Origin: Pyrococcus kukulkanii
GTDB lineage: Archaea; Methanobacteriota_B; Thermococci; Thermococcales; Thermococcaceae
Length of the DNA: 64,000 bases
Reading direction: 5' to 3'
Assembly: GCF_041647995.1 (NCBI RefSeq)
Contig: NZ_JARRIB010000001.1
Location: 62,001-126,000, forward strand
Shown: positions 1-64,000 of the stretch, in pieces
Numbering within the stretch: position 1 is the stretch's first letter
How the letters are laid out: every line of letters starts with the position of its first letter
Program-made: the position numbers and the translations under genes
Notes under the pieces: generated by a model
The model's database searches: none
What the model was told of the DNA's origin: nothing
Seen by the model: the letters and a program-made list of their open reading frames with translations, nothing else

Positions 1-530
1 ATAGTGGTTCCAACGGCACCTATGAAGGCATATTTCAGACCAGCGCAGATTGAATCGCCTCTGTCCTTGTAGTACATAACAAGAGCGTATGCTGCGATGC
101 TGGTGACTTCTATCATGACGAAGAGGTTGAAGGCGTCACCTGTTAGTAAAACCCCCAATAGGCCGGCTTCAAGGCCGAGATAAAGTGTGTAGTACCATTC
201 AAGGCTACCTTCCCTTTCAAGGTACCGGTAACTGTAAATGGCAATGAGAAACATGAGCACGGCTGTGACCAGAGCAAGGAGGGCGCTCATCTTGTCGACT
301 TCGTAGATTATGCCCACTGGTGCATTCCAGCCACCGAAGGTATAGATTAGCGGCTTTTCTGTGGCATAAGTCATCCTGAAAAGCTTGCAGGTAGCGAGCA
401 ATGTCAAACCCGTGCCGAGCAGAGCATACGCCTGGATGATCTTTTTATTCCCCTTCACGAGTATTGATGTTAGCGGGAGTGCAAAGGCGAAGACGATTGG
501 GATTATGGGTGTGAGCCCAATGACATTCAT
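1..530 (-). CDS. mnhD: Mrp-type Na+/H+ antiporter subunit D (partial, 3' end outside window)
   Basis: This is the N-terminal 176 or so residues of a proton-translocating antiporter-like membrane protein; the rest lies left of the window. The visible protein begins MNVIGLTPIIP and contains several hydrophobic segments followed by GDAFNLFVMIEVTS, the fifth-helix region with the conserved glutamate typical of MrpD/NuoN-like subunits. I chose the ATG at 530 rather than the in-frame ATG at 536, because GAGGTG lies about six bases upstream of the former and touches the latter. It follows mrpE by ten bases and is the last visible gene of the antiporter module. The family is clear; which paralogue (D or A) is inferred from gene order. 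Confidence 0.85.
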   Translation of the reverse strand, partial: MNVIGLTPIIPIVFAFALPLTSILVKGNKKIIQAYALLGTGLTLLATCKLFRMTYATEKPLIYTFGGWNAPVGIIYEVDKMSALLALVTAVLMFLIAIYSYRYLEREGSLEWYYTLYLGLEAGLLGVLLTGDAFNLFVMIEVTSIAAYALVMYYKDRGDSICAGLKYAFIGAVGTT

Positions 531-540
531 TTCCATCACC

Positions 541-1026
541 TCACTCGAACATTCTCTTCGCGAACTTCTCAAAGTCAGCCGAGATTTTTTCCCTAGCTTT
601 CTCCGGGTCTTCACTCGTTACGTTAATCCAGTTCACATAGAGATAGTTCTCATCCATGTCCACAACAACAGTTCCCGGCGTGTTTGTAATAGAATTGGCA
701 ACTAGAGTCTTCGCGTAATCAGTTTTCACCCTGATGGGAACCCTCACTATGCCCGGATTAACATTTCCAGTGATTATCCTAACCATGACATCTAGATGAG
801 CCTTCGTTTCAGCCACCAGCATATACCAGACGAAATAGATGGCCCCCCAAAGCCATCTAATCGGATTGAGGGCCTTGACATCGCTCCTGATGAGGAACTT
901 CCCCATTAAGGCCCCGGTAACTAGGGCAACGATCGCACCGGTAGCTAAGTCATAAGGAGTCGCTGAACCTGTGAAGATGATGTAAGTCACGAATGCCAGG
1001 AGGGCCGTAGGTAGGAAGCCTCTCAT
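541..1026 (-). CDS. mnhE: Mrp/Mnh Na+/H+ antiporter subunit E
   Basis: A 161-residue membrane protein of the MrpE family, a small subunit needed for assembly of multisubunit Na+/H+ antiporters. Two to three hydrophobic helices lie in residues 1-80, followed by a soluble C-terminal half with the family pattern VPIRVKTDYAKTLVANSIT and TPGTVVVDM. The start ATG directly follows the stop of the upstream mnhC gene, so the two are translationally coupled. In Pyrococcus membrane-bound hydrogenase (mbh) operons the E homologue comes first; here it sits between C and D. The role in ion export coupled to the formate hydrogenlyase is inferred from context. Confidence 0.9.
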   Translation of the reverse strand: MRGFLPTALLAFVTYIIFTGSATPYDLATGAIVALVTGALMGKFLIRSDVKALNPIRWLWGAIYFVWYMLVAETKAHLDVMVRIITGNVNPGIVRVPIRVKTDYAKTLVANSITNTPGTVVVDMDENYLYVNWINVTSEDPEKAREKISADFEKFAKRMFE

Positions 1027-1428
1027 TCACAATCCCTCCCTTAGTATTTCAGGTAACTTCCTTCTGAGATTCCTAACGTCAGTGCTCCCATAGATGCGAT
1101 ACATCTGGATTATCGCAAAGGCTATAAGGACGTTGACGGCCATTCCAATGACAACCGCAGTAATCACCAACGCTTGAGGGAGCGGGTCAACTGAGTGAGC
1201 AATAAAGTTGCTCAGCGCCCCCTTTTCCCACTCAGGAAGGATCGGAGGCTCGACCGGGTATATCAGGCGATAGCCGAGGGCGACCACGAAGAGGTTGACC
1301 GCATCACCGAAGATCGTTAATGCTATGAGCTTTTTGACGAGGCTTGGCCTCCTTGCTATCCCATAAAGGCCGATGAGCATGGTGGCTATTATCGAGAGTA
1401 GCGTTAGAGTCCAGAGAAACGCAATCAT
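1027..1428 (-). CDS. mnhC: Mrp/Mnh Na+/H+ antiporter subunit C (NuoK-like)
   Basis: A 133-residue integral membrane protein related to NuoK/MrpC. Three transmembrane helices are visible, with GDAVNLFVVALGY in the second helix and PLPQALVITAVVIG in the third; the latter is the hallmark MrpC segment. A 20-residue loop between helices two and three (around residues 60-75) is typical of the family. It overlaps the upstream MnhB-like gene by four bases (ATGA), so the genes are one operon. Function as part of the Mrp-type antiporter is known for the family; pairing with the adjacent hydrogenase is inference. Confidence 0.92.
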   Translation of the reverse strand: MIAFLWTLTLLSIIATMLIGLYGIARRPSLVKKLIALTIFGDAVNLFVVALGYRLIYPVEPPILPEWEKGALSNFIAHSVDPLPQALVITAVVIGMAVNVLIAFAIIQMYRIYGSTDVRNLRRKLPEILREGL

Positions 1429-2168
1429 TCATAAGCACCCCCTTTCCTCTTGAACTCTTCCTCAGGAATAGCAAGCAGGAGGAACACCGCCGTGAAACCC
1501 GCTCCCACAGCAAGGAACTCAAAGATGTTGTAGTAGACCAGCGAGCCTCCGAGGGGGACGCCTAAAGCTTCGGCCGGAAAAATCGGCTGGTTCTGCATTG
1601 CGTAGCCTCCACTGAGGAGGGGGGCTAAGGCGATAAGGACTATACCTAGGAGGCCTATTGAACGGAGGACTATCGCCTTCGTCTTGTCTAGGCCGTTGTT
1701 TTCGAGTGCATACTTAGAGTATGCGGCAATTATGAGGAGCGGCGCAACCGCTAAGGCCGCACCACCTTGGAAACCACCACCTGGGGTAACCTGACCGTGG
1801 AGTGCTATTGATGCCGAGATAGCTAGGAGGAGGGTGGCGATAAACTTGGTAACTACTGGAACCGGCAGAGGCAGGGAACTCTTGGCTTCGCCTCTCTCCT
1901 TCTTCTTCATCTCCACCCTGAAGATTGTGAGGCTCCCTATTATCGCGAGGAAGAACACTGAAGTCTCGAAGAGCGTGTCAACACCACGATAGTCCCAGAG
2001 GATTGAGGTGACAACCTCCGGGCTCTTGGCCGAATAATTCCCAAAATAACTGTTCTTTAGATAGAACTCGCCAAGACTCCTAAGATTCTCCTGGGTGGGT
2101 AGGCTCAGATAAAGTGCCAAGCCAATGACCACAGTAAACAGGATAAGCAGGCCAAGCAAGCGCTTCAT
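1425..2168 (-). CDS. MbhE-MnhB fusion, antiporter subunit
   Basis: A 247-residue membrane protein joining two parts that are separate subunits in many Mrp and Mbh complexes. Residues 1-95 resemble MbhE (the C-terminal piece of MrpA), with the segment DYRGVDTLFETSVFFLAI. Residues 105-240 are an MnhB domain, with HGQVTPGGGFQGG, the signature loop of that family. Seven or so transmembrane helices are visible in total. The gene abuts the DUF4040 gene upstream without a gap and overlaps mnhC downstream. The fusion could be a Thermococcales norm for this type of cluster; I cannot check that here. Confidence 0.88.
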   Translation of the reverse strand: MKRLLGLLILFTVVIGLALYLSLPTQENLRSLGEFYLKNSYFGNYSAKSPEVVTSILWDYRGVDTLFETSVFFLAIIGSLTIFRVEMKKKERGEAKSSLPLPVPVVTKFIATLLLAISASIALHGQVTPGGGFQGGAALAVAPLLIIAAYSKYALENNGLDKTKAIVLRSIGLLGIVLIALAPLLSGGYAMQNQPIFPAEALGVPLGGSLVYYNIFEFLAVGAGFTAVFLLLAIPEEEFKRKGGAYE

Positions 2169-2423
2169 TCACACCACCTCATATCTTTCAGTTTTGCTTA
2201 TAACAAAGATGAGAAGAGCTGAATAAATTCCAACAGCGATGGCAATGTAGGCTAGGAGAACGTCCGGTGCCATCAGGATATAGAAGGCCACAGCATAGGA
2301 CACAGCCTGAGCTGCCGAGTAACCTACGGCCTTGAGAAGATCCTTTTCGGTCACAGCGAGGTATGAAAAGGCCATTCCAAGGATCGCCACGATCGCTAGG
2401 ATTATTAAGTGAACTTCAATCAT
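2169..2423 (-). CDS. DUF4040 / MbhD-like antiporter subunit
   Basis: An 84-residue protein with three predicted transmembrane helices and the segment LLKAVGYSAAQAVSYAVAFYIL, which resembles the MbhD/DUF4040 part of MrpA. In Mrp systems of this type the large MrpA C-terminal region is broken into small genes, of which this is one. It overlaps the mnhG reading frame upstream by eight bases and abuts the MbhE-MnhB fusion downstream, consistent with a polycistronic membrane-complex operon. The family assignment is by sequence pattern; the individual role within the complex is not known from sequence. Confidence 0.85.
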   Translation of the reverse strand: MIEVHLIILAIVAILGMAFSYLAVTEKDLLKAVGYSAAQAVSYAVAFYILMAPDVLLAYIAIAVGIYSALLIFVISKTERYEVV

Positions 2424-2775
2424 TCCTTCTCACCTCTGCAAGATCGTCAACTTTTGGCTCCCACTTCACGAGTTTGGCCTTGTGGGTAGCATAGGCTAAA
2501 GCCGTTGCTCCAGCCGGAGCCGCAAGGAGGACGATAACTCCTGTGACAAAGCTTGCTCCCGCTATCGCATACTTGTGAGGGAGAAAGTCAGCCCCGAGGG
2601 CGAGGAGTGATGTTCCAAATAGAGGAATAACTGCACCGCCAATTGTACCTACCGTTGCGGCGTGTAGCCTGATATAGAAGTTGGGGAAGCGAAGTAGTCC
2701 TATAGCCCCAAAAATATCACAGATTCCACCGATGATGATCATGAATGCTCCGAGATAGAAGAGGATCTCGCTCAT
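2416..2775 (-). CDS. mnhG: Mrp/Mnh Na+/H+ antiporter subunit G
   Basis: A 119-residue protein with three transmembrane helices. It carries the MrpG signature G.IGLLRFPNFYIRLHAATVG near residues 25-45 and a glycine/alanine-rich third helix near AAPAGATALAYA. Length is normal for the family. It overlaps mnhF by four bases upstream and the DUF4040 gene downstream. MrpG and MrpF form a small helical bundle at the edge of the antiporter; the association with formate-driven proton/sodium export is inferred from the cluster. Confidence 0.93.
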   Translation of the reverse strand: MSEILFYLGAFMIIIGGICDIFGAIGLLRFPNFYIRLHAATVGTIGGAVIPLFGTSLLALGADFLPHKYAIAGASFVTGVIVLLAAPAGATALAYATHKAKLVKWEPKVDDLAEVRRND

Positions 2776-3053
2776 GCTCCCACCTCCCCTCTCGCCAAGT
2801 GTTTGGCAACGTATATGTCCAGGAGGTACGCCCAGAGGGCAAGGGTTATGGCTCCCCCGATCAGAAAGACGCTCTTAAAGTAAATGGCAAGGATAGCCAT
2901 GAAGGCGGCTAGGTCAAAGCTTATGCAGTCCACTGCAAGTATTATATCTGGAACCGTTGGCCCTCTAAAGGCCCTAACCGCGTAGATAACTATTGCCAGC
3001 AGGTACAGTGGAATCACAAGCTTCATGAGCGTCATGAACGCGTCTTCGAGCAT
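2772..3053 (-). CDS. mnhF: Mrp/Mnh Na+/H+ antiporter subunit F
   Basis: A 93-residue protein with three transmembrane helices. The pattern RAFRGPTVPDIILAVDCIS near residues 27-46 is the MrpF signature and the helix after it is typical. It is the first gene of the antiporter module, 45 bases after the formate channel gene. The short gap contains a tandem tgaaaga-like sequence but no clear promoter, so read-through from the hydrogenase genes is likely. Confidence 0.92.
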   Translation of the reverse strand: MLEDAFMTLMKLVIPLYLLAIVIYAVRAFRGPTVPDIILAVDCISFDLAAFMAILAIYFKSVFLIGGAITLALWAYLLDIYVAKHLARGEVGA

Positions 3054-3098
3054 CTATACCACCTCTCATGCTGAATGAAAAATGAAAGAATGAAAGAG

Positions 3099-4127
3099 TC
3101 AGTCACGCCTGGTTTTCTTGTAGAGAAGGAAGGTACCAACGATGTAATAGAGAGATAGCACCAGCGGGACGAGATACATGGCGCCCTTCCCGAAAGCCTT
3201 GTCGAGGGCTATGCCAATTCCTGCGGGGATAAGGGTCGCAACGGCCCAGAAAGCCATGAAGACGACGAAGAAGTCAACGAGCTCCTTGATGATTCTGTCC
3301 GTGGTTAGCTCTGGGTGGCTGAGGTACCAGTAGTAGAAGGCCACGAAGAGGAAGCCGCCGACTGCGTTACCGAAGGTGACCGGTATGAGGTTGTGGAAGA
3401 ACTGACTCCAGGTTATGGTGTAGTCGCTGAGGAATATGCCGGCCGGAATTGCCCACATGTTGGCTATAGCGTGCTCGAAGCCTATGGCGACGAAGGCGAA
3501 GATTGGGAACCAGATGGCAAGTATCTTACCGGCACCATCCTGAACCCTTGCTGACTGCCATATGGCCACATTGACGAGCCAGTTACAGCCAATACCAAGG
3601 AAGAACAACGCCAGTATGTCCTTCGAGACCTTGCCCGTTGCTATGCTGACCGTGACCTGGCCGAAGTAGTTCGGGTCGCCAACGTGACCAAAGAGGCCAG
3701 TCAGTGGAACAGCTAGGAGTGCGAGGAATATTGAGCCTATGAAGTTCCCGCCGTAGCTTCCGAACCAGTTATAGAGGACGCACTTGAAGTCGGCGTAGCC
3801 CTTGACCTTAGCGGAACTGAGGAACTGCACGTTGCCCGTCCAGAGATCTGCTCCAGCCAAGATGACCGCTATGAGGCCGACTGGGAAGACAGCACCGAGG
3901 AGCAACTTGAACGCTGAGATATTGCCCTTATCAGGGAACAACTTAGGACTGTACCCCGTGGCGGCAACTACAGCGAGTAGGAACCCAAAGGCTATGAAGG
4001 CACCTGCCATAAAGCCAGCGAAGAGCAACCTGCCTGGTGTCGTCTTGAACTTTGGCGTGGCTTTCTTGGCTATCGCTTCGAAGGTCATATCAACTCCGTA
4101 CAGAACCTTTTCCTTAGTCTCGGCCAT
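3099..4127 (-). CDS. focA: Formate/nitrite transporter family channel (FocA-like)
   Basis: A 342-residue member of the formate-nitrite transporter family, which forms pentameric channels for formate. Six transmembrane helices are visible, with an N-terminal cytosolic part and the family segments GAVFPVGLIAVILAGADLWT, GCNWLVNVAIWQSA and FGNAVGGFLF. The cluster encodes formate dehydrogenase and a hydrogenase, so formate uptake is the natural role. The protein is somewhat longer than E. coli FocA, with an extra C-terminal helix-rich stretch. The start at 4127 has GGAGGTGAAGG just upstream. Substrate is inferred from context and family. Confidence 0.92.
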   Translation of the reverse strand: MAETKEKVLYGVDMTFEAIAKKATPKFKTTPGRLLFAGFMAGAFIAFGFLLAVVAATGYSPKLFPDKGNISAFKLLLGAVFPVGLIAVILAGADLWTGNVQFLSSAKVKGYADFKCVLYNWFGSYGGNFIGSIFLALLAVPLTGLFGHVGDPNYFGQVTVSIATGKVSKDILALFFLGIGCNWLVNVAIWQSARVQDGAGKILAIWFPIFAFVAIGFEHAIANMWAIPAGIFLSDYTITWSQFFHNLIPVTFGNAVGGFLFVAFYYWYLSHPELTTDRIIKELVDFFVVFMAFWAVATLIPAGIGIALDKAFGKGAMYLVPLVLSLYYIVGTFLLYKKTRRD

Positions 4128-4133
4128 AATCCT

Positions 4134-4409
4134 TCACCTCCACTCTATTTTGAGCCTTTCATCCTCCTTTAGACCCGCAAGGGCTTTAATCAGCAGTTGC
4201 CTATCCCTCTCATCCAGCTCCTCGAGGGGAATCAGAGGGGCATCAGCGAGCGTGATATATGGGAAGCGCTTCCTAAGGATATGAGCTGCTTTGGGGCTTA
4301 TCTCCCCGACTACCTCCTTCACCTCGAAGTCCCCCTCTATGTGAGCAAGACCAGCTCCTATGTGGGTCTTAAATCCAATATACGAACTCTTTACCAGCAT
4401 CCAAGGCAT
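4134..4409 (-). CDS. Small uncharacterised protein of the hydrogenase cluster
   Basis: I do not recognise this protein. It is about 91 residues, soluble, with a charged C-terminal half (residues 55-91 rich in Glu, Lys, Leu) and the segment ISPKAAHILRKRFPY. The reading frame stays open farther upstream, inside the hydrogenase small-subunit gene, but GGAGGG precedes the ATG at 4409 at good spacing, so I start there; this gives a 41-base overlap with the small-subunit gene. Its position between the small subunit and the formate channel suggests an assembly or accessory role for the complex. That is inference only. Confidence 0.65.
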   Translation of the reverse strand: MPWMLVKSSYIGFKTHIGAGLAHIEGDFEVKEVVGEISPKAAHILRKRFPYITLADAPLIPLEELDERDRQLLIKALAGLKEDERLKIEWR

Positions 4410-5184
4410 CCCTGACCCTCCAATACTCATTTTCCAGTAGTGCCATGCAGAAGGCCAGTCTGACATCGCCACATTTGGCGGCATAATCTTTAACGAGCCT
4501 TGCCAGCTCCTCTCTTGGGTTCTCACTCTTCTCTACCTGCTCGACGAGCTTCATGAAGTCCTCCAGGATTCTTTCCCTATCTAGGTAGCCGACGAGGTGC
4601 CTGAGCCTCTCCCTAAGGGTTAGCCTTATCCTTTCCTCAATCGGACCTTCTGGGAGTCTAAATTTCATGGTATCATCGCTGTACTCCTGATAGCTTAGCC
4701 TCTTTTCGACGAGTCCTATAAGCTGAGCTATCCCATAGATTATTTCCTCTGGCCTCGGTGGGCAGCCGGGGATGTAGATGACCGGCCCTATCGGCTCTCC
4801 CTCCTCCTTGAGATCTTCCAAGAGCTCGTTTATACCTCCCTTCCGGGGGTACTCGCAACTCTCTCTGCCGCTCTCGGGCCTTCTATAGATTGGATAGCCG
4901 TTGTAGAATATTCCTCCACTACAGGCACAGGTTCCTATGGCTACTATCACCCTTGGCTGTGGTGGCATCGCCTTTATCGTCTCCTTAGCACTGTAGTAGG
5001 CCTGCCTCGTGAGCGGACCAGAGACAAGAAGCGCGTGCGCATGTCTCGGACTTCCAACTAGCTTTATTCCAAAGCGCTCGACGTCATAGAACGGCGTGAG
5101 CACGTCGATTATCTCGATGTCGCAACCGTTGCACGAGCCCGTATTGAGGTGGAAAACCCATATGGAGCGGAGTTTGGGCTTCAT
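4369..5184 (-). CDS. Membrane-bound [NiFe] hydrogenase small subunit (NuoB/HycG-like)
   Basis: A 271-residue protein of the NuoB/HycG family that carries the proximal [4Fe-4S] cluster passing electrons to the NiFe site. Cluster ligands are visible as GSCNGCD near residues 16-22, GTCACSGG near residues 103-110 and IPGCPPRPEE near residues 148-157. The C-terminal 100 residues form a charged helical extension beyond the usual NuoB length of about 160, with low similarity to anything I know. It overlaps the ferredoxin-like subunit gene upstream by four bases. Electron partner and H2 evolution follow from the family and the cluster. Confidence 0.93.
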   Translation of the reverse strand: MKPKLRSIWVFHLNTGSCNGCDIEIIDVLTPFYDVERFGIKLVGSPRHAHALLVSGPLTRQAYYSAKETIKAMPPQPRVIVAIGTCACSGGIFYNGYPIYRRPESGRESCEYPRKGGINELLEDLKEEGEPIGPVIYIPGCPPRPEEIIYGIAQLIGLVEKRLSYQEYSDDTMKFRLPEGPIEERIRLTLRERLRHLVGYLDRERILEDFMKLVEQVEKSENPREELARLVKDYAAKCGDVRLAFCMALLENEYWRVRDALDAGKEFVYWI

Positions 5185-5678
5185 AGAACCACCTCCCTGC
5201 TGGCCCTTATCATCCTGTCAACTGTTCCCTTTCTCCTGCAATCCCTGCAGAGCCAAATCTTTTCCTCGAGCGCGTCTTCTTCCAAGACTTTCTTCGGAAG
5301 TATCTGAAGGGCCTTCTGAACCTGCCTGACGGTAAAGTCAGCGTACCTGCCGCAGTTCTTGCACCTCACAAGTCTGAGCTCAACGACTTCCACGTGATCC
5401 TTCCTATCGGATGATGCTGCCTCAAAGAAGTTGGTGAGCTTTATCGCACCGGTCGGGCAGACTTCCTCACAGCGAGCACAGCGGATGCATCTTCCCACGT
5501 CGAGGACAATCTTCCTCGTTCCCTTCTCGTAGTCGTCTATCCTAAGGATGGCATCGGGTGGACAGGCGTTGATGCAAGCCCCACAGCCAATACAGAGCAT
5601 TGGGTCTATCTGCGGGATGCCCCTGTATTCGGGTGGGGCCTCGAGCTTTACAAACGGATACTTCAGCGTTACCGTCAT
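5181..5678 (-). CDS. Hydrogenase polyferredoxin subunit (NuoI/HycF-like)
   Basis: A 165-residue electron-transfer subunit. Two [4Fe-4S] motifs are plain: CIGCGACINACPPDAI near residues 29-44 and CIRCARCEEVCPTGAI near residues 68-83. The C-terminal third contains CKNCGR and CRDCRRKG, four cysteines in two CxxC pairs that could bind zinc or iron, a feature of HycF-like proteins rather than NuoI of complex I. It lies one base from the large-subunit gene and overlaps the small-subunit gene. It is expected to carry electrons between formate dehydrogenase and the hydrogenase module. Confidence 0.93.
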   Translation of the reverse strand: MTVTLKYPFVKLEAPPEYRGIPQIDPMLCIGCGACINACPPDAILRIDDYEKGTRKIVLDVGRCIRCARCEEVCPTGAIKLTNFFEAASSDRKDHVEVVELRLVRCKNCGRYADFTVRQVQKALQILPKKVLEEDALEEKIWLCRDCRRKGTVDRMIRASREVVL

Positions 5679-5679
5679 C

Positions 5680-7428
5680 TCAGACCCTCCTTGAGGCCTT
5701 TATGGACAGCTTGTTGAACTGGGCCTGCGTCAGAACTTTTACCTTTCCAGTCTCGACATCCACTATCTGCACCCTCTCAGTGCAGGAGTAGCATGGGTCT
5801 ATTGAGGCCACTATGAGCGGTGCGTCGGCTATGGTGTACCCTCTCATCATGTCTGGAACGGCCGGAAGGTTGTTGTAGGTCGCTGCCCTTACGCGATACC
5901 GATAGAGCTTATTCCCAGGTCCAGTCATAACATAGTGGACGTTCTCCCCCCTCGGAGCTTCGGTGACTCCTATTGCCTCCCTGTAGGCAGGTATATCCTT
6001 GTATTCCGCCAGAATGTCGCCCCCAGGCATCATGTCAAGGGCCTGCTCGATGATCCAGATACTCTCCCTGACCTCTTCGATCCTAAGGAGGGCCCTAGCG
6101 AGGACGTCGCCCTCCTTGTAAACAGGAACCTTGAAGTCTAGATCCTTGTAGGCCGCATACGGATGATCCCTCCTGACGTCGAAGTCTCTGCCCGAGGCCC
6201 TTCCAAGGGGACCATCAACGTCCCACTCCTTGGCGAGCTTATAGGGGAGAACACCAACTTCCTCACAGCGCTTCACGAAGGTTCTCGTAGAAATTGTAGC
6301 GTCAACGAACTCCTCGAATTCAGTCTTGATATTCTTGATGGTTTTCTCTATGAGAGAGCGCCTGTACTCGAGAATGTCTCTTCTAACTCCTCCTATGAGG
6401 AGCATTCCGTAAGTTTTCCTGTTGCCCGTTAAGCGTTCAGCCAGCCACATGACGTGCTCCCTTATCTTCCAGGCCTTCATGAAGCCGTAGTCGTAGCCTG
6501 TGAGGTGACAGACTATTCCGAGGTGAAGGAGGTGACTGTGGAGCCTCTCTATTTCGAGAACTATTGTCCTTATGTATTCAGCCCTCTCAGGAACCTCTAT
6601 CTCACCGGCCCTCTCAATGGCCTGACAGTAGGCAGTTGAGTGAGTGCAACCGCATATTCCGCATATCCTCTCCGCTATGAAGCAGACCTGGTCATAGGTC
6701 AGCCTTCCCTCCACTATTTTCTCTATCCCCCTATGGGCATAGAAGCCACGGTAGTCAACATCCGTTATTGTTTCTCCCCTGACGTAAAGCCTGAAGTGGG
6801 CCGCCTCCTCGAGGGCGACGTGGTAGGGCCCATAGGGAACGACAAACTCGTTCTCTTTGGGCTTCTTGTAGGGGTAGAACTTCTCTCCAGGTGGACTGTC
6901 CGAGTAGTGGAAGTCCTTCCGGAGGGGATAAACATAGGACGGCCAGTCATCGGGGAGGACGAGCCTTCTCGGGTCTGGATGACCCCTCGCTTCAAGGCCC
7001 AGCATTTCCATAGCTTCCCTCTCGTACCAGTTGGCGCCCCTGTGCTTCGGCGTTATCGAGATGAACCATGACTCGTTCTCGGGTATGTAAGCCTTAACAC
7101 CGAGGTAGAAGTCCCCGGCCTTTCCGTTCACGCTGAGCCAGTATATGATGCTGAACTTACCGTTCAGGGGCCTCTCGTCGGTCGCTACCATTGTAGAGAG
7201 CTGAGTTTCCTTCCACTCAGGATGATCGAGGAAGTAGAGAACGATCTCAGGCAAATCTTCCCTCTCGACAGTGATGAGCCATTGGTTGTAGGCAACCTGC
7301 TTGACGTCCTTTATCTTCTCCCCAAATTTCTCGATGATATCGTCAAGATACTTCCGCGTAACTTCAACCCTCCCCTCAATGGGCTTTGATCTTCCCGCGG
7401 GAGCGTCTTTACCAACCCTCTCGCTCAC
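5680..7428 (-). CDS. Membrane-bound [NiFe] hydrogenase large subunit, NuoC-NuoD fusion (HycE-like)
   Basis: A 582-residue fusion of a NuoC-like N-terminal domain (about residues 20-170, with GANWYEREAMEMLG) and a NuoD/HycE-like catalytic domain. Nickel ligands are intact: RICGICGC with C256 and C259, and DPCYSC with C546 and C549. This makes it an active hydrogenase subunit rather than a complex I relative that lost nickel. About 31 residues follow the last cysteine, long enough to include the C-terminal peptide normally removed on maturation. It overlaps the NuoH-like gene upstream by four bases. The reaction is proton reduction to H2 with electrons from formate. Confidence 0.95.
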   Translation of the reverse strand: MSERVGKDAPAGRSKPIEGRVEVTRKYLDDIIEKFGEKIKDVKQVAYNQWLITVEREDLPEIVLYFLDHPEWKETQLSTMVATDERPLNGKFSIIYWLSVNGKAGDFYLGVKAYIPENESWFISITPKHRGANWYEREAMEMLGLEARGHPDPRRLVLPDDWPSYVYPLRKDFHYSDSPPGEKFYPYKKPKENEFVVPYGPYHVALEEAAHFRLYVRGETITDVDYRGFYAHRGIEKIVEGRLTYDQVCFIAERICGICGCTHSTAYCQAIERAGEIEVPERAEYIRTIVLEIERLHSHLLHLGIVCHLTGYDYGFMKAWKIREHVMWLAERLTGNRKTYGMLLIGGVRRDILEYRRSLIEKTIKNIKTEFEEFVDATISTRTFVKRCEEVGVLPYKLAKEWDVDGPLGRASGRDFDVRRDHPYAAYKDLDFKVPVYKEGDVLARALLRIEEVRESIWIIEQALDMMPGGDILAEYKDIPAYREAIGVTEAPRGENVHYVMTGPGNKLYRYRVRAATYNNLPAVPDMMRGYTIADAPLIVASIDPCYSCTERVQIVDVETGKVKVLTQAQFNKLSIKASRRV

Positions 7429-8360
7429 ATTCCCACCCCCAAGGACGCGAGCACCAAGAGAACGAGCCCGATAACAAATATCATGGTGTTCTGCCTGAGA
7501 GCTTGAATTACCTTCATGCGCGCCGTTGTCGCCTCTATAACCGCCGACAGGGCGTAGAGGATAATTAGGAGAGTTAGCTGTCCTATGAATATCATAGCAC
7601 CGCCAAGTGGCGTTGAGACGTCAACGTAGTTCTTCAGGAGAGGTATCAATAGCATGCTCGCGAAGAGCCATATCAAGACAACTCTTTTAGCTAATAGAGC
7701 CCACTTGAATAGCCCAAGCAACCTTCCACTATACTCTACGAGCGAACCTTCGAGTATCTCCGTCTCCGCCTCCGCTATGTCGAAGGGTATGAAGGCGCAC
7801 TCGACGTAGGCCCAGTAGCCTAGGAAGGCTAGGGCTAACAGCATCGCAAGGTTGGGTGTTGAGTTGAAGGCTAAGCTACTGATACTAAGTGTGCCTTCCC
7901 TCAAGGCCATTATTCCAACAGCTATGCCCAGTATCGGCTCGACACTAAGGATTAGCATCATCTCCCTATTTGCCCCAGCGTTTGCGTAGGTGTTATTCAT
8001 GAGGAAGCCAGCCATCATGAGGGAAACGGAGAATATCCCAAGCACGTAGACGAAGACGAAGATATCCCCGGAAAACGCTATCGGGGTGAAGTTACCATAG
8101 GGAAGTAGCATTCCAGCTGAAATGACAGCGGCAAGGGCGACATAGGGGGCCAATATGAAGCCTAGCCTGTCGGTTGGAAGAGTGGGCTCCATGGAGAGCA
8201 GGCTGGTTAGGTCATAATAGGTCTGGAAGATCGGAGGTCCCTGCCTCTCCTGGATTGTCGCCTTGATCTTTCTGCTGATTCCGTCGAGGAGAGGTGGAAG
8301 GACGAGGATTACGAGGAGGGAGGAAATCCCAAAGATAGCCCTCTCGATCATCTTCACCAC
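7425..8360 (-). CDS. Hydrogenase membrane anchor subunit (NuoH/HycD-like)
   Basis: A 311-residue protein with about eight transmembrane helices of the NuoH/HycD family, which links the peripheral hydrogenase arm to the ion-pumping arm. Conserved loops are visible: RQGPPIFQTYYDL near residues 38-51 and FIPFDIAEAETEILEGSLVE near residues 190-210. The latter, with its glutamates, is the loop next to the quinone site in complex I. It overlaps the large-subunit gene downstream and follows the large antiporter-like gene after a one-base gap. Confidence 0.93.
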   Translation of the reverse strand: MVKMIERAIFGISSLLVILVLPPLLDGISRKIKATIQERQGPPIFQTYYDLTSLLSMEPTLPTDRLGFILAPYVALAAVISAGMLLPYGNFTPIAFSGDIFVFVYVLGIFSVSLMMAGFLMNNTYANAGANREMMLILSVEPILGIAVGIMALREGTLSISSLAFNSTPNLAMLLALAFLGYWAYVECAFIPFDIAEAETEILEGSLVEYSGRLLGLFKWALLAKRVVLIWLFASMLLIPLLKNYVDVSTPLGGAMIFIGQLTLLIILYALSAVIEATTARMKVIQALRQNTMIFVIGLVLLVLASLGVGM

Positions 8361-8361
8361 C

Positions 8362-10422
8362 TCACAGGAGTGTCAAGACTAAAATTATTGCCAAAGTCAC
8401 AAAGGCCAGCGTTAAGCCCGCGTTGACCTTCCTGCTTTCCTCGTCGAGCACAAGGCCAAGCCCGCACAGTATCTTGACGAAGGGTGCGAAGATGAACTCA
8501 TCGAGGTAGAGTTCGCTGGCAGAGCGTAGATATAGTAGACCGGCGTTGGTTAGAGCCTTTGATATCGTACCAGATATTTCGTGGAGCTTCGTGCAGAGCC
8601 AGAGGTAAGCGTGACTCGTACTATCTGTTATCTTTCTGCCGAGCTTGCTTAGTTCATTCCCCCAACGATAGAGGAAGTGTATGTATTCCTCGAAGGCCTC
8701 GTAGTAGTTGCCAGCTTTCATCTTGTAGGCGTCTATTGGAACGGGTTCTCCGAGTGTCCAGGGCTTGTAGATTCTCTTGCGAATCGGGAATGCCACATAG
8801 AGCACAGTAAAAGCCACGCCGAAGACTATCACGAAGAGGAGCGGTTTGAAGAGCGTCTCCCCTCCAGCAGGCATTCCAGGAACCTTTATCATGATGAATG
8901 AGGGCGTTATGGTGAGCCACCCCGAGAGATCAGAACAACTAAGGATCTTTCCGGGCGAGACTAGCAGTGGAACTACAGTGGAGGGTATCAGGCCGAAGAG
9001 AAGGCACAACAGTGCCAAGAGACCCTTAGCAATAAGCATCTCAATTGGAACCTCTTTGGCCTCCTTGGTCAGCTCGTTGGGCTCACCTCCGAAGGCTGTC
9101 GTATAGAACTTGAGGAAAGATGCAAGGGTCACAGAGCTTATGAAGAGGGCAAAGATGCCAAAGATGACGATGACGATGTTTCTTGAAAGGAAGGTAGCTT
9201 GATATATCATCCACTTGCTCATAAAACCGTTGAAGGGAGGAACTCCAGCTATCGACATTGCCGCCACGAAAGTGAAGACCGCAGTGACTGGCATGAGCTT
9301 TGCAAGTCCGGCGAGCTTGTTGAGATCCTTACTTCTCGTCCTGTAGAGGATGGAACCGGCCGAGAGGAAGAGCAAACCCTTAAAGATTGCATGATTAAGG
9401 AGGTGATAAAGCCCAGCGGCCAAAGCTATCGCTCCGAAGGCTGCCCACTCGCCGCCCTTGGCGAGGAAGAGGATTCCGGTGCCTACTCCGAGCCAGATGT
9501 AACCCATCTGACCAACGCTATGATAGGCGAGAAGCCTCTTGGCATCGGTCTGCTTGAGGGCATAGAGCGTTCCAACGGTTAAGGTTATTGCACCTATGGC
9601 CCCAACAATGTAGCCAAAAATCTCTGTCGGCTTCATGACGAAGCATGTGAGCCTGACTAGGCCGTAGACGGCAACTTTAATCATGGCACCGCTCATCAAT
9701 GCTGAAACGTTGCTTGGGGCTATCGGATGGGCATCCGGTAGCCAGAAGTGAATCGGAACAACGCCGGCCTTGCTGCCAAAGCCTATGAGAAACAAGAGGT
9801 AGTAGATTGCCCCAAGATGGAGCTTGGACAGGTTCGCGAAGTCCAAGCCCTCCACTGAACCTGTCTTGGCGTAGAGCAAGGCCAGGGCCAAGAGAAGAGG
9901 CAGTGTGCTAGTAATGTGCATGGTGACGAAGTACTTCCAGCCGGCCTTCCTGACGTGATCCTCGTTGTGCTCCCATATCATAAGCAGGTAAGAGGCTAGG
10001 GTCATCACTTCCCAGAAGAACACGAACCAGAGCAAGTTGGCCACCGTTACTATGAGTATCATTGAAAGCATGAAGGTCGAGTAGAGAATTATGTAGACCC
10101 ATCCTCTTCCGAGCTTCTTGTAGGACTCCATGTAGCGCGGGGAGTAAAGTGAGGTAGCTAGCCCAAGGATGCCGAGAACCATGCAGAGTATCAAAGAGAG
10201 CCCATCAATGTGGAAGGAAATTCCGACCAGGGTTAAGTCGATGGCCCCTCCCCTTACCGCGGTGGGTAAGGCCTCGATTACGAAGGCCAACAGTGCCAGT
10301 GAAGCCAACGCCGTGAAGCCGTGCCCAACGCGAATTGACTTCTCATAGTTGTTCCTGAGGGGTAGGACTGCAAGCATCGAAGCCATATAAAGGCCTAACG
10401 TGAGAGTGAAAAACTCCATCAT
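8362..10422 (-). CDS. Proton-translocating antiporter-like subunit (NuoL/HyfB/HycC-like, 686 aa)
   Basis: A large membrane protein of the Proton_antipo_M family with about 16 helices. The fifth-helix segment FFWEVMTLASYLLMIWEH (with its essential-type glutamate) and GSKAGVVPIHFWLPDAHP (lysine and histidine) are diagnostic. A long C-terminal extension beyond residue 500 includes a soluble amphipathic stretch and a last transmembrane helix, as in NuoL/HycC, where a lateral helix spans the membrane arm. It lies in the middle of the hydrogenase operon. Three such subunits in this module suggest multiple ion pathways; stoichiometry is not known from sequence. Confidence 0.92.
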   Translation of the reverse strand: MMEFFTLTLGLYMASMLAVLPLRNNYEKSIRVGHGFTALASLALLAFVIEALPTAVRGGAIDLTLVGISFHIDGLSLILCMVLGILGLATSLYSPRYMESYKKLGRGWVYIILYSTFMLSMILIVTVANLLWFVFFWEVMTLASYLLMIWEHNEDHVRKAGWKYFVTMHITSTLPLLLALALLYAKTGSVEGLDFANLSKLHLGAIYYLLFLIGFGSKAGVVPIHFWLPDAHPIAPSNVSALMSGAMIKVAVYGLVRLTCFVMKPTEIFGYIVGAIGAITLTVGTLYALKQTDAKRLLAYHSVGQMGYIWLGVGTGILFLAKGGEWAAFGAIALAAGLYHLLNHAIFKGLLFLSAGSILYRTRSKDLNKLAGLAKLMPVTAVFTFVAAMSIAGVPPFNGFMSKWMIYQATFLSRNIVIVIFGIFALFISSVTLASFLKFYTTAFGGEPNELTKEAKEVPIEMLIAKGLLALLCLLFGLIPSTVVPLLVSPGKILSCSDLSGWLTITPSFIMIKVPGMPAGGETLFKPLLFVIVFGVAFTVLYVAFPIRKRIYKPWTLGEPVPIDAYKMKAGNYYEAFEEYIHFLYRWGNELSKLGRKITDSTSHAYLWLCTKLHEISGTISKALTNAGLLYLRSASELYLDEFIFAPFVKILCGLGLVLDEESRKVNAGLTLAFVTLAIILVLTLL

Positions 10423-10425
10423 CCC

Positions 10426-11640
10426 TCACCACCTTACCCATAAATACTCGCAGACGAACTGGCTCACCATCGAGAGGAGCAGGAGCATTGCCACCGCTAT
10501 CACTATGCTTCCCGCGAGCTTCCTCTTAGGTTCCGGCCTACCGTCGCTGATTATGTACGTGTGAATCACCCTGAGGAACAGAACAAACGCCACCACCCAC
10601 TCAATGGCGGCGAAGTAAGCTAGACCCGGACTAACTGCCAAGAGGATTCTTATGACGTCAAGCTTGCTCAGGAAAAGGTTAAAGGGTGGAACACCCTCTA
10701 GGGCAAATATTGAGGTCATCAGTAGTCCAGCGGTGAGCTGGTCGGAGTTCATTATTCCTCTGACTTCATCAAGATTCCTCGTTCCAAAGACATAGAGAAG
10801 AGCTCCCGTCGAGATGAAGGCTGCTGCCTTAGCCAGACCGTGGGAAACAACATAGTAACCAATGCTCTTTTCAACGCCAGTAACTCCAAGTAGACCAGCT
10901 AAGATCAGCAGGTACATCCAACCCATGTTATCTATTGTTGACCAGGCAAAGAGCCTCTTGACGTCATCTTGGATAGAATAGCTGAGCATCGCAGTGAGCA
11001 TGCTAAGAACCGCCATAGCTCCGAGCGTATAGATTATCCACTCTGAGGTGCTCCAGCCAACGCTTTTAAGCACCCTTATTGTTCCATATAGGGCAAGTTC
11101 GACCATTGCACCGCTTAACAATGCCGAGACTGGACTGGGTGCTGCTGGATGGGCATCCGGTAGCCAGAAGTGGAACGGGAAGAGACCCGCCTTGGCCGCG
11201 AATCCAAGGAGAAACAGAGCAACGATAATATTCCCGTGAGCAGTTATAGATCCAAAGTTGAAGGTGCCATGGGAGGCATAGTATATTGCGATAGCTAGCA
11301 TCAGTGGCGAGGTATCAAGGAGATGCATTGTTGCAAAGTACTTCCACCCGGCCTTCTTGGCACTCTCCTCAGGCCAGTCATAGATTATGAGGAAATAGGA
11401 TGCAAGCGTCATTATCTCCCAGAGAAAGAGAAAGCTGAGCCAGTCGTGGACGAGAGGTATGAGAAGCATTGAGACGATGAAGATTAGCAGGGTTGGATAG
11501 TAAGGGATCTTCGGCCTGAAGGTGTAAATCTCTAGGTATCTCACCGATGCGAGTATTGCTGCCAAGCCGAGTATCGCAACGTTGAAGACAAATAGGACAG
11601 CCGTCCTGTCGAGTGAGAGTGTGAGAGTGAACTCGAACAT
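10426..11640 (-). CDS. Antiporter-like membrane subunit (MrpD/NuoN-like, 404 aa)
   Basis: A second Proton_antipo_M family protein, with about 12 helices. LFLWEIMTLASYFLI and GFAAKAGLFPFHFWLPDAHP mark helix five and the broken helix seven region. At 404 residues it is shorter than NuoN or MrpD (usually about 480), lacking part of the N-terminal helices. It sits three bases downstream of the next antiporter-like gene and three bases before the 686-residue one. Known for the family: it forms an ion channel half in complex I-like enzymes. Confidence 0.9.
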   Translation of the reverse strand: MFEFTLTLSLDRTAVLFVFNVAILGLAAILASVRYLEIYTFRPKIPYYPTLLIFIVSMLLIPLVHDWLSFLFLWEIMTLASYFLIIYDWPEESAKKAGWKYFATMHLLDTSPLMLAIAIYYASHGTFNFGSITAHGNIIVALFLLGFAAKAGLFPFHFWLPDAHPAAPSPVSALLSGAMVELALYGTIRVLKSVGWSTSEWIIYTLGAMAVLSMLTAMLSYSIQDDVKRLFAWSTIDNMGWMYLLILAGLLGVTGVEKSIGYYVVSHGLAKAAAFISTGALLYVFGTRNLDEVRGIMNSDQLTAGLLMTSIFALEGVPPFNLFLSKLDVIRILLAVSPGLAYFAAIEWVVAFVLFLRVIHTYIISDGRPEPKRKLAGSIVIAVAMLLLLSMVSQFVCEYLWVRW

Positions 11641-11643
11641 TCC

Positions 11644-13086
11644 TCACCACCTCACCTTGATGACGAGTGGATAGGCTATGTACGGAGCTATTATCGCGAG
11701 TACGAGTAAGATAATCATCACCGCCTTCATCAGAGGCGTTATCTCGACCTTCACATCACCTTCGCTGAAAACCATGCCGTGTATCCTCTTCAGGGACACC
11801 ATGAGGAATACGGCTGAGTCTATGAGTAGCAGGATAAACATGGCAATAACGAGGGCACTCTCACTCATCGCTTGAGCATTGCTGAGTATGCCAAGCTTAC
11901 CGAAGAAGACACCAAAGGGTGGGACTCCTGCCAAGCCGAGTAGCGCGAAGGTCCAGCTGTAGCCGACTGTCGGAGCTTTGATTAGGCCTCTTATTTTGTT
12001 CATATCGAGCGTTCCGAGGGCGTAGCTGAAGGTTCCGGCCGTTAGAAATGCCAGGCCTTTGATGTAGGCGTGGTTGAATAGCTGGAAGATGGAGGCCTGC
12101 AGTCCGCCTTGTAATCCGAGGACAGCTGTCGCGAGGGCTACATACATTAGGCCCGACTCGGCTATGGTCGAGTATGCGAGGAGTCTTTTTGCATCCCTCT
12201 GGAGCGGATACATGAGGATGCAGATTATCTGGGTGGCTATTATCAGGGCAGCCATGACGTAAAAGCCCTCCCTGGGGATTGGGTGCATAAACTGGATGAA
12301 CCTCGCGAGGAGGAAGACGCCCATCTCAACCATCGCCGCCCCATGGAGAAAAGCGCTTGCTGGTGTTGGAGCTTCCATAGCATCTGGAAGCCATGAGTAT
12401 AGTGGGAATTGAGCGCTCTTCGTGAAGGCCGCTATCATCACCGTTATGAAAACGATAAGCTTGAGGTGGTCGTCAAGGCCCGAGTACGCGAACAGGCTGA
12501 GGTCATGAAGCCTAGTCAGGCCGATTCCAACTGCCGTGTATAGGCCTATCATCGCTCCAAAGTTAGTAACTATCAGCGCCTTGTAAGCGGCCCTCTTGGC
12601 CTTGTTCGTCCTGTAATAGCTAACCACACCCCAACAGGCAAGACTCATGAGCTCAAAGAATATCAGAAGCTGAAGAACGGAAGAGGAGTAAATGAAGGCC
12701 AACGTTGCACCTATGAAGAGAACCATCCAAGCGTAAAAGCGGCCTTTACCCTCGTAAACTGGATGTTCCTTGTTGTCTGGGCTCATGTAGTCCTTAGCAT
12801 AGAGCATGAAGAGCAGACCTGCCGTTATGACGACCAAACCTACGCACACGCTCATCGGATCTATTAAAAGGCCATAGACCTCGCCAAAGCTCGCGGAGCT
12901 CACAAAAACCTTATGGATGGATGGCATTCCCGCAGAATAGAATTCATAAGCACCCACAAGATTCAAGATGGTTGCTAAGATGACCGTGATGAGCATGAAA
13001 TAGTCTGCCCTCTTACCGTCGAGTGTAAACAGTAAAAGACCTCCAATCAGTGGAATTAAAAAGGAAAGAAGGAAAAGTTCCTCCAT
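11644..13086 (-). CDS. Antiporter-like membrane subunit (NuoM/MrpD-like, 480 aa)
   Basis: The third antiporter-like subunit of the hydrogenase module, 480 residues with about 14 helices. The helix-five glutamate is in LLIFFELMSLACWGVVSYY and the lysine-bearing broken-helix region is AFTKSAQFPLYSWLPDAMEA, both characteristic. FNHAYIKGLAFLTAG marks the later conserved lysine helix. Length is normal for NuoM/MrpD. The gene lies six bases after the formate dehydrogenase ferredoxin gene, so soluble and membrane subunits are in one transcript. Confidence 0.92.
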   Translation of the reverse strand: MEELFLLSFLIPLIGGLLLFTLDGKRADYFMLITVILATILNLVGAYEFYSAGMPSIHKVFVSSASFGEVYGLLIDPMSVCVGLVVITAGLLFMLYAKDYMSPDNKEHPVYEGKGRFYAWMVLFIGATLAFIYSSSVLQLLIFFELMSLACWGVVSYYRTNKAKRAAYKALIVTNFGAMIGLYTAVGIGLTRLHDLSLFAYSGLDDHLKLIVFITVMIAAFTKSAQFPLYSWLPDAMEAPTPASAFLHGAAMVEMGVFLLARFIQFMHPIPREGFYVMAALIIATQIICILMYPLQRDAKRLLAYSTIAESGLMYVALATAVLGLQGGLQASIFQLFNHAYIKGLAFLTAGTFSYALGTLDMNKIRGLIKAPTVGYSWTFALLGLAGVPPFGVFFGKLGILSNAQAMSESALVIAMFILLLIDSAVFLMVSLKRIHGMVFSEGDVKVEITPLMKAVMIILLVLAIIAPYIAYPLVIKVRW

Positions 13087-13092
13087 AATTAT

Positions 13093-13593
13093 TCACACTC
13101 CAGTCAGCTTGATGCGTTCCGCAGTCTTTGCTAGCCTGATGGCTTTCTCTGTGAATTTCTTCCTTCTCTCTCTCATTATTTCGTTGAAGTCACCGTAGAG
13201 AAGAGCATCCGTTGGACAAGTCTCAACACAGGCAGGCAACTTCCCTTCAGCCCTTCTGTGGGCACAGAGGTCACATTTCATCATGATCTTATTAATGAGG
13301 TCAAGTTCCGGTATTCCGAAGGGACAGACTATACCGCACATGAGACAGCCGATACACTTCTGCGGTGCCAGCAGAACCGCACCATCCTCGTCGCGATAGA
13401 GCGCATTTGTCGGACAGACCTCAACACACGGTGCCTTCTCACAGTGGCGGCAGTTGAGCGCCATAGCAGCCATTTCCTGCCACTCGAATACGTTGATGAA
13501 GGACCTTCCGTTATGCTCCCTTTCACAGGCGACCTCACAGGCGCGGCACTCAATGCACTTTGAAAAGTCGATAAAGATGGTCTTCCTAGCCAT
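13093..13593 (-). CDS. fdhB: Formate dehydrogenase iron-sulfur subunit (HycB/HydN-like, 4 x [4Fe-4S])
   Basis: A 166-residue ferredoxin-type subunit with four cysteine quartets: CIECRACEVACE, CRHCEKAPCVEVCP, CIGCLMCGIVCP and CDLCAH followed by CVETCP. The pattern equals that of HycB and of beta subunits of molybdopterin oxidoreductases. It should take electrons from the catalytic subunit encoded five bases upstream and hand them to the membrane hydrogenase. No membrane anchor is seen, so association with the membrane is through the NuoH-like subunit. Confidence 0.93.
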   Translation of the reverse strand: MARKTIFIDFSKCIECRACEVACEREHNGRSFINVFEWQEMAAMALNCRHCEKAPCVEVCPTNALYRDEDGAVLLAPQKCIGCLMCGIVCPFGIPELDLINKIMMKCDLCAHRRAEGKLPACVETCPTDALLYGDFNEIMRERRKKFTEKAIRLAKTAERIKLTGV

Positions 13594-13598
13594 TCAAA

Positions 13599-15731
13599 TC
13601 ACCCCTTCACGACCTCAAACTCGGGTATAATCTTTGGAACTGCCTTCATCAGCTCCCTCGCTTCCTCTTCGCTTATCTTCGCTATTCTGCAGGCACAGGC
13701 CTTGGTCTCCGGTATCTTTGAGACCGGATCGAGGACATCGTTGGTGAGGACGTTTGCTCCCCAGTGCCACGGAACGGCTATTACCCCCTTCTTAACCGTC
13801 CTTGTGACCTTGGCCCTGACCGGGTAAACGCCCCTCCTCGTCTCTATCTTTATCCAGTCACCGGTCTTTATGCCGAACTTTTTGGCATCCTCCGGGTGTA
13901 TCTCGGCTAAAGGCTCCGGCCAGCGCTTGACGAGAGCCCTGCTCCTTCCTGTCATCGTGAGCGTATGGTATTGACCGACGTACCTTACCGTGGTAAGCAG
14001 GAACGGGTACTCCTCGTCTGGCATTTCGGCTGGCCCTCTGTAGTCAACCGCCGCGAGGTGGGCCTTCCCATCTGGAGTCAGGAACCTATCTTTGTAGAGA
14101 ACCCTCGTTCCAGGGTGATCCTCACTTGGGCACGGCCAGTGAATTCCCGCTAAGTTGGCCTTAAGCCTCTCAGGTGTTATGCCCCTGTACTGGGGTGTGC
14201 ATGCATTGATTTCCCTGAGGATATCCTCCGGTCCAGCGTACTCGAATCCCTTCGCTCCATTTCCGGAGAAGCCAATGGCCCTTCCGATCTCACTTATAAT
14301 CCACCAATCTGGCCTCGCTTCTCCAGGTGGCTTTGCCGCCTGGAAGCTCCACTGTACGCGTCTCTCAGTATTGGTTAGTGAACCTTCATTCTCGAGCATT
14401 GCAGCTGCGGGCAGAACTATATCGGCAAATTCCATAGTTGGAGTCGGAACTATGTCCTGGACAACCATAAACTCAAGCTTTTCAAGGGCCTTTAGAACAT
14501 GGTTCATGTTGGCGTCGCTTATGGCTGGGTTCTCACCCATGACGTAATAGGCCTTCACCTTACCCTTCTCTATAGCGTGGGTCGCCTCGATGACTGTTAG
14601 GCCCACCTCACCACTCAGCTCAACGCCCCAGAATTCCTCGAAGAACTTCCTCTTCTCAGGGTCGGTAACTGCCTGGTAACCCGGGAAGACGTTTGGAAGG
14701 ACTCCGAGGTCGCACGCTCCTTGAACATTATTCTGGCCACGCATGGGTGAAACTCCACATCCTTCCCTTCCCTGGTAACCACATATGGCTGAAAGTGTAG
14801 CAGCAAGTCTGACATTATCATGCCCGTGGGTGTGCTGAGTCAGACCCATCGCCCATGTTATAACGCCTTTTCCTGCAGTTGCGAAAGTTCTCGCGGCCTC
14901 AACTATAAGTTCCGCAGGGACACCTGTCACTTCCTCAACGAACTCTGGTGTAAACTTCTCGACAACTGCAACAACATCCTCAAAGCCCACGCATCTCTCC
15001 TGGACAAACTTCTCATCATAGAGCTTTTCCTTAATAATGACGTGGATAAGACCGTTAAGTAGAGCTATATCTGTTCCAGGGTAGTTTTGGAGGAATATAT
15101 CAGCGAACCAGGCAGTTCTTGTAAAGCGCGGGTCAGCAACTATAATCTTAGCACCCCTCTCCTTAGCCTTAAGGACGTAGCGGAAACCAACTGGATGAGT
15201 CTCAGCATAATTGTGCCCGATTATGAAGATAACATCTGCCTCTTCGATATCCTTGTAGGTGTTAGTCATTGCACCGGCGCCAAAAACGGCCTTAAGGCCA
15301 GTAACAGTGGATGAGTGGCAGAGCCTTGCACAGTGATCCACATTGTTAGTGCCGAGCATTCTAGCTAGCTTCTGAATGAGATAATTAGGCTCGTTGAAAG
15401 TTCTCGCAGAACCAAAGAACATAAGCTGATTCGGATCATCTTTGGCATACTCCTTGAGTCTCTCAGCTACCTCCCTTATCGCCTCACTCCAGCTGATCTC
15501 AACGAACTTACCATGCTCCTTGGCTTTGAGCGGCTTTTTGAGCCTATCCTTGGCTAGGAGGTATTCGATGACGGCATTACCCTTGGGACAGAGCTTACCG
15601 AGCTCGTTCGCAATGCCGGGAATATCCTTGGCATATTCTATGCCCACGGGATACCCATCAACACTCCTAATGTAAAGTCTGCACCCCACACCACAGTAGG
15701 GGCAGACTACAGGGACGAGTTTTTCACTCAT
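13599..15731 (-). CDS. fdhA: Formate dehydrogenase catalytic subunit, Mo/W bis-MGD, Cys form
   Basis: A 710-residue molybdopterin oxidoreductase that oxidises formate to CO2. The N-terminal [4Fe-4S] ligands are C10, C13, C17 and C48 (CPYCGVGC and KLCPKG). The metal ligand is a cysteine in RLC138H139, with the family histidine after it, so this is a non-selenium enzyme. The bis-MGD binding region and the C-terminal dinucleotide-binding domain (YVGQYHTLTMTGRS) are intact. The cofactor metal is probably tungsten in this lineage, which is inference. It is the first gene of the fdh-hydrogenase operon, with a promoter and a full SurR-type site upstream. GTGTGATG provides the ribosome site. Confidence 0.95.
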   Translation of the reverse strand: MSEKLVPVVCPYCGVGCRLYIRSVDGYPVGIEYAKDIPGIANELGKLCPKGNAVIEYLLAKDRLKKPLKAKEHGKFVEISWSEAIREVAERLKEYAKDDPNQLMFFGSARTFNEPNYLIQKLARMLGTNNVDHCARLCHSSTVTGLKAVFGAGAMTNTYKDIEEADVIFIIGHNYAETHPVGFRYVLKAKERGAKIIVADPRFTRTAWFADIFLQNYPGTDIALLNGLIHVIIKEKLYDEKFVQERCVGFEDVVAVVEKFTPEFVEEVTGVPAELIVEAARTFATAGKGVITWAMGLTQHTHGHDNVRLAATLSAICGYQGREGCGVSPMRGQNNVQGACDLGVLPNVFPGYQAVTDPEKRKFFEEFWGVELSGEVGLTVIEATHAIEKGKVKAYYVMGENPAISDANMNHVLKALEKLEFMVVQDIVPTPTMEFADIVLPAAAMLENEGSLTNTERRVQWSFQAAKPPGEARPDWWIISEIGRAIGFSGNGAKGFEYAGPEDILREINACTPQYRGITPERLKANLAGIHWPCPSEDHPGTRVLYKDRFLTPDGKAHLAAVDYRGPAEMPDEEYPFLLTTVRYVGQYHTLTMTGRSRALVKRWPEPLAEIHPEDAKKFGIKTGDWIKIETRRGVYPVRAKVTRTVKKGVIAVPWHWGANVLTNDVLDPVSKIPETKACACRIAKISEEEARELMKAVPKIIPEFEVVKG

Positions 15732-15828
15732 TCATCACACCCCCACATTGATGGACTATTTTGATCACTGTAGTTCTTAAATGATCCCCTGCATGTTTTT
15801 GTCCCTCACGAGTAGTTTCCTGCTCTCG

Positions 15829-15846
15829 CTTAAAACTCTTTTTTAT
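15829..15846 (-). promoter_or_regulatory. Archaeal promoter (BRE/TATA) of fdhA
   Basis: On the minus strand the sequence reads an A-rich BRE-like stretch (ATAAAAAAG) followed by AGTTTTAAG as TATA element. This predicts a transcription start near 15803 and a leader of about 70 bases before the fdhA ATG at 15731. It sits directly downstream of the SurR-type site. Confidence 0.55.
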
Positions 15847-15853
15847 CCGCCTA

Positions 15854-15870
15854 GTTTTTAACAAAAGGTT
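15854..15870 (+). promoter_or_regulatory. SurR-type binding site upstream of fdhA
   Basis: The 17 bases read GTT TTT AAC AAAAG GTT on the plus strand, an exact match to the published SurR consensus GTTn3AACn5GTT of Pyrococcus furiosus. It is centred about 25 bases upstream of the TATA element of fdhA, the position seen for SurR-activated hydrogenase promoters. Binding is inferred. Confidence 0.65.
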
Positions 15871-16024
15871 ATAATCATCTAGCATGGCTCAAATAGAGTC
15901 ATCAGAGAGTTTATTAACTCAATTTGTATACTGCGCCTTCTTAAGGTAAACAAAAATAATTTATGGCACAGAATCACCTAAAAAGCACTCCTTTATTAGG
16001 TTTAGAATGGTGAGAAACCTGAAG

Positions 16025-16060
16025 GAGGTCTTACTGCGTCTCACATTGTGACTAGACCTC
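16025..16060. repeat. Inverted repeat / potential hairpin in fdhA upstream region
   Basis: GAGGTCT at 16025-16031 is mirrored by AGACCTC at 16054-16060, and the enclosed sequence contains a second imperfect dyad (GTCTCACA/TGTGAC). It could be a terminator-proximal hairpin for the frh transcript or a protein-binding dyad. No U-tract follows it on the minus strand. Confidence 0.5.
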
Positions 16061-16297
16061 ATCTCGCTTAGGTGGCTAATGACTTCATTAATAGAGACAC
16101 ATCTACCCAATACCCTCGCTGAAAAACTGTGATGTTATCTTTGGGTTTAGATAAGCTAAAACCAAATGATAAATTCTTTCTGACCTTCACACCCTGCAAA
16201 TATCCCTAGATCTCTCCTAGCATAATACTGTGTTTCTATGGATCCTTCTTTTTTATTTTTCTGACCCCAACCCAACCACCCGAAAAAGTGAACATGA

Positions 16298-17128
16298 TCA
16301 AAGCAAGCTCATCATGTTCTTTTGCGCCCTAGCAAGTTTCTCCCTCGCTGCTCTGAGAATATCTCCCATCACATGAGAACCATCACGCACCTCAAGGTAC
16401 CCCTCTCTCTCTGCCCCCTTAACTAGTTCCTCTCCACGGATGTTACGTGTTATGAGAACAGTCCAGCCTTTCTCCTTTTCTATAAAGCCCGCCGATATGT
16501 CGCTCCACATTCCTGTATAATCGGTGCAGACAAGGCAGCCAGTCTGAAGATAAGAGTAGACCTCCTTGAGAGGTAGTTGAAGGAAAGAGTCGTCATGTTG
16601 TATCTCGAGGAAGCCTTCCTTGAGAGTAATGTTCTTTATATCCTCTGCCTTTATGTTATATTTTATCCTTAAGTAGTTCAGGAGAGCTTCAAAGGCAAAG
16701 GTTCCCGTACAAAATAGGCCTATTATATATCTTATCCTTTCCCCGAAGTCTGTTTCCAGTATTGGGAACTCTCTCATTTGACCGAAGAACTGAGCCTGAC
16801 AAGGTAGGCAGACAACTGCCACTTTTTTGAGATCTTCTTCTTCAATCTTAGCCTTCACTCTTGCTGCAAAGGGTACTATACTCCACTTGTTGCCAGCAGC
16901 CTCAAGGATCTCCTCCCTAGTTCTCGCAACAATAGCCTGTCCTTCAAATCCCCTAACTCTCTTTGCCGTCACAACACCATCTATAAGACCTTTTTCAAGA
17001 GCATAGATTAGCATGGCAGTAACTGCACCACCACTCGCAACCTTCCTTTTAAGTATCTCTTCATCCTTTGCCCTTGCGAGGTATACGCCCACTACGCTAC
17101 CGAGCAAATTATCGGTTATGCCTATCAT
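16298..17128 (-). CDS. frhB: FrhB-like hydrogenase beta subunit (flavoprotein)
   Basis: A 276-residue member of the FrhB/FdhB family, which in methanogens binds FAD and a [4Fe-4S] cluster and reduces F420. Recognisable segments are ASGGAVTAMLIYALEKGLID near residue 31, VVCLPCQAQF, IGLFCTGTFAFEALLNYL and GCLVCTDYTGMWSDISAG. The N-terminal ferredoxin extension found in some homologues is absent. Thermococcales are not known to make F420 as an electron carrier, so the physiological acceptor should be something else; work on Thermococcus onnurineus FrhAGB reported electron transfer to thioredoxin reductase. It overlaps frhG by four bases. Confidence 0.9.
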   Translation of the reverse strand: MIGITDNLLGSVVGVYLARAKDEEILKRKVASGGAVTAMLIYALEKGLIDGVVTAKRVRGFEGQAIVARTREEILEAAGNKWSIVPFAARVKAKIEEEDLKKVAVVCLPCQAQFFGQMREFPILETDFGERIRYIIGLFCTGTFAFEALLNYLRIKYNIKAEDIKNITLKEGFLEIQHDDSFLQLPLKEVYSYLQTGCLVCTDYTGMWSDISAGFIEKEKGWTVLITRNIRGEELVKGAEREGYLEVRDGSHVMGDILRAAREKLARAQKNMMSLL

Positions 17129-17805
17129 CTTTTCTCACCCCCCATAGAGAGAAGCTGAGAAGCACGCGGGCATCTTATATAACACGTTCCGCATCGAATA
17201 CATCTTTCTTGAGCCAATGTAGGTCTCCTGTCGATGAGTTTTATAGCTCCTGTCGGGCAAGAGAGTTCACATGCGCCACATCCGATGCAAAGGCCCGTGA
17301 GAACGATGTCATCGAGCAAGTCAAAGCCACTCAACTTCTTTATATTTGCGCTGACTTTGAAGAGTCTCAATCTTGCTTCATTGCCACTCATAAAGAACTT
17401 AAAGAAGGACTGAAGCATCTGAGGTGTAGGTGGGCAGCCAGGAATGGAATAATCTACGTTTATCACTGCATTTATGGGCTGAAAGTTCCTATGATCCGGC
17501 CTCGGCTCTTGGCCACCACGGCAGAAGCGTAAGATTCCACCGAAGGCTGCACAGGAACCAAAAGCTATCACGACATCTGCCTTCTTCCTGATATCCTTGA
17601 GCTTTTCAATTTTACTTGGTTCGTTCATGCAGACTCCACCAGTTATAATAGCAACATCGTAGTCATCAAACTTGAAGCCATTGTCTCTAAGATAAGATAT
17701 ATCTAGGTCAATTAACTCTATGAGCTTAGGATATGCACGGATTATGCTGACGTTGCAACCCTCACATCCTCCAATATCAACATGGAGAACCCTAAGCTTC
17801 TCCAT
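17125..17805 (-). CDS. frhG: FrhG-like [NiFe] hydrogenase small subunit with ferredoxin domain
   Basis: A 226-residue protein with an N-terminal small-subunit domain (VDIGGCEGCNVS, GSCAAFGG, SIPGCPPTP supply the proximal cluster ligands) and a C-terminal two-cluster ferredoxin part (CIGCGACELSCPTGAI and CIRCGTCYIRCP). This is the FrhG layout of group 3 hydrogenases. It is encoded between frhA and frhB, with five bases between it and frhA. It links the nickel site in FrhA to the flavin in FrhB. Confidence 0.92.
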   Translation of the reverse strand: MEKLRVLHVDIGGCEGCNVSIIRAYPKLIELIDLDISYLRDNGFKFDDYDVAIITGGVCMNEPSKIEKLKDIRKKADVVIAFGSCAAFGGILRFCRGGQEPRPDHRNFQPINAVINVDYSIPGCPPTPQMLQSFFKFFMSGNEARLRLFKVSANIKKLSGFDLLDDIVLTGLCIGCGACELSCPTGAIKLIDRRPTLAQERCIRCGTCYIRCPRASQLLSMGGEKR

Positions 17806-17810
17806 CTAAA

Positions 17811-18986
17811 TCACCTCAACCTAACGACGTGAGTTGTACATGGGATACATGGATCGTAAAGGCGTATTACGGCCTCAGCTGCTTTGACGCTCAGCCCCTT
17901 GGTCATTTCTTCCATTACTGGTATGTTAAACATCGTCGGAACTATTATCTTCAGAGACATGACCCTACCCTCTTCGCCAAGCTCTACAATATGTATCAAT
18001 GTTCCCCTCGGTGCCTCATAGACACCAACACCCTTACCAGGTCCAAAAATTATATTCCCAGTTCTAAAGGGCTGATTCATTTTTATTCCTTCTAAAATTT
18101 CTTCAAATCTTAAAAGGGCAAGCGTTGTGTCCTCTATCCTGGCCAAATGGAGCCCATAAAGGGAAGAGTCCCTAAAGTTTCTGTAAACTTTCATCCTTGC
18201 TCTTGGTCCGGTTTCTACTTTATGTCCCCCGTAGAAGGCCACAAGAGTTGTCGAATCTTTAGAATGCTGGTTCTCCTTTCTAAATTCATAGTATGGTATT
18301 GTTTCGATGGTTTTTATATCAATGTTAAATCTATCCCCATAAAAGAGACCGGTTGCAAGGTATTCATTCTCAACCTTCTTTTCTCTCAACTCTTCCGCAA
18401 CTTCTGTCTGGATATCCTCATCGGTGAGAAGGTGTCTAAGCTCTTCCCACTCATTCATAAGGGCTGGTAAGCAGGCTTTGAGGTTGTTAAAGACGCTCCA
18501 TTTAGGAACACTTAACATTCCCCCAATGGTCAGGTTTGACGGATGGGTCGCTGCTCCTCCAAGCTTTAAAAGGTAATCACTTATCTTCGCATGGAACTTC
18601 ATAAGCTTGAAAAGAACTTCGTTCCTCTTCTCTTTAGCGAGGAGGTCACCAGTAACCATAAGGAACTCAAGGATATGGCTTTGAACCCTGTTAATTAGTC
18701 CAATGGCTTCCCTCATCAGAAGTCCATTTCTTGGGGGTGTTATACCTATTGCATTCTCAATGGCTTCACTCGCTGCTATGCCGTGAGAGGCATGACAGAG
18801 ACCACATATCCTCATCACAGCTTCAACAGCGAAGAGAGGATTCTTACCGACGACGAGCTTTTCGAACCCTCTAACAGGGGCCGTTGCAACGAAGAAAGCA
18901 TCTTGAACAACTCCCCCCTCCTCGTAGAGTACTAACTTAGCTTCACCAGCTATTCGACAGACTTCATTTATGACGGTCTCACTCAC
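17811..18986 (-). CDS. frhA: FrhA-like [NiFe] hydrogenase large subunit
   Basis: A 391-residue catalytic subunit of a soluble group 3 hydrogenase. Nickel ligands are C61 and C64 (RICGLCHASHG) and C380 and C383 (DPCIPCTTH). Only five residues follow the terminal histidine, so there is a very short or no removable C-terminal peptide. The start is GTG at 18986, preceded by GGGGGTGATTAA. The gene leads the frhAGB operon with its own TATA and a SurR-type site upstream, divergent from thioredoxin reductase. Start and gene order match the Frh cluster of Thermococcus onnurineus, as I recall it. Confidence 0.93.
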   Translation of the reverse strand: MSETVINEVCRIAGEAKLVLYEEGGVVQDAFFVATAPVRGFEKLVVGKNPLFAVEAVMRICGLCHASHGIAASEAIENAIGITPPRNGLLMREAIGLINRVQSHILEFLMVTGDLLAKEKRNEVLFKLMKFHAKISDYLLKLGGAATHPSNLTIGGMLSVPKWSVFNNLKACLPALMNEWEELRHLLTDEDIQTEVAEELREKKVENEYLATGLFYGDRFNIDIKTIETIPYYEFRKENQHSKDSTTLVAFYGGHKVETGPRARMKVYRNFRDSSLYGLHLARIEDTTLALLRFEEILEGIKMNQPFRTGNIIFGPGKGVGVYEAPRGTLIHIVELGEEGRVMSLKIIVPTMFNIPVMEEMTKGLSVKAAEAVIRLYDPCIPCTTHVVRLR

Positions 18987-19040
18987 TTAATCACCCCCAA
19001 CGATAAAATTCCCCACACCTATTTCTGTCTTAAAGCTCAA

Positions 19041-19055
19041 TAAATAAAAGCGTTT
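19041..19055 (-). promoter_or_regulatory. Archaeal promoter (BRE/TATA) of frhAGB
   Basis: On the minus strand AAACGCT (BRE-like) precedes TTTATTTA (TATA, 19041-19048). A transcription start near 19015 is expected, giving a leader of about 29 bases. The SurR-type site lies five bases farther upstream. Confidence 0.55.
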
Positions 19056-19115
19056 TTTGAACTGGAGGTTTAGAACAGAATTTTTTGTATGATTATCGAA
19101 ATTATAAACGCTTTT
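19046..19115. repeat. Ten-base inverted repeat pair flanking the SurR-type site
   Basis: AAAAGCGTTT at 19046-19055 and its exact reverse complement AAACGCTTTT at 19106-19115 are 50 bases apart. The left copy overlaps the frhA BRE. The spacing would place both on one face for a looping or dimeric regulator; this is speculative. Confidence 0.45.
19060..19076 (-). promoter_or_regulatory. SurR-type binding site upstream of frhA
   Basis: On the minus strand the 17 bases read GTT CTA AAC CTCCA GTT, an exact match to GTTn3AACn5GTT. The site abuts the frhA BRE/TATA and lies about 100 bases from the divergent trxB TATA. It is the second full match in this energy region. Confidence 0.65.
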
Positions 19116-19175
19116 GTTTATCTATTTAGGTAAGACAACTCTCTATTTTTAATACCCAATTATGTCCCAAAATGC

Positions 19176-19184
19176 TTTTAAATA
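19176..19184 (+). promoter_or_regulatory. TATA element of trxB
   Basis: TTTTAAATA, preceded by an A-rich BRE-like stretch (CCAAAATGC). The predicted transcription start is near 19207, leaving a short leader with GGAGGTGA before the trxB ATG. Confidence 0.55.
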
Positions 19185-19229
19185 TTCACCAACTATTGTG
19201 TGCGAGCGAGAGAAAGGAGGTGAATCGGG

Positions 19230-20222
19230 ATGTTTAGTTTAGGGGGGTTAACAAAAAGCACCATTGACGAGAGCAGGGTCTGGGATGTGATAATCATAGG
19301 AGCCGGACCAGCAGGATATACAGCTGCAATTTACGCCGCTAGATTTGGATTAGAGACTATAATAATAACAAAGGATCTTGGAGGAAACATGGCTATAACC
19401 GACCTAATAGAGAATTACCCTGGATTTCCAGAAGGGATAAGCGGCTCAGAGCTCTCAAACAGGATGTACGAGCAGGTTAAGAAGTATGGGGTTGATGTTA
19501 TATTTGATGAAGTTATTAGGATAGACCCAGCCGAATGCGCCTATTATGAAGGCCCTTGTCACTTCAGTGTTAAGACAGCTAACGGGAAGGAGTACAAGTC
19601 TAAGGCAATAATCATCGCGGTTGGGGCTGAGCCCAGGAAATTAAACGTTCCCGGAGAAAAGGAGTTCACGGGAAGGGGAGTTAGCTACTGTGCAACCTGT
19701 GATGGGCCGTTATTCGTCGGTAAGGAAGTCATCGTAGTTGGGGGAGGAAACACGGCACTTCAGGAAGCTTTGTACCTCCACAGCATTGGAGTTAAAGTTA
19801 CTCTAGTTCACAGGAGGGACAAGTTCAGGGCAGATAAGATACTCCAAGAGAGGCTTAAAAAGGCCGGAATACCAACGATTCTCAATACCGTAGTTACAGA
19901 GATCAAGGGAACAAACAAAGTGGAAGGCGTTGTTTTGAAGAACGTTAAGACTGGGGAGGTGTTTGAGAAGAAGGTTGATGGGGTCTTTATATTCATCGGC
20001 TACGAGCCAAAAACTGACTTCGTTAAACACCTTGGAATTACTGATGAGTATGGATACATAAAGGTCGACATGCACATGAGGACAAAGATCCCGGGCATAT
20101 TTGCAGCTGGGGATATAACCAACGTATTCAAGCAGATTGCAGTGGCAGTTGGCCAAGGTGCAATTGCCGCAAACTCAGCTAAGGAGTTTATAGAAAGCTG
20201 GAACGGAAAGAGTATTGAGTGA
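19230..20222 (+). CDS. trxB: Thioredoxin reductase (FAD/NAD(P)H)
   Basis: A 330-residue flavoprotein that reduces thioredoxin or glutaredoxin-like proteins. An FAD-binding motif (GAGPAGYTAAIYAARFG) lies at residues 24-40, the redox-active disulfide is C154-A-T-C157, an NAD(P) motif GGGNTA follows, and GIFAAGDI is the second FAD contact. The start is preceded by AAAGGAGGTGAATCGGG. The gene is divergent from frhA; in Thermococcus onnurineus the FrhAGB hydrogenase was reported to donate electrons directly to thioredoxin reductase, so the pairing is meaningful. The N-terminal 15 residues before the flavin fold are an extension. Confidence 0.95.
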   Translation: MFSLGGLTKSTIDESRVWDVIIIGAGPAGYTAAIYAARFGLETIIITKDLGGNMAITDLIENYPGFPEGISGSELSNRMYEQVKKYGVDVIFDEVIRIDPAECAYYEGPCHFSVKTANGKEYKSKAIIIAVGAEPRKLNVPGEKEFTGRGVSYCATCDGPLFVGKEVIVVGGGNTALQEALYLHSIGVKVTLVHRRDKFRADKILQERLKKAGIPTILNTVVTEIKGTNKVEGVVLKNVKTGEVFEKKVDGVFIFIGYEPKTDFVKHLGITDEYGYIKVDMHMRTKIPGIFAAGDITNVFKQIAVAVGQGAIAANSAKEFIESWNGKSIE

Positions 20223-20317
20223 ACTTTCCTTTTCTCTGAAAATTTTTCGAACAAAAATGATCATTTTCGAGCTTAAAGTTAAAAGTCTGTTCTCCAACCT
20301 TTCCTGGGTGAGAATAA

Positions 20318-22365
<2,048 letters not shown>

Positions 22366-22395
22366 CTAACCCCCTTCACCACTATTAAACTAAGG

Positions 22396-22404
22396 TTTTT
22401 AAAT
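22396..22404 (+). promoter_or_regulatory. TATA element upstream of the structured leader
   Basis: TTTTTAAAT-type TATA sequence with a purine-rich stretch (AAACTAAGG) upstream. It predicts a start near 22428, two bases before the first strong stem of the leader, which supports transcription of that stretch. Confidence 0.5.
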
Positions 22405-22429
22405 TAACACTGAAGAAATTTAAAATGGT

Positions 22430-22583
22430 CGGAACCCAGGAGATGAACCGAAACCGGCAACGGGAGTAGGTAATCCTGGCGTTCCGTTGGGGCGATGGCG
22501 CCCGCCCGGGGCTTCGAGCCCGAACCGCCTCCCGTCGGGAGGCTGATGGCGCCTGTTCTGAAAGCTTTACGGGAGGCGAGAGT
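22430..22583 (+). ncRNA. GC-rich structured leader or non-coding RNA, possible cis-regulatory switch
   Basis: This 154-base stretch is far richer in G and C than its surroundings. Stem 1 joins CGGAACCCAGGA (22430-22441) with TCCTGGCGTTCCG (22474-22486). Further local hairpins are GGGCGATGGCGCCC (22490-22503), a GCTTCGAGC hairpin (22507-22522) and GCCTCCCGTCGGGAGGC (22527-22543). The 5' arms of the last two can instead pair over distance: CGCCTCCCGT (22526-22535) with ACGGGAGGCG (22569-22578), which holds the ribosome binding site, and GCTTCGAGCCC (22511-22521) with GGGCTCGAAGC (22586-22596), which starts at the G of the start codon. A nine-base repeat GATGGCGCC occurs at 22494 and 22545. It may belong to the high-GC RNA (hgc) class known in Pyrococcus; I cannot match it to a named family. 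Confidence 0.7.
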
Positions 22584-23438
22584 ATGGGCTCGAAGCTAGG
22601 GGAGTTTATTAACTTAGAAAAGGTGCTCGAATATGTTGAGAGGAGAAGGCACGATGACGGAGGGTACTGCTTCGTATCCCAACTAGCCGATACAAACATA
22701 AATGACACGTACTATGCCGTAAAGATCTACACCCTATTAGGAATAGAAGTTCCAAAGAAGGAGAAGACAATAGAGTTCCTCTATAACTCAGCTCAAATGC
22801 AGACAGCAACCGTTGGAGTTGCAATGGCCATCGAGGCCCTAGCAATCCTAGGGGCCAAGGATTTAGCCAGGGAAAAACTGGAACTGCTGTTTAAAAAGTA
22901 CAATCCAGTAAAAGGAAAATTCGCGGTTGGATTAGGAGGAAGCGAAGAGTTTGGAACGGCAACACCACTTGAAGCAACCTACTGGGCCTCCAGAGCTATG
23001 GAATCCGTAGGTTACAGACCATCCCCAGAGATGAAGGAGAGAATGATAGAATTCATAATGCAATACAAAATTAGAGATGGTTTCGGTGTAGAGCGTCCAA
23101 CGACAACGATGACTTACCAGGCATTATACTCACTTAACTTCCTGGGGCAGAGAATTGATACTGTGCATTTTGAGCTCTGCGAAGTCTGCGGGGACAGGGG
23201 AGGTTTCACAGAAGTTCCCAACTCTCTGCCCCCGTACATAGAGCCAACGTTCTACGCATTAAGAGGACTACAGATGCTCGGAAAGAGAGCCACGTGCATA
23301 GAAAGGCACATCAAGTTCATAAAGGCTCTGCAAAACCCAAATGGAGGATTCAGGAGAAGTTATGAGCTAGGAATTTCAAACTTCCAGAACACGTACAGGG
23401 CACTTGCAAGCTTAGATGTCCTTGTAAGGTGGTTATGA
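22584..23438 (+). CDS. Prenyltransferase / terpene-cyclase fold (alpha-alpha barrel) protein
   Basis: A 284-residue protein with repeated helical units of the prenyltransferase beta-subunit type: DDGGYCFVSQ near residue 22, DTYYAVKIYTLLGI, RDGFGVERPTTTMTYQALYSLNFLG, GDRGGFTEVPNSLPPYIEPTFYALRGL and NPNGGFRRSYELG. A CEVCGDRGG motif is present, but the complete Asp-Cys-His zinc set of protein prenyltransferases cannot be assigned from reading, so enzymatic activity is uncertain. The ATG has GGGAGG seven bases upstream. That site lies in the structured leader. Function is unknown in archaea as far as I know. Confidence 0.8.
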   Translation: MGSKLGEFINLEKVLEYVERRRHDDGGYCFVSQLADTNINDTYYAVKIYTLLGIEVPKKEKTIEFLYNSAQMQTATVGVAMAIEALAILGAKDLAREKLELLFKKYNPVKGKFAVGLGGSEEFGTATPLEATYWASRAMESVGYRPSPEMKERMIEFIMQYKIRDGFGVERPTTTMTYQALYSLNFLGQRIDTVHFELCEVCGDRGGFTEVPNSLPPYIEPTFYALRGLQMLGKRATCIERHIKFIKALQNPNGGFRRSYELGISNFQNTYRALASLDVLVRWL

Positions 23439-23749
23439 TGGAGATTTGGGTATCTGAAGAGGATGTAGAGTTGATAAGAGCCAACAAGGAGAAGATAGAA
23501 CAAGTTCTTAGGTCAAAAGATAAACTCGGGAGGCTCCTTCTTTCCCTCAAATTTAAATTTCTTAGAGAACGGAGGTCTGCCTTAGAGGATAGGCTAAACA
23601 AAGTTTCCGAAGAGTATGAAAGACTCACAAGATTCTATATGCAAGCAGAAAGGGACAAGGTAAAAATGATGGAACTAAGGCTTAAGCTCCACATGGAGAA
23701 TGAAAAGTTAAGGAGGCAACTAAATGAAAGTCGTATTCAAAGCAGGTAG
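23438..23749 (+). CDS. Small coiled-coil protein, uncharacterised
   Basis: A roughly 103-residue protein starting MEIWVSEEDVELIRANK. It is strongly helical and charged with heptad-like leucine spacing throughout residues 20-100, so a coiled coil is likely. The start overlaps the upstream stop codon as TGATG, with GGTGG just before; an earlier in-frame ATG at 23435 is also possible. It forms a likely operon with the genes on both sides. No function can be given. Confidence 0.75.
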   Translation: MEIWVSEEDVELIRANKEKIEQVLRSKDKLGRLLLSLKFKFLRERRSALEDRLNKVSEEYERLTRFYMQAERDKVKMMELRLKLHMENEKLRRQLNESRIQSR

Positions 23750-24142
23750 GTGGAAGAAGGTCTCTATAGACGTTCCGAAAAAATCCTGAAGATGATAGAG
23801 GAAAGTGAGTTCAAGCTAATTGAGGTAGTAAAAGCTATATGCAATGGAGAACCTGAAAATAAACTCTCAAATGATAATTTTGGAAAGATAGAAAGATTAG
23901 AGAAAGAACTCTTCGAATTAGAAGGTAAATGGTCCTCAATTCGATTCAAAGCCTATCAACTGGCCTTAGATAATAAGAACTTAGCGATTCAACTCTCGGC
24001 CATGATAGCCGAAAATGCAAGGCTTAGGAAAATGCTTGGATTAAAGGAAGGAGAGTATCGAGAAGCTAAAGAACTTATAAAGAGGTACCTAGTATTCACT
24101 GGGACGAAGAATGGTTCTAGCGGTAAAAGTTCCCAGGACTGA
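23724..24142 (+). CDS. Coiled-coil protein with apparent frameshift at an A6 tract
   Basis: A strong ribosome site (AAGGAGG, seven bases before ATG 23724) starts a frame reading MKVVFKAGRWKKVSIDVPKK that stops after 21 codons at 23787-23789. The +1-related frame continues openly to 24142 as KILKMIEESEFKLIEVVK and so on, ending in a helical, coiled-coil region. Adding one A to the A6 run at 23778-23783 would join the two parts as VPKK-ILKMIEE without loss. Either there is a homopolymer indel (error or mutation) or slippage on the A-run is used. If read alone, the second frame would start at a GTG at 23750 with no ribosome site. Function unknown. Confidence 0.6.
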
Positions 24143-25112
24143 AGGAGAGAAAGTCAGAAAAAAACTACTTGAACGTGGCGTGCTCGATAGGAGGTATAGG
24201 ATAAAGGTCGAAGAGGATTACATTTTCATTCCTGTAACTTCCAAAGTTGAGGAATTTGAAATTGTTGATATTGAGCTTGAAAAAGCAGAGAGAAAGCCTC
24301 ACAATTACAGAGAGGTAGTAAAGATACCGGAAAGCCTACGGAAATTCCTCCCAAGCTCCTTTGACATAATAGGAAATATAGCGATAATAGAGATACCCGA
24401 GGAGCTTAAAGGGTACGAGAGGGAAATTGGAGAGGCTATAATAAAGGTTCACAAGAACGTTAAGGCAGTATTTATGAAGGGAGGAAGAGTCAAAGGAAAA
24501 TATAGGGTCAGGGAACTCATTCTCATAGCAGGAGAAAATAGCACTGAAACCCTTCACAGAGAAAATGGGATAAGGCTGAAGCTTGATGTAACTAAAGTTT
24601 ACTTCTCCCCCCGCTTGGCAACTGAGAGAATGAGAATATTTAACAAGGCAAAGAGTGGAGAAGTTGTTCTTGATATGTTTGCGGGCGTTGGTCCCTACTC
24701 AATATTGCTAGCAAAAAAAGTGAAGGTGGTTTTTGCCTGCGATATAAATCCCTGGGCCATAAGATACATGGAGGAGAATATAAGGCTGAACAAGACATGG
24801 AACGTCATTCCGATCCTGGGAGATGCCAGAGAAATTGCAGGAAAAGTCAAGGCAGACAGGATAATAATGAACCTACCAAGATCCGCCAAAGACTTCCTGA
24901 GAGAGGCATTCACAAGCGCGAAGGACGGGACAGTCATCCACTACTATGGGTTTGGGCCAGAGAAAGACCCCTTCGGTGAGCACATTAATGTCATTAGGAA
25001 GATAGCCCAAGAATTTAATGCAGATGTTAAAATATTGGACAAAAGAATAATAAGGAACTACGCCCCCAGGCAGTACAATATAGCTATAGACTTCAAGGTT
25101 ACCTTTTCATAA
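24111..25112 (+). CDS. trm5b: tRNA (guanine37-N1)-methyltransferase, Trm5b type
   Basis: A 333-residue SAM-dependent methyltransferase making m1G37 in tRNA, needed to keep the reading frame. The N-terminal part (residues 1-150) is the D1/D2 region; [11 protein letters not shown] near residue 163 and [16 protein letters not shown] near residue 186 are the Trm5 signature and SAM motif [20 protein letters not shown] is motif II, and [11 protein letters not shown] carries the NLP variant of motif IV seen in euryarchaeal Trm5b. It ends [13 protein letters not shown], also typical. It overlaps the upstream small gene by 32 bases and the convergent fen gene by 14 bases. Trm5a/Taw22 is the alternative, less likely. 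Confidence 0.87.
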
Positions 25113-26124
25113 ACCAGCTCTCAAGTGTTGACTGTCTTCCTGCCTTCACTGCCTTTTTAAGCCTCTCCAATCCATTTTTAACTCTTTCTTCGCTAAAATC
25201 ATGCTCATCGCACAAGAACTTTAGGATTCCCTCTTCATCAGGTTCCTTCCACTGCAACTTATACTCATCAGTCACCGGGGGATTGAGGAAGAACTCCTTG
25301 ATGGCATATAGGTCAACCTCACTTTGCTTCTGAAACCTGGCCAAGGGGTCCTTTGAATGCCTAACTATCTCCAATGCCTTCTTTGGCCCTATTCCCTTTA
25401 TTCCTCCAGGGTTGTAATCCGTCCCAACGAGAATAGCCAGCTCAATGAGTTTCTCCCTTGTAAGCTTCAGTGAGGAGAGAACTTCATCAAGCACAACAAG
25501 CTCAGGCTTAACTTCCACGTAAACATTTCTCCCAGGGAGCTTCCTCTTTCCAGTTATTGTCAGGTTCCTGACCAGCCTGGGGGTTCCAAATAGAAGTGAG
25601 TCATAATCTTGACTCGCTGAAGCATAAACCCGACTCTTAGATGCCATATAAGCTGCTTGGGCTTCACCCTCACTTGGAGCCTGAACAACAGGAATGCCCA
25701 TCAGCTCAAGTAACTTTTTTGCATCCTCAATCAACATTTCGTTAACTTTAGTGGCCCTCTGAGCGTACTTTCTCGCCTCCTCTATATCACCCCTCGCAAG
25801 GGCTTCCCTCCACTTAACTTCTGCCTCTTCTCTTGCCTCCTTCCTCTTCTCAAGCTCCTTCTTTTTAAACTCTGGAGGTTTTCCGTCAAAAACATAAGCT
25901 GGCTTAATGCCCGCCTCCATAAGGTTTATAGTCCTGTAGAAGAGACCGCTGAGGTGGGAAGTTATCCTGCCTTTGGAATCCATGAGGGGAGTACCGTCCC
26001 TCTGCCTTATCGTTGAGAGGAATTGATAAATCGCGTTGAGGGCATCAATGGCAACTTTCCTGCCGTATAGACTCTCGAGCTCTATCTCCTTCTTAGGAAT
26101 TAACTCACCAATAGGAACGCCCAT
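25099..26124 (-). CDS. fen: Flap endonuclease 1
   Basis: A 341-residue structure-specific nuclease acting in Okazaki fragment and repair processing. N and I regions are intact: [43 protein letters not shown], and the helix-hairpin-helix [14 protein letters not shown] with VGTDYN before it. The extreme C-terminus QSTLESWF is the PCNA-interacting box. The sequence resembles FEN-1 of Pyrococcus species throughout. The start ATG at 26124 is preceded by GAGGTGATATT, part of which overlaps box D of a C/D sRNA. Confidence 0.97.
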
Positions 26125-26129
26125 AATAT

Positions 26130-26190
26130 CACCTCAGCCTACCGGTGTGCTCATCACCCCCTCAGATGAGGGGAAGGTTCATCATCTAAT
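26130..26190 (-). ncRNA. C/D box sRNA overlapping the fen leader
   Basis: On the minus strand the order is box C ATGATGA (26179-26185), a 13-base guide (26166-26178), box D' CTGA (26162-26165), five Gs, box C' TGATGA (26151-26156), a 13-base guide ACACCGG-containing (26138-26150) and box D CTGA (26134-26137). Spacings are exactly those of archaeal dual-guide 2'-O-methylation sRNAs. Box D directly touches the ribosome binding site of fen, so RNA processing and fen translation may compete. Targets were not identified. Confidence 0.85.
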
Positions 26191-26218
26191 CTTACCTTAA
26201 ATTCGGGGGATTATTAAG

Positions 26219-26599
26219 TTAATCATCATTCGAGCTGTTCTTCGTTAAGTTAACATATATCCACCCAAGCACAAATATCACAGCCGAAAAACCAAAAAGG
26301 ACTTTGAAGTCGTACATTTTTCCTACCATGATCTTCCTCACTATTGCCACTATCCCCAATTCAGCGATTCTCTTCATGCTTACGTGATGCTCCTTCAAGT
26401 AAAGGGAGAGAAGCTCGTACATTTCAAGCAAAATCAAGACAAGTAGGAAATTCTCCAGCGCCAATTCAAGGTTTCCAGATAGGAAGGGAAGTAGCGTTTT
26501 ATATAATGCCACGCCAATGAACCCTATTATGATTATCTCCAGCAGGCCAACAATGACGTCGAACACCGAAGTTAACACTGAAATAATCTCCCCACGCAT
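26219..26599 (-). CDS. PsiE-like membrane protein
   Basis: A 126-residue protein with four predicted transmembrane helices (around residues 7-32, 45-63, 72-98 region partly amphipathic, and 100-120). The pattern LVLILLEMYELLSLYLKEHHVS and AIVRKIMV matches the PsiE (phosphate-starvation-inducible) family. The frame is open upstream into the ABC ATPase gene, but ATG at 26599 begins a natural N-terminus, MRGEIISVL. Its role in archaea is unknown. It could be transcribed with the ABC importer genes upstream. Confidence 0.75.
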   Translation of the reverse strand: MRGEIISVLTSVFDVIVGLLEIIIIGFIGVALYKTLLPFLSGNLELALENFLLVLILLEMYELLSLYLKEHHVSMKRIAELGIVAIVRKIMVGKMYDFKVLFGFSAVIFVLGWIYVNLTKNSSNDD

Positions 26600-26624
26600 T
26601 GTAAAAAAGTTAAAAAAAGAGTAT

Positions 26625-27605
26625 TTAAGCCTTAGCGTAGAGCCAGCAGGCAACGTAATGATCCTTTTCAACTTCAACCATTGGAGGCTCTTCTTTGTCA
26701 CATAGCCCTGCCTTGGCGTAGGGACATCTTGGGTGGAACCTGCAACCCTTCGGTGGATTTATTGGACTTGGGGGCTCTCCAGTAACCTTCATCCTTTTCT
26801 TTTTCATTTCCCTAGCAATATCTGGATCTGGTATCGGTATAGCCGAGAAGAGCATCTGAGTGTACGGGTGTAGTGGGTTTTCAAAGATCTTATCTGCAGG
26901 ACCCACCTCAACAAGCTTGCCCAGGTACATGACTCCCATCTTGTCGCTCATGTACTTTACGACACCTAGGTCGTGGCTAATGAATAGATATGTGAAGCCA
27001 TGTTTTTCCTGAAGTTCTTTCAATGTGTTTAAGATGTTAGCTTGAACTGAAACATCTAGAGCTGAGGTAGGCTCGTCCAAAACTATGAACTCAGGTTTTA
27101 GTGCCAGTAATCTAGCCAAGGCTATTCTCTGTCTTTGACCACCAGAGAATTCGTGGGGGTAACGATAGAGGTGCATCTCATTTAGCCCAACGCTCTCTAG
27201 TAGCTTTATCACGAATTCCTCGGGATCATCAACCTGGATTCCATGGAATCTAACGGGCTCCATAATTATTTGGAATACAGTCTGTCTAGGGTCAAGGGAG
27301 GAATAAGGGTCCTGAAACATTATCTGGGCTTTTCTTCTAAACCACTTCAACTCTTCTCCCTTTAGTTTCGTAACATCCTTGCCCATAAAGATTATTTTGC
27401 CACTAGTCGGTTCTATTAGTCTGAGAATTGTTCTTCCGGTAGTTGTTTTACCACAGCCACTTTCTCCAACTAAACCGAAAGTCTCACCCTTCTGTATCTC
27501 AAAGCTTATCCCATCTACAGCCTTAACCCATCCAACTGTCCTAAGGAGCCCTCTTACTGGGAAGTATTTCTTTAGATTCTCAACCTTAAGTACTGGCTCT
27601 CCCAT
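26625..27605 (-). CDS. Oligopeptide/dipeptide-type ABC transporter ATPase (OppF/DppF-like)
   Basis: A 326-residue ATPase subunit. Walker A is GESGCGKTTTGR near residues 43-54, the signature is SGGQRQRIALARLLAL, Walker B is EFIVLDEPTSALD and the switch histidine is in ISHDLGV. The C-terminal oligo_HPY domain contains GCRFHPRCPYAKAGLC, with cysteines that bind a [4Fe-4S] cluster in related proteins. It is the last transporter gene of the operon. It powers import of peptides or oligosaccharides; in Pyrococcus some Opp-type systems take up sugars, so substrate is open. Confidence 0.93.
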   Translation of the reverse strand: MGEPVLKVENLKKYFPVRGLLRTVGWVKAVDGISFEIQKGETFGLVGESGCGKTTTGRTILRLIEPTSGKIIFMGKDVTKLKGEELKWFRRKAQIMFQDPYSSLDPRQTVFQIIMEPVRFHGIQVDDPEEFVIKLLESVGLNEMHLYRYPHEFSGGQRQRIALARLLALKPEFIVLDEPTSALDVSVQANILNTLKELQEKHGFTYLFISHDLGVVKYMSDKMGVMYLGKLVEVGPADKIFENPLHPYTQMLFSAIPIPDPDIAREMKKKRMKVTGEPPSPINPPKGCRFHPRCPYAKAGLCDKEEPPMVEVEKDHYVACWLYAKA

Positions 27606-27615
27606 TTATATCACC

Positions 27616-28605
27616 TCAGTAAAGATGACAGGCAACAAAGTGACCGGGCTCAATTTCCTTCATCTCAGGTACTTTCTGTTTGCATATCTCCATAGTCCTA
27701 GGACATCTTGGATGGAACCTACATCCCGAAGGTGGCGTAATTAGATTGGGAACTGTTCCAGGTATAGCCTCCAACTTCTCTATCTTTGTCATTGGATTAG
27801 GTACCGCCTTTAGCAGACCCTGGGTGTAGGGATGTAGGGGATTCCTGAATATCTGATCAACACTTCCAATTTCAACGATTTTTCCTGCGTACATAACAGC
27901 CACTCTATCAGCGGTCTCCGCAACAACTCCAAGATTGTGGGTAATTAAAATAATTGTCGCCTTATATTCCTTCTTCATCTTCTCCAATAATTCGAGAATC
28001 TGAGCCTGAACGGTAACATCTAAGGCCGTTGTTGGCTCGTCAGCTATTAGTATCCTCGGATTATTTGAAACTCCAATTCCAATGACGACTCTCTGCTTCA
28101 TTCCTCCTGAGAGCTCGTGAGGATAGTTATTTACTCTCCTCTCTGGATCAGGTATCAAAACAGATTTGAGAATTTGAACGGCCTTTTGAATGCCCTCCTT
28201 TATATTCTTAATCTTTCCATGTACCTCCATGGCTTCAGCTATCTGATAACCAACGGTATAGAGTGGGTCTAAAGAGGAGTGGGGATCCTGAAAGATATAT
28301 GCTATTTCATTTCCTCTGATTTCCCTTATCTCCTCTTCACTCAGCTTTAATAGGTCGACAACACTTCCATCTTCTCTGTAATACAAAACTTGACCCTCAA
28401 CAATCCTTCCTGGGCTCTCAATTAGTTGGGTGAGGGCTCTAGATGTAACACTCTTTCCACACCCAGTTTCACCTACTAAGGCAAATGTTTCACCTTTGTA
28501 TACATCAAATGAAACCTTCTCTATCGCTTTTACAATTCCAGCATAAGTATAAAAGTGGACGGTAAGATTTCTAACTTGGAGGATAGGTTCAGGCACCCTC
28601 CTCAC
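27616..28605 (-). CDS. Oligopeptide/dipeptide-type ABC transporter ATPase (OppD/DppD-like)
   Basis: A 329-residue ATPase that pairs with the OppF-like one. Walker A is GETGCGKSVTSRAL, the signature is LSGGMKQRVVIGIGVS, Walker B is RILIADEPTTALD, and the H-loop is LITHNLG. The oligo_HPY C-terminal domain has GCRFHPRCPRTMEIC. It overlaps the DppC-like permease gene by 17 bases. The two ATPases share the expected heterodimer arrangement. Confidence 0.93.
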   Translation of the reverse strand: MRRVPEPILQVRNLTVHFYTYAGIVKAIEKVSFDVYKGETFALVGETGCGKSVTSRALTQLIESPGRIVEGQVLYYREDGSVVDLLKLSEEEIREIRGNEIAYIFQDPHSSLDPLYTVGYQIAEAMEVHGKIKNIKEGIQKAVQILKSVLIPDPERRVNNYPHELSGGMKQRVVIGIGVSNNPRILIADEPTTALDVTVQAQILELLEKMKKEYKATIILITHNLGVVAETADRVAVMYAGKIVEIGSVDQIFRNPLHPYTQGLLKAVPNPMTKIEKLEAIPGTVPNLITPPSGCRFHPRCPRTMEICKQKVPEMKEIEPGHFVACHLY

Positions 28606-29743
28606 CCTCCTTTTGCTTCTTAACTTTGAATTCTATACTCCTTCTCGTCCTTGGATCGAGGACATCTCTCAGACCGTCACCAAGTAGGTTCCATCCCAAG
28701 GCGGTTAGCAGAACTACTAGCCCCGGATAAAAGACAAGCCACCAGCATCTTGGGAAGTATTGGGCACCATCGTACACTATTCTGCCCCAATCTGCTATTG
28801 GAGGTGTGGCACCGAGGCCAAGAAAGCTTAATCCAGCCTCCATAAGAACAACGTTACCAAAGTCAAGCGTTATGTACACCAGGATTGGGCCAATAATATT
28901 TGGCAAAATATGCCTGAAGAGTATAGTCCTTGTGGGCAAACCTACAGCCCTTGCCGCCTCAATATACAACTTTTCCCTTTCAGTTAAAGTTGATCCTCTT
29001 GTAATTCTGGCGTATCCGGGCCACCATACTATGATCATTGCAACTATAACCGCAAGGAGTCTACCTAAGTTTCCTGCCTCCCTGGTATCTAAAGCAAATA
29101 TCGCAAGCACAAGTTTCTCTAGGAGAGGGTGACTGGCAATTAAAGCTTGAAGCCTATCTGGGAGTACTGCAGAAAATGCTATTGCAAGTATCAAGGCCGG
29201 GAATGAAAGGAACATGTCAGTTATACGCATTATAAGCTCATCAACTTTCCCACCGTAATATCCAGCCACCAAGCCCAGGATTATCCCTAAGGGGACTCCC
29301 AGGGCTATGACTATTATTGAAATTACAAAGCTCGTTCTGGCACCTTGTAGAATAAGGCTGAGGAGGTCTCTGCCATAGTGATCCGACCCTAGAGGATAGG
29401 ATATCACAGTATTGTTGTAGTACTCCAGGGTCGCTTTACTTCCCGGAGGAACTAGATAGACTTGACTGTAGTTGGATGTATAGAGTGTTGGAAAGAAATT
29501 GTACTTCCAGGGAGCGAGGTATGGACCGAAAATACCAAGGAATATAAACAGGATCACGAGGAATAACCCTATTAGAGCCGGTGGTGACCTATTAAGCGCA
29601 TAAAGCATTAACCTCCATTCTTCAACCCTTGATTTGTTCTTTTCCATCCAACCCCTTTTAAATAGGCTTATGAATTTACCTAGACCAATCACAAATTTAT
29701 CAGCAAGCTTGTCTAGTATGCTCTTCTTATATTCCTCTTGCAT
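28589..29743 (-). CDS. Opp/Dpp-type ABC transporter permease (DppC-like)
   Basis: A 384-residue permease with six or seven helices. The N-terminal OppC-type segment (LNRSPPALIGLFLVILFIFLG) lies near residue 50 and the coupling loop EAARAVGLPTRTILFRHILPN near residue 265. A periplasmic-type loop of about 60 residues between helix one and the core is longer than in bacterial DppC. It overlaps the OppD-like gene and lies 13 bases after the DppB-like gene. Confidence 0.93.
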   Translation of the reverse strand: MQEEYKKSILDKLADKFVIGLGKFISLFKRGWMEKNKSRVEEWRLMLYALNRSPPALIGLFLVILFIFLGIFGPYLAPWKYNFFPTLYTSNYSQVYLVPPGSKATLEYYNNTVISYPLGSDHYGRDLLSLILQGARTSFVISIIVIALGVPLGIILGLVAGYYGGKVDELIMRITDMFLSFPALILAIAFSAVLPDRLQALIASHPLLEKLVLAIFALDTREAGNLGRLLAVIVAMIIVWWPGYARITRGSTLTEREKLYIEAARAVGLPTRTILFRHILPNIIGPILVYITLDFGNVVLMEAGLSFLGLGATPPIADWGRIVYDGAQYFPRCWWLVFYPGLVVLLTALGWNLLGDGLRDVLDPRTRRSIEFKVKKQKEGEEGA

Positions 29744-29756
29744 TTTAACTCACCTC

Positions 29757-30755
29757 TCAGTATCTAACCCTAGGATCTATGACTGCATACAGTATATCAA
29801 CAACCAAGTTAGTTATGACATATATCAGGGCGTAAATGAATGTCACTGCAACTACCACAGGGAAGTCGAGGTTCTGTATTGCCTGGACAGCATAGCTACC
29901 CATACCGGGAAGTCCGAAAACTGTCTCCGTAATTGGAGTACCTCCAAGCAGTCCTCCAAACTGTAGCCCAAGAACCGTTACTATTGGGACGAGAGCGTTC
30001 TTAAGGGTGTGCTTGTATATCCTCATTTTTGGCGCTCCCTTCGCCTTCAGGAACTGAACGAAGTCAGAGCTCAAAGCCTCAAGGAAGCTGTTTCTCACGA
30101 ACCTTGCAGTGACTCCCATACCAAGGAAACCCAAAGTGAACCCAGGAAGCCAGAACCTAGATAAGTGTTGCTTAAAAAGATCGAACTGGCCCCTTAACAG
30201 GGCATCTATCATTGGTACATAGGTAATTGGCTTGGGTATTGGAGGAACCCCTGCTATTGTGGTGATCCTGTACTTCACGAAGAAGATGTATATCACTAGG
30301 TAGCCAAGCCAAAATGCTGGAGTCGAAACTCCCAGCAGTGCAAATATTCTCACAGCAGTATCTATCCAGCTGTTTCTCTTTAAGGCCGAGATTATTCCAA
30401 GGGGTATCCCTATTAACAGCATGAAAATAAACGCTATTATTGCAAGTTGTAACGTTACTGGAAATCTCCGTCCAACATCACTCATGACGGGATTTGATGT
30501 CCTAGGATCAATTATTGTATTCGTCAAAAGCCCCTTCATTAGGAATATATATTGATCATACCAAGGCTTATCTAAGTGATATTGCTTCCTTATAAGCTCC
30601 ATAGCCTCCTTTGTAGCCTTTTCTCCGCCAGCCCAAGCTTTTACTGGATCCGCTGGGATTTTATACGCAATCAGAAATACTATCAAGGTAACTCCAATTA
30701 TTGTTGGTATAAATGTTAACATCCTCCTTATTAGGAACTTTTTCAAATTCGCCAT
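29757..30755 (-). CDS. Opp/Dpp-type ABC transporter permease (DppB-like)
   Basis: A 332-residue permease beginning MANLKKFLIRRMLTFIPTI, the typical OppB start. I chose the ATG at 30755 because GGAGGG lies seven bases upstream; the frame extends 20 codons farther without a ribosome site. The coupling loop is FLKAKGAPKMRIYKHTLKNAL, and ETVFGLPGMGSYAVQAI follows. Six transmembrane helices are visible. The permease forms a heterodimer with the DppC-like subunit. Confidence 0.93.
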   Translation of the reverse strand: MANLKKFLIRRMLTFIPTIIGVTLIVFLIAYKIPADPVKAWAGGEKATKEAMELIRKQYHLDKPWYDQYIFLMKGLLTNTIIDPRTSNPVMSDVGRRFPVTLQLAIIAFIFMLLIGIPLGIISALKRNSWIDTAVRIFALLGVSTPAFWLGYLVIYIFFVKYRITTIAGVPPIPKPITYVPMIDALLRGQFDLFKQHLSRFWLPGFTLGFLGMGVTARFVRNSFLEALSSDFVQFLKAKGAPKMRIYKHTLKNALVPIVTVLGLQFGGLLGGTPITETVFGLPGMGSYAVQAIQNLDFPVVVAVTFIYALIYVITNLVVDILYAVIDPRVRY

Positions 30756-30861
30756 TTTTGTCCCTCCATGAACATTGTTACATTTAAATCCGCGTCTAAG
30801 AATATGAATATCCAAATAAAAATAATTTGGTCATTAAAAGTGATAAAAGGAAAAGAAAATG

Positions 30862-33000
30862 TCAGCCGGAAATCTGGATGTTTACTTCCTTGAACTTAGT
30901 AGCACCGTAGAGGAATGGGCCAACCCAGTTGTCAGAGTCTAGGTAGTCTGGAACCCAACCGACAACGTAGACGTCGAAATCACCCTTCTCTGTCTTCCCT
31001 AGGTAGACTGGCCACTCATAGCTCTCAACAGTGACCTGGAAGCCAAGCTGACTCCAGATGTTCTGGATTAGTGTCATAACTTTCTCACGCTGTGCGTTAC
31101 CTGCGTTGTAAATTAGCTTGATCTTGTACTTGGCTGGATCAATGCCTGCTTCTTGCAACATCTGCTTAGCCTTGGCTATATTGTAAGTGTACTTGATTAT
31201 TCCGTATTCAGTGTAACCTGGCCATGGCTTGGGTATTGGTCCCCAGTTCCTCTCAAGGAGATTGTTGTAAACTACCTTAGCGATCTGGTCATATGGTATT
31301 GCAAATGCTAATGCTTGCCTAACCTTCACGTTGTTGAATGGCTCTCTCTGGGTGTTATAGACTATGAACGTTAGAATTGGTTGGAGTAACTCAGTTTGTA
31401 CGATAATCTTGAAGTTACCCTTGGTAACTCCCTTTACATCTTCGATCTTATCGGTTGGTATTGCAGCGACATCGGCCGTTCCAGTTGTTAATAGTTGTAC
31501 TCTTGCCACAGCATCGTTGTTGATTATGTAGATAACTCTCTTGTGGCCTGGGTTATCGGTTGCATTCCAGTAGTATGAGTTGTACTCAAGGATTATGTAG
31601 CTGTTCTCCTGATAGTCCTTGACGTAGAATGGCCCAGTGCCAACGGGTTTCTTGTGCATGAGCTGGTGAGTTGCATCATTTGCACCCTTCTGAACATACT
31701 CAGCCCAAGCATCTGGGTTCTTTCCATAGTTGCTCTTCTTGAGAGCCTCTTCATACTTGTCTCCAAGGAGGTACTCCATTGGGACTACACTAAGGAATGG
31801 GTCTGCAAGGATGTTAAGTACTGCAGCATATGGATGTGGCAGAACGAGCTTGAATACTCCAGCAGTTGGGCCATTGTAACCAAAGAACTCAAGGAGCTCC
31901 TTGAGTGACTTCACTTCAGCCGTCTTACCCTTATACTCAGCAATGAGTGGGTGCTCCTTCAGATACTTATCGAACTCTTCCTCAGTTAAGGCCTGAGATG
32001 CTGAAACGTTCATGAACTCCGTGACCATCCAACTAACAGAGTGTCCAAGTCTTGCAACACGCCAGAATGTGAAGACTACATCAGTGGCATCAATTGGATA
32101 TGTCTTATCATTCCATGGATCATAAGCCTTGACACCTCCCCTGATAACAAAGTACCACTCCGTGCCCTCCTTGTTGTGAGCCCAAGCGACTGCAAGATCT
32201 GGTGTAACCTCTTCAGTTTCTTCTTTCCAGTAAGTAACTAGGGTGTCACCGATTTCATGCCAGATTTCCCATCCAAATGTTTCGTAAGTCCATGCTGGGT
32301 CAAAGCTCTCTGGCCATCCGATAGTTGCTATAACGTATGTCTCTGGATCGTTCTTGTAAGTTCCAATTCCAGTATCAACAACTGGAGCATTTTTGTCTTC
32401 CCAGAGAAGGTCATACCTCTCTGGAAGGGTTGGGTGATAGTACCTCCCCTTAACCCAGCTCCAGTAGACACGTAGCTGCCTGTTCTGTCCGAGGATTACC
32501 TCTGGAACATAATAGTTACCCAGGATATAGAGAGCCTTGAACAACTCAGTTCTTATCTCCGGGTTGGTTTCCCTTCTTGCAGCTATAACTAGGGCATCAA
32601 CATTTGTGTCCCTAAAGAATGCTGGGTTTATTGCACCGAATCCCTGTCCCTCTTCCATTAACTTCTTTACTGGAATAGTGTTCTTCTCATCAACAACGTA
32701 TGTGACCCTAATAACCTTCTTCCCACTTGGTATTGAAACTGAGGGCTCAGTTCCCTTAGGGCCAACCACAATTATTGAAGTCCCAGTATCGACGACCGTA
32801 ACCTTACCAAGCTCTAGAATAGCATCGGTAACTTTTCCTGCCTGGGTTTGTGTTGGGGTTTGTGTGGGGGATTGAGTTTGAGTTGGTGATTGAGTCTGAG
32901 TTGGGCTCTGAGTTGTAGTTCCTCCTCCTATACAACCGCTTGCAAATGTTCCAAACACGAGGATTCCAACTAATAGAACAGTCAACAAAGCCCTATTCAT
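30862..33000 (-). CDS. Opp/Dpp-type substrate-binding lipoprotein, apparently circularly permuted
   Basis: A 712-residue secreted receptor of the ABC importer. A lipoprotein signal ends at FASGC23, followed by a low-complexity Thr/Gln/Ser/Pro linker (about residues 28-55) typical of cell-surface anchoring in Thermococcales. Residues 225-712 start like a family 5 binding protein (GWPESFDPAWTYETFG) and stop at VGWVPDYLDSDNW, where about 100 residues are normally still to come. Those residues seem to sit at the front: residues 130-200 read VDALVIAARRETNPEIRTELFKA and VYWSWVKGRYY, the usual C-terminal end. GGGGTGAT precedes the start. Substrate is unknown. Confidence 0.88.
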   Translation of the reverse strand: MNRALLTVLLVGILVFGTFASGCIGGGTTTQSPTQTQSPTQTQSPTQTPTQTQAGKVTDAILELGKVTVVDTGTSIIVVGPKGTEPSVSIPSGKKVIRVTYVVDEKNTIPVKKLMEEGQGFGAINPAFFRDTNVDALVIAARRETNPEIRTELFKALYILGNYYVPEVILGQNRQLRVYWSWVKGRYYHPTLPERYDLLWEDKNAPVVDTGIGTYKNDPETYVIATIGWPESFDPAWTYETFGWEIWHEIGDTLVTYWKEETEEVTPDLAVAWAHNKEGTEWYFVIRGGVKAYDPWNDKTYPIDATDVVFTFWRVARLGHSVSWMVTEFMNVSASQALTEEEFDKYLKEHPLIAEYKGKTAEVKSLKELLEFFGYNGPTAGVFKLVLPHPYAAVLNILADPFLSVVPMEYLLGDKYEEALKKSNYGKNPDAWAEYVQKGANDATHQLMHKKPVGTGPFYVKDYQENSYIILEYNSYYWNATDNPGHKRVIYIINNDAVARVQLLTTGTADVAAIPTDKIEDVKGVTKGNFKIIVQTELLQPILTFIVYNTQREPFNNVKVRQALAFAIPYDQIAKVVYNNLLERNWGPIPKPWPGYTEYGIIKYTYNIAKAKQMLQEAGIDPAKYKIKLIYNAGNAQREKVMTLIQNIWSQLGFQVTVESYEWPVYLGKTEKGDFDVYVVGWVPDYLDSDNWVGPFLYGATKFKEVNIQISG
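32841..32913 (-). repeat. Short tandem repeats coding for the Thr-Gln-Ser-Pro linker
   Basis: Imperfect repeats of a unit coding Gln-Ser-Pro-Thr-Gln-Thr lie just behind the lipobox cysteine of the binding protein. They code for a flexible surface linker and are prone to length change by slippage. Confidence 0.7.
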
Positions 33001-33229
33001 ATCTGCATCACCCCAATAGCTTCACAAATGAATGTAAGAATTCATCAAGCTAATAAACTTTTCGTTCATGCTAGGGCAGTTTGGTAAATTACAGAAAGAT
33101 ATTATGAAAAATTGTAACAAATTAAACGTTAGGTCAAAACAAAATGTAACATAATTGTGTCCATAATACTTAACATTCCCAAATTATAGAAAGAATTTTA
33201 TGACCAAGGTTATACGCCACTCTCCGTGA

Positions 33230-35241
<2,012 letters not shown>

Positions 35242-35245
35242 AGGG

Positions 35246-37201
35246 TCACCTCAACCTTATTGTATCTAAGTTATTTGGAGCCCTTGTAGAGAGTCCAAAT
35301 TTCTTATGTATACTTGTTGCAAGATCAAGACATTTCTGAGGCTCTCCGTGGACTGTTATTACCCTCTCAGGTCTTGGTCTTACTTTAGCAACGTAATTCA
35401 TGAGTTCCCTTCTATCAGCATGACCTGAAAAGCCATCTATTGTATACACTTCCATATTTACTTTAATAACTTCCGTTCTACCTTCCTCCCCAACCATTGG
35501 GATCTCCCTAGCTCCGTTTTGAACCTGCCTTCCAAGGGTCCCTTCAGCCTGATAACTCACAAAGATTATCGAGTTCTTTGGATCTGGTGCTAATTGCTTA
35601 AAGTACTCAACGCTAGGTCCTCCCACTAGCATACCCGAGGATGCGATTATTATTGCAGGTTCTTTACTATCTATAATATCTTGTCTTTCCCTTGAGTTTG
35701 CCACTGGGTGGAATATCTCGCTTAGGAATGGATTATAGCCTTCCTTGAATATCTGCTCCCTAAGTCTCCTGCTTAAGTACTCTGGATAAGCCGTGTGAAT
35801 AGCAGTAGCCTCCCAGATCATGCCATCCAAATAAATTGGGACGTCAATTCCCCCTATCCGTGCGTATTCTTCAAGAACCATCATAACTTCCTGAGCTCTT
35901 CCAACGGCCATTGCTGGAATCAGTACTTTTCCTCCCCTCTTGATGGTTTGGTGTATCACCTCGATGAGCCTTTTCTCTGCTTCTTCTCTTGGCATTTGGA
36001 TGTCATTGCTTCCACCATAAGTTGACTCCATAATGAGGGTCTCGAGCCTAGGAAACTTTGCATTCGCTGGTTCTAAGAGTCTCGTTGGTATGAATTTAAA
36101 GTCTCCAGTTATTGCTATGTTGTGCAGACCATTACCAATGTGTAAATGGACTATCGCTGACCCCAAGATATGACCCGCATTGTGAAGGGTTAACCTGATA
36201 TCTGGGGATATATCCCTAACTTCGCCATAATCAAGAGTTATTGTGTGTTTTATGACTTCCTTGATATCCCTAGGCCTATAAAGGGGCTCCTGGCCATTAC
36301 TTTGCTGGATTTCTATGAAGTCTTTCTGAAGAAGAACCATCAAATCCCTAGTGGGAGGGGTGGTATATATTGGACCATCAAAGAGGTTGTACCTAAATAA
36401 GTAGGGAAGCATTCCACTATGGTCAAGATGAGCATGTGTAATTATTATTGCATCTAAGAGGCCTTCTTTTAGGATGTATTGAAACTCAGGTGCATCGAAG
36501 TGTGGAAAGGCTTTGTATGGATCGTTCATTGCAGCCACATTAACTCCAAAATCTACCAAGACAAAGCTCTCGTCAGTCTGCACCAAAAGAGCGCTTCTAC
36601 CAACCTCCCTAAACCCTCCAAGACCTGTGACTCTTATCCACCTACTTTTGTATTCAGGTTTCCTATAGATGTTCCTCCCAACTTGCCTAAGAAACTTTCT
36701 TCTATCTTTGCTTTCGGTTTGAAGGATTTGCCTTATGGAATATATCGTCTGACTTTGTAGAGGAGGGGTTCTAACGACCCTGGGGGCCCATCTGACCTTT
36801 TGAGTTATTAACCTTAAGGTCTCACCATTTTTACCAATAACGAGACCAGGTTTCTTGGCCTCAATAAGCACCTCACCAACAGAAGGATCAAAAGAAATAT
36901 TAGTAATCTCGGCCTCTTTAGGAACAATCTCGTATATCATTTTTTCAGCTTCTTCAGGGGGTAACAAAACTTCAGGATCTGGTCTAATACTTATCCTCTT
37001 TTTAAGAACCTTTGCCAGATCCTTAATTAACTCTCCGTTCTTCATTATAGCCTCAGGGTTTTTAACATAGATTACGAGCTCTGGTCCCTCAAACTCTATC
37101 TCAGTAATTCTTGCCTCCTTAGGAACCATTTGGCTAACAATAGCCCTAATGTCTTTTAGTATCTGATTAACTTGAGTTTCTCTCTTAATCAAATATATCA
37201 C
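35246..37201 (-). CDS. fttA: aCPSF1 / FttA transcription termination ribonuclease
   Basis: A 651-residue metallo-beta-lactamase/beta-CASP ribonuclease, the archaeal homologue of CPSF73 that terminates transcription. Two KH domains occupy residues 1-145 (the second has GLVIGKNGETLRLI). The metal site is HAHLDHSG near residues 246-253, followed by GHILGSA and GDFK; the beta-CASP domain carries ESTYGG and ASSGMLVGG; FSGHADR and HGE near the C-terminus supply more metal ligands. Size equals the P. horikoshii KH-CPSF protein. It sits between the proteasome beta and the threonine synthase-like genes on the same strand. Confidence 0.96.
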   Translation of the reverse strand: MIYLIKRETQVNQILKDIRAIVSQMVPKEARITEIEFEGPELVIYVKNPEAIMKNGELIKDLAKVLKKRISIRPDPEVLLPPEEAEKMIYEIVPKEAEITNISFDPSVGEVLIEAKKPGLVIGKNGETLRLITQKVRWAPRVVRTPPLQSQTIYSIRQILQTESKDRRKFLRQVGRNIYRKPEYKSRWIRVTGLGGFREVGRSALLVQTDESFVLVDFGVNVAAMNDPYKAFPHFDAPEFQYILKEGLLDAIIITHAHLDHSGMLPYLFRYNLFDGPIYTTPPTRDLMVLLQKDFIEIQQSNGQEPLYRPRDIKEVIKHTITLDYGEVRDISPDIRLTLHNAGHILGSAIVHLHIGNGLHNIAITGDFKFIPTRLLEPANAKFPRLETLIMESTYGGSNDIQMPREEAEKRLIEVIHQTIKRGGKVLIPAMAVGRAQEVMMVLEEYARIGGIDVPIYLDGMIWEATAIHTAYPEYLSRRLREQIFKEGYNPFLSEIFHPVANSRERQDIIDSKEPAIIIASSGMLVGGPSVEYFKQLAPDPKNSIIFVSYQAEGTLGRQVQNGAREIPMVGEEGRTEVIKVNMEVYTIDGFSGHADRRELMNYVAKVRPRPERVITVHGEPQKCLDLATSIHKKFGLSTRAPNNLDTIRLR

Positions 37202-37205
37202 CCCC

Positions 37206-37829
37206 TCACTGTCTCAGGAATGTCTTCAGTTCCGAGTTTTGGACTTCTTTATAGCCCTCCTTAGTTATGGTCACTACCAGAATGCCATCTCCAGAGAATA
37301 CATCCCTCTTTGTTGCAATATTAATGGCCTTAACTGCAAGTTTGATGCCCTCTTTTACACCAAGTTCCTTTTTGTATCCAGAATCAAGTACTGAATATGC
37401 AAATTCCATTCCACTACCCGCAGCCACATAATTGTCTTCTGTAACACCCCCCACCATATCTACAGAGAAAATTCTAGGCTTGTTATCATATCCCCCAACC
37501 AAAAACCATGCAGAATATGGAAAATACTTTGCCTCATTAAGAATATTTGCCAGCAACGTCGCTAGACCCTTAACACTCATTGGTTTTCCAACATTTGCCC
37601 TATATAACTTGGCTTCCGCCCTCAACAATCTCACCAAGTTAAGTATATCTCCAACATTGCCAGCCCCTGCTATGGCCAAGTGTTCATCTATCTTATGTAT
37701 TTTGGTAACGTTCCTGGCGTACACAATATTTCCAAAACTTGCCCTTTTGTCGGCAGCTAGCACCACTCCATCTCTACAAACAATGCCTACGGTTGTTGTT
37801 CCTTTAAGTTCCTCAGTCAAGTGCAACAC
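37206..37829 (-). CDS. psmB: Proteasome beta subunit
   Basis: A catalytic 20S proteasome subunit of 207 residues. The N-terminal nucleophile threonine follows a short propeptide: LHLTEELKG then TTTVGIV. The catalytic lysine region ADKRAS and the [11 protein letters not shown] and SGDGILVVT segments are conserved. The frame is open another 21 codons upstream, but the propeptide of Pyrococcus PsmB2 (about MLQLTEKFKG) corresponds to a GTG start at 37829, preceded by AAAGG, so I start there. It lies four bases before FttA and is probably co-transcribed. Confidence 0.93.
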
Positions 37830-37907
37830 CCCTTTTGATATAGCTGTTCCAGAATAGAAGGAAATTTTCAGGAGGGAGATTTGATAGTACATTTATAAAA
37901 CTTTCGA

Positions 37908-38516
37908 CTATGGAACACCAAGCCTGTCTAGGTAAATGTTAACAAATGATATAACATGGGAAGTTAGGTATGCCCTGGGTCCTATGCTAATTTTCTCGGC
38001 AATCCCCTCTAAAAAGGATAAATCTTCCTTAGTTAAGCCCAAGTGATCCCCAAGTATAAAAGCCACATTATCTTTTGGAAACACAAACGTGGAAATATCC
38101 CTACCCTCTTCATCAAGGAGATATAGATTCATCTTCACATTTTTCCTAACGACGTCTTCAAAGGTCATTCTACTTATAAAAACCCCAGGGAGAACCTCAA
38201 TTTCTTTAGTAGGATTTCTCATGTCCTTTCCAACCCTCAACGCCTTCCCAATTATCCTTGCAATTGAAATTTCATCAGGATTTAAAATTTTAGGTCTTAT
38301 CTTTGATCCCTCGAATCTTATAGTCTTGGGAGGATCAGGAGGACCAAGAAAAGTAACGTAAACTCTAACATTTTTACGAAAAGAATGAGATAAATGAAAC
38401 GCAGCATTTAATGCCCTACATATTAAGTCAATTCGCCCGCTAGTCCCTGGGAGATCCCTAAGACTAAAATCAAAGTCTGTATGAGCCTCGTTCGCCTTAA
38501 TGATAAACACCCTCAT
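37908..38516 (-). CDS. trmY: tRNA (pseudouridine54-N1)-methyltransferase TrmY
   Basis: A 202-residue SPOUT-class methyltransferase that makes m1-pseudouridine at tRNA position 54. It starts [28 protein letters not shown], and the trefoil knot region is [17 protein letters not shown] near residues 152-168 with [21 protein letters not shown] at the end, all typical of TrmY. Length is as in other archaea. It lies three bases downstream of the next gene. Confidence 0.93.
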
Positions 38517-38519
38517 ATC

Positions 38520-39416
38520 TCACACCAGCAAATTTATTTGAGCCCTCATGACTCTATCTGAAACATCTACCTTACCTTCTTTAAAAATTATACCAAGTTC
38601 AAGCGGTCTTTCCGGCCTAGATCTTCTTCTGATTAAGATTCCTATCTCGTTCTCAATCCTATCAACATTTATCCTGGAAAGATGGAAGTACAAGAGCTGA
38701 AGAAAATTTCTATAGTCATGCATTTCTTCCAAGAATTCCTTATGTTCGAGAGGTAATCTCGGATATATATGCTTCATAAAGAACTCATAAAAGTGAGCAA
38801 AGGTCTCAAGAGAAATTGCGAAAAGGAGCCTATAAAATGTGGCATTTTTTGCATGGAACAGAGAATCTAAAATGAACACCGACCTTCCAAATATCCTCGA
38901 TAGCTGAGATAACGGCATGTTGTAGAAATCCAACTCGAGGGTGGAGCCAATCATTTTCAACTTTACAAACTTATTCCCCTCAAATTTGAGATAGACCTCA
39001 TCTCTAAAAGAATATATCTTCTTAGGGGGTTCCCTCATTGCCGGAATAATATTTGATAAAACAGAATAGGCTCTCCTTAGGTTATCTTGATTACCTATCA
39101 AAAGAGTTTCAATTCCTCTTATTGAGGTCCTCTCAACTGTATCAATATCTAAGTGGAAATCAAAGACTCTCTTCCATGCGGGCATGTTCGCCTCAGTAAT
39201 TATTACTAAGTCAATTGGAGAGATCAAAACCTCTTTATCTATTCCTCCAAGTCTTTTCTTCAGCTTTATAACAGGATGAAAGTTCCTGGGGTATATTGGA
39301 GAAACTGGAACATTAGCTAGTTCTCTAAAAGCCAAAATTACACTACCCACTTTTTGAATGTCCCTCTCAGGGAGCCTTATTTTGAGATCATTCAATAACC
39401 TATCAACTCTATTCAT
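38520..39416 (-). CDS. Uncharacterised conserved protein (298 aa)
   Basis: I do not recognise the family. The protein is soluble, basic in its N-terminal third and has no signal peptide. A helical C-terminal half contains EFFMKHIYPRLPLEHKEFLE and a tyrosine/phenylalanine-rich segment FLQLLYFHLSRINVDR. It lies directly upstream of trmY with a three-base gap and 23 bases after the FKBP gene, in the same orientation, so a role in RNA or protein handling is a weak guess from context. Confidence 0.75.
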   Translation of the reverse strand: MNRVDRLLNDLKIRLPERDIQKVGSVILAFRELANVPVSPIYPRNFHPVIKLKKRLGGIDKEVLISPIDLVIITEANMPAWKRVFDFHLDIDTVERTSIRGIETLLIGNQDNLRRAYSVLSNIIPAMREPPKKIYSFRDEVYLKFEGNKFVKLKMIGSTLELDFYNMPLSQLSRIFGRSVFILDSLFHAKNATFYRLLFAISLETFAHFYEFFMKHIYPRLPLEHKEFLEEMHDYRNFLQLLYFHLSRINVDRIENEIGILIRRRSRPERPLELGIIFKEGKVDVSDRVMRAQINLLV

Positions 39417-39439
39417 GGTAAAAGATGAGGGAGCGAGGT

Positions 39440-40234
39440 TTAAGAGGATTGCGCCTCATCACCCTCTCCTTCTTCCTCTCCTTTCCTCTCTTCTTTCGTC
39501 TCTTCAGGTTGAGCTTCAACAACTTGATCTTTTGGCTTAAGTAATTCCTCCATAGTTGGCTTGAACTCGACTTTTTCGTATCCGATGAACTTTATGTCAC
39601 TCTCAAGAAGAATTTCTCCCAAAATGAGGGTTTTTGGATCTATCTTGACCTTGGTAAAGTCTATTTTGACATCTTTTTCACCCACTTCAATTATAACATC
39701 GTTAGTGTTAATCATTGGCAGTCTAAGTCCTATCAGCGCCTTTATCTTTTCTATTGGATCCTCTATTTTTTCCACAATTTCAACTTCATAGATTAACGTC
39801 TTTCCTGCTAAGGGATGGTTAAAGTCGACTCTAACTCTTCCTCCACTTACTGTCAAAACTCTGCCCTTTAGTTTCCTTCCATCATCTGTTGTCACTTCTA
39901 CCTCAAGCCCAGGAAAAGGCATAATCCCCTGTTTTCTAAACTGACCAAGGGTAAATACTTTTATTAATTTTGGATCTCTAACTCCGAACCCCTCTTCTGG
40001 GGGAACTTCTATAGTGTACTTTTTCCCAACTTCGAGACCAACGAGTCTTCTATCTAATCCAGGTATAACATGACCTGCTCCAACAGCAATTGGGACTGGA
40101 CCATAAACTCCCTTAGGATTATAAATCCCAGCTTCCTTTGCTATATTCTCATAAGTAGTGTCAAATATCTCCCCCGTTTCCTTTACCTTGCCTGTATAGT
40201 GTAGCCTAATGACATCTCCTTTCCCCACTTTCAT
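39440..40234 (-). CDS. Long FKBP-type peptidyl-prolyl isomerase (SlyD-like)
   Basis: A 264-residue FKBP of the large archaeal type. The FKBP fold begins VGKGDVIRLHYTGKVKETGEIFDTT; the chaperone-like insert lies in about residues 85-135 with the second half of the catalytic domain VDFNHPLAGKTL at 133-144. A further domain of about 80 residues and a Glu/Lys-rich tail (from residue 240) follow. Archaeal long FKBPs act as isomerase and chaperone. GGGG-containing ribosome site and a short AT-rich gap precede the start. Confidence 0.92.
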   Translation of the reverse strand: MKVGKGDVIRLHYTGKVKETGEIFDTTYENIAKEAGIYNPKGVYGPVPIAVGAGHVIPGLDRRLVGLEVGKKYTIEVPPEEGFGVRDPKLIKVFTLGQFRKQGIMPFPGLEVEVTTDDGRKLKGRVLTVSGGRVRVDFNHPLAGKTLIYEVEIVEKIEDPIEKIKALIGLRLPMINTNDVIIEVGEKDVKIDFTKVKIDPKTLILGEILLESDIKFIGYEKVEFKPTMEELLKPKDQVVEAQPEETKEERKGEEEGEGDEAQSS

Positions 40235-40289
40235 TTTTATCCCCCACTCCGGCTATCGAGGGTTAATTTTTAAGTTTTCCCAAAAGTTG

Positions 40290-41063
40290 TTAAGAAGAGA
40301 TTGTAATGTTTAAGAGTTTTTCAATTAGCACTGCCTCTGCCCTCAATGCCCCATCAGTTTTACCTTTTAGTACTATAAAACCGGGTCTAAGTATCAGTAC
40401 CTCATTTGAAGTAACTCCTTCAGCAGGCCCCATTAGTACTATGCAAAGATTTTCTTTATTCCCAAGTTTTCCAAGCCCTATTTTAGCTTTCGTTAAAAAG
40501 CTTAGGTACCTTATATTTTTCCTCTTCATAGTCTCCTCATAGGCATACTGTTTAGCAGACTCATTGTTAAGCCCTTTTTTCAAAGCTTCCCAATAGTAAT
40601 ATCTCTTAAAAAGCATTGAAGTTATAACACTAATTTCAGAAACAGCCAACGTTCTATCCTCACAGTTTCCTAAGAAGGACTTAGGATTTGAAGAGCATAC
40701 TCTAACCTCTGGAGACCCTACTACTATTGTAAATTCTTCATATTTAGATAGCATCGTTAAATTTAAATCGACCTCAGGAATACCCGTTATGTACCCTTTT
40801 ACTTCAATTAAGTACCCCTTAGATCCTTTGGGAGGCTCCCACCCCTTAACTGTAAGGTTAACATATTCTACAGGGCTTAAAACGAGGAACTTAGGTCCCA
40901 CATCCTCAAGAGGAGGATATTGAATGACAATATATTTACTAACAAAAACCTTCTTGTTTGGGTTAATCACATCATTAAACTTAGAATAACCATATATGTA
41001 GTAGCTAACAGTCCCCCCAAGTACAATTACAAGTAAAAGGACAACTAGAACACTCCTCTTCAA
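40290..41063 (-). CDS. Secreted or membrane-anchored protein with S-layer-like C-terminus
   Basis: A 257-residue protein with an N-terminal hydrophobic segment (residues 4-26) acting as signal anchor. The rest should be outside the membrane. A cysteine pair (RVCSS and GNCEDR) may form a disulfide. The last 40 residues, GFIVLKGKTDGALRAEAVLIEKLL, line up with the C-terminal end of the adjacent S-layer protein (GYGVVLVAGTDREGTRAAAEALLEYI). It lies 40 bases downstream of that S-layer gene in the same orientation. Function unknown; an S-layer-associated role is inferred. Confidence 0.75.
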   Translation of the reverse strand: MKRSVLVVLLLVIVLGGTVSYYIYGYSKFNDVINPNKKVFVSKYIVIQYPPLEDVGPKFLVLSPVEYVNLTVKGWEPPKGSKGYLIEVKGYITGIPEVDLNLTMLSKYEEFTIVVGSPEVRVCSSNPKSFLGNCEDRTLAVSEISVITSMLFKRYYYWEALKKGLNNESAKQYAYEETMKRKNIRYLSFLTKAKIGLGKLGNKENLCIVLMGPAEGVTSNEVLILRPGFIVLKGKTDGALRAEAVLIEKLLNITISS

Positions 41064-41103
41064 CTTAGAACCTCCCTAATAACAAAGAAAAGAAGTTAAA
41101 GAA

Positions 41104-42960
41104 TCAGAGCTTTGAGATGTACTCAAGTAGGGCCTCAGCAGCAGCTCTGGTTCCTTCTCTGTCAGTGCCAGCGACAAGGACGACGCCATAACCGCCGATC
41201 TTACCGCACTCTGGCTTGTAGATGACCTGGCCGCTCTCAGCACCGGTGCCATACTTCTCCTTCCAGCCCTCATAGTCTGCTGGAACACCAAGGTCTTCTG
41301 CCAAGGCGGCAGTTACCTTGTTAACAACTGGGCCACCAACGAGGATAAGGTTGCTCTTGACGTTCTCAAGACCCTGCTCCATGACCTCGGTGTCAAGGAC
41401 TGTTATTGGCTCAGTAATCTTGTTTGCTATGTAAGCCTTAGTTGGGCTGAATTCAACCTTGATGTCCTCAACCTTGTATCCAGTGTCACTGATCTCGTCT
41501 CCAAGTGAGACCGTCTCGACGTCGTACTGCCTCTCAGCCGGCTCAATGTAGACATAGGCTTCCATTGCGTAAGCCTTCTTATCATCCGATCTCTTCTTAG
41601 GCCCATAGATTGTTGACTTGTAGTCGACAACATAGGTATCGAAGAGCTTTACAGTGTCGCCTGAAAGTGATTCTTTGTTCTTAAGGGCGAGCCACTTAAT
41701 TGCTCCGTCCTCAACCTTGAACTCTGCTACCCAGCCTGAAACTACTTCATCACCGCTCTTGAAGACCTTAAGGTCGGTCCAGACGTGTAGCTTAACGCTT
41801 GTGGTTCCAGCGACTCCGACGAATGTGTCAAGGAGCTTAATCCTAATTCCTCCATCGAAGAGGACTACTGAGTCTGTCCCTCCTTCTTCTAGGGATAGTG
41901 AAACGGTCTCCTCATCGCCACTTGGACTTACGACCTTGAGGAGAGCCTTGTCCTTGTAAGCGTCAATGTCAAGGATGATTACCTTGTACCCATCAAATTC
42001 TGCAGTCTGGCCTCTATTATAGTAGTCCTCTCCCCAGTCCTTACCGTAGGTGAAGCAATCGTCACATGTTTTTCCGTTTACAACGTCCTCTCCGACCTTT
42101 ATTATTGGGAACTCCTTGTCCAAGATCTTGAGAGTTGTTCCGTCAGTGACTCCAGTGTCATCTACAACAGTCTTATTGATGATCTTGTAGTCCTCATAGT
42201 CTGGATAATAGATCCCCAGAGTTGAGTTATCGAGCACTAAGTTTGTAATTAGGTTGTCCTTTGGAGTTGTGCTCTCCTTGGTTATCTTATCAGTCGTGGT
42301 TGGGCCCTCAATTGTGTAGTTGTATATGACAAATGAGATGTTAGCAACTACTTCGGGAACCTCTACCTCGAAGTCTTTGAAGTCTTCTATCTTCTTTTCT
42401 TCGGTCTCATTTATGCCAACAAGCTTAATCCCACTGAGCTGAAGTGCAGCTGAAAGCTCGGTATCATCAAGCATCGCAACGTTGTCAACCCTCATCTTCA
42501 GGTAATTACCGCTGTCCTCACTAGCGTTGTAGAGGGCATCAGCCCAAACTGAATTCTCAAAGTTTGCTGAGAAATCGGATCCGTTCCACCAAGCCTGGAC
42601 ATCAGTAAGGTTCATGTCCTCAGTATACAAGTGAGCTGAGTTCGTGTCATAGTTGTTGAATACAGGTATCTTACCAAGTGCTTCTGTTATGTCCTTCTTC
42701 ACAACGACACTAACGTCTTCAACCTTAATGTCCTTCTCCGTGTAGAGTAGGCTTCCTATTGCAGCAGCTATGTCAGCTGCACTCACAACATCCATAGCAG
42801 CTCCTTCGCTACCAACAACAATCTTAACGTTTGGTTGGCCATCCTTAACGAAGAATTCCTTTGGAATCTCGGGAACCTGAGGCTGAGCTGAGGCAAGGCC
42901 AAGGGTTGCACCAGCCACTGCGGCACCAACTGCAAGTGCCGCGATTTTCTTTACCTTCAC
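41104..42960 (-). CDS. S-layer protein (MJ0822 / slmA type)
   Basis: The probable surface-layer protein, 618 residues. A signal peptide (MKVKKIAALAVGAAVAG, cleavage after ASA) is followed by the acidic mature protein with KIVVGSEGAAMDVVSAADIAAAIG near residue 45, a typical MJ0822-family N-terminus, and C-terminal NLILVGGPVVNKVTAALAEDLG with VVLVAGTDREGT. Many potential N-glycosylation sequons (for example NLT, NFT-like and NKT) occur. GTG at 42960 is chosen because AGGAGG lies eight bases upstream; the frame opens three codons earlier. Codon use is strongly biased, as expected for a highly expressed gene. It has a strong promoter. Confidence 0.92.
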   Translation of the reverse strand: MKVKKIAALAVGAAVAGATLGLASAQPQVPEIPKEFFVKDGQPNVKIVVGSEGAAMDVVSAADIAAAIGSLLYTEKDIKVEDVSVVVKKDITEALGKIPVFNNYDTNSAHLYTEDMNLTDVQAWWNGSDFSANFENSVWADALYNASEDSGNYLKMRVDNVAMLDDTELSAALQLSGIKLVGINETEEKKIEDFKDFEVEVPEVVANISFVIYNYTIEGPTTTDKITKESTTPKDNLITNLVLDNSTLGIYYPDYEDYKIINKTVVDDTGVTDGTTLKILDKEFPIIKVGEDVVNGKTCDDCFTYGKDWGEDYYNRGQTAEFDGYKVIILDIDAYKDKALLKVVSPSGDEETVSLSLEEGGTDSVVLFDGGIRIKLLDTFVGVAGTTSVKLHVWTDLKVFKSGDEVVSGWVAEFKVEDGAIKWLALKNKESLSGDTVKLFDTYVVDYKSTIYGPKKRSDDKKAYAMEAYVYIEPAERQYDVETVSLGDEISDTGYKVEDIKVEFSPTKAYIANKITEPITVLDTEVMEQGLENVKSNLILVGGPVVNKVTAALAEDLGVPADYEGWKEKYGTGAESGQVIYKPECGKIGGYGVVLVAGTDREGTRAAAEALLEYISKL

Positions 42961-43027
42961 TCCCAACACCTCCTAAAGTTGTAGTATCTGCCCTAGGTGG
43001 GCTCACTTAAATCCTGGCCATGTAAGG

Positions 43028-43043
43028 TATAAATACTTTTCGG
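43028..43043 (-). promoter_or_regulatory. Strong BRE/TATA promoter of the S-layer gene
   Basis: On the minus strand CCGAAAAG (BRE) is followed directly by TATTTATA (TATA, 43028-43035), near the archaeal optimum. A start near 43003 gives a leader of about 43 bases carrying AGGAGGTG. Confidence 0.7.
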
Positions 43044-43146
43044 TTCCAAACCCTTTCTAATGATTAAAAAAGCTCGCTAATTGCCGTAATAAATAAGAGG
43101 GGCTTCTTTCCATGTCTATAGCTATTTCGGTGTTTGCCGATAATAT

Positions 43147-43947
43147 CTACTTTTCAATTGCCAAAAAAGGTCTATGAATTAATTCATTAACCATTGCGGC
43201 TAATTCAGATAAGGAATTCTGTAGCTCATTTGGAGTTACCTCTATTATATCAGGTTCAACTATTACTATGCCCACAGGAGCATATTTTGCCGTCAATATA
43301 AAAAGAGTTTCAATGTTAGATAACAGCTCAAAGGCTATTAAGAGCTTTACTCTCTTTTTATCCTCATGTTTTATTTCCTCCATTAATTTTGAGGCAAACT
43401 TGTTGATATATGCACCTTCCAATGACAAGGCTTTTTTCATGTTCTCTTCGATCTCATCTTTATCCTTCCCATAAGCCTCAATTACAAACCTATACCTAAT
43501 AAAGCCCTTTTCAGTTATCATCTTTTCAACTTCTTCGTCTTCATATCCTACCTTTGGAGCAGGAAGTGAAGAAAGATCCGGATAAGCAGCCAAGCTTCCG
43601 AAATTCTCCATAAGTTTACCCATAAATGAAGAAATACCCGCAAGTACATCTACCAACTCTTCCGCTCCAATTTCACTCCCATCAACCTCTTCAACATCAA
43701 CAATGCTTGGCCCATACTTTAAGACAAGTTTAATGATATCTGATAGATCACCCCTGAATTTAGCTTCTAGAACTACCGAATACCTAAACTTAGGATCCTC
43801 AGTCTCTATTATATCTTCCCTTTTGGCACTTAAGACTTCAATTTTCTCTTTTCTTAGCTTCTCTTCAATCTCAGAAATCGCAGTTTCTACGGCTTTCTTA
43901 TCATTTCCCATGGCCTCAATATAAAAAGTACACGTTAATTTTATCAT
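43147..43947 (-). CDS. Uncharacterised protein with internal duplication (266 aa)
   Basis: I do not recognise the family. Two halves are similar: residues 5-120 contain FYIEAMGNDKKAVETAISEIEE, LKYGPSIVDVEEVD and ELVDVLAGISSFMGKLM; residues 150-262 contain FVIEAYGKDKDEIEENMKKAL, AKYAPVGIVIVEPD and LQNSLSELAAMVNELI. Each half would be an alpha/beta unit with a ferredoxin-like topology. No catalytic or metal motifs are visible. It is encoded one base downstream of the radical SAM gene, which suggests co-transcription. Confidence 0.75.
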   Translation of the reverse strand: MIKLTCTFYIEAMGNDKKAVETAISEIEEKLRKEKIEVLSAKREDIIETEDPKFRYSVVLEAKFRGDLSDIIKLVLKYGPSIVDVEEVDGSEIGAEELVDVLAGISSFMGKLMENFGSLAAYPDLSSLPAPKVGYEDEEVEKMITEKGFIRYRFVIEAYGKDKDEIEENMKKALSLEGAYINKFASKLMEEIKHEDKKRVKLLIAFELLSNIETLFILTAKYAPVGIVIVEPDIIEVTPNELQNSLSELAAMVNELIHRPFLAIEK

Positions 43948-43948
43948 A

Positions 43949-44995
43949 TTACCACCACATTCCCCTGTACTTCTTCCTTTTATATTCTCCGATTATGGGG
44001 ATACTTTTCCCACAATATTTACATTTACCTCCCTGTATCTCGTACCTTAAGATCTCAAATCCCCACCTTTCTATCAGTAATTCTCCGCATCTTGGACAGT
44101 ACGTGTTTTCACCCTTATGCCCTGGCACGTTTCCGAGGTACACGAACTTCAACCCTTCCTCCCTTGCTATCTTATAAGCTTTTTCTAAAGTCTCAACGGG
44201 GGTTGGAGGTAGGTGCAATAATTTATAATGTGGAAAGAACCTTGAGAAATGGACAGGAGTGTCATCACCCAAGTTATTCACAACCCAACGGGCAAAGTTC
44301 CTTATTTCTTCATCCCGATCATTTAACGTTGGGATTATCAAATAAGTCAGCTCCACATGAATTCCAAACTCATTCTTTGCTATTTCGGCTACCTTTCTGC
44401 TTGGTTCACCACTAGGAACGCCAGCTATTTTCATATAAAACCTATCGTTAAAGGCCTTTATGTCAATGTTCATGGCATCTATATAAGGAGCTAACTCTCT
44501 GAATGGTTCTTCGTTTATATAACCATTTGTAACTAAAATATTATTTAATCCTTCTTTTTTGGCAAGCTTTGCCGTGTCAAGGACGAACTCATACCAAATT
44601 GTTGGTTCATTGTACGTGTAAGCTATGCTCTCGCATTCATAATGTTTCGCTAACCTAACTATTGCCTCGGGGGTAGCATCTTGAAGGTAAGGAAAGCTTT
44701 CATCAGCTTGACTTATTTCCCAGTTCTGACAATGCTTACAATGCATATTGCATCCCACAGTGCCTATTGAAAAGGCACAGGAACCTGGCCAAAAGTGGAA
44801 AAGAGGCTTTTTTTCTATAGGATCAAGAGCTATAGATGAAACCTTCCCATAATTCAGGGCATACAATTTTCCATTAATATTTACCCTAACCCTGCAGGAT
44901 CCCCTTTTTCCTTCATTTATAATACAATTTAGGGGGCAGAGATGGCACCTTACTTTTTTACCATCTAAAGGTTCCCAATATTTTGCCTCCTTCAT
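43949..44995 (-). CDS. Radical SAM enzyme of the AmmeMemoRadiSam system
   Basis: A radical SAM protein with cluster ligands CNMHCKHC (about C82, C86, C89) and further cysteine motifs: CHLCPLNC near the N-terminus and CPRCG and CKYCG at the C-terminus, which probably bind zinc or clusters. The family is the PflA-like partner of AMMECR1 and Memo proteins. TATA-like TTTAAAAGG at about 45021 puts transcription start at the ATG 44995, so the mRNA may be leaderless; a TTG at 45019 is the other option. The chemistry of the family is not settled. AMMECR1 and Memo genes are not in this window. Confidence 0.87.
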   Translation of the reverse strand: MKEAKYWEPLDGKKVRCHLCPLNCIINEGKRGSCRVRVNINGKLYALNYGKVSSIALDPIEKKPLFHFWPGSCAFSIGTVGCNMHCKHCQNWEISQADESFPYLQDATPEAIVRLAKHYECESIAYTYNEPTIWYEFVLDTAKLAKKEGLNNILVTNGYINEEPFRELAPYIDAMNIDIKAFNDRFYMKIAGVPSGEPSRKVAEIAKNEFGIHVELTYLIIPTLNDRDEEIRNFARWVVNNLGDDTPVHFSRFFPHYKLLHLPPTPVETLEKAYKIAREEGLKFVYLGNVPGHKGENTYCPRCGELLIERWGFEILRYEIQGGKCKYCGKSIPIIGEYKRKKYRGMWW

Positions 44996-45019
44996 AACTG
45001 AATGTATATTCGGGATCAA

Positions 45020-45340
45020 CCTTTTAAATCTCTACCTTTCTCCCACTATGTAATTTTGGATTAGTGTTGAACCAGAACATCTTCTGATTGGCCGTGACTT
45101 TTGTGTAGATCGTTATGGCCAACTTTCCCTCCTCCCGCCTCCATCCTGAGCTTTCAGGGAAACGCTGGCTCTCACTCCCCCAAGACACCAACAGCATCAA
45201 CTCAGGCTTAGAACTGTACAACTCCAAAGACTGCCAATTAACTAAAGATTAAATTACAAAAACAAAGAAAGTAGTATTAATTCCATGATTAAATCTATAA
45301 AGATCCCCGTTATGAAACCTAATTATGGGGGAGTATTAAA
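45020..45340. other. Intergenic stretch with a possible gene remnant
   Basis: On the minus strand an open frame of about 65 codons (45024-45227) reads like protein (SWGSESQRFPESSGW, IYTKVTANQKMFWFNTNP) and is less AT-rich than its flanks, but begins at TTG without a ribosome site. It may be the 3' remnant of a lost gene. The part 45228-45340 is AT-rich and includes the promoter and GGGGGAG ribosome site of the ketopantoate reductase gene. Confidence 0.4.
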
Positions 45341-46258
45341 TTGGAGATATATATCCTTGGAGCCGGGGCAATAGGGTCGCTATTTGGTGGTCTTTTAGCG
45401 AGGACTGGAGCGGAGGTTCTTTTAATAGGAAGGGACCCTCATATAAGATCGATTAAAGAAAGGGGTCTAATCATAAAAGGGATCGTTAATGAAGAAATAA
45501 GGATCAACGCGACAACATCAATCCCTAAAGAAAAGCCTGATCTCATAATATTATCAACGAAAGCATACTCAACTGAAGACGCACTAAAATCTGCAAAAGA
45601 CATCGTTAAAGAAACCTGGGTTTTGAGCATTCAAAATGGAATAGGCAATGAAGATAAGGTACTAAGGTTTGGAGGAAAAGCTATTGGCGGGATCACAACC
45701 AACGGTGCCATTCTTAAAGAGCCGGGAGTAGTTGAATGGAGGGGAAAAGGGATTACCATCATAGGCCTATATCCCCAGGGACACGATGAGTTTATTGGTG
45801 AGATTGCAGAGCTTTTTAATAAAGCGGGGCTTGAGACCCATATTACTAACAATATTATTGGATGGATTTGGGCAAAGGCAATAGTTAACTCCGCCATAAA
45901 CACAATTGGGAGTATATTAGAGATAAAGAATGGGGTCATAAAAGACAATCAATACTTACTATCCGCAGCCATGGAAGTTATAAAGGAAGGATGTAGGATT
46001 GCATTAAAAAATGGAATAGAGTTTGAGGTTCCACCAATGGAACTATTTTTTCAAACCCTAGAACAAACTAAAGATAACTACAATTCGACGCTTCAAGATT
46101 TATGGAGGGGTAAACGAACCGAGATAGATTATATAAATGGCAAAATAGTCGAGTATGGGAGGTACGTTAATCTTGAGGCACCGCTGAATTCTCTCCTGTG
46201 GGCTCTTATAAAAGCAAAAGAGGAGCTGAGAAGCAATGTTCGGTGGGAAGGAAAATGA
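45341..46258 (+). CDS. panE: 2-dehydropantoate 2-reductase (ketopantoate reductase)
   Basis: A 305-residue NAD(P)H-dependent enzyme of the coenzyme A pathway. The Rossmann motif GAGAIGSLFGGLLARTGAEV begins at residue 7, STKAYST marks the substrate loop, QNGIGNED follows, and NIIGWIWAKAIVNSAINTI contains the catalytic lysine. The start is a TTG preceded by GGGGGAG at six to eight bases; no upstream ATG fits. In Thermococcus this enzyme uses NADH and is feedback-inhibited by CoA (known for the family in Thermococcus). Another CoA gene, phosphopantothenate synthetase, lies 9 kb away. Confidence 0.92.
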   Translation: MEIYILGAGAIGSLFGGLLARTGAEVLLIGRDPHIRSIKERGLIIKGIVNEEIRINATTSIPKEKPDLIILSTKAYSTEDALKSAKDIVKETWVLSIQNGIGNEDKVLRFGGKAIGGITTNGAILKEPGVVEWRGKGITIIGLYPQGHDEFIGEIAELFNKAGLETHITNNIIGWIWAKAIVNSAINTIGSILEIKNGVIKDNQYLLSAAMEVIKEGCRIALKNGIEFEVPPMELFFQTLEQTKDNYNSTLQDLWRGKRTEIDYINGKIVEYGRYVNLEAPLNSLLWALIKAKEELRSNVRWEGK

Positions 46259-46874
46259 TGTGTTTACTAAGATTGAACACCACTTAAACGCAGTTGAAGA
46301 AACATTGGAAAAATTTAGAGAAATGTTCCATGCCTACTTAGACATGGATATCCAAAAAGCTGAAAATCTACTTAAAGAGGTCGAGAGAAATGAAGGAAAG
46401 GCAGATGACCTTAGGAGAGAGATTGAATTAATGCTGTATGCTGGAGCATTTATCCCAGCCAATAGAGGAGATTATATAAGGCTTAGCGAACTTATAGATA
46501 ATATAGCAGACGCCGCAGAAAGTGCAGCTCACACTCTAATTTTTGCCAAACCAAATGTTCCTAAAAATCTTAGAGAAGACCTTCTCAAGCTTGTTAGTGA
46601 ATCGCTCAAAACATTTGAATATTTAAAACTCTCAACCCTAGCCCTTGAAAAAGATGTGGACAAAGCATTAAACTTAGCAAAAGAGACTGAGATACAAGAA
46701 GAAAAAGCTGACGAAATCGAATATGAAGTACTTAGGAAAATTTTCTCAGACAAAGACATTTCAACATACGCAAAGCTTATCTGGAACCAAGTAATCACAA
46801 AGATTGGTGACATTGCCGATAGGGCTGAGGATGCATCCGACCATATAATGTTGATGGCAGTTAAAAGGAGGTGA
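46236..46874 (+). CDS. DUF47 / PhoU-like protein (TIGR00153)
   Basis: A 212-residue all-helical protein of the DUF47 family, distant from PhoU. Metal-binding-like motifs are ENLLKEVERNEGKADDLRREIE, LSELIDNIADAAESAAH and EEKADEIEYEV with IGDIADRAEDASDHIMLM. It usually stands next to a PiT phosphate permease, which is not visible here; instead it overlaps panE by 23 bases and precedes serA by six. A regulatory role in phosphate transport is inferred from the family. Confidence 0.87.
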   Translation: MFGGKENDVFTKIEHHLNAVEETLEKFREMFHAYLDMDIQKAENLLKEVERNEGKADDLRREIELMLYAGAFIPANRGDYIRLSELIDNIADAAESAAHTLIFAKPNVPKNLREDLLKLVSESLKTFEYLKLSTLALEKDVDKALNLAKETEIQEEKADEIEYEVLRKIFSDKDISTYAKLIWNQVITKIGDIADRAEDASDHIMLMAVKRR

Positions 46875-46880
46875 CAAGCT

Positions 46881-47795
46881 ATGAAGGTGCTTGTCGCGGC
46901 TCCCCTACACGAAAGGGCGATTCAGGTTTTGAAGGATGCAGGATTGGAGGTCATCTACGAGGAGTATCCTGATGAAGAAAAGTTGATTGAGCTTGTCAAA
47001 GACGTTGAGGCTATAATTGTTAGGAGCAAGCCAAAAGTCACTAAAAAGGTTATAGAAAATGCTCCAAAGCTTAAGGTCATTGCAAGGGCAGGCGTGGGTT
47101 TGGACAATATCGACGTCGAGGCGGCAAAAGAAAGGGGTATTGAAGTTGTAAATGCTCCTGGGGCTAGCTCAAGGAGTGTTGCTGAGTTAACAGTTGGATT
47201 AATCTTCGCTGTGGCAAGAAAGATAGCCTACGCCGACAGGAAAATGAGGGAAGGAGTTTGGGCAAAAAAGGAGTGCATGGGTATAGAACTCGAGGGCAAG
47301 ACAATAGGAATCGTAGGGTTCGGGAGGATTGGATATCAGGTTGCAAAGATAGCTAAGGCTCTAGGAATGAACATCCTGCTATATGATATATATCCAAACG
47401 AGGAAAGAGCGAAGGAAGTTGGAGGAAAGTTCGTTGATCTTGAAACTCTGCTTAAGGAGAGCGATGTGATAACACTCCACGTCCCACTACTGGACTCCAC
47501 ATACCACCTGATAAACGAGGAAAGGCTCAAGCTAATGAAGAAGAATGCGATATTAATCAACGCATCAAGAGGAGCAGTTGTCGACACGAACGCACTGGTT
47601 AAAGCCCTTCAAGAAGGATGGATAGCAGGAGCAGGATTAGATGTTTACGAGGAGGAGCCATTACCCAAGGATCACCCCCTAACAAAGCTTGATAACGTCG
47701 TCTTAACTCCACACATAGGAGCTTCAACATATGAGGCACAAGAAAGGGCTGGAGTGGAAGTAGCAGAAAAAGTCGTGAAAATATTAAAAGGCTAA
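46881..47795 (+). CDS. serA: D-3-phosphoglycerate dehydrogenase (short form)
   Basis: A 304-residue NAD-dependent 2-hydroxyacid dehydrogenase, first step of serine synthesis. Features: VIARAGVGLDNIDVEAAKERG near residue 70, the NAD motif GFGRIGYQVAKIAKALG near residue 145, and the catalytic set R (INASRGAVVD), E (DVYEEEPLP) and H (HIGASTYEAQ). The C-terminal ACT regulatory domain of bacterial SerA is absent, as in the crystallised P. horikoshii homologue. It has a 12-base tail-to-tail overlap with the branching enzyme gene. Confidence 0.93.
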   Translation: MKVLVAAPLHERAIQVLKDAGLEVIYEEYPDEEKLIELVKDVEAIIVRSKPKVTKKVIENAPKLKVIARAGVGLDNIDVEAAKERGIEVVNAPGASSRSVAELTVGLIFAVARKIAYADRKMREGVWAKKECMGIELEGKTIGIVGFGRIGYQVAKIAKALGMNILLYDIYPNEERAKEVGGKFVDLETLLKESDVITLHVPLLDSTYHLINEERLKLMKKNAILINASRGAVVDTNALVKALQEGWIAGAGLDVYEEEPLPKDHPLTKLDNVVLTPHIGASTYEAQERAGVEVAEKVVKILKG

Positions 47796-49688
47796 TTTCA
47801 TTCTTCTAAATATCTTTTTTAGCCTACTCCTGGGTATTCCTGTTTTCTTTGCAAGATCCTCTATCCTCCATTTAGAGAGCTCTTTTAGAGAGTTTATTCC
47901 AGCTTTTTTAAGCCTCTTTACTGTTTTAGGACCAATGCCCTTTATCGATAGCAGGAACTCCTCGAAACTCACGGTATCCTCACTCTGACCACTTGCGAAC
48001 CTCCCCTCTCCCCTTTCTCCAGTTCCAGTTTCTGGAGGTATCTTGGGAGGCTCTATATACTTCGGGACCTCAGGAGGAGCCTCACTAATATAGGGGCCAA
48101 GTACAATTGGGCTGAAAACTTTATCTCTGTCCTCAACCTCTTCAAGTAACTCCATCTCTTCGAATGTTCCGGTCTCCATGTATTCTTCTAAAGCGTTTGC
48201 AAGCCTATGGAAGACGTGGGCATGCTCTAAGAGCCTTTTCTTTCCATATTCTTTGGCTTGGCCGGTAGTTATAAGGAACTGCCAATCGCTGGCCTCTATG
48301 AGCAACAGCTCCCTACCCAGCTGATCGAGGACCCTGTCAGTTAGATCGTCTCTGCCCAGGTACCTACTCACAAGTGACACCATTCTCCTCTCGGCTAAGT
48401 GTATTATCGGCCATGTCCACTCAACCTCTGGATTCCACCATGTGTAGTGTGTTCCAAACATTCCCCAGGATCCCTCTGGGAGTTCTATTTCATACTTCTC
48501 GCCGGAATACGAATCTAAGAAGTTGCTTATCGTCGTCGTCTTTATTCCCACTTCAGGGGCTAACTCCAGAACCCTGGCGAGCCACTTAATGCCTTCAAAC
48601 CACCAGTGGCCAAACAGCTCTGTATCGTAAGGTGCTACCACTATCCCCTTATCTCTTTCTCTCCTCTCGAACTCTTCTAACAGGGATTTAACGAGAGATA
48701 TGAAGTGCCTCGCATGTTCTTCAACCCTTTCCAAAGCTTTTTCTGGTTCATAGGGTTCTTTTGCCCCAAGATCCTTTGTTCCAGTGACTCTCCAGTACTG
48801 TCCTCCACTTTTCTCTGCCCTCTTATGAAACTCCCTATACCAGAAGTCCCCAGGATATCCAATGTCAGCACTCCAGACTTGAATTCCTGTTTCCCTATTC
48901 CTTGCAAACACCGCAACTCCATTCTTAAGGAAGTAAGGCCTCAGAGTTGATTTCTTGGTTTTTGCTGGAAGAACTTTTCCATATTTTGATGTCGCAGGCC
49001 CTTCATCGACGAGATGACTCTCGACAAAGAAGTATTCTATACCGTACTTCTTCAAGAAGTGCTCTATCCCCTTCCTCCACCTAACCTCACCGCTACTGGG
49101 ACTTCTCCAAAAGCCGTCTGGTCTGTAAGCACACTCAGGTAACCAAATACCCCTTGGCCTTCTCCCGAAGTACTTCTCGTACGTCTTGATCCCATTAAGT
49201 ATCTGGGCCTCTATTGCTTCATCTCTATCAAGGAGGGGAAGATAGCCGTGGGTTGCTGCTGAGGTGATTACCTCAACGTAGCCGGCATCCTGAAGCTCTC
49301 TAAATTTACCTAGAATATCCCCGTTTATCGACTTCCAGTAGGAGTAAACCCTCTCGAAATAACCAATCATGTAGGAGATTGCCTCTTTGAGCTTGACGTC
49401 CTCGAACTTTTCAAGATCTTTAGCCATGGCCCTTAGCTTTCTCTCCATATACTTCTCGAACTCACTCTTTAGGTATTCGTCATTTAGTTGCTCCATGAGA
49501 ACCGGTGTGAAGCTTATGACAAGTTCGAACTTCACACCTTTCTCCCTCAGTTTTTCGAGCTCCATGAGAAGGGGCAGATAGCTCTCTGAGATTGCCTCAA
49601 AGAGCCACTCCTCTCCAAAGGGCCACTTGCCGTGCTTCCTAACGTAGGGAATATGAGTGTGCAAAACAAATGTTAAATATCCTTTCAT
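47784..49688 (-). CDS. GH57 family 1,4-alpha-glucan branching enzyme with C-terminal HhH
   Basis: A 634-residue glycoside hydrolase family 57 protein. The nucleophile is in IWLPE185CAY and the acid/base Asp in APYDTELFGHWW (about residue 356). The N-terminus FVLHTHIPYVRKHG is typical. A linker rich in Glu, Pro and Gly (residues 540-580) leads to a helix-hairpin-helix pair (IKGIGPKTVKRLKKAGI) also present in the Thermococcus kodakarensis branching enzyme TK1436. It should make alpha-1,6 branches in glycogen. Amylopullulanase or 4-alpha-glucanotransferase of GH57 would lack this tail. Confidence 0.9.
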   Translation of the reverse strand: MKGYLTFVLHTHIPYVRKHGKWPFGEEWLFEAISESYLPLLMELEKLREKGVKFELVISFTPVLMEQLNDEYLKSEFEKYMERKLRAMAKDLEKFEDVKLKEAISYMIGYFERVYSYWKSINGDILGKFRELQDAGYVEVITSAATHGYLPLLDRDEAIEAQILNGIKTYEKYFGRRPRGIWLPECAYRPDGFWRSPSSGEVRWRKGIEHFLKKYGIEYFFVESHLVDEGPATSKYGKVLPAKTKKSTLRPYFLKNGVAVFARNRETGIQVWSADIGYPGDFWYREFHKRAEKSGGQYWRVTGTKDLGAKEPYEPEKALERVEEHARHFISLVKSLLEEFERRERDKGIVVAPYDTELFGHWWFEGIKWLARVLELAPEVGIKTTTISNFLDSYSGEKYEIELPEGSWGMFGTHYTWWNPEVEWTWPIIHLAERRMVSLVSRYLGRDDLTDRVLDQLGRELLLIEASDWQFLITTGQAKEYGKKRLLEHAHVFHRLANALEEYMETGTFEEMELLEEVEDRDKVFSPIVLGPYISEAPPEVPKYIEPPKIPPETGTGERGEGRFASGQSEDTVSFEEFLLSIKGIGPKTVKRLKKAGINSLKELSKWRIEDLAKKTGIPRSRLKKIFRRMKLAF

Positions 49689-49867
49689 GGTCTTTCCCCT
49701 AACAAAAAGTTCTTGGAGTAGTATTTAACGATTTCGCAAATTTCCTATCTTTATTTCCCAGAAAATGATTTATCTACATAAAACACCATGATTTATGGAG
49801 TGACGTGAGTTTTACAAAATCCCAGGAATTTATAAAAATGGAGACACAATCAAGTGGGGGGAGGAAT

Positions 49868-51808
49868 TTGAAGGAAAGTATGACGAGCGTCGACGTTAAA
49901 TACGTCGTTGAAGAGCTCAAAGGTATCGTGGGAAGCAGGGTCGATAAGGTTTATCATGAAGATAATGAGGTAAGAATAAAACTTCACAAAGCTGGAGAGG
50001 GAAGAGTTGACCTTGTGATTGAGGCCGGAAAGAGAGTGCATGTAACTACGTATATCAAGGAAAACCTACAGCCCACAGCATTCGCAATGCTCCTTAGGAA
50101 ACATATATCAGGGAAGTTCCTCACAAACATAGAGCAGAGGGAATTTGACAGAATTGTGATACTACACTTTGGAGAATACAAACTAATCGCCGAGCTTTTC
50201 GGAAAAGGAAATATCGTGCTCGTAAACAATGATTGGGAGATCATTGGAGCTTTGAGGTACGAGGAATTCAAGGATAGGAGAATTAAGCCAAAAGTAAGGT
50301 ATGAATTTCCACCAACACGTGAAAATCCGCTAAAGATAAGCTTTGAAAGATTCCTGCAACTGATAAAGGAAGAGGACACTGAGATAGTTAGGGCCCTAGC
50401 AAGAAAACTCAGCATCGGTGGGCTCTATTCTGAAGAAACACTTCTAAGGGCTGGAATTGAGAAAACAAGAAAGGTCGGTGAGCTGAAAGATGAGGAGTTA
50501 AAGAGGATATATGAAACGATGCTCAATATCTTAAACTCCGAAAAGAAACCGAACATAGTATTTAAAGGTAAAGAGATGGTAGATGTTGTACCCATCGATT
50601 TAGTCTGGTACTCCAATTACGAGAAGAAGTTCTATGACAGCTTTAGTAGGGCGCTGGATGAATACTTTGGCAGACTGACTATAGAGAAGGCCAAGAGGAA
50701 GAGAACTCAAGAACTTGAGGAAAAGAAAAAGGCACTGGAAATTTCCTTAAAGAGGATAGAGGAGCAGATTAAAGGCTTCGAAAAAGAAGCCAGAGAAAAT
50801 CAGGAAAAAGGAGATCTTTTATATGCCAATTATACGTTCGTCAAGGAGATTCTCGAGAGCATTAGGAGTGGGGTTAAGAAGCTTGGTGTTGAGGAGGTTA
50901 AGAGAAGGGTGGAAGAAGCCAAGAAGAAGGGCTACTCCTGGGCTAAGAGTATAGCGGAAATTAGGGATGACAGTCTAATACTGATTCTAGATGGAAAAAA
51001 GGTAAGGCTCAACATTAACCAATCACTCGAGGAGAACGCAGAGACATTTTATGAGAAAGCTAAGAGGGCAAGACAAAAGCTAGAAGGGGCGAAGAAAGCC
51101 TATGAAGAAACAAAGAAGAAGATAGAGAATATAGAAAAAGAAATTACAGAGAAAGAACAAACGATTTCAGTTAAGAAGCTCGAAAAAAGAAAGAAGAAGT
51201 GGTTCGAAAAGTTCAGATGGTTCATAAGTAGCGAAGGATTCCTAGTAATTGGGGGGAAGGATGCAACGACAAACGAAATAGTTGTAAAGAGATACATGGA
51301 CGAGAACGATCTCTATTGTCACGCAGACATTTGGGGAGCCCCCCACGTTGTGATAAAGGACGGACAAAAGGCTGGGGAAAAGACGATATTCGAAGCATGC
51401 CAGTTCGCAGTTTCTATGAGTAGAGCCTGGAGTGAAGGGTTAGCTAGTGGTGATGCTTACTGGGTTTATCCAAGTCAAGTCAGCAAGCAGGCACCAGCGG
51501 GAGAGTATCTTCCAAAGGGTGCATTCATGGTTTATGGAAAGAGGAACTGGTTACATGGAATACCCCTTAAGCTGGCCGTTGGGATAGTTGATTATGAGGG
51601 AGAGAACTTAGTCATGTGCGGACCCGTAGATGCCGTAAAAGCGCACGCAAGGAGATATATCGTTATAAGACCCGGGGATACCAAGAAGAGTGAGCTCGTA
51701 AAGAGGATAAAAAAGATATTTGAAAAGTGGGGGTATAAAGTTCCCGAAGAAGACATTATGGCTGTTCTTCCTCCCGGTGGGGGAGACATCATGGAGGTGG
51801 TGGAATGA
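49868..51808 (+). CDS. rqcH: RqcH / NEMF homologue (NFACT ribosome quality control protein)
   Basis: A protein of about 646 residues that recognises split large ribosomal subunits carrying stalled peptides. An NFACT-N domain (VDVKYVVEELKGIVGSRVDKVYH) comes first, followed by helix-hairpin-helix, a long coiled coil (residues 280-430) and the NFACT-R domain (FRWFISSEGFLVIGGKDA and YCHADIWGAPHVVIKD). I start at TTG 49868, four bases after GGGGGGAGG; ATG 49880 is the alternative, and the longer frame from 49805 lacks a ribosome site. Pelota, another rescue factor, is encoded 10 kb away. Confidence 0.9.
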   Translation: MKESMTSVDVKYVVEELKGIVGSRVDKVYHEDNEVRIKLHKAGEGRVDLVIEAGKRVHVTTYIKENLQPTAFAMLLRKHISGKFLTNIEQREFDRIVILHFGEYKLIAELFGKGNIVLVNNDWEIIGALRYEEFKDRRIKPKVRYEFPPTRENPLKISFERFLQLIKEEDTEIVRALARKLSIGGLYSEETLLRAGIEKTRKVGELKDEELKRIYETMLNILNSEKKPNIVFKGKEMVDVVPIDLVWYSNYEKKFYDSFSRALDEYFGRLTIEKAKRKRTQELEEKKKALEISLKRIEEQIKGFEKEARENQEKGDLLYANYTFVKEILESIRSGVKKLGVEEVKRRVEEAKKKGYSWAKSIAEIRDDSLILILDGKKVRLNINQSLEENAETFYEKAKRARQKLEGAKKAYEETKKKIENIEKEITEKEQTISVKKLEKRKKKWFEKFRWFISSEGFLVIGGKDATTNEIVVKRYMDENDLYCHADIWGAPHVVIKDGQKAGEKTIFEACQFAVSMSRAWSEGLASGDAYWVYPSQVSKQAPAGEYLPKGAFMVYGKRNWLHGIPLKLAVGIVDYEGENLVMCGPVDAVKAHARRYIVIRPGDTKKSELVKRIKKIFEKWGYKVPEEDIMAVLPPGGGDIMEVVE

Positions 51809-52248
51809 AGCTGATGAGGCTCTATTCTATTGCCCAGGAGTTAGCTAGAGACTTAGTATTTGAGGTAGACGATGAAGTTATCACCCTCTCAATAAAAGGC
51901 GTGGTGATAGCGAATGTTCCATCAAAATCTTACAACTTCTCCTTTTTTGAGGTATCTGAGAGCGAGTTCATACTTGCCCTTCAAGCCTTCGGATATATTG
52001 TATACCTAGGAATCGAAAGCGATGCAGAGCTAAATGAAGAAGCATACCCATCAATAGTTCAGATTTTAATATCGGAGCTAATGCCCCACGTTAACGCACT
52101 GATAAGAGAGGCCGAAAAGATAAGGTACAGAGGGAGCGACATGTTGCTCGATGATAACATGTCTCCCACCCTAAAGGAGGCTATGTACGATATTCTGATT
52201 AAGCATAGAAAGGGGAGAACGCCCTACGAGCAGTTCGAAGTTGCTTAG
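51805..52248 (+). CDS. Uncharacterised conserved archaeal protein (147 aa)
   Basis: I do not recognise it. The protein is soluble and acidic, with an N-terminal alpha/beta region (MKLMRLYSIAQELARDLVFEVDDEVITLSIKG) and a helical C-terminal half. No cysteine motifs or signal peptide. The ATG overlaps the stop codon of rqcH by four bases, so the two are translationally coupled and may share a function in ribosome quality control; that is inference from coupling alone. Confidence 0.8.
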   Translation: MKLMRLYSIAQELARDLVFEVDDEVITLSIKGVVIANVPSKSYNFSFFEVSESEFILALQAFGYIVYLGIESDAELNEEAYPSIVQILISELMPHVNALIREAEKIRYRGSDMLLDDNMSPTLKEAMYDILIKHRKGRTPYEQFEVA

Positions 52249-52355
52249 AAATTATACAATATTTATTGTAGAAATTGCAAATGTTTAATAATAATTTTAA
52301 GTTTTTTTCAATTACTTGACGATATGGCACCATTTTGCTAAATATTTTACAAAAT

Positions 52356-52366
52356 TCTTAAATACA
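52356..52366 (+). promoter_or_regulatory. TATA element upstream of the 52397 gene
   Basis: TCTTAAATACA in an AT-rich gap, about 35 bases before the ATG, predicting a very short leader with GGTGAAAAAG as ribosome site. Confidence 0.45.
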
Positions 52367-52396
52367 TCTTAAACACATGATAAATGGTGAAAAAGC

Positions 52397-53146
52397 ATGA
52401 TAACCTACGAAGGGCCGAGAGACTATGAGTTCGCTGTAATTCCTCATGCAAAGAAGTTTATTGAAGAGCTTGATGCACTTGGAATAAAGGTTAGGGAGTT
52501 TTTAATCCAGGGTAAGATATTAACTATAAACGGGTACTTTGTACTGCATTTGCAAGGGGAGCTAATAATAGAGAAGGCAGGTCTAATGTTCAAGGCCCTC
52601 CCCCAAGTGCTAGCAGAGTTTGTTGAAGATATGAGAGAAGGCATAAGAAAAGAGCTAAAGCCTTTGGGCATGTTTGTTTATCTAAAGCCCTCAGATGTAA
52701 GGGTCATATATGAGGAGAGGCCAAAAGCCAGTGAAAGCCTCATTGTTGATTGTCCTGAGGAAATAAGGAGGGAGTGCGAGAGGTTTGGAAGAGGCCTTCT
52801 GATAGACCTCAAGGATAAAGGGATCGCAGTAGACACATTGGTGGTTTCCTCCTACATAGTTGGAAGAACTCTAAAAGTCCGAATAACAGTTGTCCCAGGC
52901 AAAGAAATAGAGGGGATTGAGGATGTTGTTAAGAAAAAGATCACCTACCTTGAGAGGGTAGTGAAAGAGTACAATGTTTCGCTGGAAAAAGTCGAAATAA
53001 TAACTCCAAAGATAAAGCCAGTTCTAGGTTTTGTTCTCGTTAGGAAGAGGTCAATAGAAAGAGAGATTGATGAAATAATCCAAAACGAGGAAATTAAATC
53101 AGTTCTAACTAAAATCAGGGGACCAAATGTGAGCCATCACAGGTAG
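52397..53146 (+). CDS. Uncharacterised Thermococcales protein (249 aa)
   Basis: I cannot assign this protein. It has no signal peptide or membrane helix. The N-terminal half alternates beta and helical segments (YEFAVIPHAKKFIEELDALGIKV), and the C-terminal half contains VSSYIVGRTLKVRITVVPGKEIEG and a charged helical stretch. The 3' end runs 32 bases into the convergent radical SAM gene. It has its own promoter. Nothing suggests a mobile origin. Confidence 0.75.
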   Translation: MITYEGPRDYEFAVIPHAKKFIEELDALGIKVREFLIQGKILTINGYFVLHLQGELIIEKAGLMFKALPQVLAEFVEDMREGIRKELKPLGMFVYLKPSDVRVIYEERPKASESLIVDCPEEIRRECERFGRGLLIDLKDKGIAVDTLVVSSYIVGRTLKVRITVVPGKEIEGIEDVVKKKITYLERVVKEYNVSLEKVEIITPKIKPVLGFVLVRKRSIEREIDEIIQNEEIKSVLTKIRGPNVSHHR

Positions 53147-53951
53147 GATAAGAGTAATAACCCTCCCGACAAGAACCAAAGGTTATCCCCCTTCTCTCTA
53201 TAAGCTCCCTTGCCCTCTGAAGTATAGTGAACCTTAAGTCCCTCTTTAAATAGTAGTAGCCTTCATACCTCTCCGTGTACAGGGGTTCGAGTTTCCTCAT
53301 AAGTTCAGGAAACTTGGCACGCATCCTAGCCCCAATGTCAGGCCTGAGCTTCAACGTTGAAACAGTTATGTGACTAACGAAGTTTAAAGCCTTCAAAGTC
53401 TTCTCGAAGTCTTCCCACGTATAGAACGGTATTATTGGATCAATTCTGGCATAAACTGGAATTCCGGCTTTTTTAGCTTTTTTAAGAGCCTTTATCCTGT
53501 CCCTAGGAGAAGGTGCATTAGGTTCAAGCAAGCTTGCCTTCCTTTCATCGACAGTTGTAACGGTGATCCCAACGGCGCATCTTAGCTCGCTCAGTATATC
53601 AATATCCCTCTCAAATATATTTGATTTTGTCAAGAGCAGACACCTAACATCGTATCTCTTAAACAGCTCAAGAACCTTTCTAGTTACCCCAAGCTTTTCC
53701 TCTACTGTAGGGTAAGGATCGGAAGAGTACGACATGGCGATAATAAATCTCTTGTCAAACTTCCTTAACTCCCTCTCTAAGGAGGGTAGGAGACCCTCTT
53801 TAGTTCTAACTTTGAAGGCCTTAGGTATATAACTTGTTATATAGCAGTACACGCATGCGTGGTCGCAACCTGTATATGGGTTCAGGGTATATTTAAAGGG
53901 ACACGTGCAGAGCTTTGACTTCCAAGGGTCGAATGGCCTTATGTACATCAC
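53115..53951 (-). CDS. SplB-like radical SAM protein
   Basis: A 278-residue radical SAM protein of the spore photoproduct lyase-like group. The cluster motif is CDHACVYC near residues 29-36, preceded by TLNPYTGC. MSYSSDPYPTVEEKLGVTRKVLEL and RIDPIIPF are group-typical. Cysteines near the start (LCTC) and end (FGSCREGYY, TCDG) may bind another cluster. True photoproduct lyase activity is not expected in archaea; the reaction is unknown. The gene overlaps its convergent neighbour by 32 bases. Confidence 0.87.
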   Translation of the reverse strand: MMYIRPFDPWKSKLCTCPFKYTLNPYTGCDHACVYCYITSYIPKAFKVRTKEGLLPSLERELRKFDKRFIIAMSYSSDPYPTVEEKLGVTRKVLELFKRYDVRCLLLTKSNIFERDIDILSELRCAVGITVTTVDERKASLLEPNAPSPRDRIKALKKAKKAGIPVYARIDPIIPFYTWEDFEKTLKALNFVSHITVSTLKLRPDIGARMRAKFPELMRKLEPLYTERYEGYYYLKRDLRFTILQRARELIERRGITFGSCREGYYSYPTCDGSHLVP

Positions 53952-54124
53952 TTCAAGGTTCGATGGGGAAATAAAAGTGTTATGAAGAAAGTAATGTCAG
54001 ATGTTGCGAAGGGGGAGAGTAAGATGGGCTGGGAGGTAGGATATAGGAACTGTTCTATAAATGGTAACACAAGCGAACATTTGCTTGCTTTTGTTTTTGT
54101 AATTTTAAACTACTATTGTGGTGT

Positions 54125-54205
54125 GGTAGTCCCGGGTATGTTGGGTTCTAAGCCCGAATGGACACTGCGTAACTGAAGATGTGGGAGCCACAGTTCCCCC
54201 GGCAA
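54125..54205 (+). ncRNA. Candidate structured RNA
   Basis: A GC-rich stretch 15 bases downstream of a TATA-like TTTTAAAC. CCGGG (54132-54136) can pair with CCCGG (54198-54202), enclosing a GGGTT/AGCCC hairpin (54143-54155) and a second stem TGTGG-GAG-CCACA (54180-54192) with a TGAAGA bulge below it that resembles a kink-turn. It could be an H/ACA-like RNA or part of the leader of the downstream gene. Not matched to a family. Confidence 0.45.
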
Positions 54206-54280
54206 AAGGTTAAAACAAGTTTAGCATTCTAGCGTTGGGATACCTTAGAGGGAGAGAACCAAAGATGAGAAACGCAAATG

Positions 54281-54338
54281 ACCAATGATGAGCCTCCATC
54301 CCCACTGAGATGTGATGAGTGCACATCAGGCTGAGATA
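54281..54338 (+). ncRNA. C/D box sRNA
   Basis: Box C ATGATGA (54285-54291), guide of 13 bases (54292-54304), box D' CTGA (54305-54308), spacer, box C' GTGATGA (54312-54318), guide of 12 bases (54319-54330), box D CTGA (54331-54334). All boxes and spacings fit an archaeal dual-guide 2'-O-methylation sRNA. Predicted methylated positions are opposite the fifth base upstream of D and D'. I could not name the rRNA or tRNA targets. Confidence 0.85.
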
Positions 54339-54381
54339 ACCCTTTTCTACTCCCCTTTCTAACTTTCCCTTGGTGATTTAG

Positions 54382-55164
54382 GTGGTCAAAATACCGAAGA
54401 GTCACCCAAGATACTGGAGCCTCTACTACAGGGAGAAAATAATAGAGGGAATGGAGAAGGGGATAACGGCAAAAGCTGGCCTTATAGCCCACGGAAGAGG
54501 AGAAGCCTTTGATTATCTAATAGGAGAAAAAACCATTCCTCCAGCCGAGGAGGCAATGAAAGCTGCGGTTGCAAAGCTACTTCTAGCCAAGCATCCAGTT
54601 ATCTCAGTAAACGGGAACGTCGCAGCTTTGGTACCAAAGGAAACTGTTGAACTGGCAAAGACCCTGGGAGCAAAACTTGAAGTAAATCTGTTTTATAGAA
54701 CCGAGGAGAGAGTGAAGAAGATCGCAGAAGTTCTCTATGAGCACGGAGCTGAAGAGGTCTTGGGCATAAACCCAACGAAACTCATTCCAGGATTAGAAAG
54801 CGAAAGGGCAAAGGTAGATGAGAGAGGGATATGGAGGGCAGATGTTGTTCTGGTTCCTCTCGAAGATGGAGATAGAACTGAAGCCCTAGTTAGGATGGGA
54901 AAGTTTGTAATAACTGTGGATCTAAATCCGCTCTCAAGATCCGCGAGAATGGCAGATATAACAATAGTCGACAACATAATAAGGGCATATCCCAGGATGA
55001 TAGAACTAGCAAAGGACATGAAATCCTGGGATAAGGAAAGGCTTCAAGCCATTGTTGGAAGATATGACAACTCCAAGGTTCTGAGCGATGTTCTGCTTCA
55101 CATAAAAGATAGGCTAACTAGACTCGCAAGTGAGGGAGTATGGAGGAAAGAAAGGTTAGATTAA
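54382..55164 (+). CDS. 4-phosphopantoate--beta-alanine ligase (phosphopantothenate synthetase)
   Basis: A 260-residue archaeal enzyme that replaces bacterial PanC in coenzyme A synthesis; it joins 4-phosphopantoate and beta-alanine using ATP. It starts [19 protein letters not shown] at a GTG with GGTGAT upstream, as in Thermococcus kodakarensis TK1686. Conserved segments include [30 protein letters not shown] and [20 protein letters not shown]. It overlaps the convergent regulator gene by four bases. Ketopantoate reductase in the same window serves the same pathway. Confidence 0.94.
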
Positions 55165-55880
55165 AAGCTTCCAACAAGTTTCCTAAGGCCAGCTATAAGC
55201 TCAGCTTCATTATCCGCATGGGAGACAACTAAAGGAACCCTTTCCTTTTCCGCAATTTTTACCGCGAGCTCGTCTAACCTCTTTACCCCATGGAGAACAA
55301 CCATCGCTGGCTTAAGCCCCTGAACCCTCACCGCTATCATGGGGCTTCTCCCAGTGGTAACCTTAGTGAAAACTAGAGCCCTCTCCGTGGTCCAGCCGTA
55401 CAGCTTTAAAAATTCCTCAGCAGACATTTCAAGTATAGCCTGTATGCTGTCAACGACGGTGTAGCCATAAATCTTCTTGTCCATTAAATCAGGATTTGCC
55501 ACTATCTCGCCCTTAACGGCGTCGACTATGTCCTTCACTGTAACTGGGATGTTGAACTCCCTTATGTCGAGAATTGCGCTCGTTGGAATTTCTCCCCCAA
55601 GGGTTCTGCTGAAGGCCTTTATTACGTTTCCACCTCTCTTCTCGTCTATCTCTATTAAAGCCTCAACGAACTTTCTTATCGTCGATGCTCCCGGACTCTT
55701 CCGTCTCCCACCTTCATAATCACTGATCACGGAAGAAGAAACCCCAAGATATTCGGCAAGTTCAGTCTGACTTATTCCGAATATCTCCCTCCACTTTCTC
55801 ATGGTTTTACCTGGATCAGGGGATAGGACAATCTCACCAGCTATCCTTCTAGCAAGAGCCTCTTTCTCCTTTTCGAACAT
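55161..55880 (-). CDS. HTH transcriptional regulator (XRE-type, COG1709-like)
   Basis: A 239-residue regulator. An XRE helix-turn-helix occupies residues 24-75 ([28 protein letters not shown]). A second domain follows with [24 protein letters not shown] and a C-terminal alpha/beta region with [25 protein letters not shown] that could bind a ligand. Size and layout match archaeal proteins of COG1709. Target genes are unknown. It is convergent with phosphopantothenate synthetase, so regulation of that gene is not implied by position. Confidence 0.87.
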
Positions 55881-55924
55881 GATAGTATTTTAACTAGAAT
55901 GAATATAAACGTTTCGGCAATTGC

Positions 55925-56527
55925 CTAAATTCCCAAAGAATTCAAAAGCTCTTTCAACTTCTTGAAGTCCTCTTTTAGCTCTTCCCTCAGCTGGGGCCTA
56001 TATAAAGCAACTGCGGGATGGTACATTGGGATTATGTAGACCTTCCCAAAGAGTGTTCTAGCTTCAAACACCTTCCCGTGGATCTTGCTTATTCCCTCAA
56101 CTGAAAAGCCAAACTTCTTCAGAATATAGGAGGTGGAGAAGCGACCTAAGGTCACTATTACCTTTGGCCTTATTATATCTATTTGAGCATCAAGGTAGGG
56201 GGAACACGCTCTTATCTCCTCCTCAGTTGGATCTCTATTGTTTGGAGGCCTGCACTTAACTATGTTCGTTATGTAAACATCCTTTCTGCTAAGGCCTATG
56301 GAGGCAAGCAACTCATCGAGAACTTTCCCTGCCTTACCAACGAAGGGCAAGCCCTGCTGATCCTCCCAGTATCCTGGAGCTTCCCCAACGAACATTAGCT
56401 TGGCATCGTAGCTTCCCGAGCCAGAAACGGGATTAGTCCTCAATTGCCAGAGCGGACACTTCCTGCAATTCCTAATTTTCTCCTCGAGCTTCTTCATTAA
56501 TTCCTCCTTTGAGGGCACAAGGATCAC
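55925..56527 (-). CDS. Family 4 uracil-DNA glycosylase
   Basis: A 200-residue thermostable [4Fe-4S] uracil-DNA glycosylase. The N-terminal pair C21-R-K-C24 and two later cysteines (KCRPPNNRD and RACSPY) are the cluster ligands. GEAPGYWEDQQGLPFVG is the catalytic motif 1 and MYHPAVAL the histidine motif 2. It removes uracil from deaminated cytosine, important at high temperature. Its ATG overlaps the stop of the upstream small gene (ATGA), so they form one operon. Confidence 0.93.
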   Translation of the reverse strand: MILVPSKEELMKKLEEKIRNCRKCPLWQLRTNPVSGSGSYDAKLMFVGEAPGYWEDQQGLPFVGKAGKVLDELLASIGLSRKDVYITNIVKCRPPNNRDPTEEEIRACSPYLDAQIDIIRPKVIVTLGRFSTSYILKKFGFSVEGISKIHGKVFEARTLFGKVYIIPMYHPAVALYRPQLREELKEDFKKLKELLNSLGI

Positions 56528-56883
56528 CTTTTAAGTGGTAGCCTTGCCTGGGAGAGATAAGCTTGAAGGAGCTCAACCCACGCAGTATAGTAACCTCTCT
56601 CATAATCGTCTCTGAACTCCTGGTTCTTTATTTCCTCAAACTGCTCAAGTAGCTTCTTTATTTCTTCAGGGTTAGGATCGTTTATGAGCCTGACTATTAA
56701 AGAATCAGGATCATTGTCTTTGATTGCACTCATAAATCCACTTATAGCTTTAAGATATCCCCTACCCCATTCATCTTCCTTTACAAGTTTCGCCAGCTTA
56801 TCAAGATGTGATTTAGCCTTATCAAAATCTCTCCTAAGGAGAGCTCTTAAGAACATTTCCATCCTCATTTCCCTTGCAGGCAT
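56524..56883 (-). CDS. Uncharacterised small helical protein (119 aa)
   Basis: I do not recognise it. It starts MPAREMRMEMFLRALLRRDFDKAKSHL at 56883, with GGAGGTGAGGTG directly upstream; the frame extends farther but overlaps the neighbouring gene and lacks a ribosome site. The protein is helical and charged throughout, perhaps a TPR-like repeat fold (RDFDKAKSHLDKLAKL and DDYERGYYTAWVELLQAYL). It lies between a TIM-barrel isomerase gene and the uracil-DNA glycosylase gene and is coupled to the latter. Confidence 0.75.
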   Translation of the reverse strand: MPAREMRMEMFLRALLRRDFDKAKSHLDKLAKLVKEDEWGRGYLKAISGFMSAIKDNDPDSLIVRLINDPNPEEIKKLLEQFEEIKNQEFRDDYERGYYTAWVELLQAYLSQARLPLKR

Positions 56884-56887
56884 CACC

Positions 56888-57694
56888 TCACCTCCTAAGT
56901 CTCTGAATGAGGTCATCCTTAGGTGGTAAATTGTTGAATACCTTTGGATCTTTAACTTTGACAAGGATAGGAATAGTATCATCAAACATCTTGAGAACCT
57001 TTCCAAAGGGAATTTTGCCCTCGCCCGGTAGTAAATGGAGGTCACCCACACCGTATGCTAGGGCATCCTCTGGCTCAACTTGGGGAAACATCTTTCCAAA
57101 GTTATCATGGACAAGTAAAAGGATAGTTTTCTCGATACCTAGCCTTACATCTTCAAGTAGCTTATTTTCATCCCCCTGAGCGCTTAAGAATGCATGAGCA
57201 ACATCTAGGGCAAAGCCAACGTTATCTCTATCAACATTGTCGATAACATAGAGGGTATCCTTGACACTAAACGTATTTTCTAGTGCTATCTGTATACCAA
57301 ACTTTGAAGCTGTATCAGCGAGAGTTCTTATTGCATCAATTTCTAAGTCGAGCCTTCCAGTCTTGCCACTTTGCATTACCACAATCTTCGCACCTAACTT
57401 GATAGCTACATCCAATACAGCCTTAGCAACCTTAAAGTGCCTACTGTAGTATATACTGTCCCTTAGGTTTATTGATACTGGCATCCTAAGTATGTACTCA
57501 ATCCCAACCCCTCTAAGGGCGGCTTCAACTTCTTGTAGATTGTTTTCAATAACAATTCCGTTCTTTATCAAACCAAGAGCGTGGGGAAATATCTGGACAA
57601 AATCGTAGTTTTTTATCTTAATTTCAGCAAGAATCGAGGGTAAAGTCCTTCCCTCCCTGATGAAATGGGGATATATGCTTACTCCAACTTTCAT
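56888..57694 (-). CDS. Sugar phosphate isomerase/epimerase-like TIM-barrel protein
   Basis: A 268-residue protein of the xylose isomerase-like/AP endonuclease 2 superfamily. Metal ligand positions are suggested by IALENTFSV (Glu), VGFALDVAHAF (Asp and His), LVHDNFGKM (His) and LPGEGKIPFGKV (Glu). I start at ATG 57694 after AAGGTGAG; nine further codons are open upstream. It could be an isomerase or, less likely, endonuclease IV, whose conserved set is not complete. It lies four bases before the next gene. Confidence 0.85.
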   Translation of the reverse strand: MKVGVSIYPHFIREGRTLPSILAEIKIKNYDFVQIFPHALGLIKNGIVIENNLQEVEAALRGVGIEYILRMPVSINLRDSIYYSRHFKVAKAVLDVAIKLGAKIVVMQSGKTGRLDLEIDAIRTLADTASKFGIQIALENTFSVKDTLYVIDNVDRDNVGFALDVAHAFLSAQGDENKLLEDVRLGIEKTILLLVHDNFGKMFPQVEPEDALAYGVGDLHLLPGEGKIPFGKVLKMFDDTIPILVKVKDPKVFNNLPPKDDLIQRLRR

Positions 57695-57767
57695 CCATAA
57701 CTCACCTTGAGAGACCATCAAGCGAAAGACTTAAAAGTCTTCCGTGGGTGAGGTAATTCCGGGCAGT

Positions 57768-57877
57768 GCCGGGGTAGCTTAGCCTGGTCAAAGCGCCCGG
57801 CTCATAGGGCCACTCCCCCGTGAGGGGGAGCCTGAGAAACCGGGAGATCCGGGGTTCGAAGCCCCGCCCCGGCACCA
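57768..57877 (+). tRNA. tRNA-Met (elongator, CAT) with intron, CCA encoded
   Basis: Acceptor arms GCCGGGG and CCCCGGC pair fully, with D stem GCTT/AAGC and T arm CGGGG-TTCGAAG-CCCCG. The anticodon stem CCCGG/CCGGG encloses CTCATAA once a 32-base intron (about 57807-57838) is removed; the intron sits after position 37, the canonical archaeal place. The intron itself contains CTCCCCC-GTGA-GGGGGAG. The anticodon stem lacks the three G-C pairs of initiator tRNA, so this is the elongator. The 3' CCA is encoded. Confidence 0.95.
57807..57838 (+). other. Archaeal tRNA intron
   Basis: A 32-base intron between anticodon-loop positions 37 and 38 of tRNA-Met. A seven-pair stem (57813-57819 with 57824-57830) closed by GTGA, a GNRA-type tetraloop, forms the central part of the bulge-helix-bulge substrate for the splicing endonuclease. 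The exact ends could shift by one or two bases because of flanking As. Confidence 0.85.
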
Positions 57878-57933
57878 CTTTTTCTGAGCATAGGTATTTT
57901 TAAGGAGTTAGGCATAGATAAGAGGGGATAGAA

Positions 57934-58974
57934 ATGCACTTAATGGAGTTTCCTAGGGAGGTTGTTCTTGGACATAACTTAATTCCCGAGGTTGTTAACA
58001 TAGCTAAAAGGCTTAAACTTGAATCCCCTGTCCTAGTTGTTTATGGCCCAAAAACGAAAGAAATAGCAGGCAAAGACGTTGAAAGAGAGTTAAAATCAGC
58101 TTTTGACGTTCATTCCATCACTGTTAAAGAAGCAAACACGGAGAATGTGAAGAAGGTTCTTGCTAAAATAAGGGATCTGGGGATTAAATGGGCAATAGCG
58201 GTTGGCGGTGGAAGCATAATAGATGTAACAAAGCTTGCAAGCTACAAATCAGGCATCCCCTTTATCAGCTTCCCCACAACGGCATCACACGATGGAATAG
58301 CAAGTGCAAACGCATCGATAAAGGGGCTTGGGACAAAAACCTCAATAAAGGCAAGACCTCCGCTAGCAGTAGTTGCGGACATAGGGATAATAAAGACCGC
58401 TCCCAAACGATACTTAGCCGCAGGTGTTGGAGATGTTATCAGCAACATAACAGCTGTTAGGGATTGGAGATTGGCCCACAAGATTAGAGGAGAATACTTC
58501 AGCGAATATGCAGCTGCTTTAAGCCTAATGAGTGCGAAGATGGTTATGAGGGATGCCGAGGTAATAAGGCTCGGAGAAGATGAGGGAGTTAGAAAGGTCG
58601 TTAAGGCCCTTATATCAAGTGGAGTGGCCATGAGCATAGCAGGCTCCTCAAGACCAGCAAGTGGAGCTGAGCATCTCTTTAGCCACGCCCTCGATATGTT
58701 GCTCGACAAGCCCGCCCTTCATGGCGAGCAGACAGGAATAGGAACGATAATAATGGCTTATCTACACGGAATAAACTGGAAAAAGATAAAGGAAACCCTA
58801 AAAACCGTTGGAGCACCAACTACAGCGTACGAGCTTGGAATTGATCCAGAGATTATTATAGAGGCTTTGACAATAGCCCATACGATAAGGCCAGAGAGAT
58901 ACACGATTCTGGGAAGGGATGGCCTCACCAGAGAAGCCGCTGAGAGAGCTGCTAAAATCACGGGTGTAATTTGA
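57934..58974 (+). CDS. egsA: sn-glycerol-1-phosphate dehydrogenase
   Basis: A 346-residue NAD(P)- and zinc-dependent enzyme that makes glycerol-1-phosphate, the stereo-specific backbone of archaeal lipids. NAD contacts are in AVGGGSIIDVTKLASY and FPTTASHDGIAS; zinc ligands are Asp in AAGVGDVISNITA, His in SGAEHLFSHALDM and His in PALHGEQTGIG. Size and pattern agree with archaeal EgsA. A tRNA gene lies 56 bases upstream and a CxxC protein gene 12 bases downstream. Confidence 0.95.
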   Translation: MHLMEFPREVVLGHNLIPEVVNIAKRLKLESPVLVVYGPKTKEIAGKDVERELKSAFDVHSITVKEANTENVKKVLAKIRDLGIKWAIAVGGGSIIDVTKLASYKSGIPFISFPTTASHDGIASANASIKGLGTKTSIKARPPLAVVADIGIIKTAPKRYLAAGVGDVISNITAVRDWRLAHKIRGEYFSEYAAALSLMSAKMVMRDAEVIRLGEDEGVRKVVKALISSGVAMSIAGSSRPASGAEHLFSHALDMLLDKPALHGEQTGIGTIIMAYLHGINWKKIKETLKTVGAPTTAYELGIDPEIIIEALTIAHTIRPERYTILGRDGLTREAAERAAKITGVI

Positions 58975-58986
58975 GGAGGTGATCGG

Positions 58987-59415
58987 ATGGTCATCACTCT
59001 AGTTGGTGAAAAGTTAGCTAAACCTGGGCTTGAATTCGTATATTATGGACCAGGAGAACCGTGCAAAACATGCAAGCTTGCAAGAGTTTGCATAGGGAAC
59101 CTAGAACCTGGGAGGAGGTACAAGATAGTTAGGGTAAGGAACATCGAACATCCGTGCCCGCTCCATGAAGGGAAGGTAAGGGTTGTTGAGGTCGTTGAGC
59201 CAGCAATAGAAGTGCTTATAGATCCCAGGTACGCAATAGCAGGAAGCAAGATAAAGCTCAGCTTCGTAGAGTGCGAAGAACCAGACAAAATTGACTTAGT
59301 AAAACCAGAAGGGCTCTTCGAGGGTGACATTGTCAAAATCCTAGAGATCCTTGGAGATGTTGAGTGTAATGGGAAAAAGTACAAGCTGGCAAGGGTGATG
59401 AGGGAAAAAGAATAG
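58987..59415 (+). CDS. UPF0179 family protein
   Basis: A 142-residue archaeal protein with cysteine motifs [10 protein letters not shown] (residues 24-33) and HPCPLHEG, a possible zinc or iron-sulfur site. The remainder is mainly beta ([30 protein letters not shown]). The family is widespread in Euryarchaeota, with no function known to me. It follows egsA closely with a GGAGGTGATCGG ribosome site, so co-transcription is likely. Its end abuts the convergent argS gene. Confidence 0.88.
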
Positions 59416-62386
<2,971 letters not shown>

Positions 62387-62390
62387 CTTC

Positions 62391-62753
62391 TCACCTCCAG
62401 CCAAACTCAGATAGGAACTTCTTCTTAAGCCTTCTTATGGTGCCAGAGACCCCAAGAGTTCTCACGAGAACCTTTTTCCCCTTAAATTCAGTCAACAGGA
62501 TAAGAGAAAATCTGACATGCTCAACGTAATTCCTATCGCATCTAAGAATTCCAGTCTGAGATTCCTCATCAAATTTAATCAACCACGGCTTGGCCATTGA
62601 GGTTCCAACTTCACCAAGAACTCGAAGAATATTGCCCCATATCATCTCCCTTACTTCCCCTTTCTTCAGGGGCTCCTCGGAGATAACTTGGAAAGCTATG
62701 TACCTGTGCTTATCCCTAAGCGTGGGGGGGAGGGTTTTTGGTCTATCGCTCAT
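62391..62753 (-). CDS. rnp2: RNase P protein component 2 (Pop5)
   Basis: A 120-residue protein of the Rpp14/Pop5 family, a protein subunit of archaeal RNase P that works with Rpp30. [20 protein letters not shown] at the start and [26 protein letters not shown] in the middle are the family core; it corresponds to P. horikoshii PH1481. It leads a minus-strand run with pelota and argS and is divergent from TFB. Confidence 0.94.
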
Positions 62754-62861
62754 GCCCTAAGTTACTCAGCTAGAATTTAATAGTTGCTGTGCAAAAAATT
62801 TGCATAGTGGAGATTCTTAAATACTTCTTTGAGGAGACTAGTTTAACACGTCACTAAGTAA

Positions 62862-62880
62862 CACAAAAGGTTTATATACC
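62862..62880 (+). promoter_or_regulatory. BRE/TATA promoter of tfb
   Basis: A purine-rich BRE-like CACAAAAGG is followed by TTTATATACC (62871-62880). The start is expected near 62902, giving a leader of about 37 bases that contains a self-complementary CCGCCGGCGG next to the ribosome site. Confidence 0.7.
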
Positions 62881-62938
62881 TTTCGGTATTCGTAGTTATA
62901 TTGAGAAGAGCTTTTGGACCGCCGGCGGGGGTGTTGGG

Positions 62939-63841
62939 GTGAATAAGCAAAGAGTTTGTCCCGTTTGTGGATCAACTGAGTTTATATATGACCCCGAAAG
63001 GGGCGAAATCGTCTGCGCAAGGTGTGGTTACGTAATTGAAGAGAACATCATTGACATGGGACCAGAATGGAGGGCCTTTGATGCTTCTCAGCGTGAAAGA
63101 AGATCAAGAACAGGAGCCCCAGAGAGTATACTTCTCCACGACAAAGGGCTATCTACCGATATAGGAATTGATAGGTCGCTAACTGGCTTAATGAGAGAAA
63201 AGATGTATAGGCTTAGGAAGTGGCAGTCAAGGCTTAGGGTTAGTGATGCAGCGGAGAGAAACCTTGCATTTGCATTGAGTGAACTTGACAGGATTACCGC
63301 TCAATTAAAATTGCCAAAACATGTTGAAGAGGAAGCCGCAAGGCTGTATAGGGAAGCCGTAAGAAAAGGATTAATAAGGGGGAGATCCATCGAAAGTGTT
63401 ATAGCTGCCTGTGTATATGCAGCGTGCAGGTTGCTAAAGGTTCCCAGAACCCTAGATGAAATATCAGATATAGCGAGAGTTGAGAAGAAGGAGATCGGAA
63501 GAAGTTACCGTTTCATCGCAAGAAATCTGAATTTAACTCCGAAAAAGCTCTTCGTCAAGCCCACTGATTATGTTAACAAGTTCGCGGATGAACTCGGGCT
63601 AAGTGAGAAGGTTAGAAGGAGGGCCATAGAAATTCTTGAAGAGGCTTACAGGAGAGGCCTTACAAGTGGAAAGAGCCCAGCCGGACTAGTTGCCGCAGCC
63701 CTCTATATAGCCTCACTTCTTGAAGGAGAGAAGAGGACTCAGAGGGAAGTTGCCGAAGTTGCGAGGGTCACGGAAGTAACGGTGAGAAACAGATATAAAG
63801 AGCTTGTAGAAAAGCTCGGAATTAAGGTTCCCATTGCATAA
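62939..63841 (+). CDS. tfb: Transcription initiation factor B
   Basis: A 300-residue general transcription factor. The zinc ribbon ligands are C7, C10, C26 and C29. The B-reader/linker region (EWRAFDASQRERRSRTGAPE) and two cyclin-like repeats (about residues 105-195 and 200-295) are complete, and the second contains the BRE-recognising helix EVAEVARVTEVTVRNRYKEL. Near identity to P. furiosus TFB1 by eye. The start is GTG at 62939, followed by AATAAGCAAAGAG. It binds the same BRE/TATA elements seen across the window. Confidence 0.97.
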   Translation: MNKQRVCPVCGSTEFIYDPERGEIVCARCGYVIEENIIDMGPEWRAFDASQRERRSRTGAPESILLHDKGLSTDIGIDRSLTGLMREKMYRLRKWQSRLRVSDAAERNLAFALSELDRITAQLKLPKHVEEEAARLYREAVRKGLIRGRSIESVIAACVYAACRLLKVPRTLDEISDIARVEKKEIGRSYRFIARNLNLTPKKLFVKPTDYVNKFADELGLSEKVRRRAIEILEEAYRRGLTSGKSPAGLVAAALYIASLLEGEKRTQREVAEVARVTEVTVRNRYKELVEKLGIKVPIA

Positions 63842-63867
63842 TTTTTTAATTTTATTTTATTATTTTG
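63842..63867 (+). terminator. T-rich terminator after tfb
   Basis: Several T-runs (TTTTTT, TTTT, TTTT, TTTT) follow the tfb stop codon without a hairpin, the usual archaeal intrinsic terminator form that also recruits FttA. It separates tfb from the convergent tRNA gene. Confidence 0.6.
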
Positions 63868-63889
63868 AAGAAAGGGGAAGAAAGTATTC

Positions 63890-63976
63890 TGGCGCCGGGG
63901 CGGGGATTTGAACCCCGGTGGGCAAACGCCCACGGGCTCTCCAGGCCCGCGCCTTCCCTGGCTAGGCTACCCCGGC
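63890..63976 (-). tRNA. tRNA-Ser (GGA), CCA encoded
   Basis: On the minus strand a class II tRNA of 87 bases. Acceptor GCCGGGG/CCCCGGC with discriminator G, anticodon stem CGGGC/GCCCG enclosing CTGGAGA (anticodon GGA), a long variable arm GTGGGCG-TTT-GCCCAC-like, and T loop TTCAAAT. The G73 discriminator and long variable arm fit serine. Convergent with tfb. Confidence 0.95.
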
Positions 63977-64000
63977 ACACCTATATTAAATAGAATTAGA

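Follow-up and report, generated by a model that had tools for sequence, protein, structure and literature searches.

The DNA analysed here (the window, 64,000 nucleotides from Pyrococcus kukulkanii) contains a formate hydrogenlyase operon headed by fdhA, and matches to three Pfam families bear out the earlier identification of this gene, which encodes a molybdopterin formate dehydrogenase. The coordinates of the genes and control elements are given in Table 1. The fdhA gene, the formate transporter gene and the genes for hydrogenase-4-type subunits lie on one strand, with frh on their upstream side and mbh on their downstream side, which is the Group 1A fhl arrangement of Holden & Sistu 2023 (PMC10025317). 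Past the start of the window, at a distance of about 3 kb, an mbh-type antiporter gene carries two long SurR sites (C1:58847-58871). The frhA gene and the divergent thioredoxin reductase gene (trxR) share an intergenic region (19060-19230) with an exact long SurR site, and TrxR belongs to the SurR redox cascade according to PMC10025317.

Table 1. Genes and control elements of the formate hydrogenlyase locus (positions in the window).
Feature	Position	Strand	Remarks
Formate transporter gene	3099-4127		Within the formate hydrogenlyase cluster
Formate hydrogenlyase cluster	3099-15731	-	fdhA, Fe-S, antiporter, hydrogenase-4-type subunits, formate transporter; part of the ORFs scanned
fdhA, molybdopterin formate dehydrogenase catalytic subunit, 710 aa	13599-15731	-	Start 15731; PF00384, PF01568, PF04879
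Putative 5' leader of fdhA	15732-15810	-	Start estimated at about 23 bp from the TATA box (rule from PMC4247193)
TATA box TTTTAA of fdhA	15830-15835	-	Nearly invariant in 21 promoters; assigned by conservation
A-rich BRE-like element	15838-15844	-	15839-15841 invariant; placed as the Thermococcales BRE (PMC4247193)
SurR long motif GTTn3AACn5GTT, GTTTTTAACAAAAGGTT	15854-15870	+	Exact; palindrome 15854-15862, extra half-site 15868-15870
Second dyad, TTTGTTTAC-N14-GTATACAAA on the coding strand	15923-15954	.	Shared by the same promoters; separated from the SurR palindrome by about 75 bp, on its upstream side
frhAGB, F420-reducing-hydrogenase-like operon	16298-18986	-	TIGR03295, TIGR03294, TIGR03289, below curated cut-offs; upstream of fdhA
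Second exact long SurR site, frhA promoter	19060-19076	-	Intergenic, flanked by frhA and divergent trxR
TTTGTTTA word, arm of the second dyad	19113-19120	+	In the frhA promoter

FdhD (PF02634) was not found in the genome. In several relatives fdhD sits between frhB and fdhA, and the corresponding gap here (15732-16297) holds a remnant of 37 bp at 16168-16204 that matches the fdhD region of the P. yayanosii type with 92% identity. Since FdhD is also absent from 15 of the 26 other genomes searched, an active formate dehydrogenase may manage without FdhD here, or the enzyme may be impaired. No Rfam match to a structured RNA was obtained at 15650-16350 at E up to 1.

The motif upstream of fdhA matches the long SurR consensus exactly, as the initial annotation had claimed. 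On the coding strand of fdhA the site reads AACCTTTTGTTAAAAAC, with the palindrome on the side facing the gene. The distance of 16 bases to the TATA box holds when counted to AGTTTTAA and becomes 18 bp when counted to the TTTTAA core, the box being called by conservation. The site thus lies upstream of BRE and TATA and overlaps neither, the position that had been ascribed to an activator; SurR sites upstream of the BRE activate, whereas those overlapping BRE/TATA repress (PMC12401011).

A motif match by itself is weak evidence, because the genome (2.05 Mb) has 30 exact long sites compared with 21 matches to a reversed control pattern. The chance expectation of one match per 130 kb given earlier is arithmetically right for equal base use, but it has to be set against these 30 sites. 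The window contains two exact long sites where 0.30 are expected from shuffles. About 21 of the 30 genomic sites are intergenic; with an assumed intergenic share of about 10% of the genome, the excess is very strong. The genes adjoining intergenic sites include surR/pdo, an mbh-type antiporter subunit, shyB with an FAD-NAD protein, CoA-disulfide reductase, hypF and frh. The two other long fdhA homologues in the genome (C4:34225 and C4:105054) have no exact long site within a few hundred bases upstream.

An fdhA of the same type is present in about 25 Thermococcales genomes, and their promoters were compared in an alignment of 21 rows, from which one near-duplicate and one displaced row were left out; several rows come from close relatives and are not independent. 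The exact long motif is retained in 17 of the 21 promoters, and in 20 of them the distance from GTTn3AAC down to TTTTAA or TTTAAA is exactly 18 bp, so that the palindrome is kept at a fixed spacing in the orthologous promoters that the initial annotation had proposed as a check. The chance of a match per shuffled promoter is 0.0013 for the long form and 0.068 for the short form. Mean information per column is 1.37 bits in the SurR site and 1.49 in the TATA/BRE core, compared with 0.67 in the leader and 0.60 in the interval between the SurR site and the dyad. This conservation at a fixed position is strong evidence for the site, unlike the match alone. That the site is a non-functional chance or compositional match in AT-rich intergenic DNA, as the control count of 21 might suggest, is hardly credible in view of the fixed position and spacing and of the intergenic placement of most genomic matches, and the orthologue comparison rejects it for practical purposes.

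The displaced row (G056) is not an exception lacking the site. An extra gene stands between the promoter and fdhA and accounts for the displacement, and the SurR site, its spacing and the dyad are kept ahead of that gene. The inserted gene (L179:1462-2007) resembles acetate uptake transporters weakly and scores below the cut-off of that family. G007, a genome assigned to a different species of the genus, encodes an fdhA protein identical to that of the window, and its upstream region is 99.6% identical over 566 bp; fdhD was detected in neither of the two genomes. Scattered TGNNCA words number 31 in the 21 leaders as against 5.0 in shuffles (maximum 12). They are possibly a further operator, and the leader in the window has a single weak copy.

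The regulator itself is encoded in the genome (G000:C3:144916-145608). The identification rests on the match to PDB structures of PF0095 (2qlz, E 4e-115), to which the protein is about 75% identical. Its CxxC is kept as C-T-E-C (P0001). A long site also stands about 50 bp from the start of surR, and pdo is divergent. The motif, the fixed 18-bp spacing to the TATA box, their conservation and a SurR with CxxC are thus all present, and by analogy with other species reduced SurR would bind its site, GTTn3AAC(n5GTT), immediately ahead of BRE and TATA in the fdhA promoter. Bound SurR would help to recruit the transcription machinery and keep the operon on without elemental sulfur; sulfur would oxidise the CxxC, SurR would leave the DNA and expression would fall.

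In T. onnurineus, proteomics detected Fdh2 (TON_1563) in cells grown on CO, formate or starch but did not detect it on sulfur, where Fdh1 rises (PMC4463584). Counted against sulfur control are a formate hydrogenlyase activity that was about constant over five media, none of them a sulfur test (PMC11959275), and fdh2 transcripts of T. piezophilus that varied with pressure in cells grown with sulfur (PMC8595942). It is very unlikely that the site is a repressor operator. SurR does repress at some promoters where its site lies over BRE/TATA (PMC12401011), but here the site is clear of the TATA box, and Fdh2 in T. onnurineus is lower on sulfur, not higher. The sequence at 15854-15870 is therefore very probably a SurR operator of the activator type, through which sulfur would switch the formate hydrogenlyase operon off.

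A SurR operator at fdhA is an ordinary, well supported element that has already been described. For the Thermococci, Holden & Sistu 2023 (PMC10025317) proposed that SurR controls the fhl/nfd, frh and mbh operons of Group 1, with the same motif, the same operons in the order frh-fhl-mbh, the same place just upstream of BRE/TATA and the same role. That text gives no spacing, alignment or second element. SurR motifs have also been reported in single species, by Lee 2016 for Mfh2 of T. onnurineus (PMC4791640) and by Moalic 2021 for fdh2 of T. piezophilus (PMC8595942). The latter motif, 123 bp from the start codon in Table 2 of PMC8595942, is in the same place as the palindrome at -132 to -124 in G028, the genome taken as T. 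piezophilus; the table calls it short, whereas G028 has the exact long form on the other strand. Activation of the mbh type in P. furiosus (Lipscomb 2009, as cited in PMC12401011 and PMC10025317) has the same motif and upstream position. The target differs, being formate hydrogenlyase here. P. furiosus is not known to have a formate hydrogenlyase.

What is new is the fixed 18-bp spacing and a second dyad that is conserved in its arms and not in its spacer. Across the 21 promoters the arms carry about 1.0 bit and the spacer 0.34, and the spacer length is 13-15 bp. Conserved arms with a free spacer are the pattern of a dyad bound by a dimer. No copies are expected in the window by chance, and in the genome the dyad occurs without mismatch only at the fdhA promoter. 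A search with 14 fixed bases in 94 genomes gave about 32 matches, around half of them at fdhA promoters, compared with about 10 for the reversed control. These few matches, with the single perfect copy in this genome, rule out a widespread operator. A general SHI (hydB) element is ruled out as well, the dyad being present in few of 30 hydB promoters. A second match in G092 was dropped because it lies inside a coding region. In G090 a perfect reversed copy (L177:3822-3853) lies in the gap that separates the SHI hydrogenase operon (hydB) from a divergent redox operon.

The orthologous Mfh2 promoter of T. onnurineus has both elements, GTTNNNAAC and an inverted repeat (PMC4791640). That study mentions them in passing, by way of methylation, and does not spell out the repeat in its main text; we infer the repeat to be the dyad; the methylated adenine is inside the inverted repeat, and the sole GTMKAC there is the right arm.

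Words of the arm type are also found at other operons. In the genome they occur within 250 bp of intergenic SurR sites at 4 of 15 loci (mbh, fdhA, frh and shyB) and at none of the other 11, and five are found in 7.8 kb near SurR sites compared with five in 37.6 kb elsewhere. Provisionally, the arms mark hydrogen operons; the comparison is post hoc, and only some of the 11 arm-free loci have been identified as genes. In T. onnurineus (G025, which has the exact codh operator) five arm words in 32.7 kb fall in the codh, frhA, fdh2, hydB and mbhA promoters. This test is likewise post hoc, in regions chosen for these loci. EnfR, a Tfx-family protein, binds the promoters of codh, TON_1563 (fdh2), TON_0537 (SulfI) and TON_1582, in the case of fdh2 by EMSA (PMC10570040). 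If TON_1582 is mbhA, as it appears to be, four of the five arm words (codh, fdh2, hydB and mbhA) fall in the four EnfR-bound promoters and the fifth is upstream of frhA.

These observations suggest a promoter with two regulators, in which SurR sets the response to sulfur and a second protein, perhaps EnfR, binds the dyad and is required for expression at a high level. Such a scheme would add to the explanation by SurR and not replace it. We regard it as a possible reading, with the balance somewhat against it. It is favoured by the conserved arms, by their place beside SurR sites and in EnfR-bound promoters, and by the methylated repeat of T. onnurineus. The word TTTTTGTTTAC is common to the EnfR footprint in the codh promoter and the window, mfh2 is down 21.5-fold in the EnfR T55I mutant (PMC10570040), and an EnfR homologue with 78% identity is encoded at G000:C2:269666-270073. 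On the other hand, the effect of T55I could be indirect, the DNA of the arm test was chosen for these loci, most hydB promoters are without the dyad, and EnfR is present in 86 of 94 Thermococcales genomes, so that its co-occurrence with the dyad says little. G023, in which EnfR was not detected, has degraded arms and an intact SurR site, but this is a single case, and some EnfR-bearing genomes also have no good dyad.

The arm spacing differs from that of the 36-bp pseudo-palindrome described as the codh operator (PMC10570040), which is not recognisable in the fdh2 promoter of T. onnurineus (best 9/18, shuffle mean 10.9) and not above chance in its hydB promoter. The best score in the window, 13/18, equals the highest shuffle value and is not shared with T. 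onnurineus. An EnfR palindrome of the codh type at fdhA is rejected on the score in T. onnurineus, and EnfR is put forward, by analogy with T. onnurineus, as a candidate binder of the dyad. It is rather doubtful that SurR-activated hydrogen and formate operons of Thermococcales share a second cis element, with TTTGTTTA-type arms and the dyad at fdhA, that sets them apart from other SurR targets and serves as a co-activation operator for EnfR or an unnamed regulator. The expectation in the initial annotation that the operon is shut off by sulfur like the other hydrogenases is nevertheless incomplete, because it omits the second conserved element, which is consistent with the effect of EnfR on the T. 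onnurineus operon (PMC10570040).

SurR control of formate hydrogenlyase would tie the use of formate to the supply of sulfur in vent archaea and in candidate strains for hydrogen production. This link is already in print, and the comparative evidence added here is the fixed spacing and the conservation among orthologues. The upstream dyad is possibly an informative neighbour of the SurR site. If it is a second operator, it would offer a concrete place to address the question, raised in PMC10025317, of how fhl is controlled besides SurR.

Follow-up and report, generated by a model that had tools for sequence, protein, structure and literature searches.

A fluoride riboswitch, probably a translational ON switch, before a prenyltransferase-fold gene of Pyrococcus kukulkanii, with an omega-RNA-like hairpin upstream

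The window, that is, the whole stretch of 64,000 nucleotides of Pyrococcus kukulkanii DNA analyzed here, carries a gene for a protein of the prenyltransferase fold, preceded by a long structured leader and followed by two small ORFs. The features that matter to the argument are these:

22396-22403, + strand: TATA-like box TTTTTAAA, a predicted promoter, about 34 nt before the upstream hairpin
22430-22486, + strand: genus-specific hairpin with a TnpB/OrfB omega RNA core (CCGAAACCGGCAACGGGAGTAGG); found by a covariance model from transposon copies, E 4.7e-7
22482-22562, + strand: fluoride riboswitch aptamer (crcB motif), Rfam RF01734
22490-22507, + strand: aptamer P1 hairpin (22490-22494 with 22503-22507); 99% of alignment cells paired
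22497-22502, + strand: pseudoknot 5' strand, pairing with 22548-22553; 100% of cells paired
22509-22521, + strand: hairpin between P1 and P3, GGGCT-TCG-AGCCC (GGGCTTCGAGCCC); 22511-22521 is the anti-start strand
22527-22543, + strand: aptamer P3 (GCCTCCC/GGGAGGC); 98.7% of cells paired, with a compensatory C-G to U-A change
22548-22553, + strand: pseudoknot 3' strand, partner of 22497-22502
22569-22578, + strand: ribosome site region ACGGGAGGCG, pairing with 22526-22535 in the OFF fold
22584-22598, + strand: ATG and codons 2-5; in the OFF fold, 22586-22596 is the partner of 22511-22521
22584-23438, + strand: prenyltransferase-fold (alpha-alpha toroid) gene, 284 aa; PF00432, E 1.4e-15
23438-24142, + strand: two small ORFs (103 and 130 aa), which accompany the gene across the order

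The start at 22584 is right: MGSKL and the ribosome site are conserved in about 80 orthologues, and the start codon does not lie downstream of 22596. The predicted structure of the 284-aa protein has an AlphaFold pLDDT of 90.9; its best PDB matches are beta chains of RabGGTase, and also of farnesyltransferase, with TM-scores up to about 0.7. The alpha-alpha toroid fold is common to all of these, but the archaeal protein is shorter and only 15-20% identical to the beta subunits. The zinc ligands D, C and H may not be conserved, a by-eye comparison of motifs suggesting Y, E and Q instead. Among the genomes searched, the full-length family is confined to Thermococcales; a search of the phylum returned no full-length relative beyond the order, just weak toroid matches. 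By its position, the gene is presumed to be the orthologue of T. kodakarensis TK0513. In two genomes (G080, L191; G076, L080) the gene is decayed or split; in G080 no riboswitch was found, and crcB is still there.

The leader segment 22482-22562 matches Rfam RF01734 with 42.5 bits, above the cut-off of 34 (E 2e-8 in a search of the window), and RF01734 is the one family above cut-off in the leader. A search of the P. kukulkanii genome found this single copy. Other Rfam matches in the window, at 26131-26189 (-), 54281-54336 (+) and 63893-63976 (-), are the C/D box RNAs snoPyro_CD and sR7, and a tRNA. Judged by its sequence, the segment is a fluoride riboswitch; the RNA class and this kind of locus are both already known. 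Its fold covaries: in 79 aligned leaders 98.9% of cells are paired and seven pairs have changed on both sides, a result that none of 500 shuffles reaches. P1, P3 and the pseudoknot are all backed in this way, P1 by a compensatory C-G to U-A change in two sequences and the pseudoknot by six sequences in which both sides have changed, from U-A to C-G. The ligand expected of the P. kukulkanii leader is fluoride, which it would bind; the isoprenoid or temperature signal suggested by the sequence-only reading gives way to it.

The riboswitch is present in 88 of 94 Thermococcales genomes, nearly always directly 5' of the prenyltransferase-fold gene, and copies from T. kodakarensis and P. abyssi have been published (PMC4247193); the idea that such a switch is rarely described in the order does not hold. 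In the passage of PMC8241225 that cites Speed 2018, the T. kodakarensis riboswitch is fluoride-responsive and presumed to be translational. The window's riboswitch shares with both copies the aptamer core, the pseudoknot, P1 and P3, and a position 5' of the same gene family. Its genus differs from known fluoride riboswitches in a longer P3, an extra 5' hairpin, and a crcB gene outside the gene run. The inserted hairpin complementary to the start, common to most Thermococcales, also sets it apart from the known fluoride riboswitch.

In most species the locus runs riboswitch, prenyltransferase-fold gene, DUF6062, two small ORFs, crcB and DUF190. In other genera crcB is usually 3' of the riboswitch in one gene run, so the association with a fluoride exporter is found there; the T. 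kodakarensis crcB RNA is transcribed 5' of TK0513, a gene next to crcB, and not 5' of crcB itself (PMC4247193). In the genus of the window crcB sits elsewhere, outside the riboswitch gene run. In P. kukulkanii itself crcB and DUF190 survive as a fused 64-aa remnant on another contig (L050 1842-2036 (-), G000:C2 near 91664); in close relatives (L052) both are intact. Fluoride control of crcB in P. kukulkanii was rejected on account of this truncated remnant.

Some genomes (L060, L062, L077, L105 and L127) have a second fluoride riboswitch, 5' of a hydrogenase-like operon encoding NuoH, antiporter and Complex I 49-kDa proteins; a 2010 paper connected the crcB motif with formate hydrogen lyase (PMC2864571). 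Neither the inserted hairpin nor the start motif occurs in riboswitch copies 5' of another operon. One species of the genus (G011; L190, 1070000-1074000) has lost the 5' part of the riboswitch, and GATGGCGCCTATTCT alone is left; the gene is kept, the start motif persists as a relic, and crcB has no match.

Two strands of the leader have two possible partners each. Locally, they form P3 (22527-22543) and the inserted hairpin (22509-22521, within 22507-22522). Alternatively, 22526-22535, the 5' strand of P3, pairs over 10 bp with 22569-22578, taking in the ribosome site GGGAGG at 22571-22576; and 22511-22521 pairs over 11 bp with 22586-22596, a stretch that begins at the G of ATG and reaches codon 5. 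The sequence-only reading had placed these stems and long-range pairings correctly, and both alternative folds are conserved across Thermococcales. The MFE fold of 22420-22610 (-94.7 kcal/mol, z = -4.4; none of 200 shuffles as stable) includes the long-range helix and the upstream stem. With G-U pairs allowed, the longest helix between the aptamer and the ribosome site or start is 13 bp, a length reached by 9 of 5000 dinucleotide shuffles of the aptamer (about 0.2%). A fold incompatible with the aptamer can thus mask the ribosome site or the start, the mark of a translational ON riboswitch.

Across 78 distinct leaders, 96.2% of cells keep the OFF pairing, which spans 11 bp at the start and 5 bp at the ribosome site; for the CCGCC/GGCGG part at the ribosome site the figure is 95%, with one compensatory change (L102). 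The covariation of these pairs, with one compensatory cell, is no more than that of shuffles. The condition that the sequence-only reading had set for its own refutation, a long-range pairing without covariation, formally holds, but this null is no refutation, since OFF strands that hardly vary give covariation nothing to test. Covariation as proof of the long-range helix was dropped on the same ground.

The coding sequence is more informative. Codons 2-4 (GGC TCG AAG) have the lowest synonymous variability of the gene, ranks 1 to 3 of 184 columns, with GGC in 82 of 82 sequences, AAG in 78 of 78 and TCG in 79 of 83; these codons are constrained at the level of RNA. An inserted hairpin complementary to the start region over at least 10 bp accompanies 73 of 78 loci with the start GGGCTCGRAGC and none of the seven in which the start has changed (Fisher p 1.6e-7, ignoring relatedness). 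On the tree there are five changes of the start and eight of the hairpin, and the start was never lost with the hairpin kept; such independent events are not numerous enough to be tested formally. In five loci the start sequence persists although the complementary hairpin has been lost, so the anti-start helix is not indispensable. Codon conservation and the joint loss of hairpin and start support a translational ON switch; as far as checked, this codon-level and co-loss evidence for sequestration of the start codon is new, as is the omega-RNA-like hairpin found in the genus.

The reading that we prefer, and hold to be very probable, makes the leader a fluoride riboswitch that works as an ON switch of translation, in which the P3 5' strand and the inserted hairpin mask the ribosome site and the start until fluoride arrives. 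That is, without fluoride these strands would pair with the ribosome site and the start codon, and the prenyltransferase-fold gene would be silent; fluoride would stabilize the pseudoknotted aptamer; the aptamer would hold the strands in P3 and the local hairpin; and the ribosome site would be freed. For P. kukulkanii, we infer both the direction of the switch and its action on translation. The translational switch of the sequence-only reading is thereby well supported, with its sensor moved to 22482-22562.

A second perspective would make the riboswitch mainly transcriptional: the RNA would stop after the aptamer, as an 86-nt crcB RNA, unless fluoride were bound, and pairing at the start would be secondary. 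Such an 86-nt RNA has been reported in growing T. kodakarensis cells (PMC4247193), and predicted terminators often overlap crcB motifs generally (PMC2864571). However, the window has no poly-U tract between aptamer and start codon; the competing strands include the ribosome site and the start codon, with codons 2-4 conserved at synonymous sites; and the secondary literature, in the passage of PMC8241225 concerned, presumes translation. This account seems improbable.

The energetics bear on how a translational ON switch could work. With pseudoknot and ligand left uncounted, the OFF fold is predicted at -67 kcal/mol against -48 for the local fold at 37 C, and at -14 against -7 at 90 C, where the parameters are extrapolated. 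The OFF fold is so much the more stable that switching must rest on high temperature, on the uncounted pseudoknot and ligand, or on folding during transcription. The gap of about 7 kcal/mol at growth temperature would be within reach of ligand binding and the pseudoknot together.

The hairpin at 22430-22486 is a feature of the genus: each of its eight genomes with the riboswitch has the hairpin, which is missing from all other riboswitch loci examined. The 12-pair stem of the hairpin is real: it folds alike in six of six distinct genus sequences, although the outer arms differ in sequence (MAFFT misaligned the arms of two leader groups, which were checked by folding each sequence). Relatives within the genus have the same TATA-like box at a similar distance 5' of the hairpin; in other genera the box is mostly 27-29 nt before the aptamer itself. 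With the box 5' of it, the hairpin should belong to the 5' leader.

The hairpin core, with up to three mismatches, recurs in 40 of 94 genomes, in up to 13 copies per genome (a reversed control pattern gave none); every record with the exact core bore Thermococcales, Thermococci or Thermococcus in its title. Copies inspected look like solo or complete OrfB elements, and one (L177) is directly 3' of a stretch with OrfB_IS605 and Cas12f1-like_TNB domains (tnpB). A further copy of omega-RNA type lies in the P. kukulkanii genome at G000:C1:573090-573117 (L160), with no evident complete tnpB adjoining. A covariance model, R1, built only from 17 transposon copies, picks up each of the eight leaders (E 4.7e-7 to 0.02) and has no other match at E up to 1 in 90 sources, other riboswitch loci included; its RNAalifold structure has six pairs only, unlike the single-sequence fold, so that R1 rests mainly on sequence. 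The leader hairpin shares with TnpB/OrfB (IS200/IS605) omega RNAs the core ACC-GAAA-CCG-GYAA-CGG-GAGUA-GGU, nearly identical over 23 nt. It differs from them in a replaced outer stem, in lacking an adjoining tnpB and the right-end sequence, and in being fixed at one locus in the genus. As 22430-22486 has neither tnpB nor the element right end (GGAGGAGGTCAG), the hairpin is omega-RNA-like, not an omega RNA.

The simplest reading of this likeness is descent from an omega-RNA element; convergence on a shared RNA module is possible. In P. abyssi the P1 hairpin of the OrfB-related repeat RNAs sRk48 and sRk52 is highly conserved, and a different loop of these RNAs binds L7Ae (PMC3124441). They are probably of the same kind as TnpB omega RNAs. 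At present, the leader hairpin may serve as a structured 5' cap or a protein-binding site. That the genus domesticated it as a 5' module for regulation, to which L7Ae or a TnpB-family protein would bind and so give the leader two inputs, is a speculative extension with perhaps an outside chance of being right.

The upstream stem had been proposed as the sensing domain, a role that Rfam assigns to the aptamer downstream; as a known riboswitch it was rejected, having no Rfam match up to E 10. Its invariant loop core, kept throughout the genus between compensated outer arms, might still suit a sensor of a second ligand, but that lack of a match, the absence of the stem from all other genera though the switch is conserved there, and a core explained by kinship to TnpB omega RNAs make this a very unlikely role. 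Least credible is a released aptamer RNA acting in trans on the start region of the mRNA, for, although the T. kodakarensis 86-nt RNA exists (PMC4247193) and 11 bases of the anti-start strand can pair with the start region, pairing in cis inside one transcript should be kinetically far likelier.

A translational ON switch of this design offers an order-wide, concrete model for how an archaeal fluoride riboswitch would silence translation, and each strand of the model is open to mutation on its own. The model also singles out an uncharacterized, conserved prenyltransferase-fold protein as the product of the leading gene in the response to fluoride, and that gene is kept even where crcB has been lost. 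In the genus of P. kukulkanii, what appears to be a transposon guide-RNA hairpin has become fixed in a riboswitch leader, a possible case of omega RNA reuse in gene regulation.
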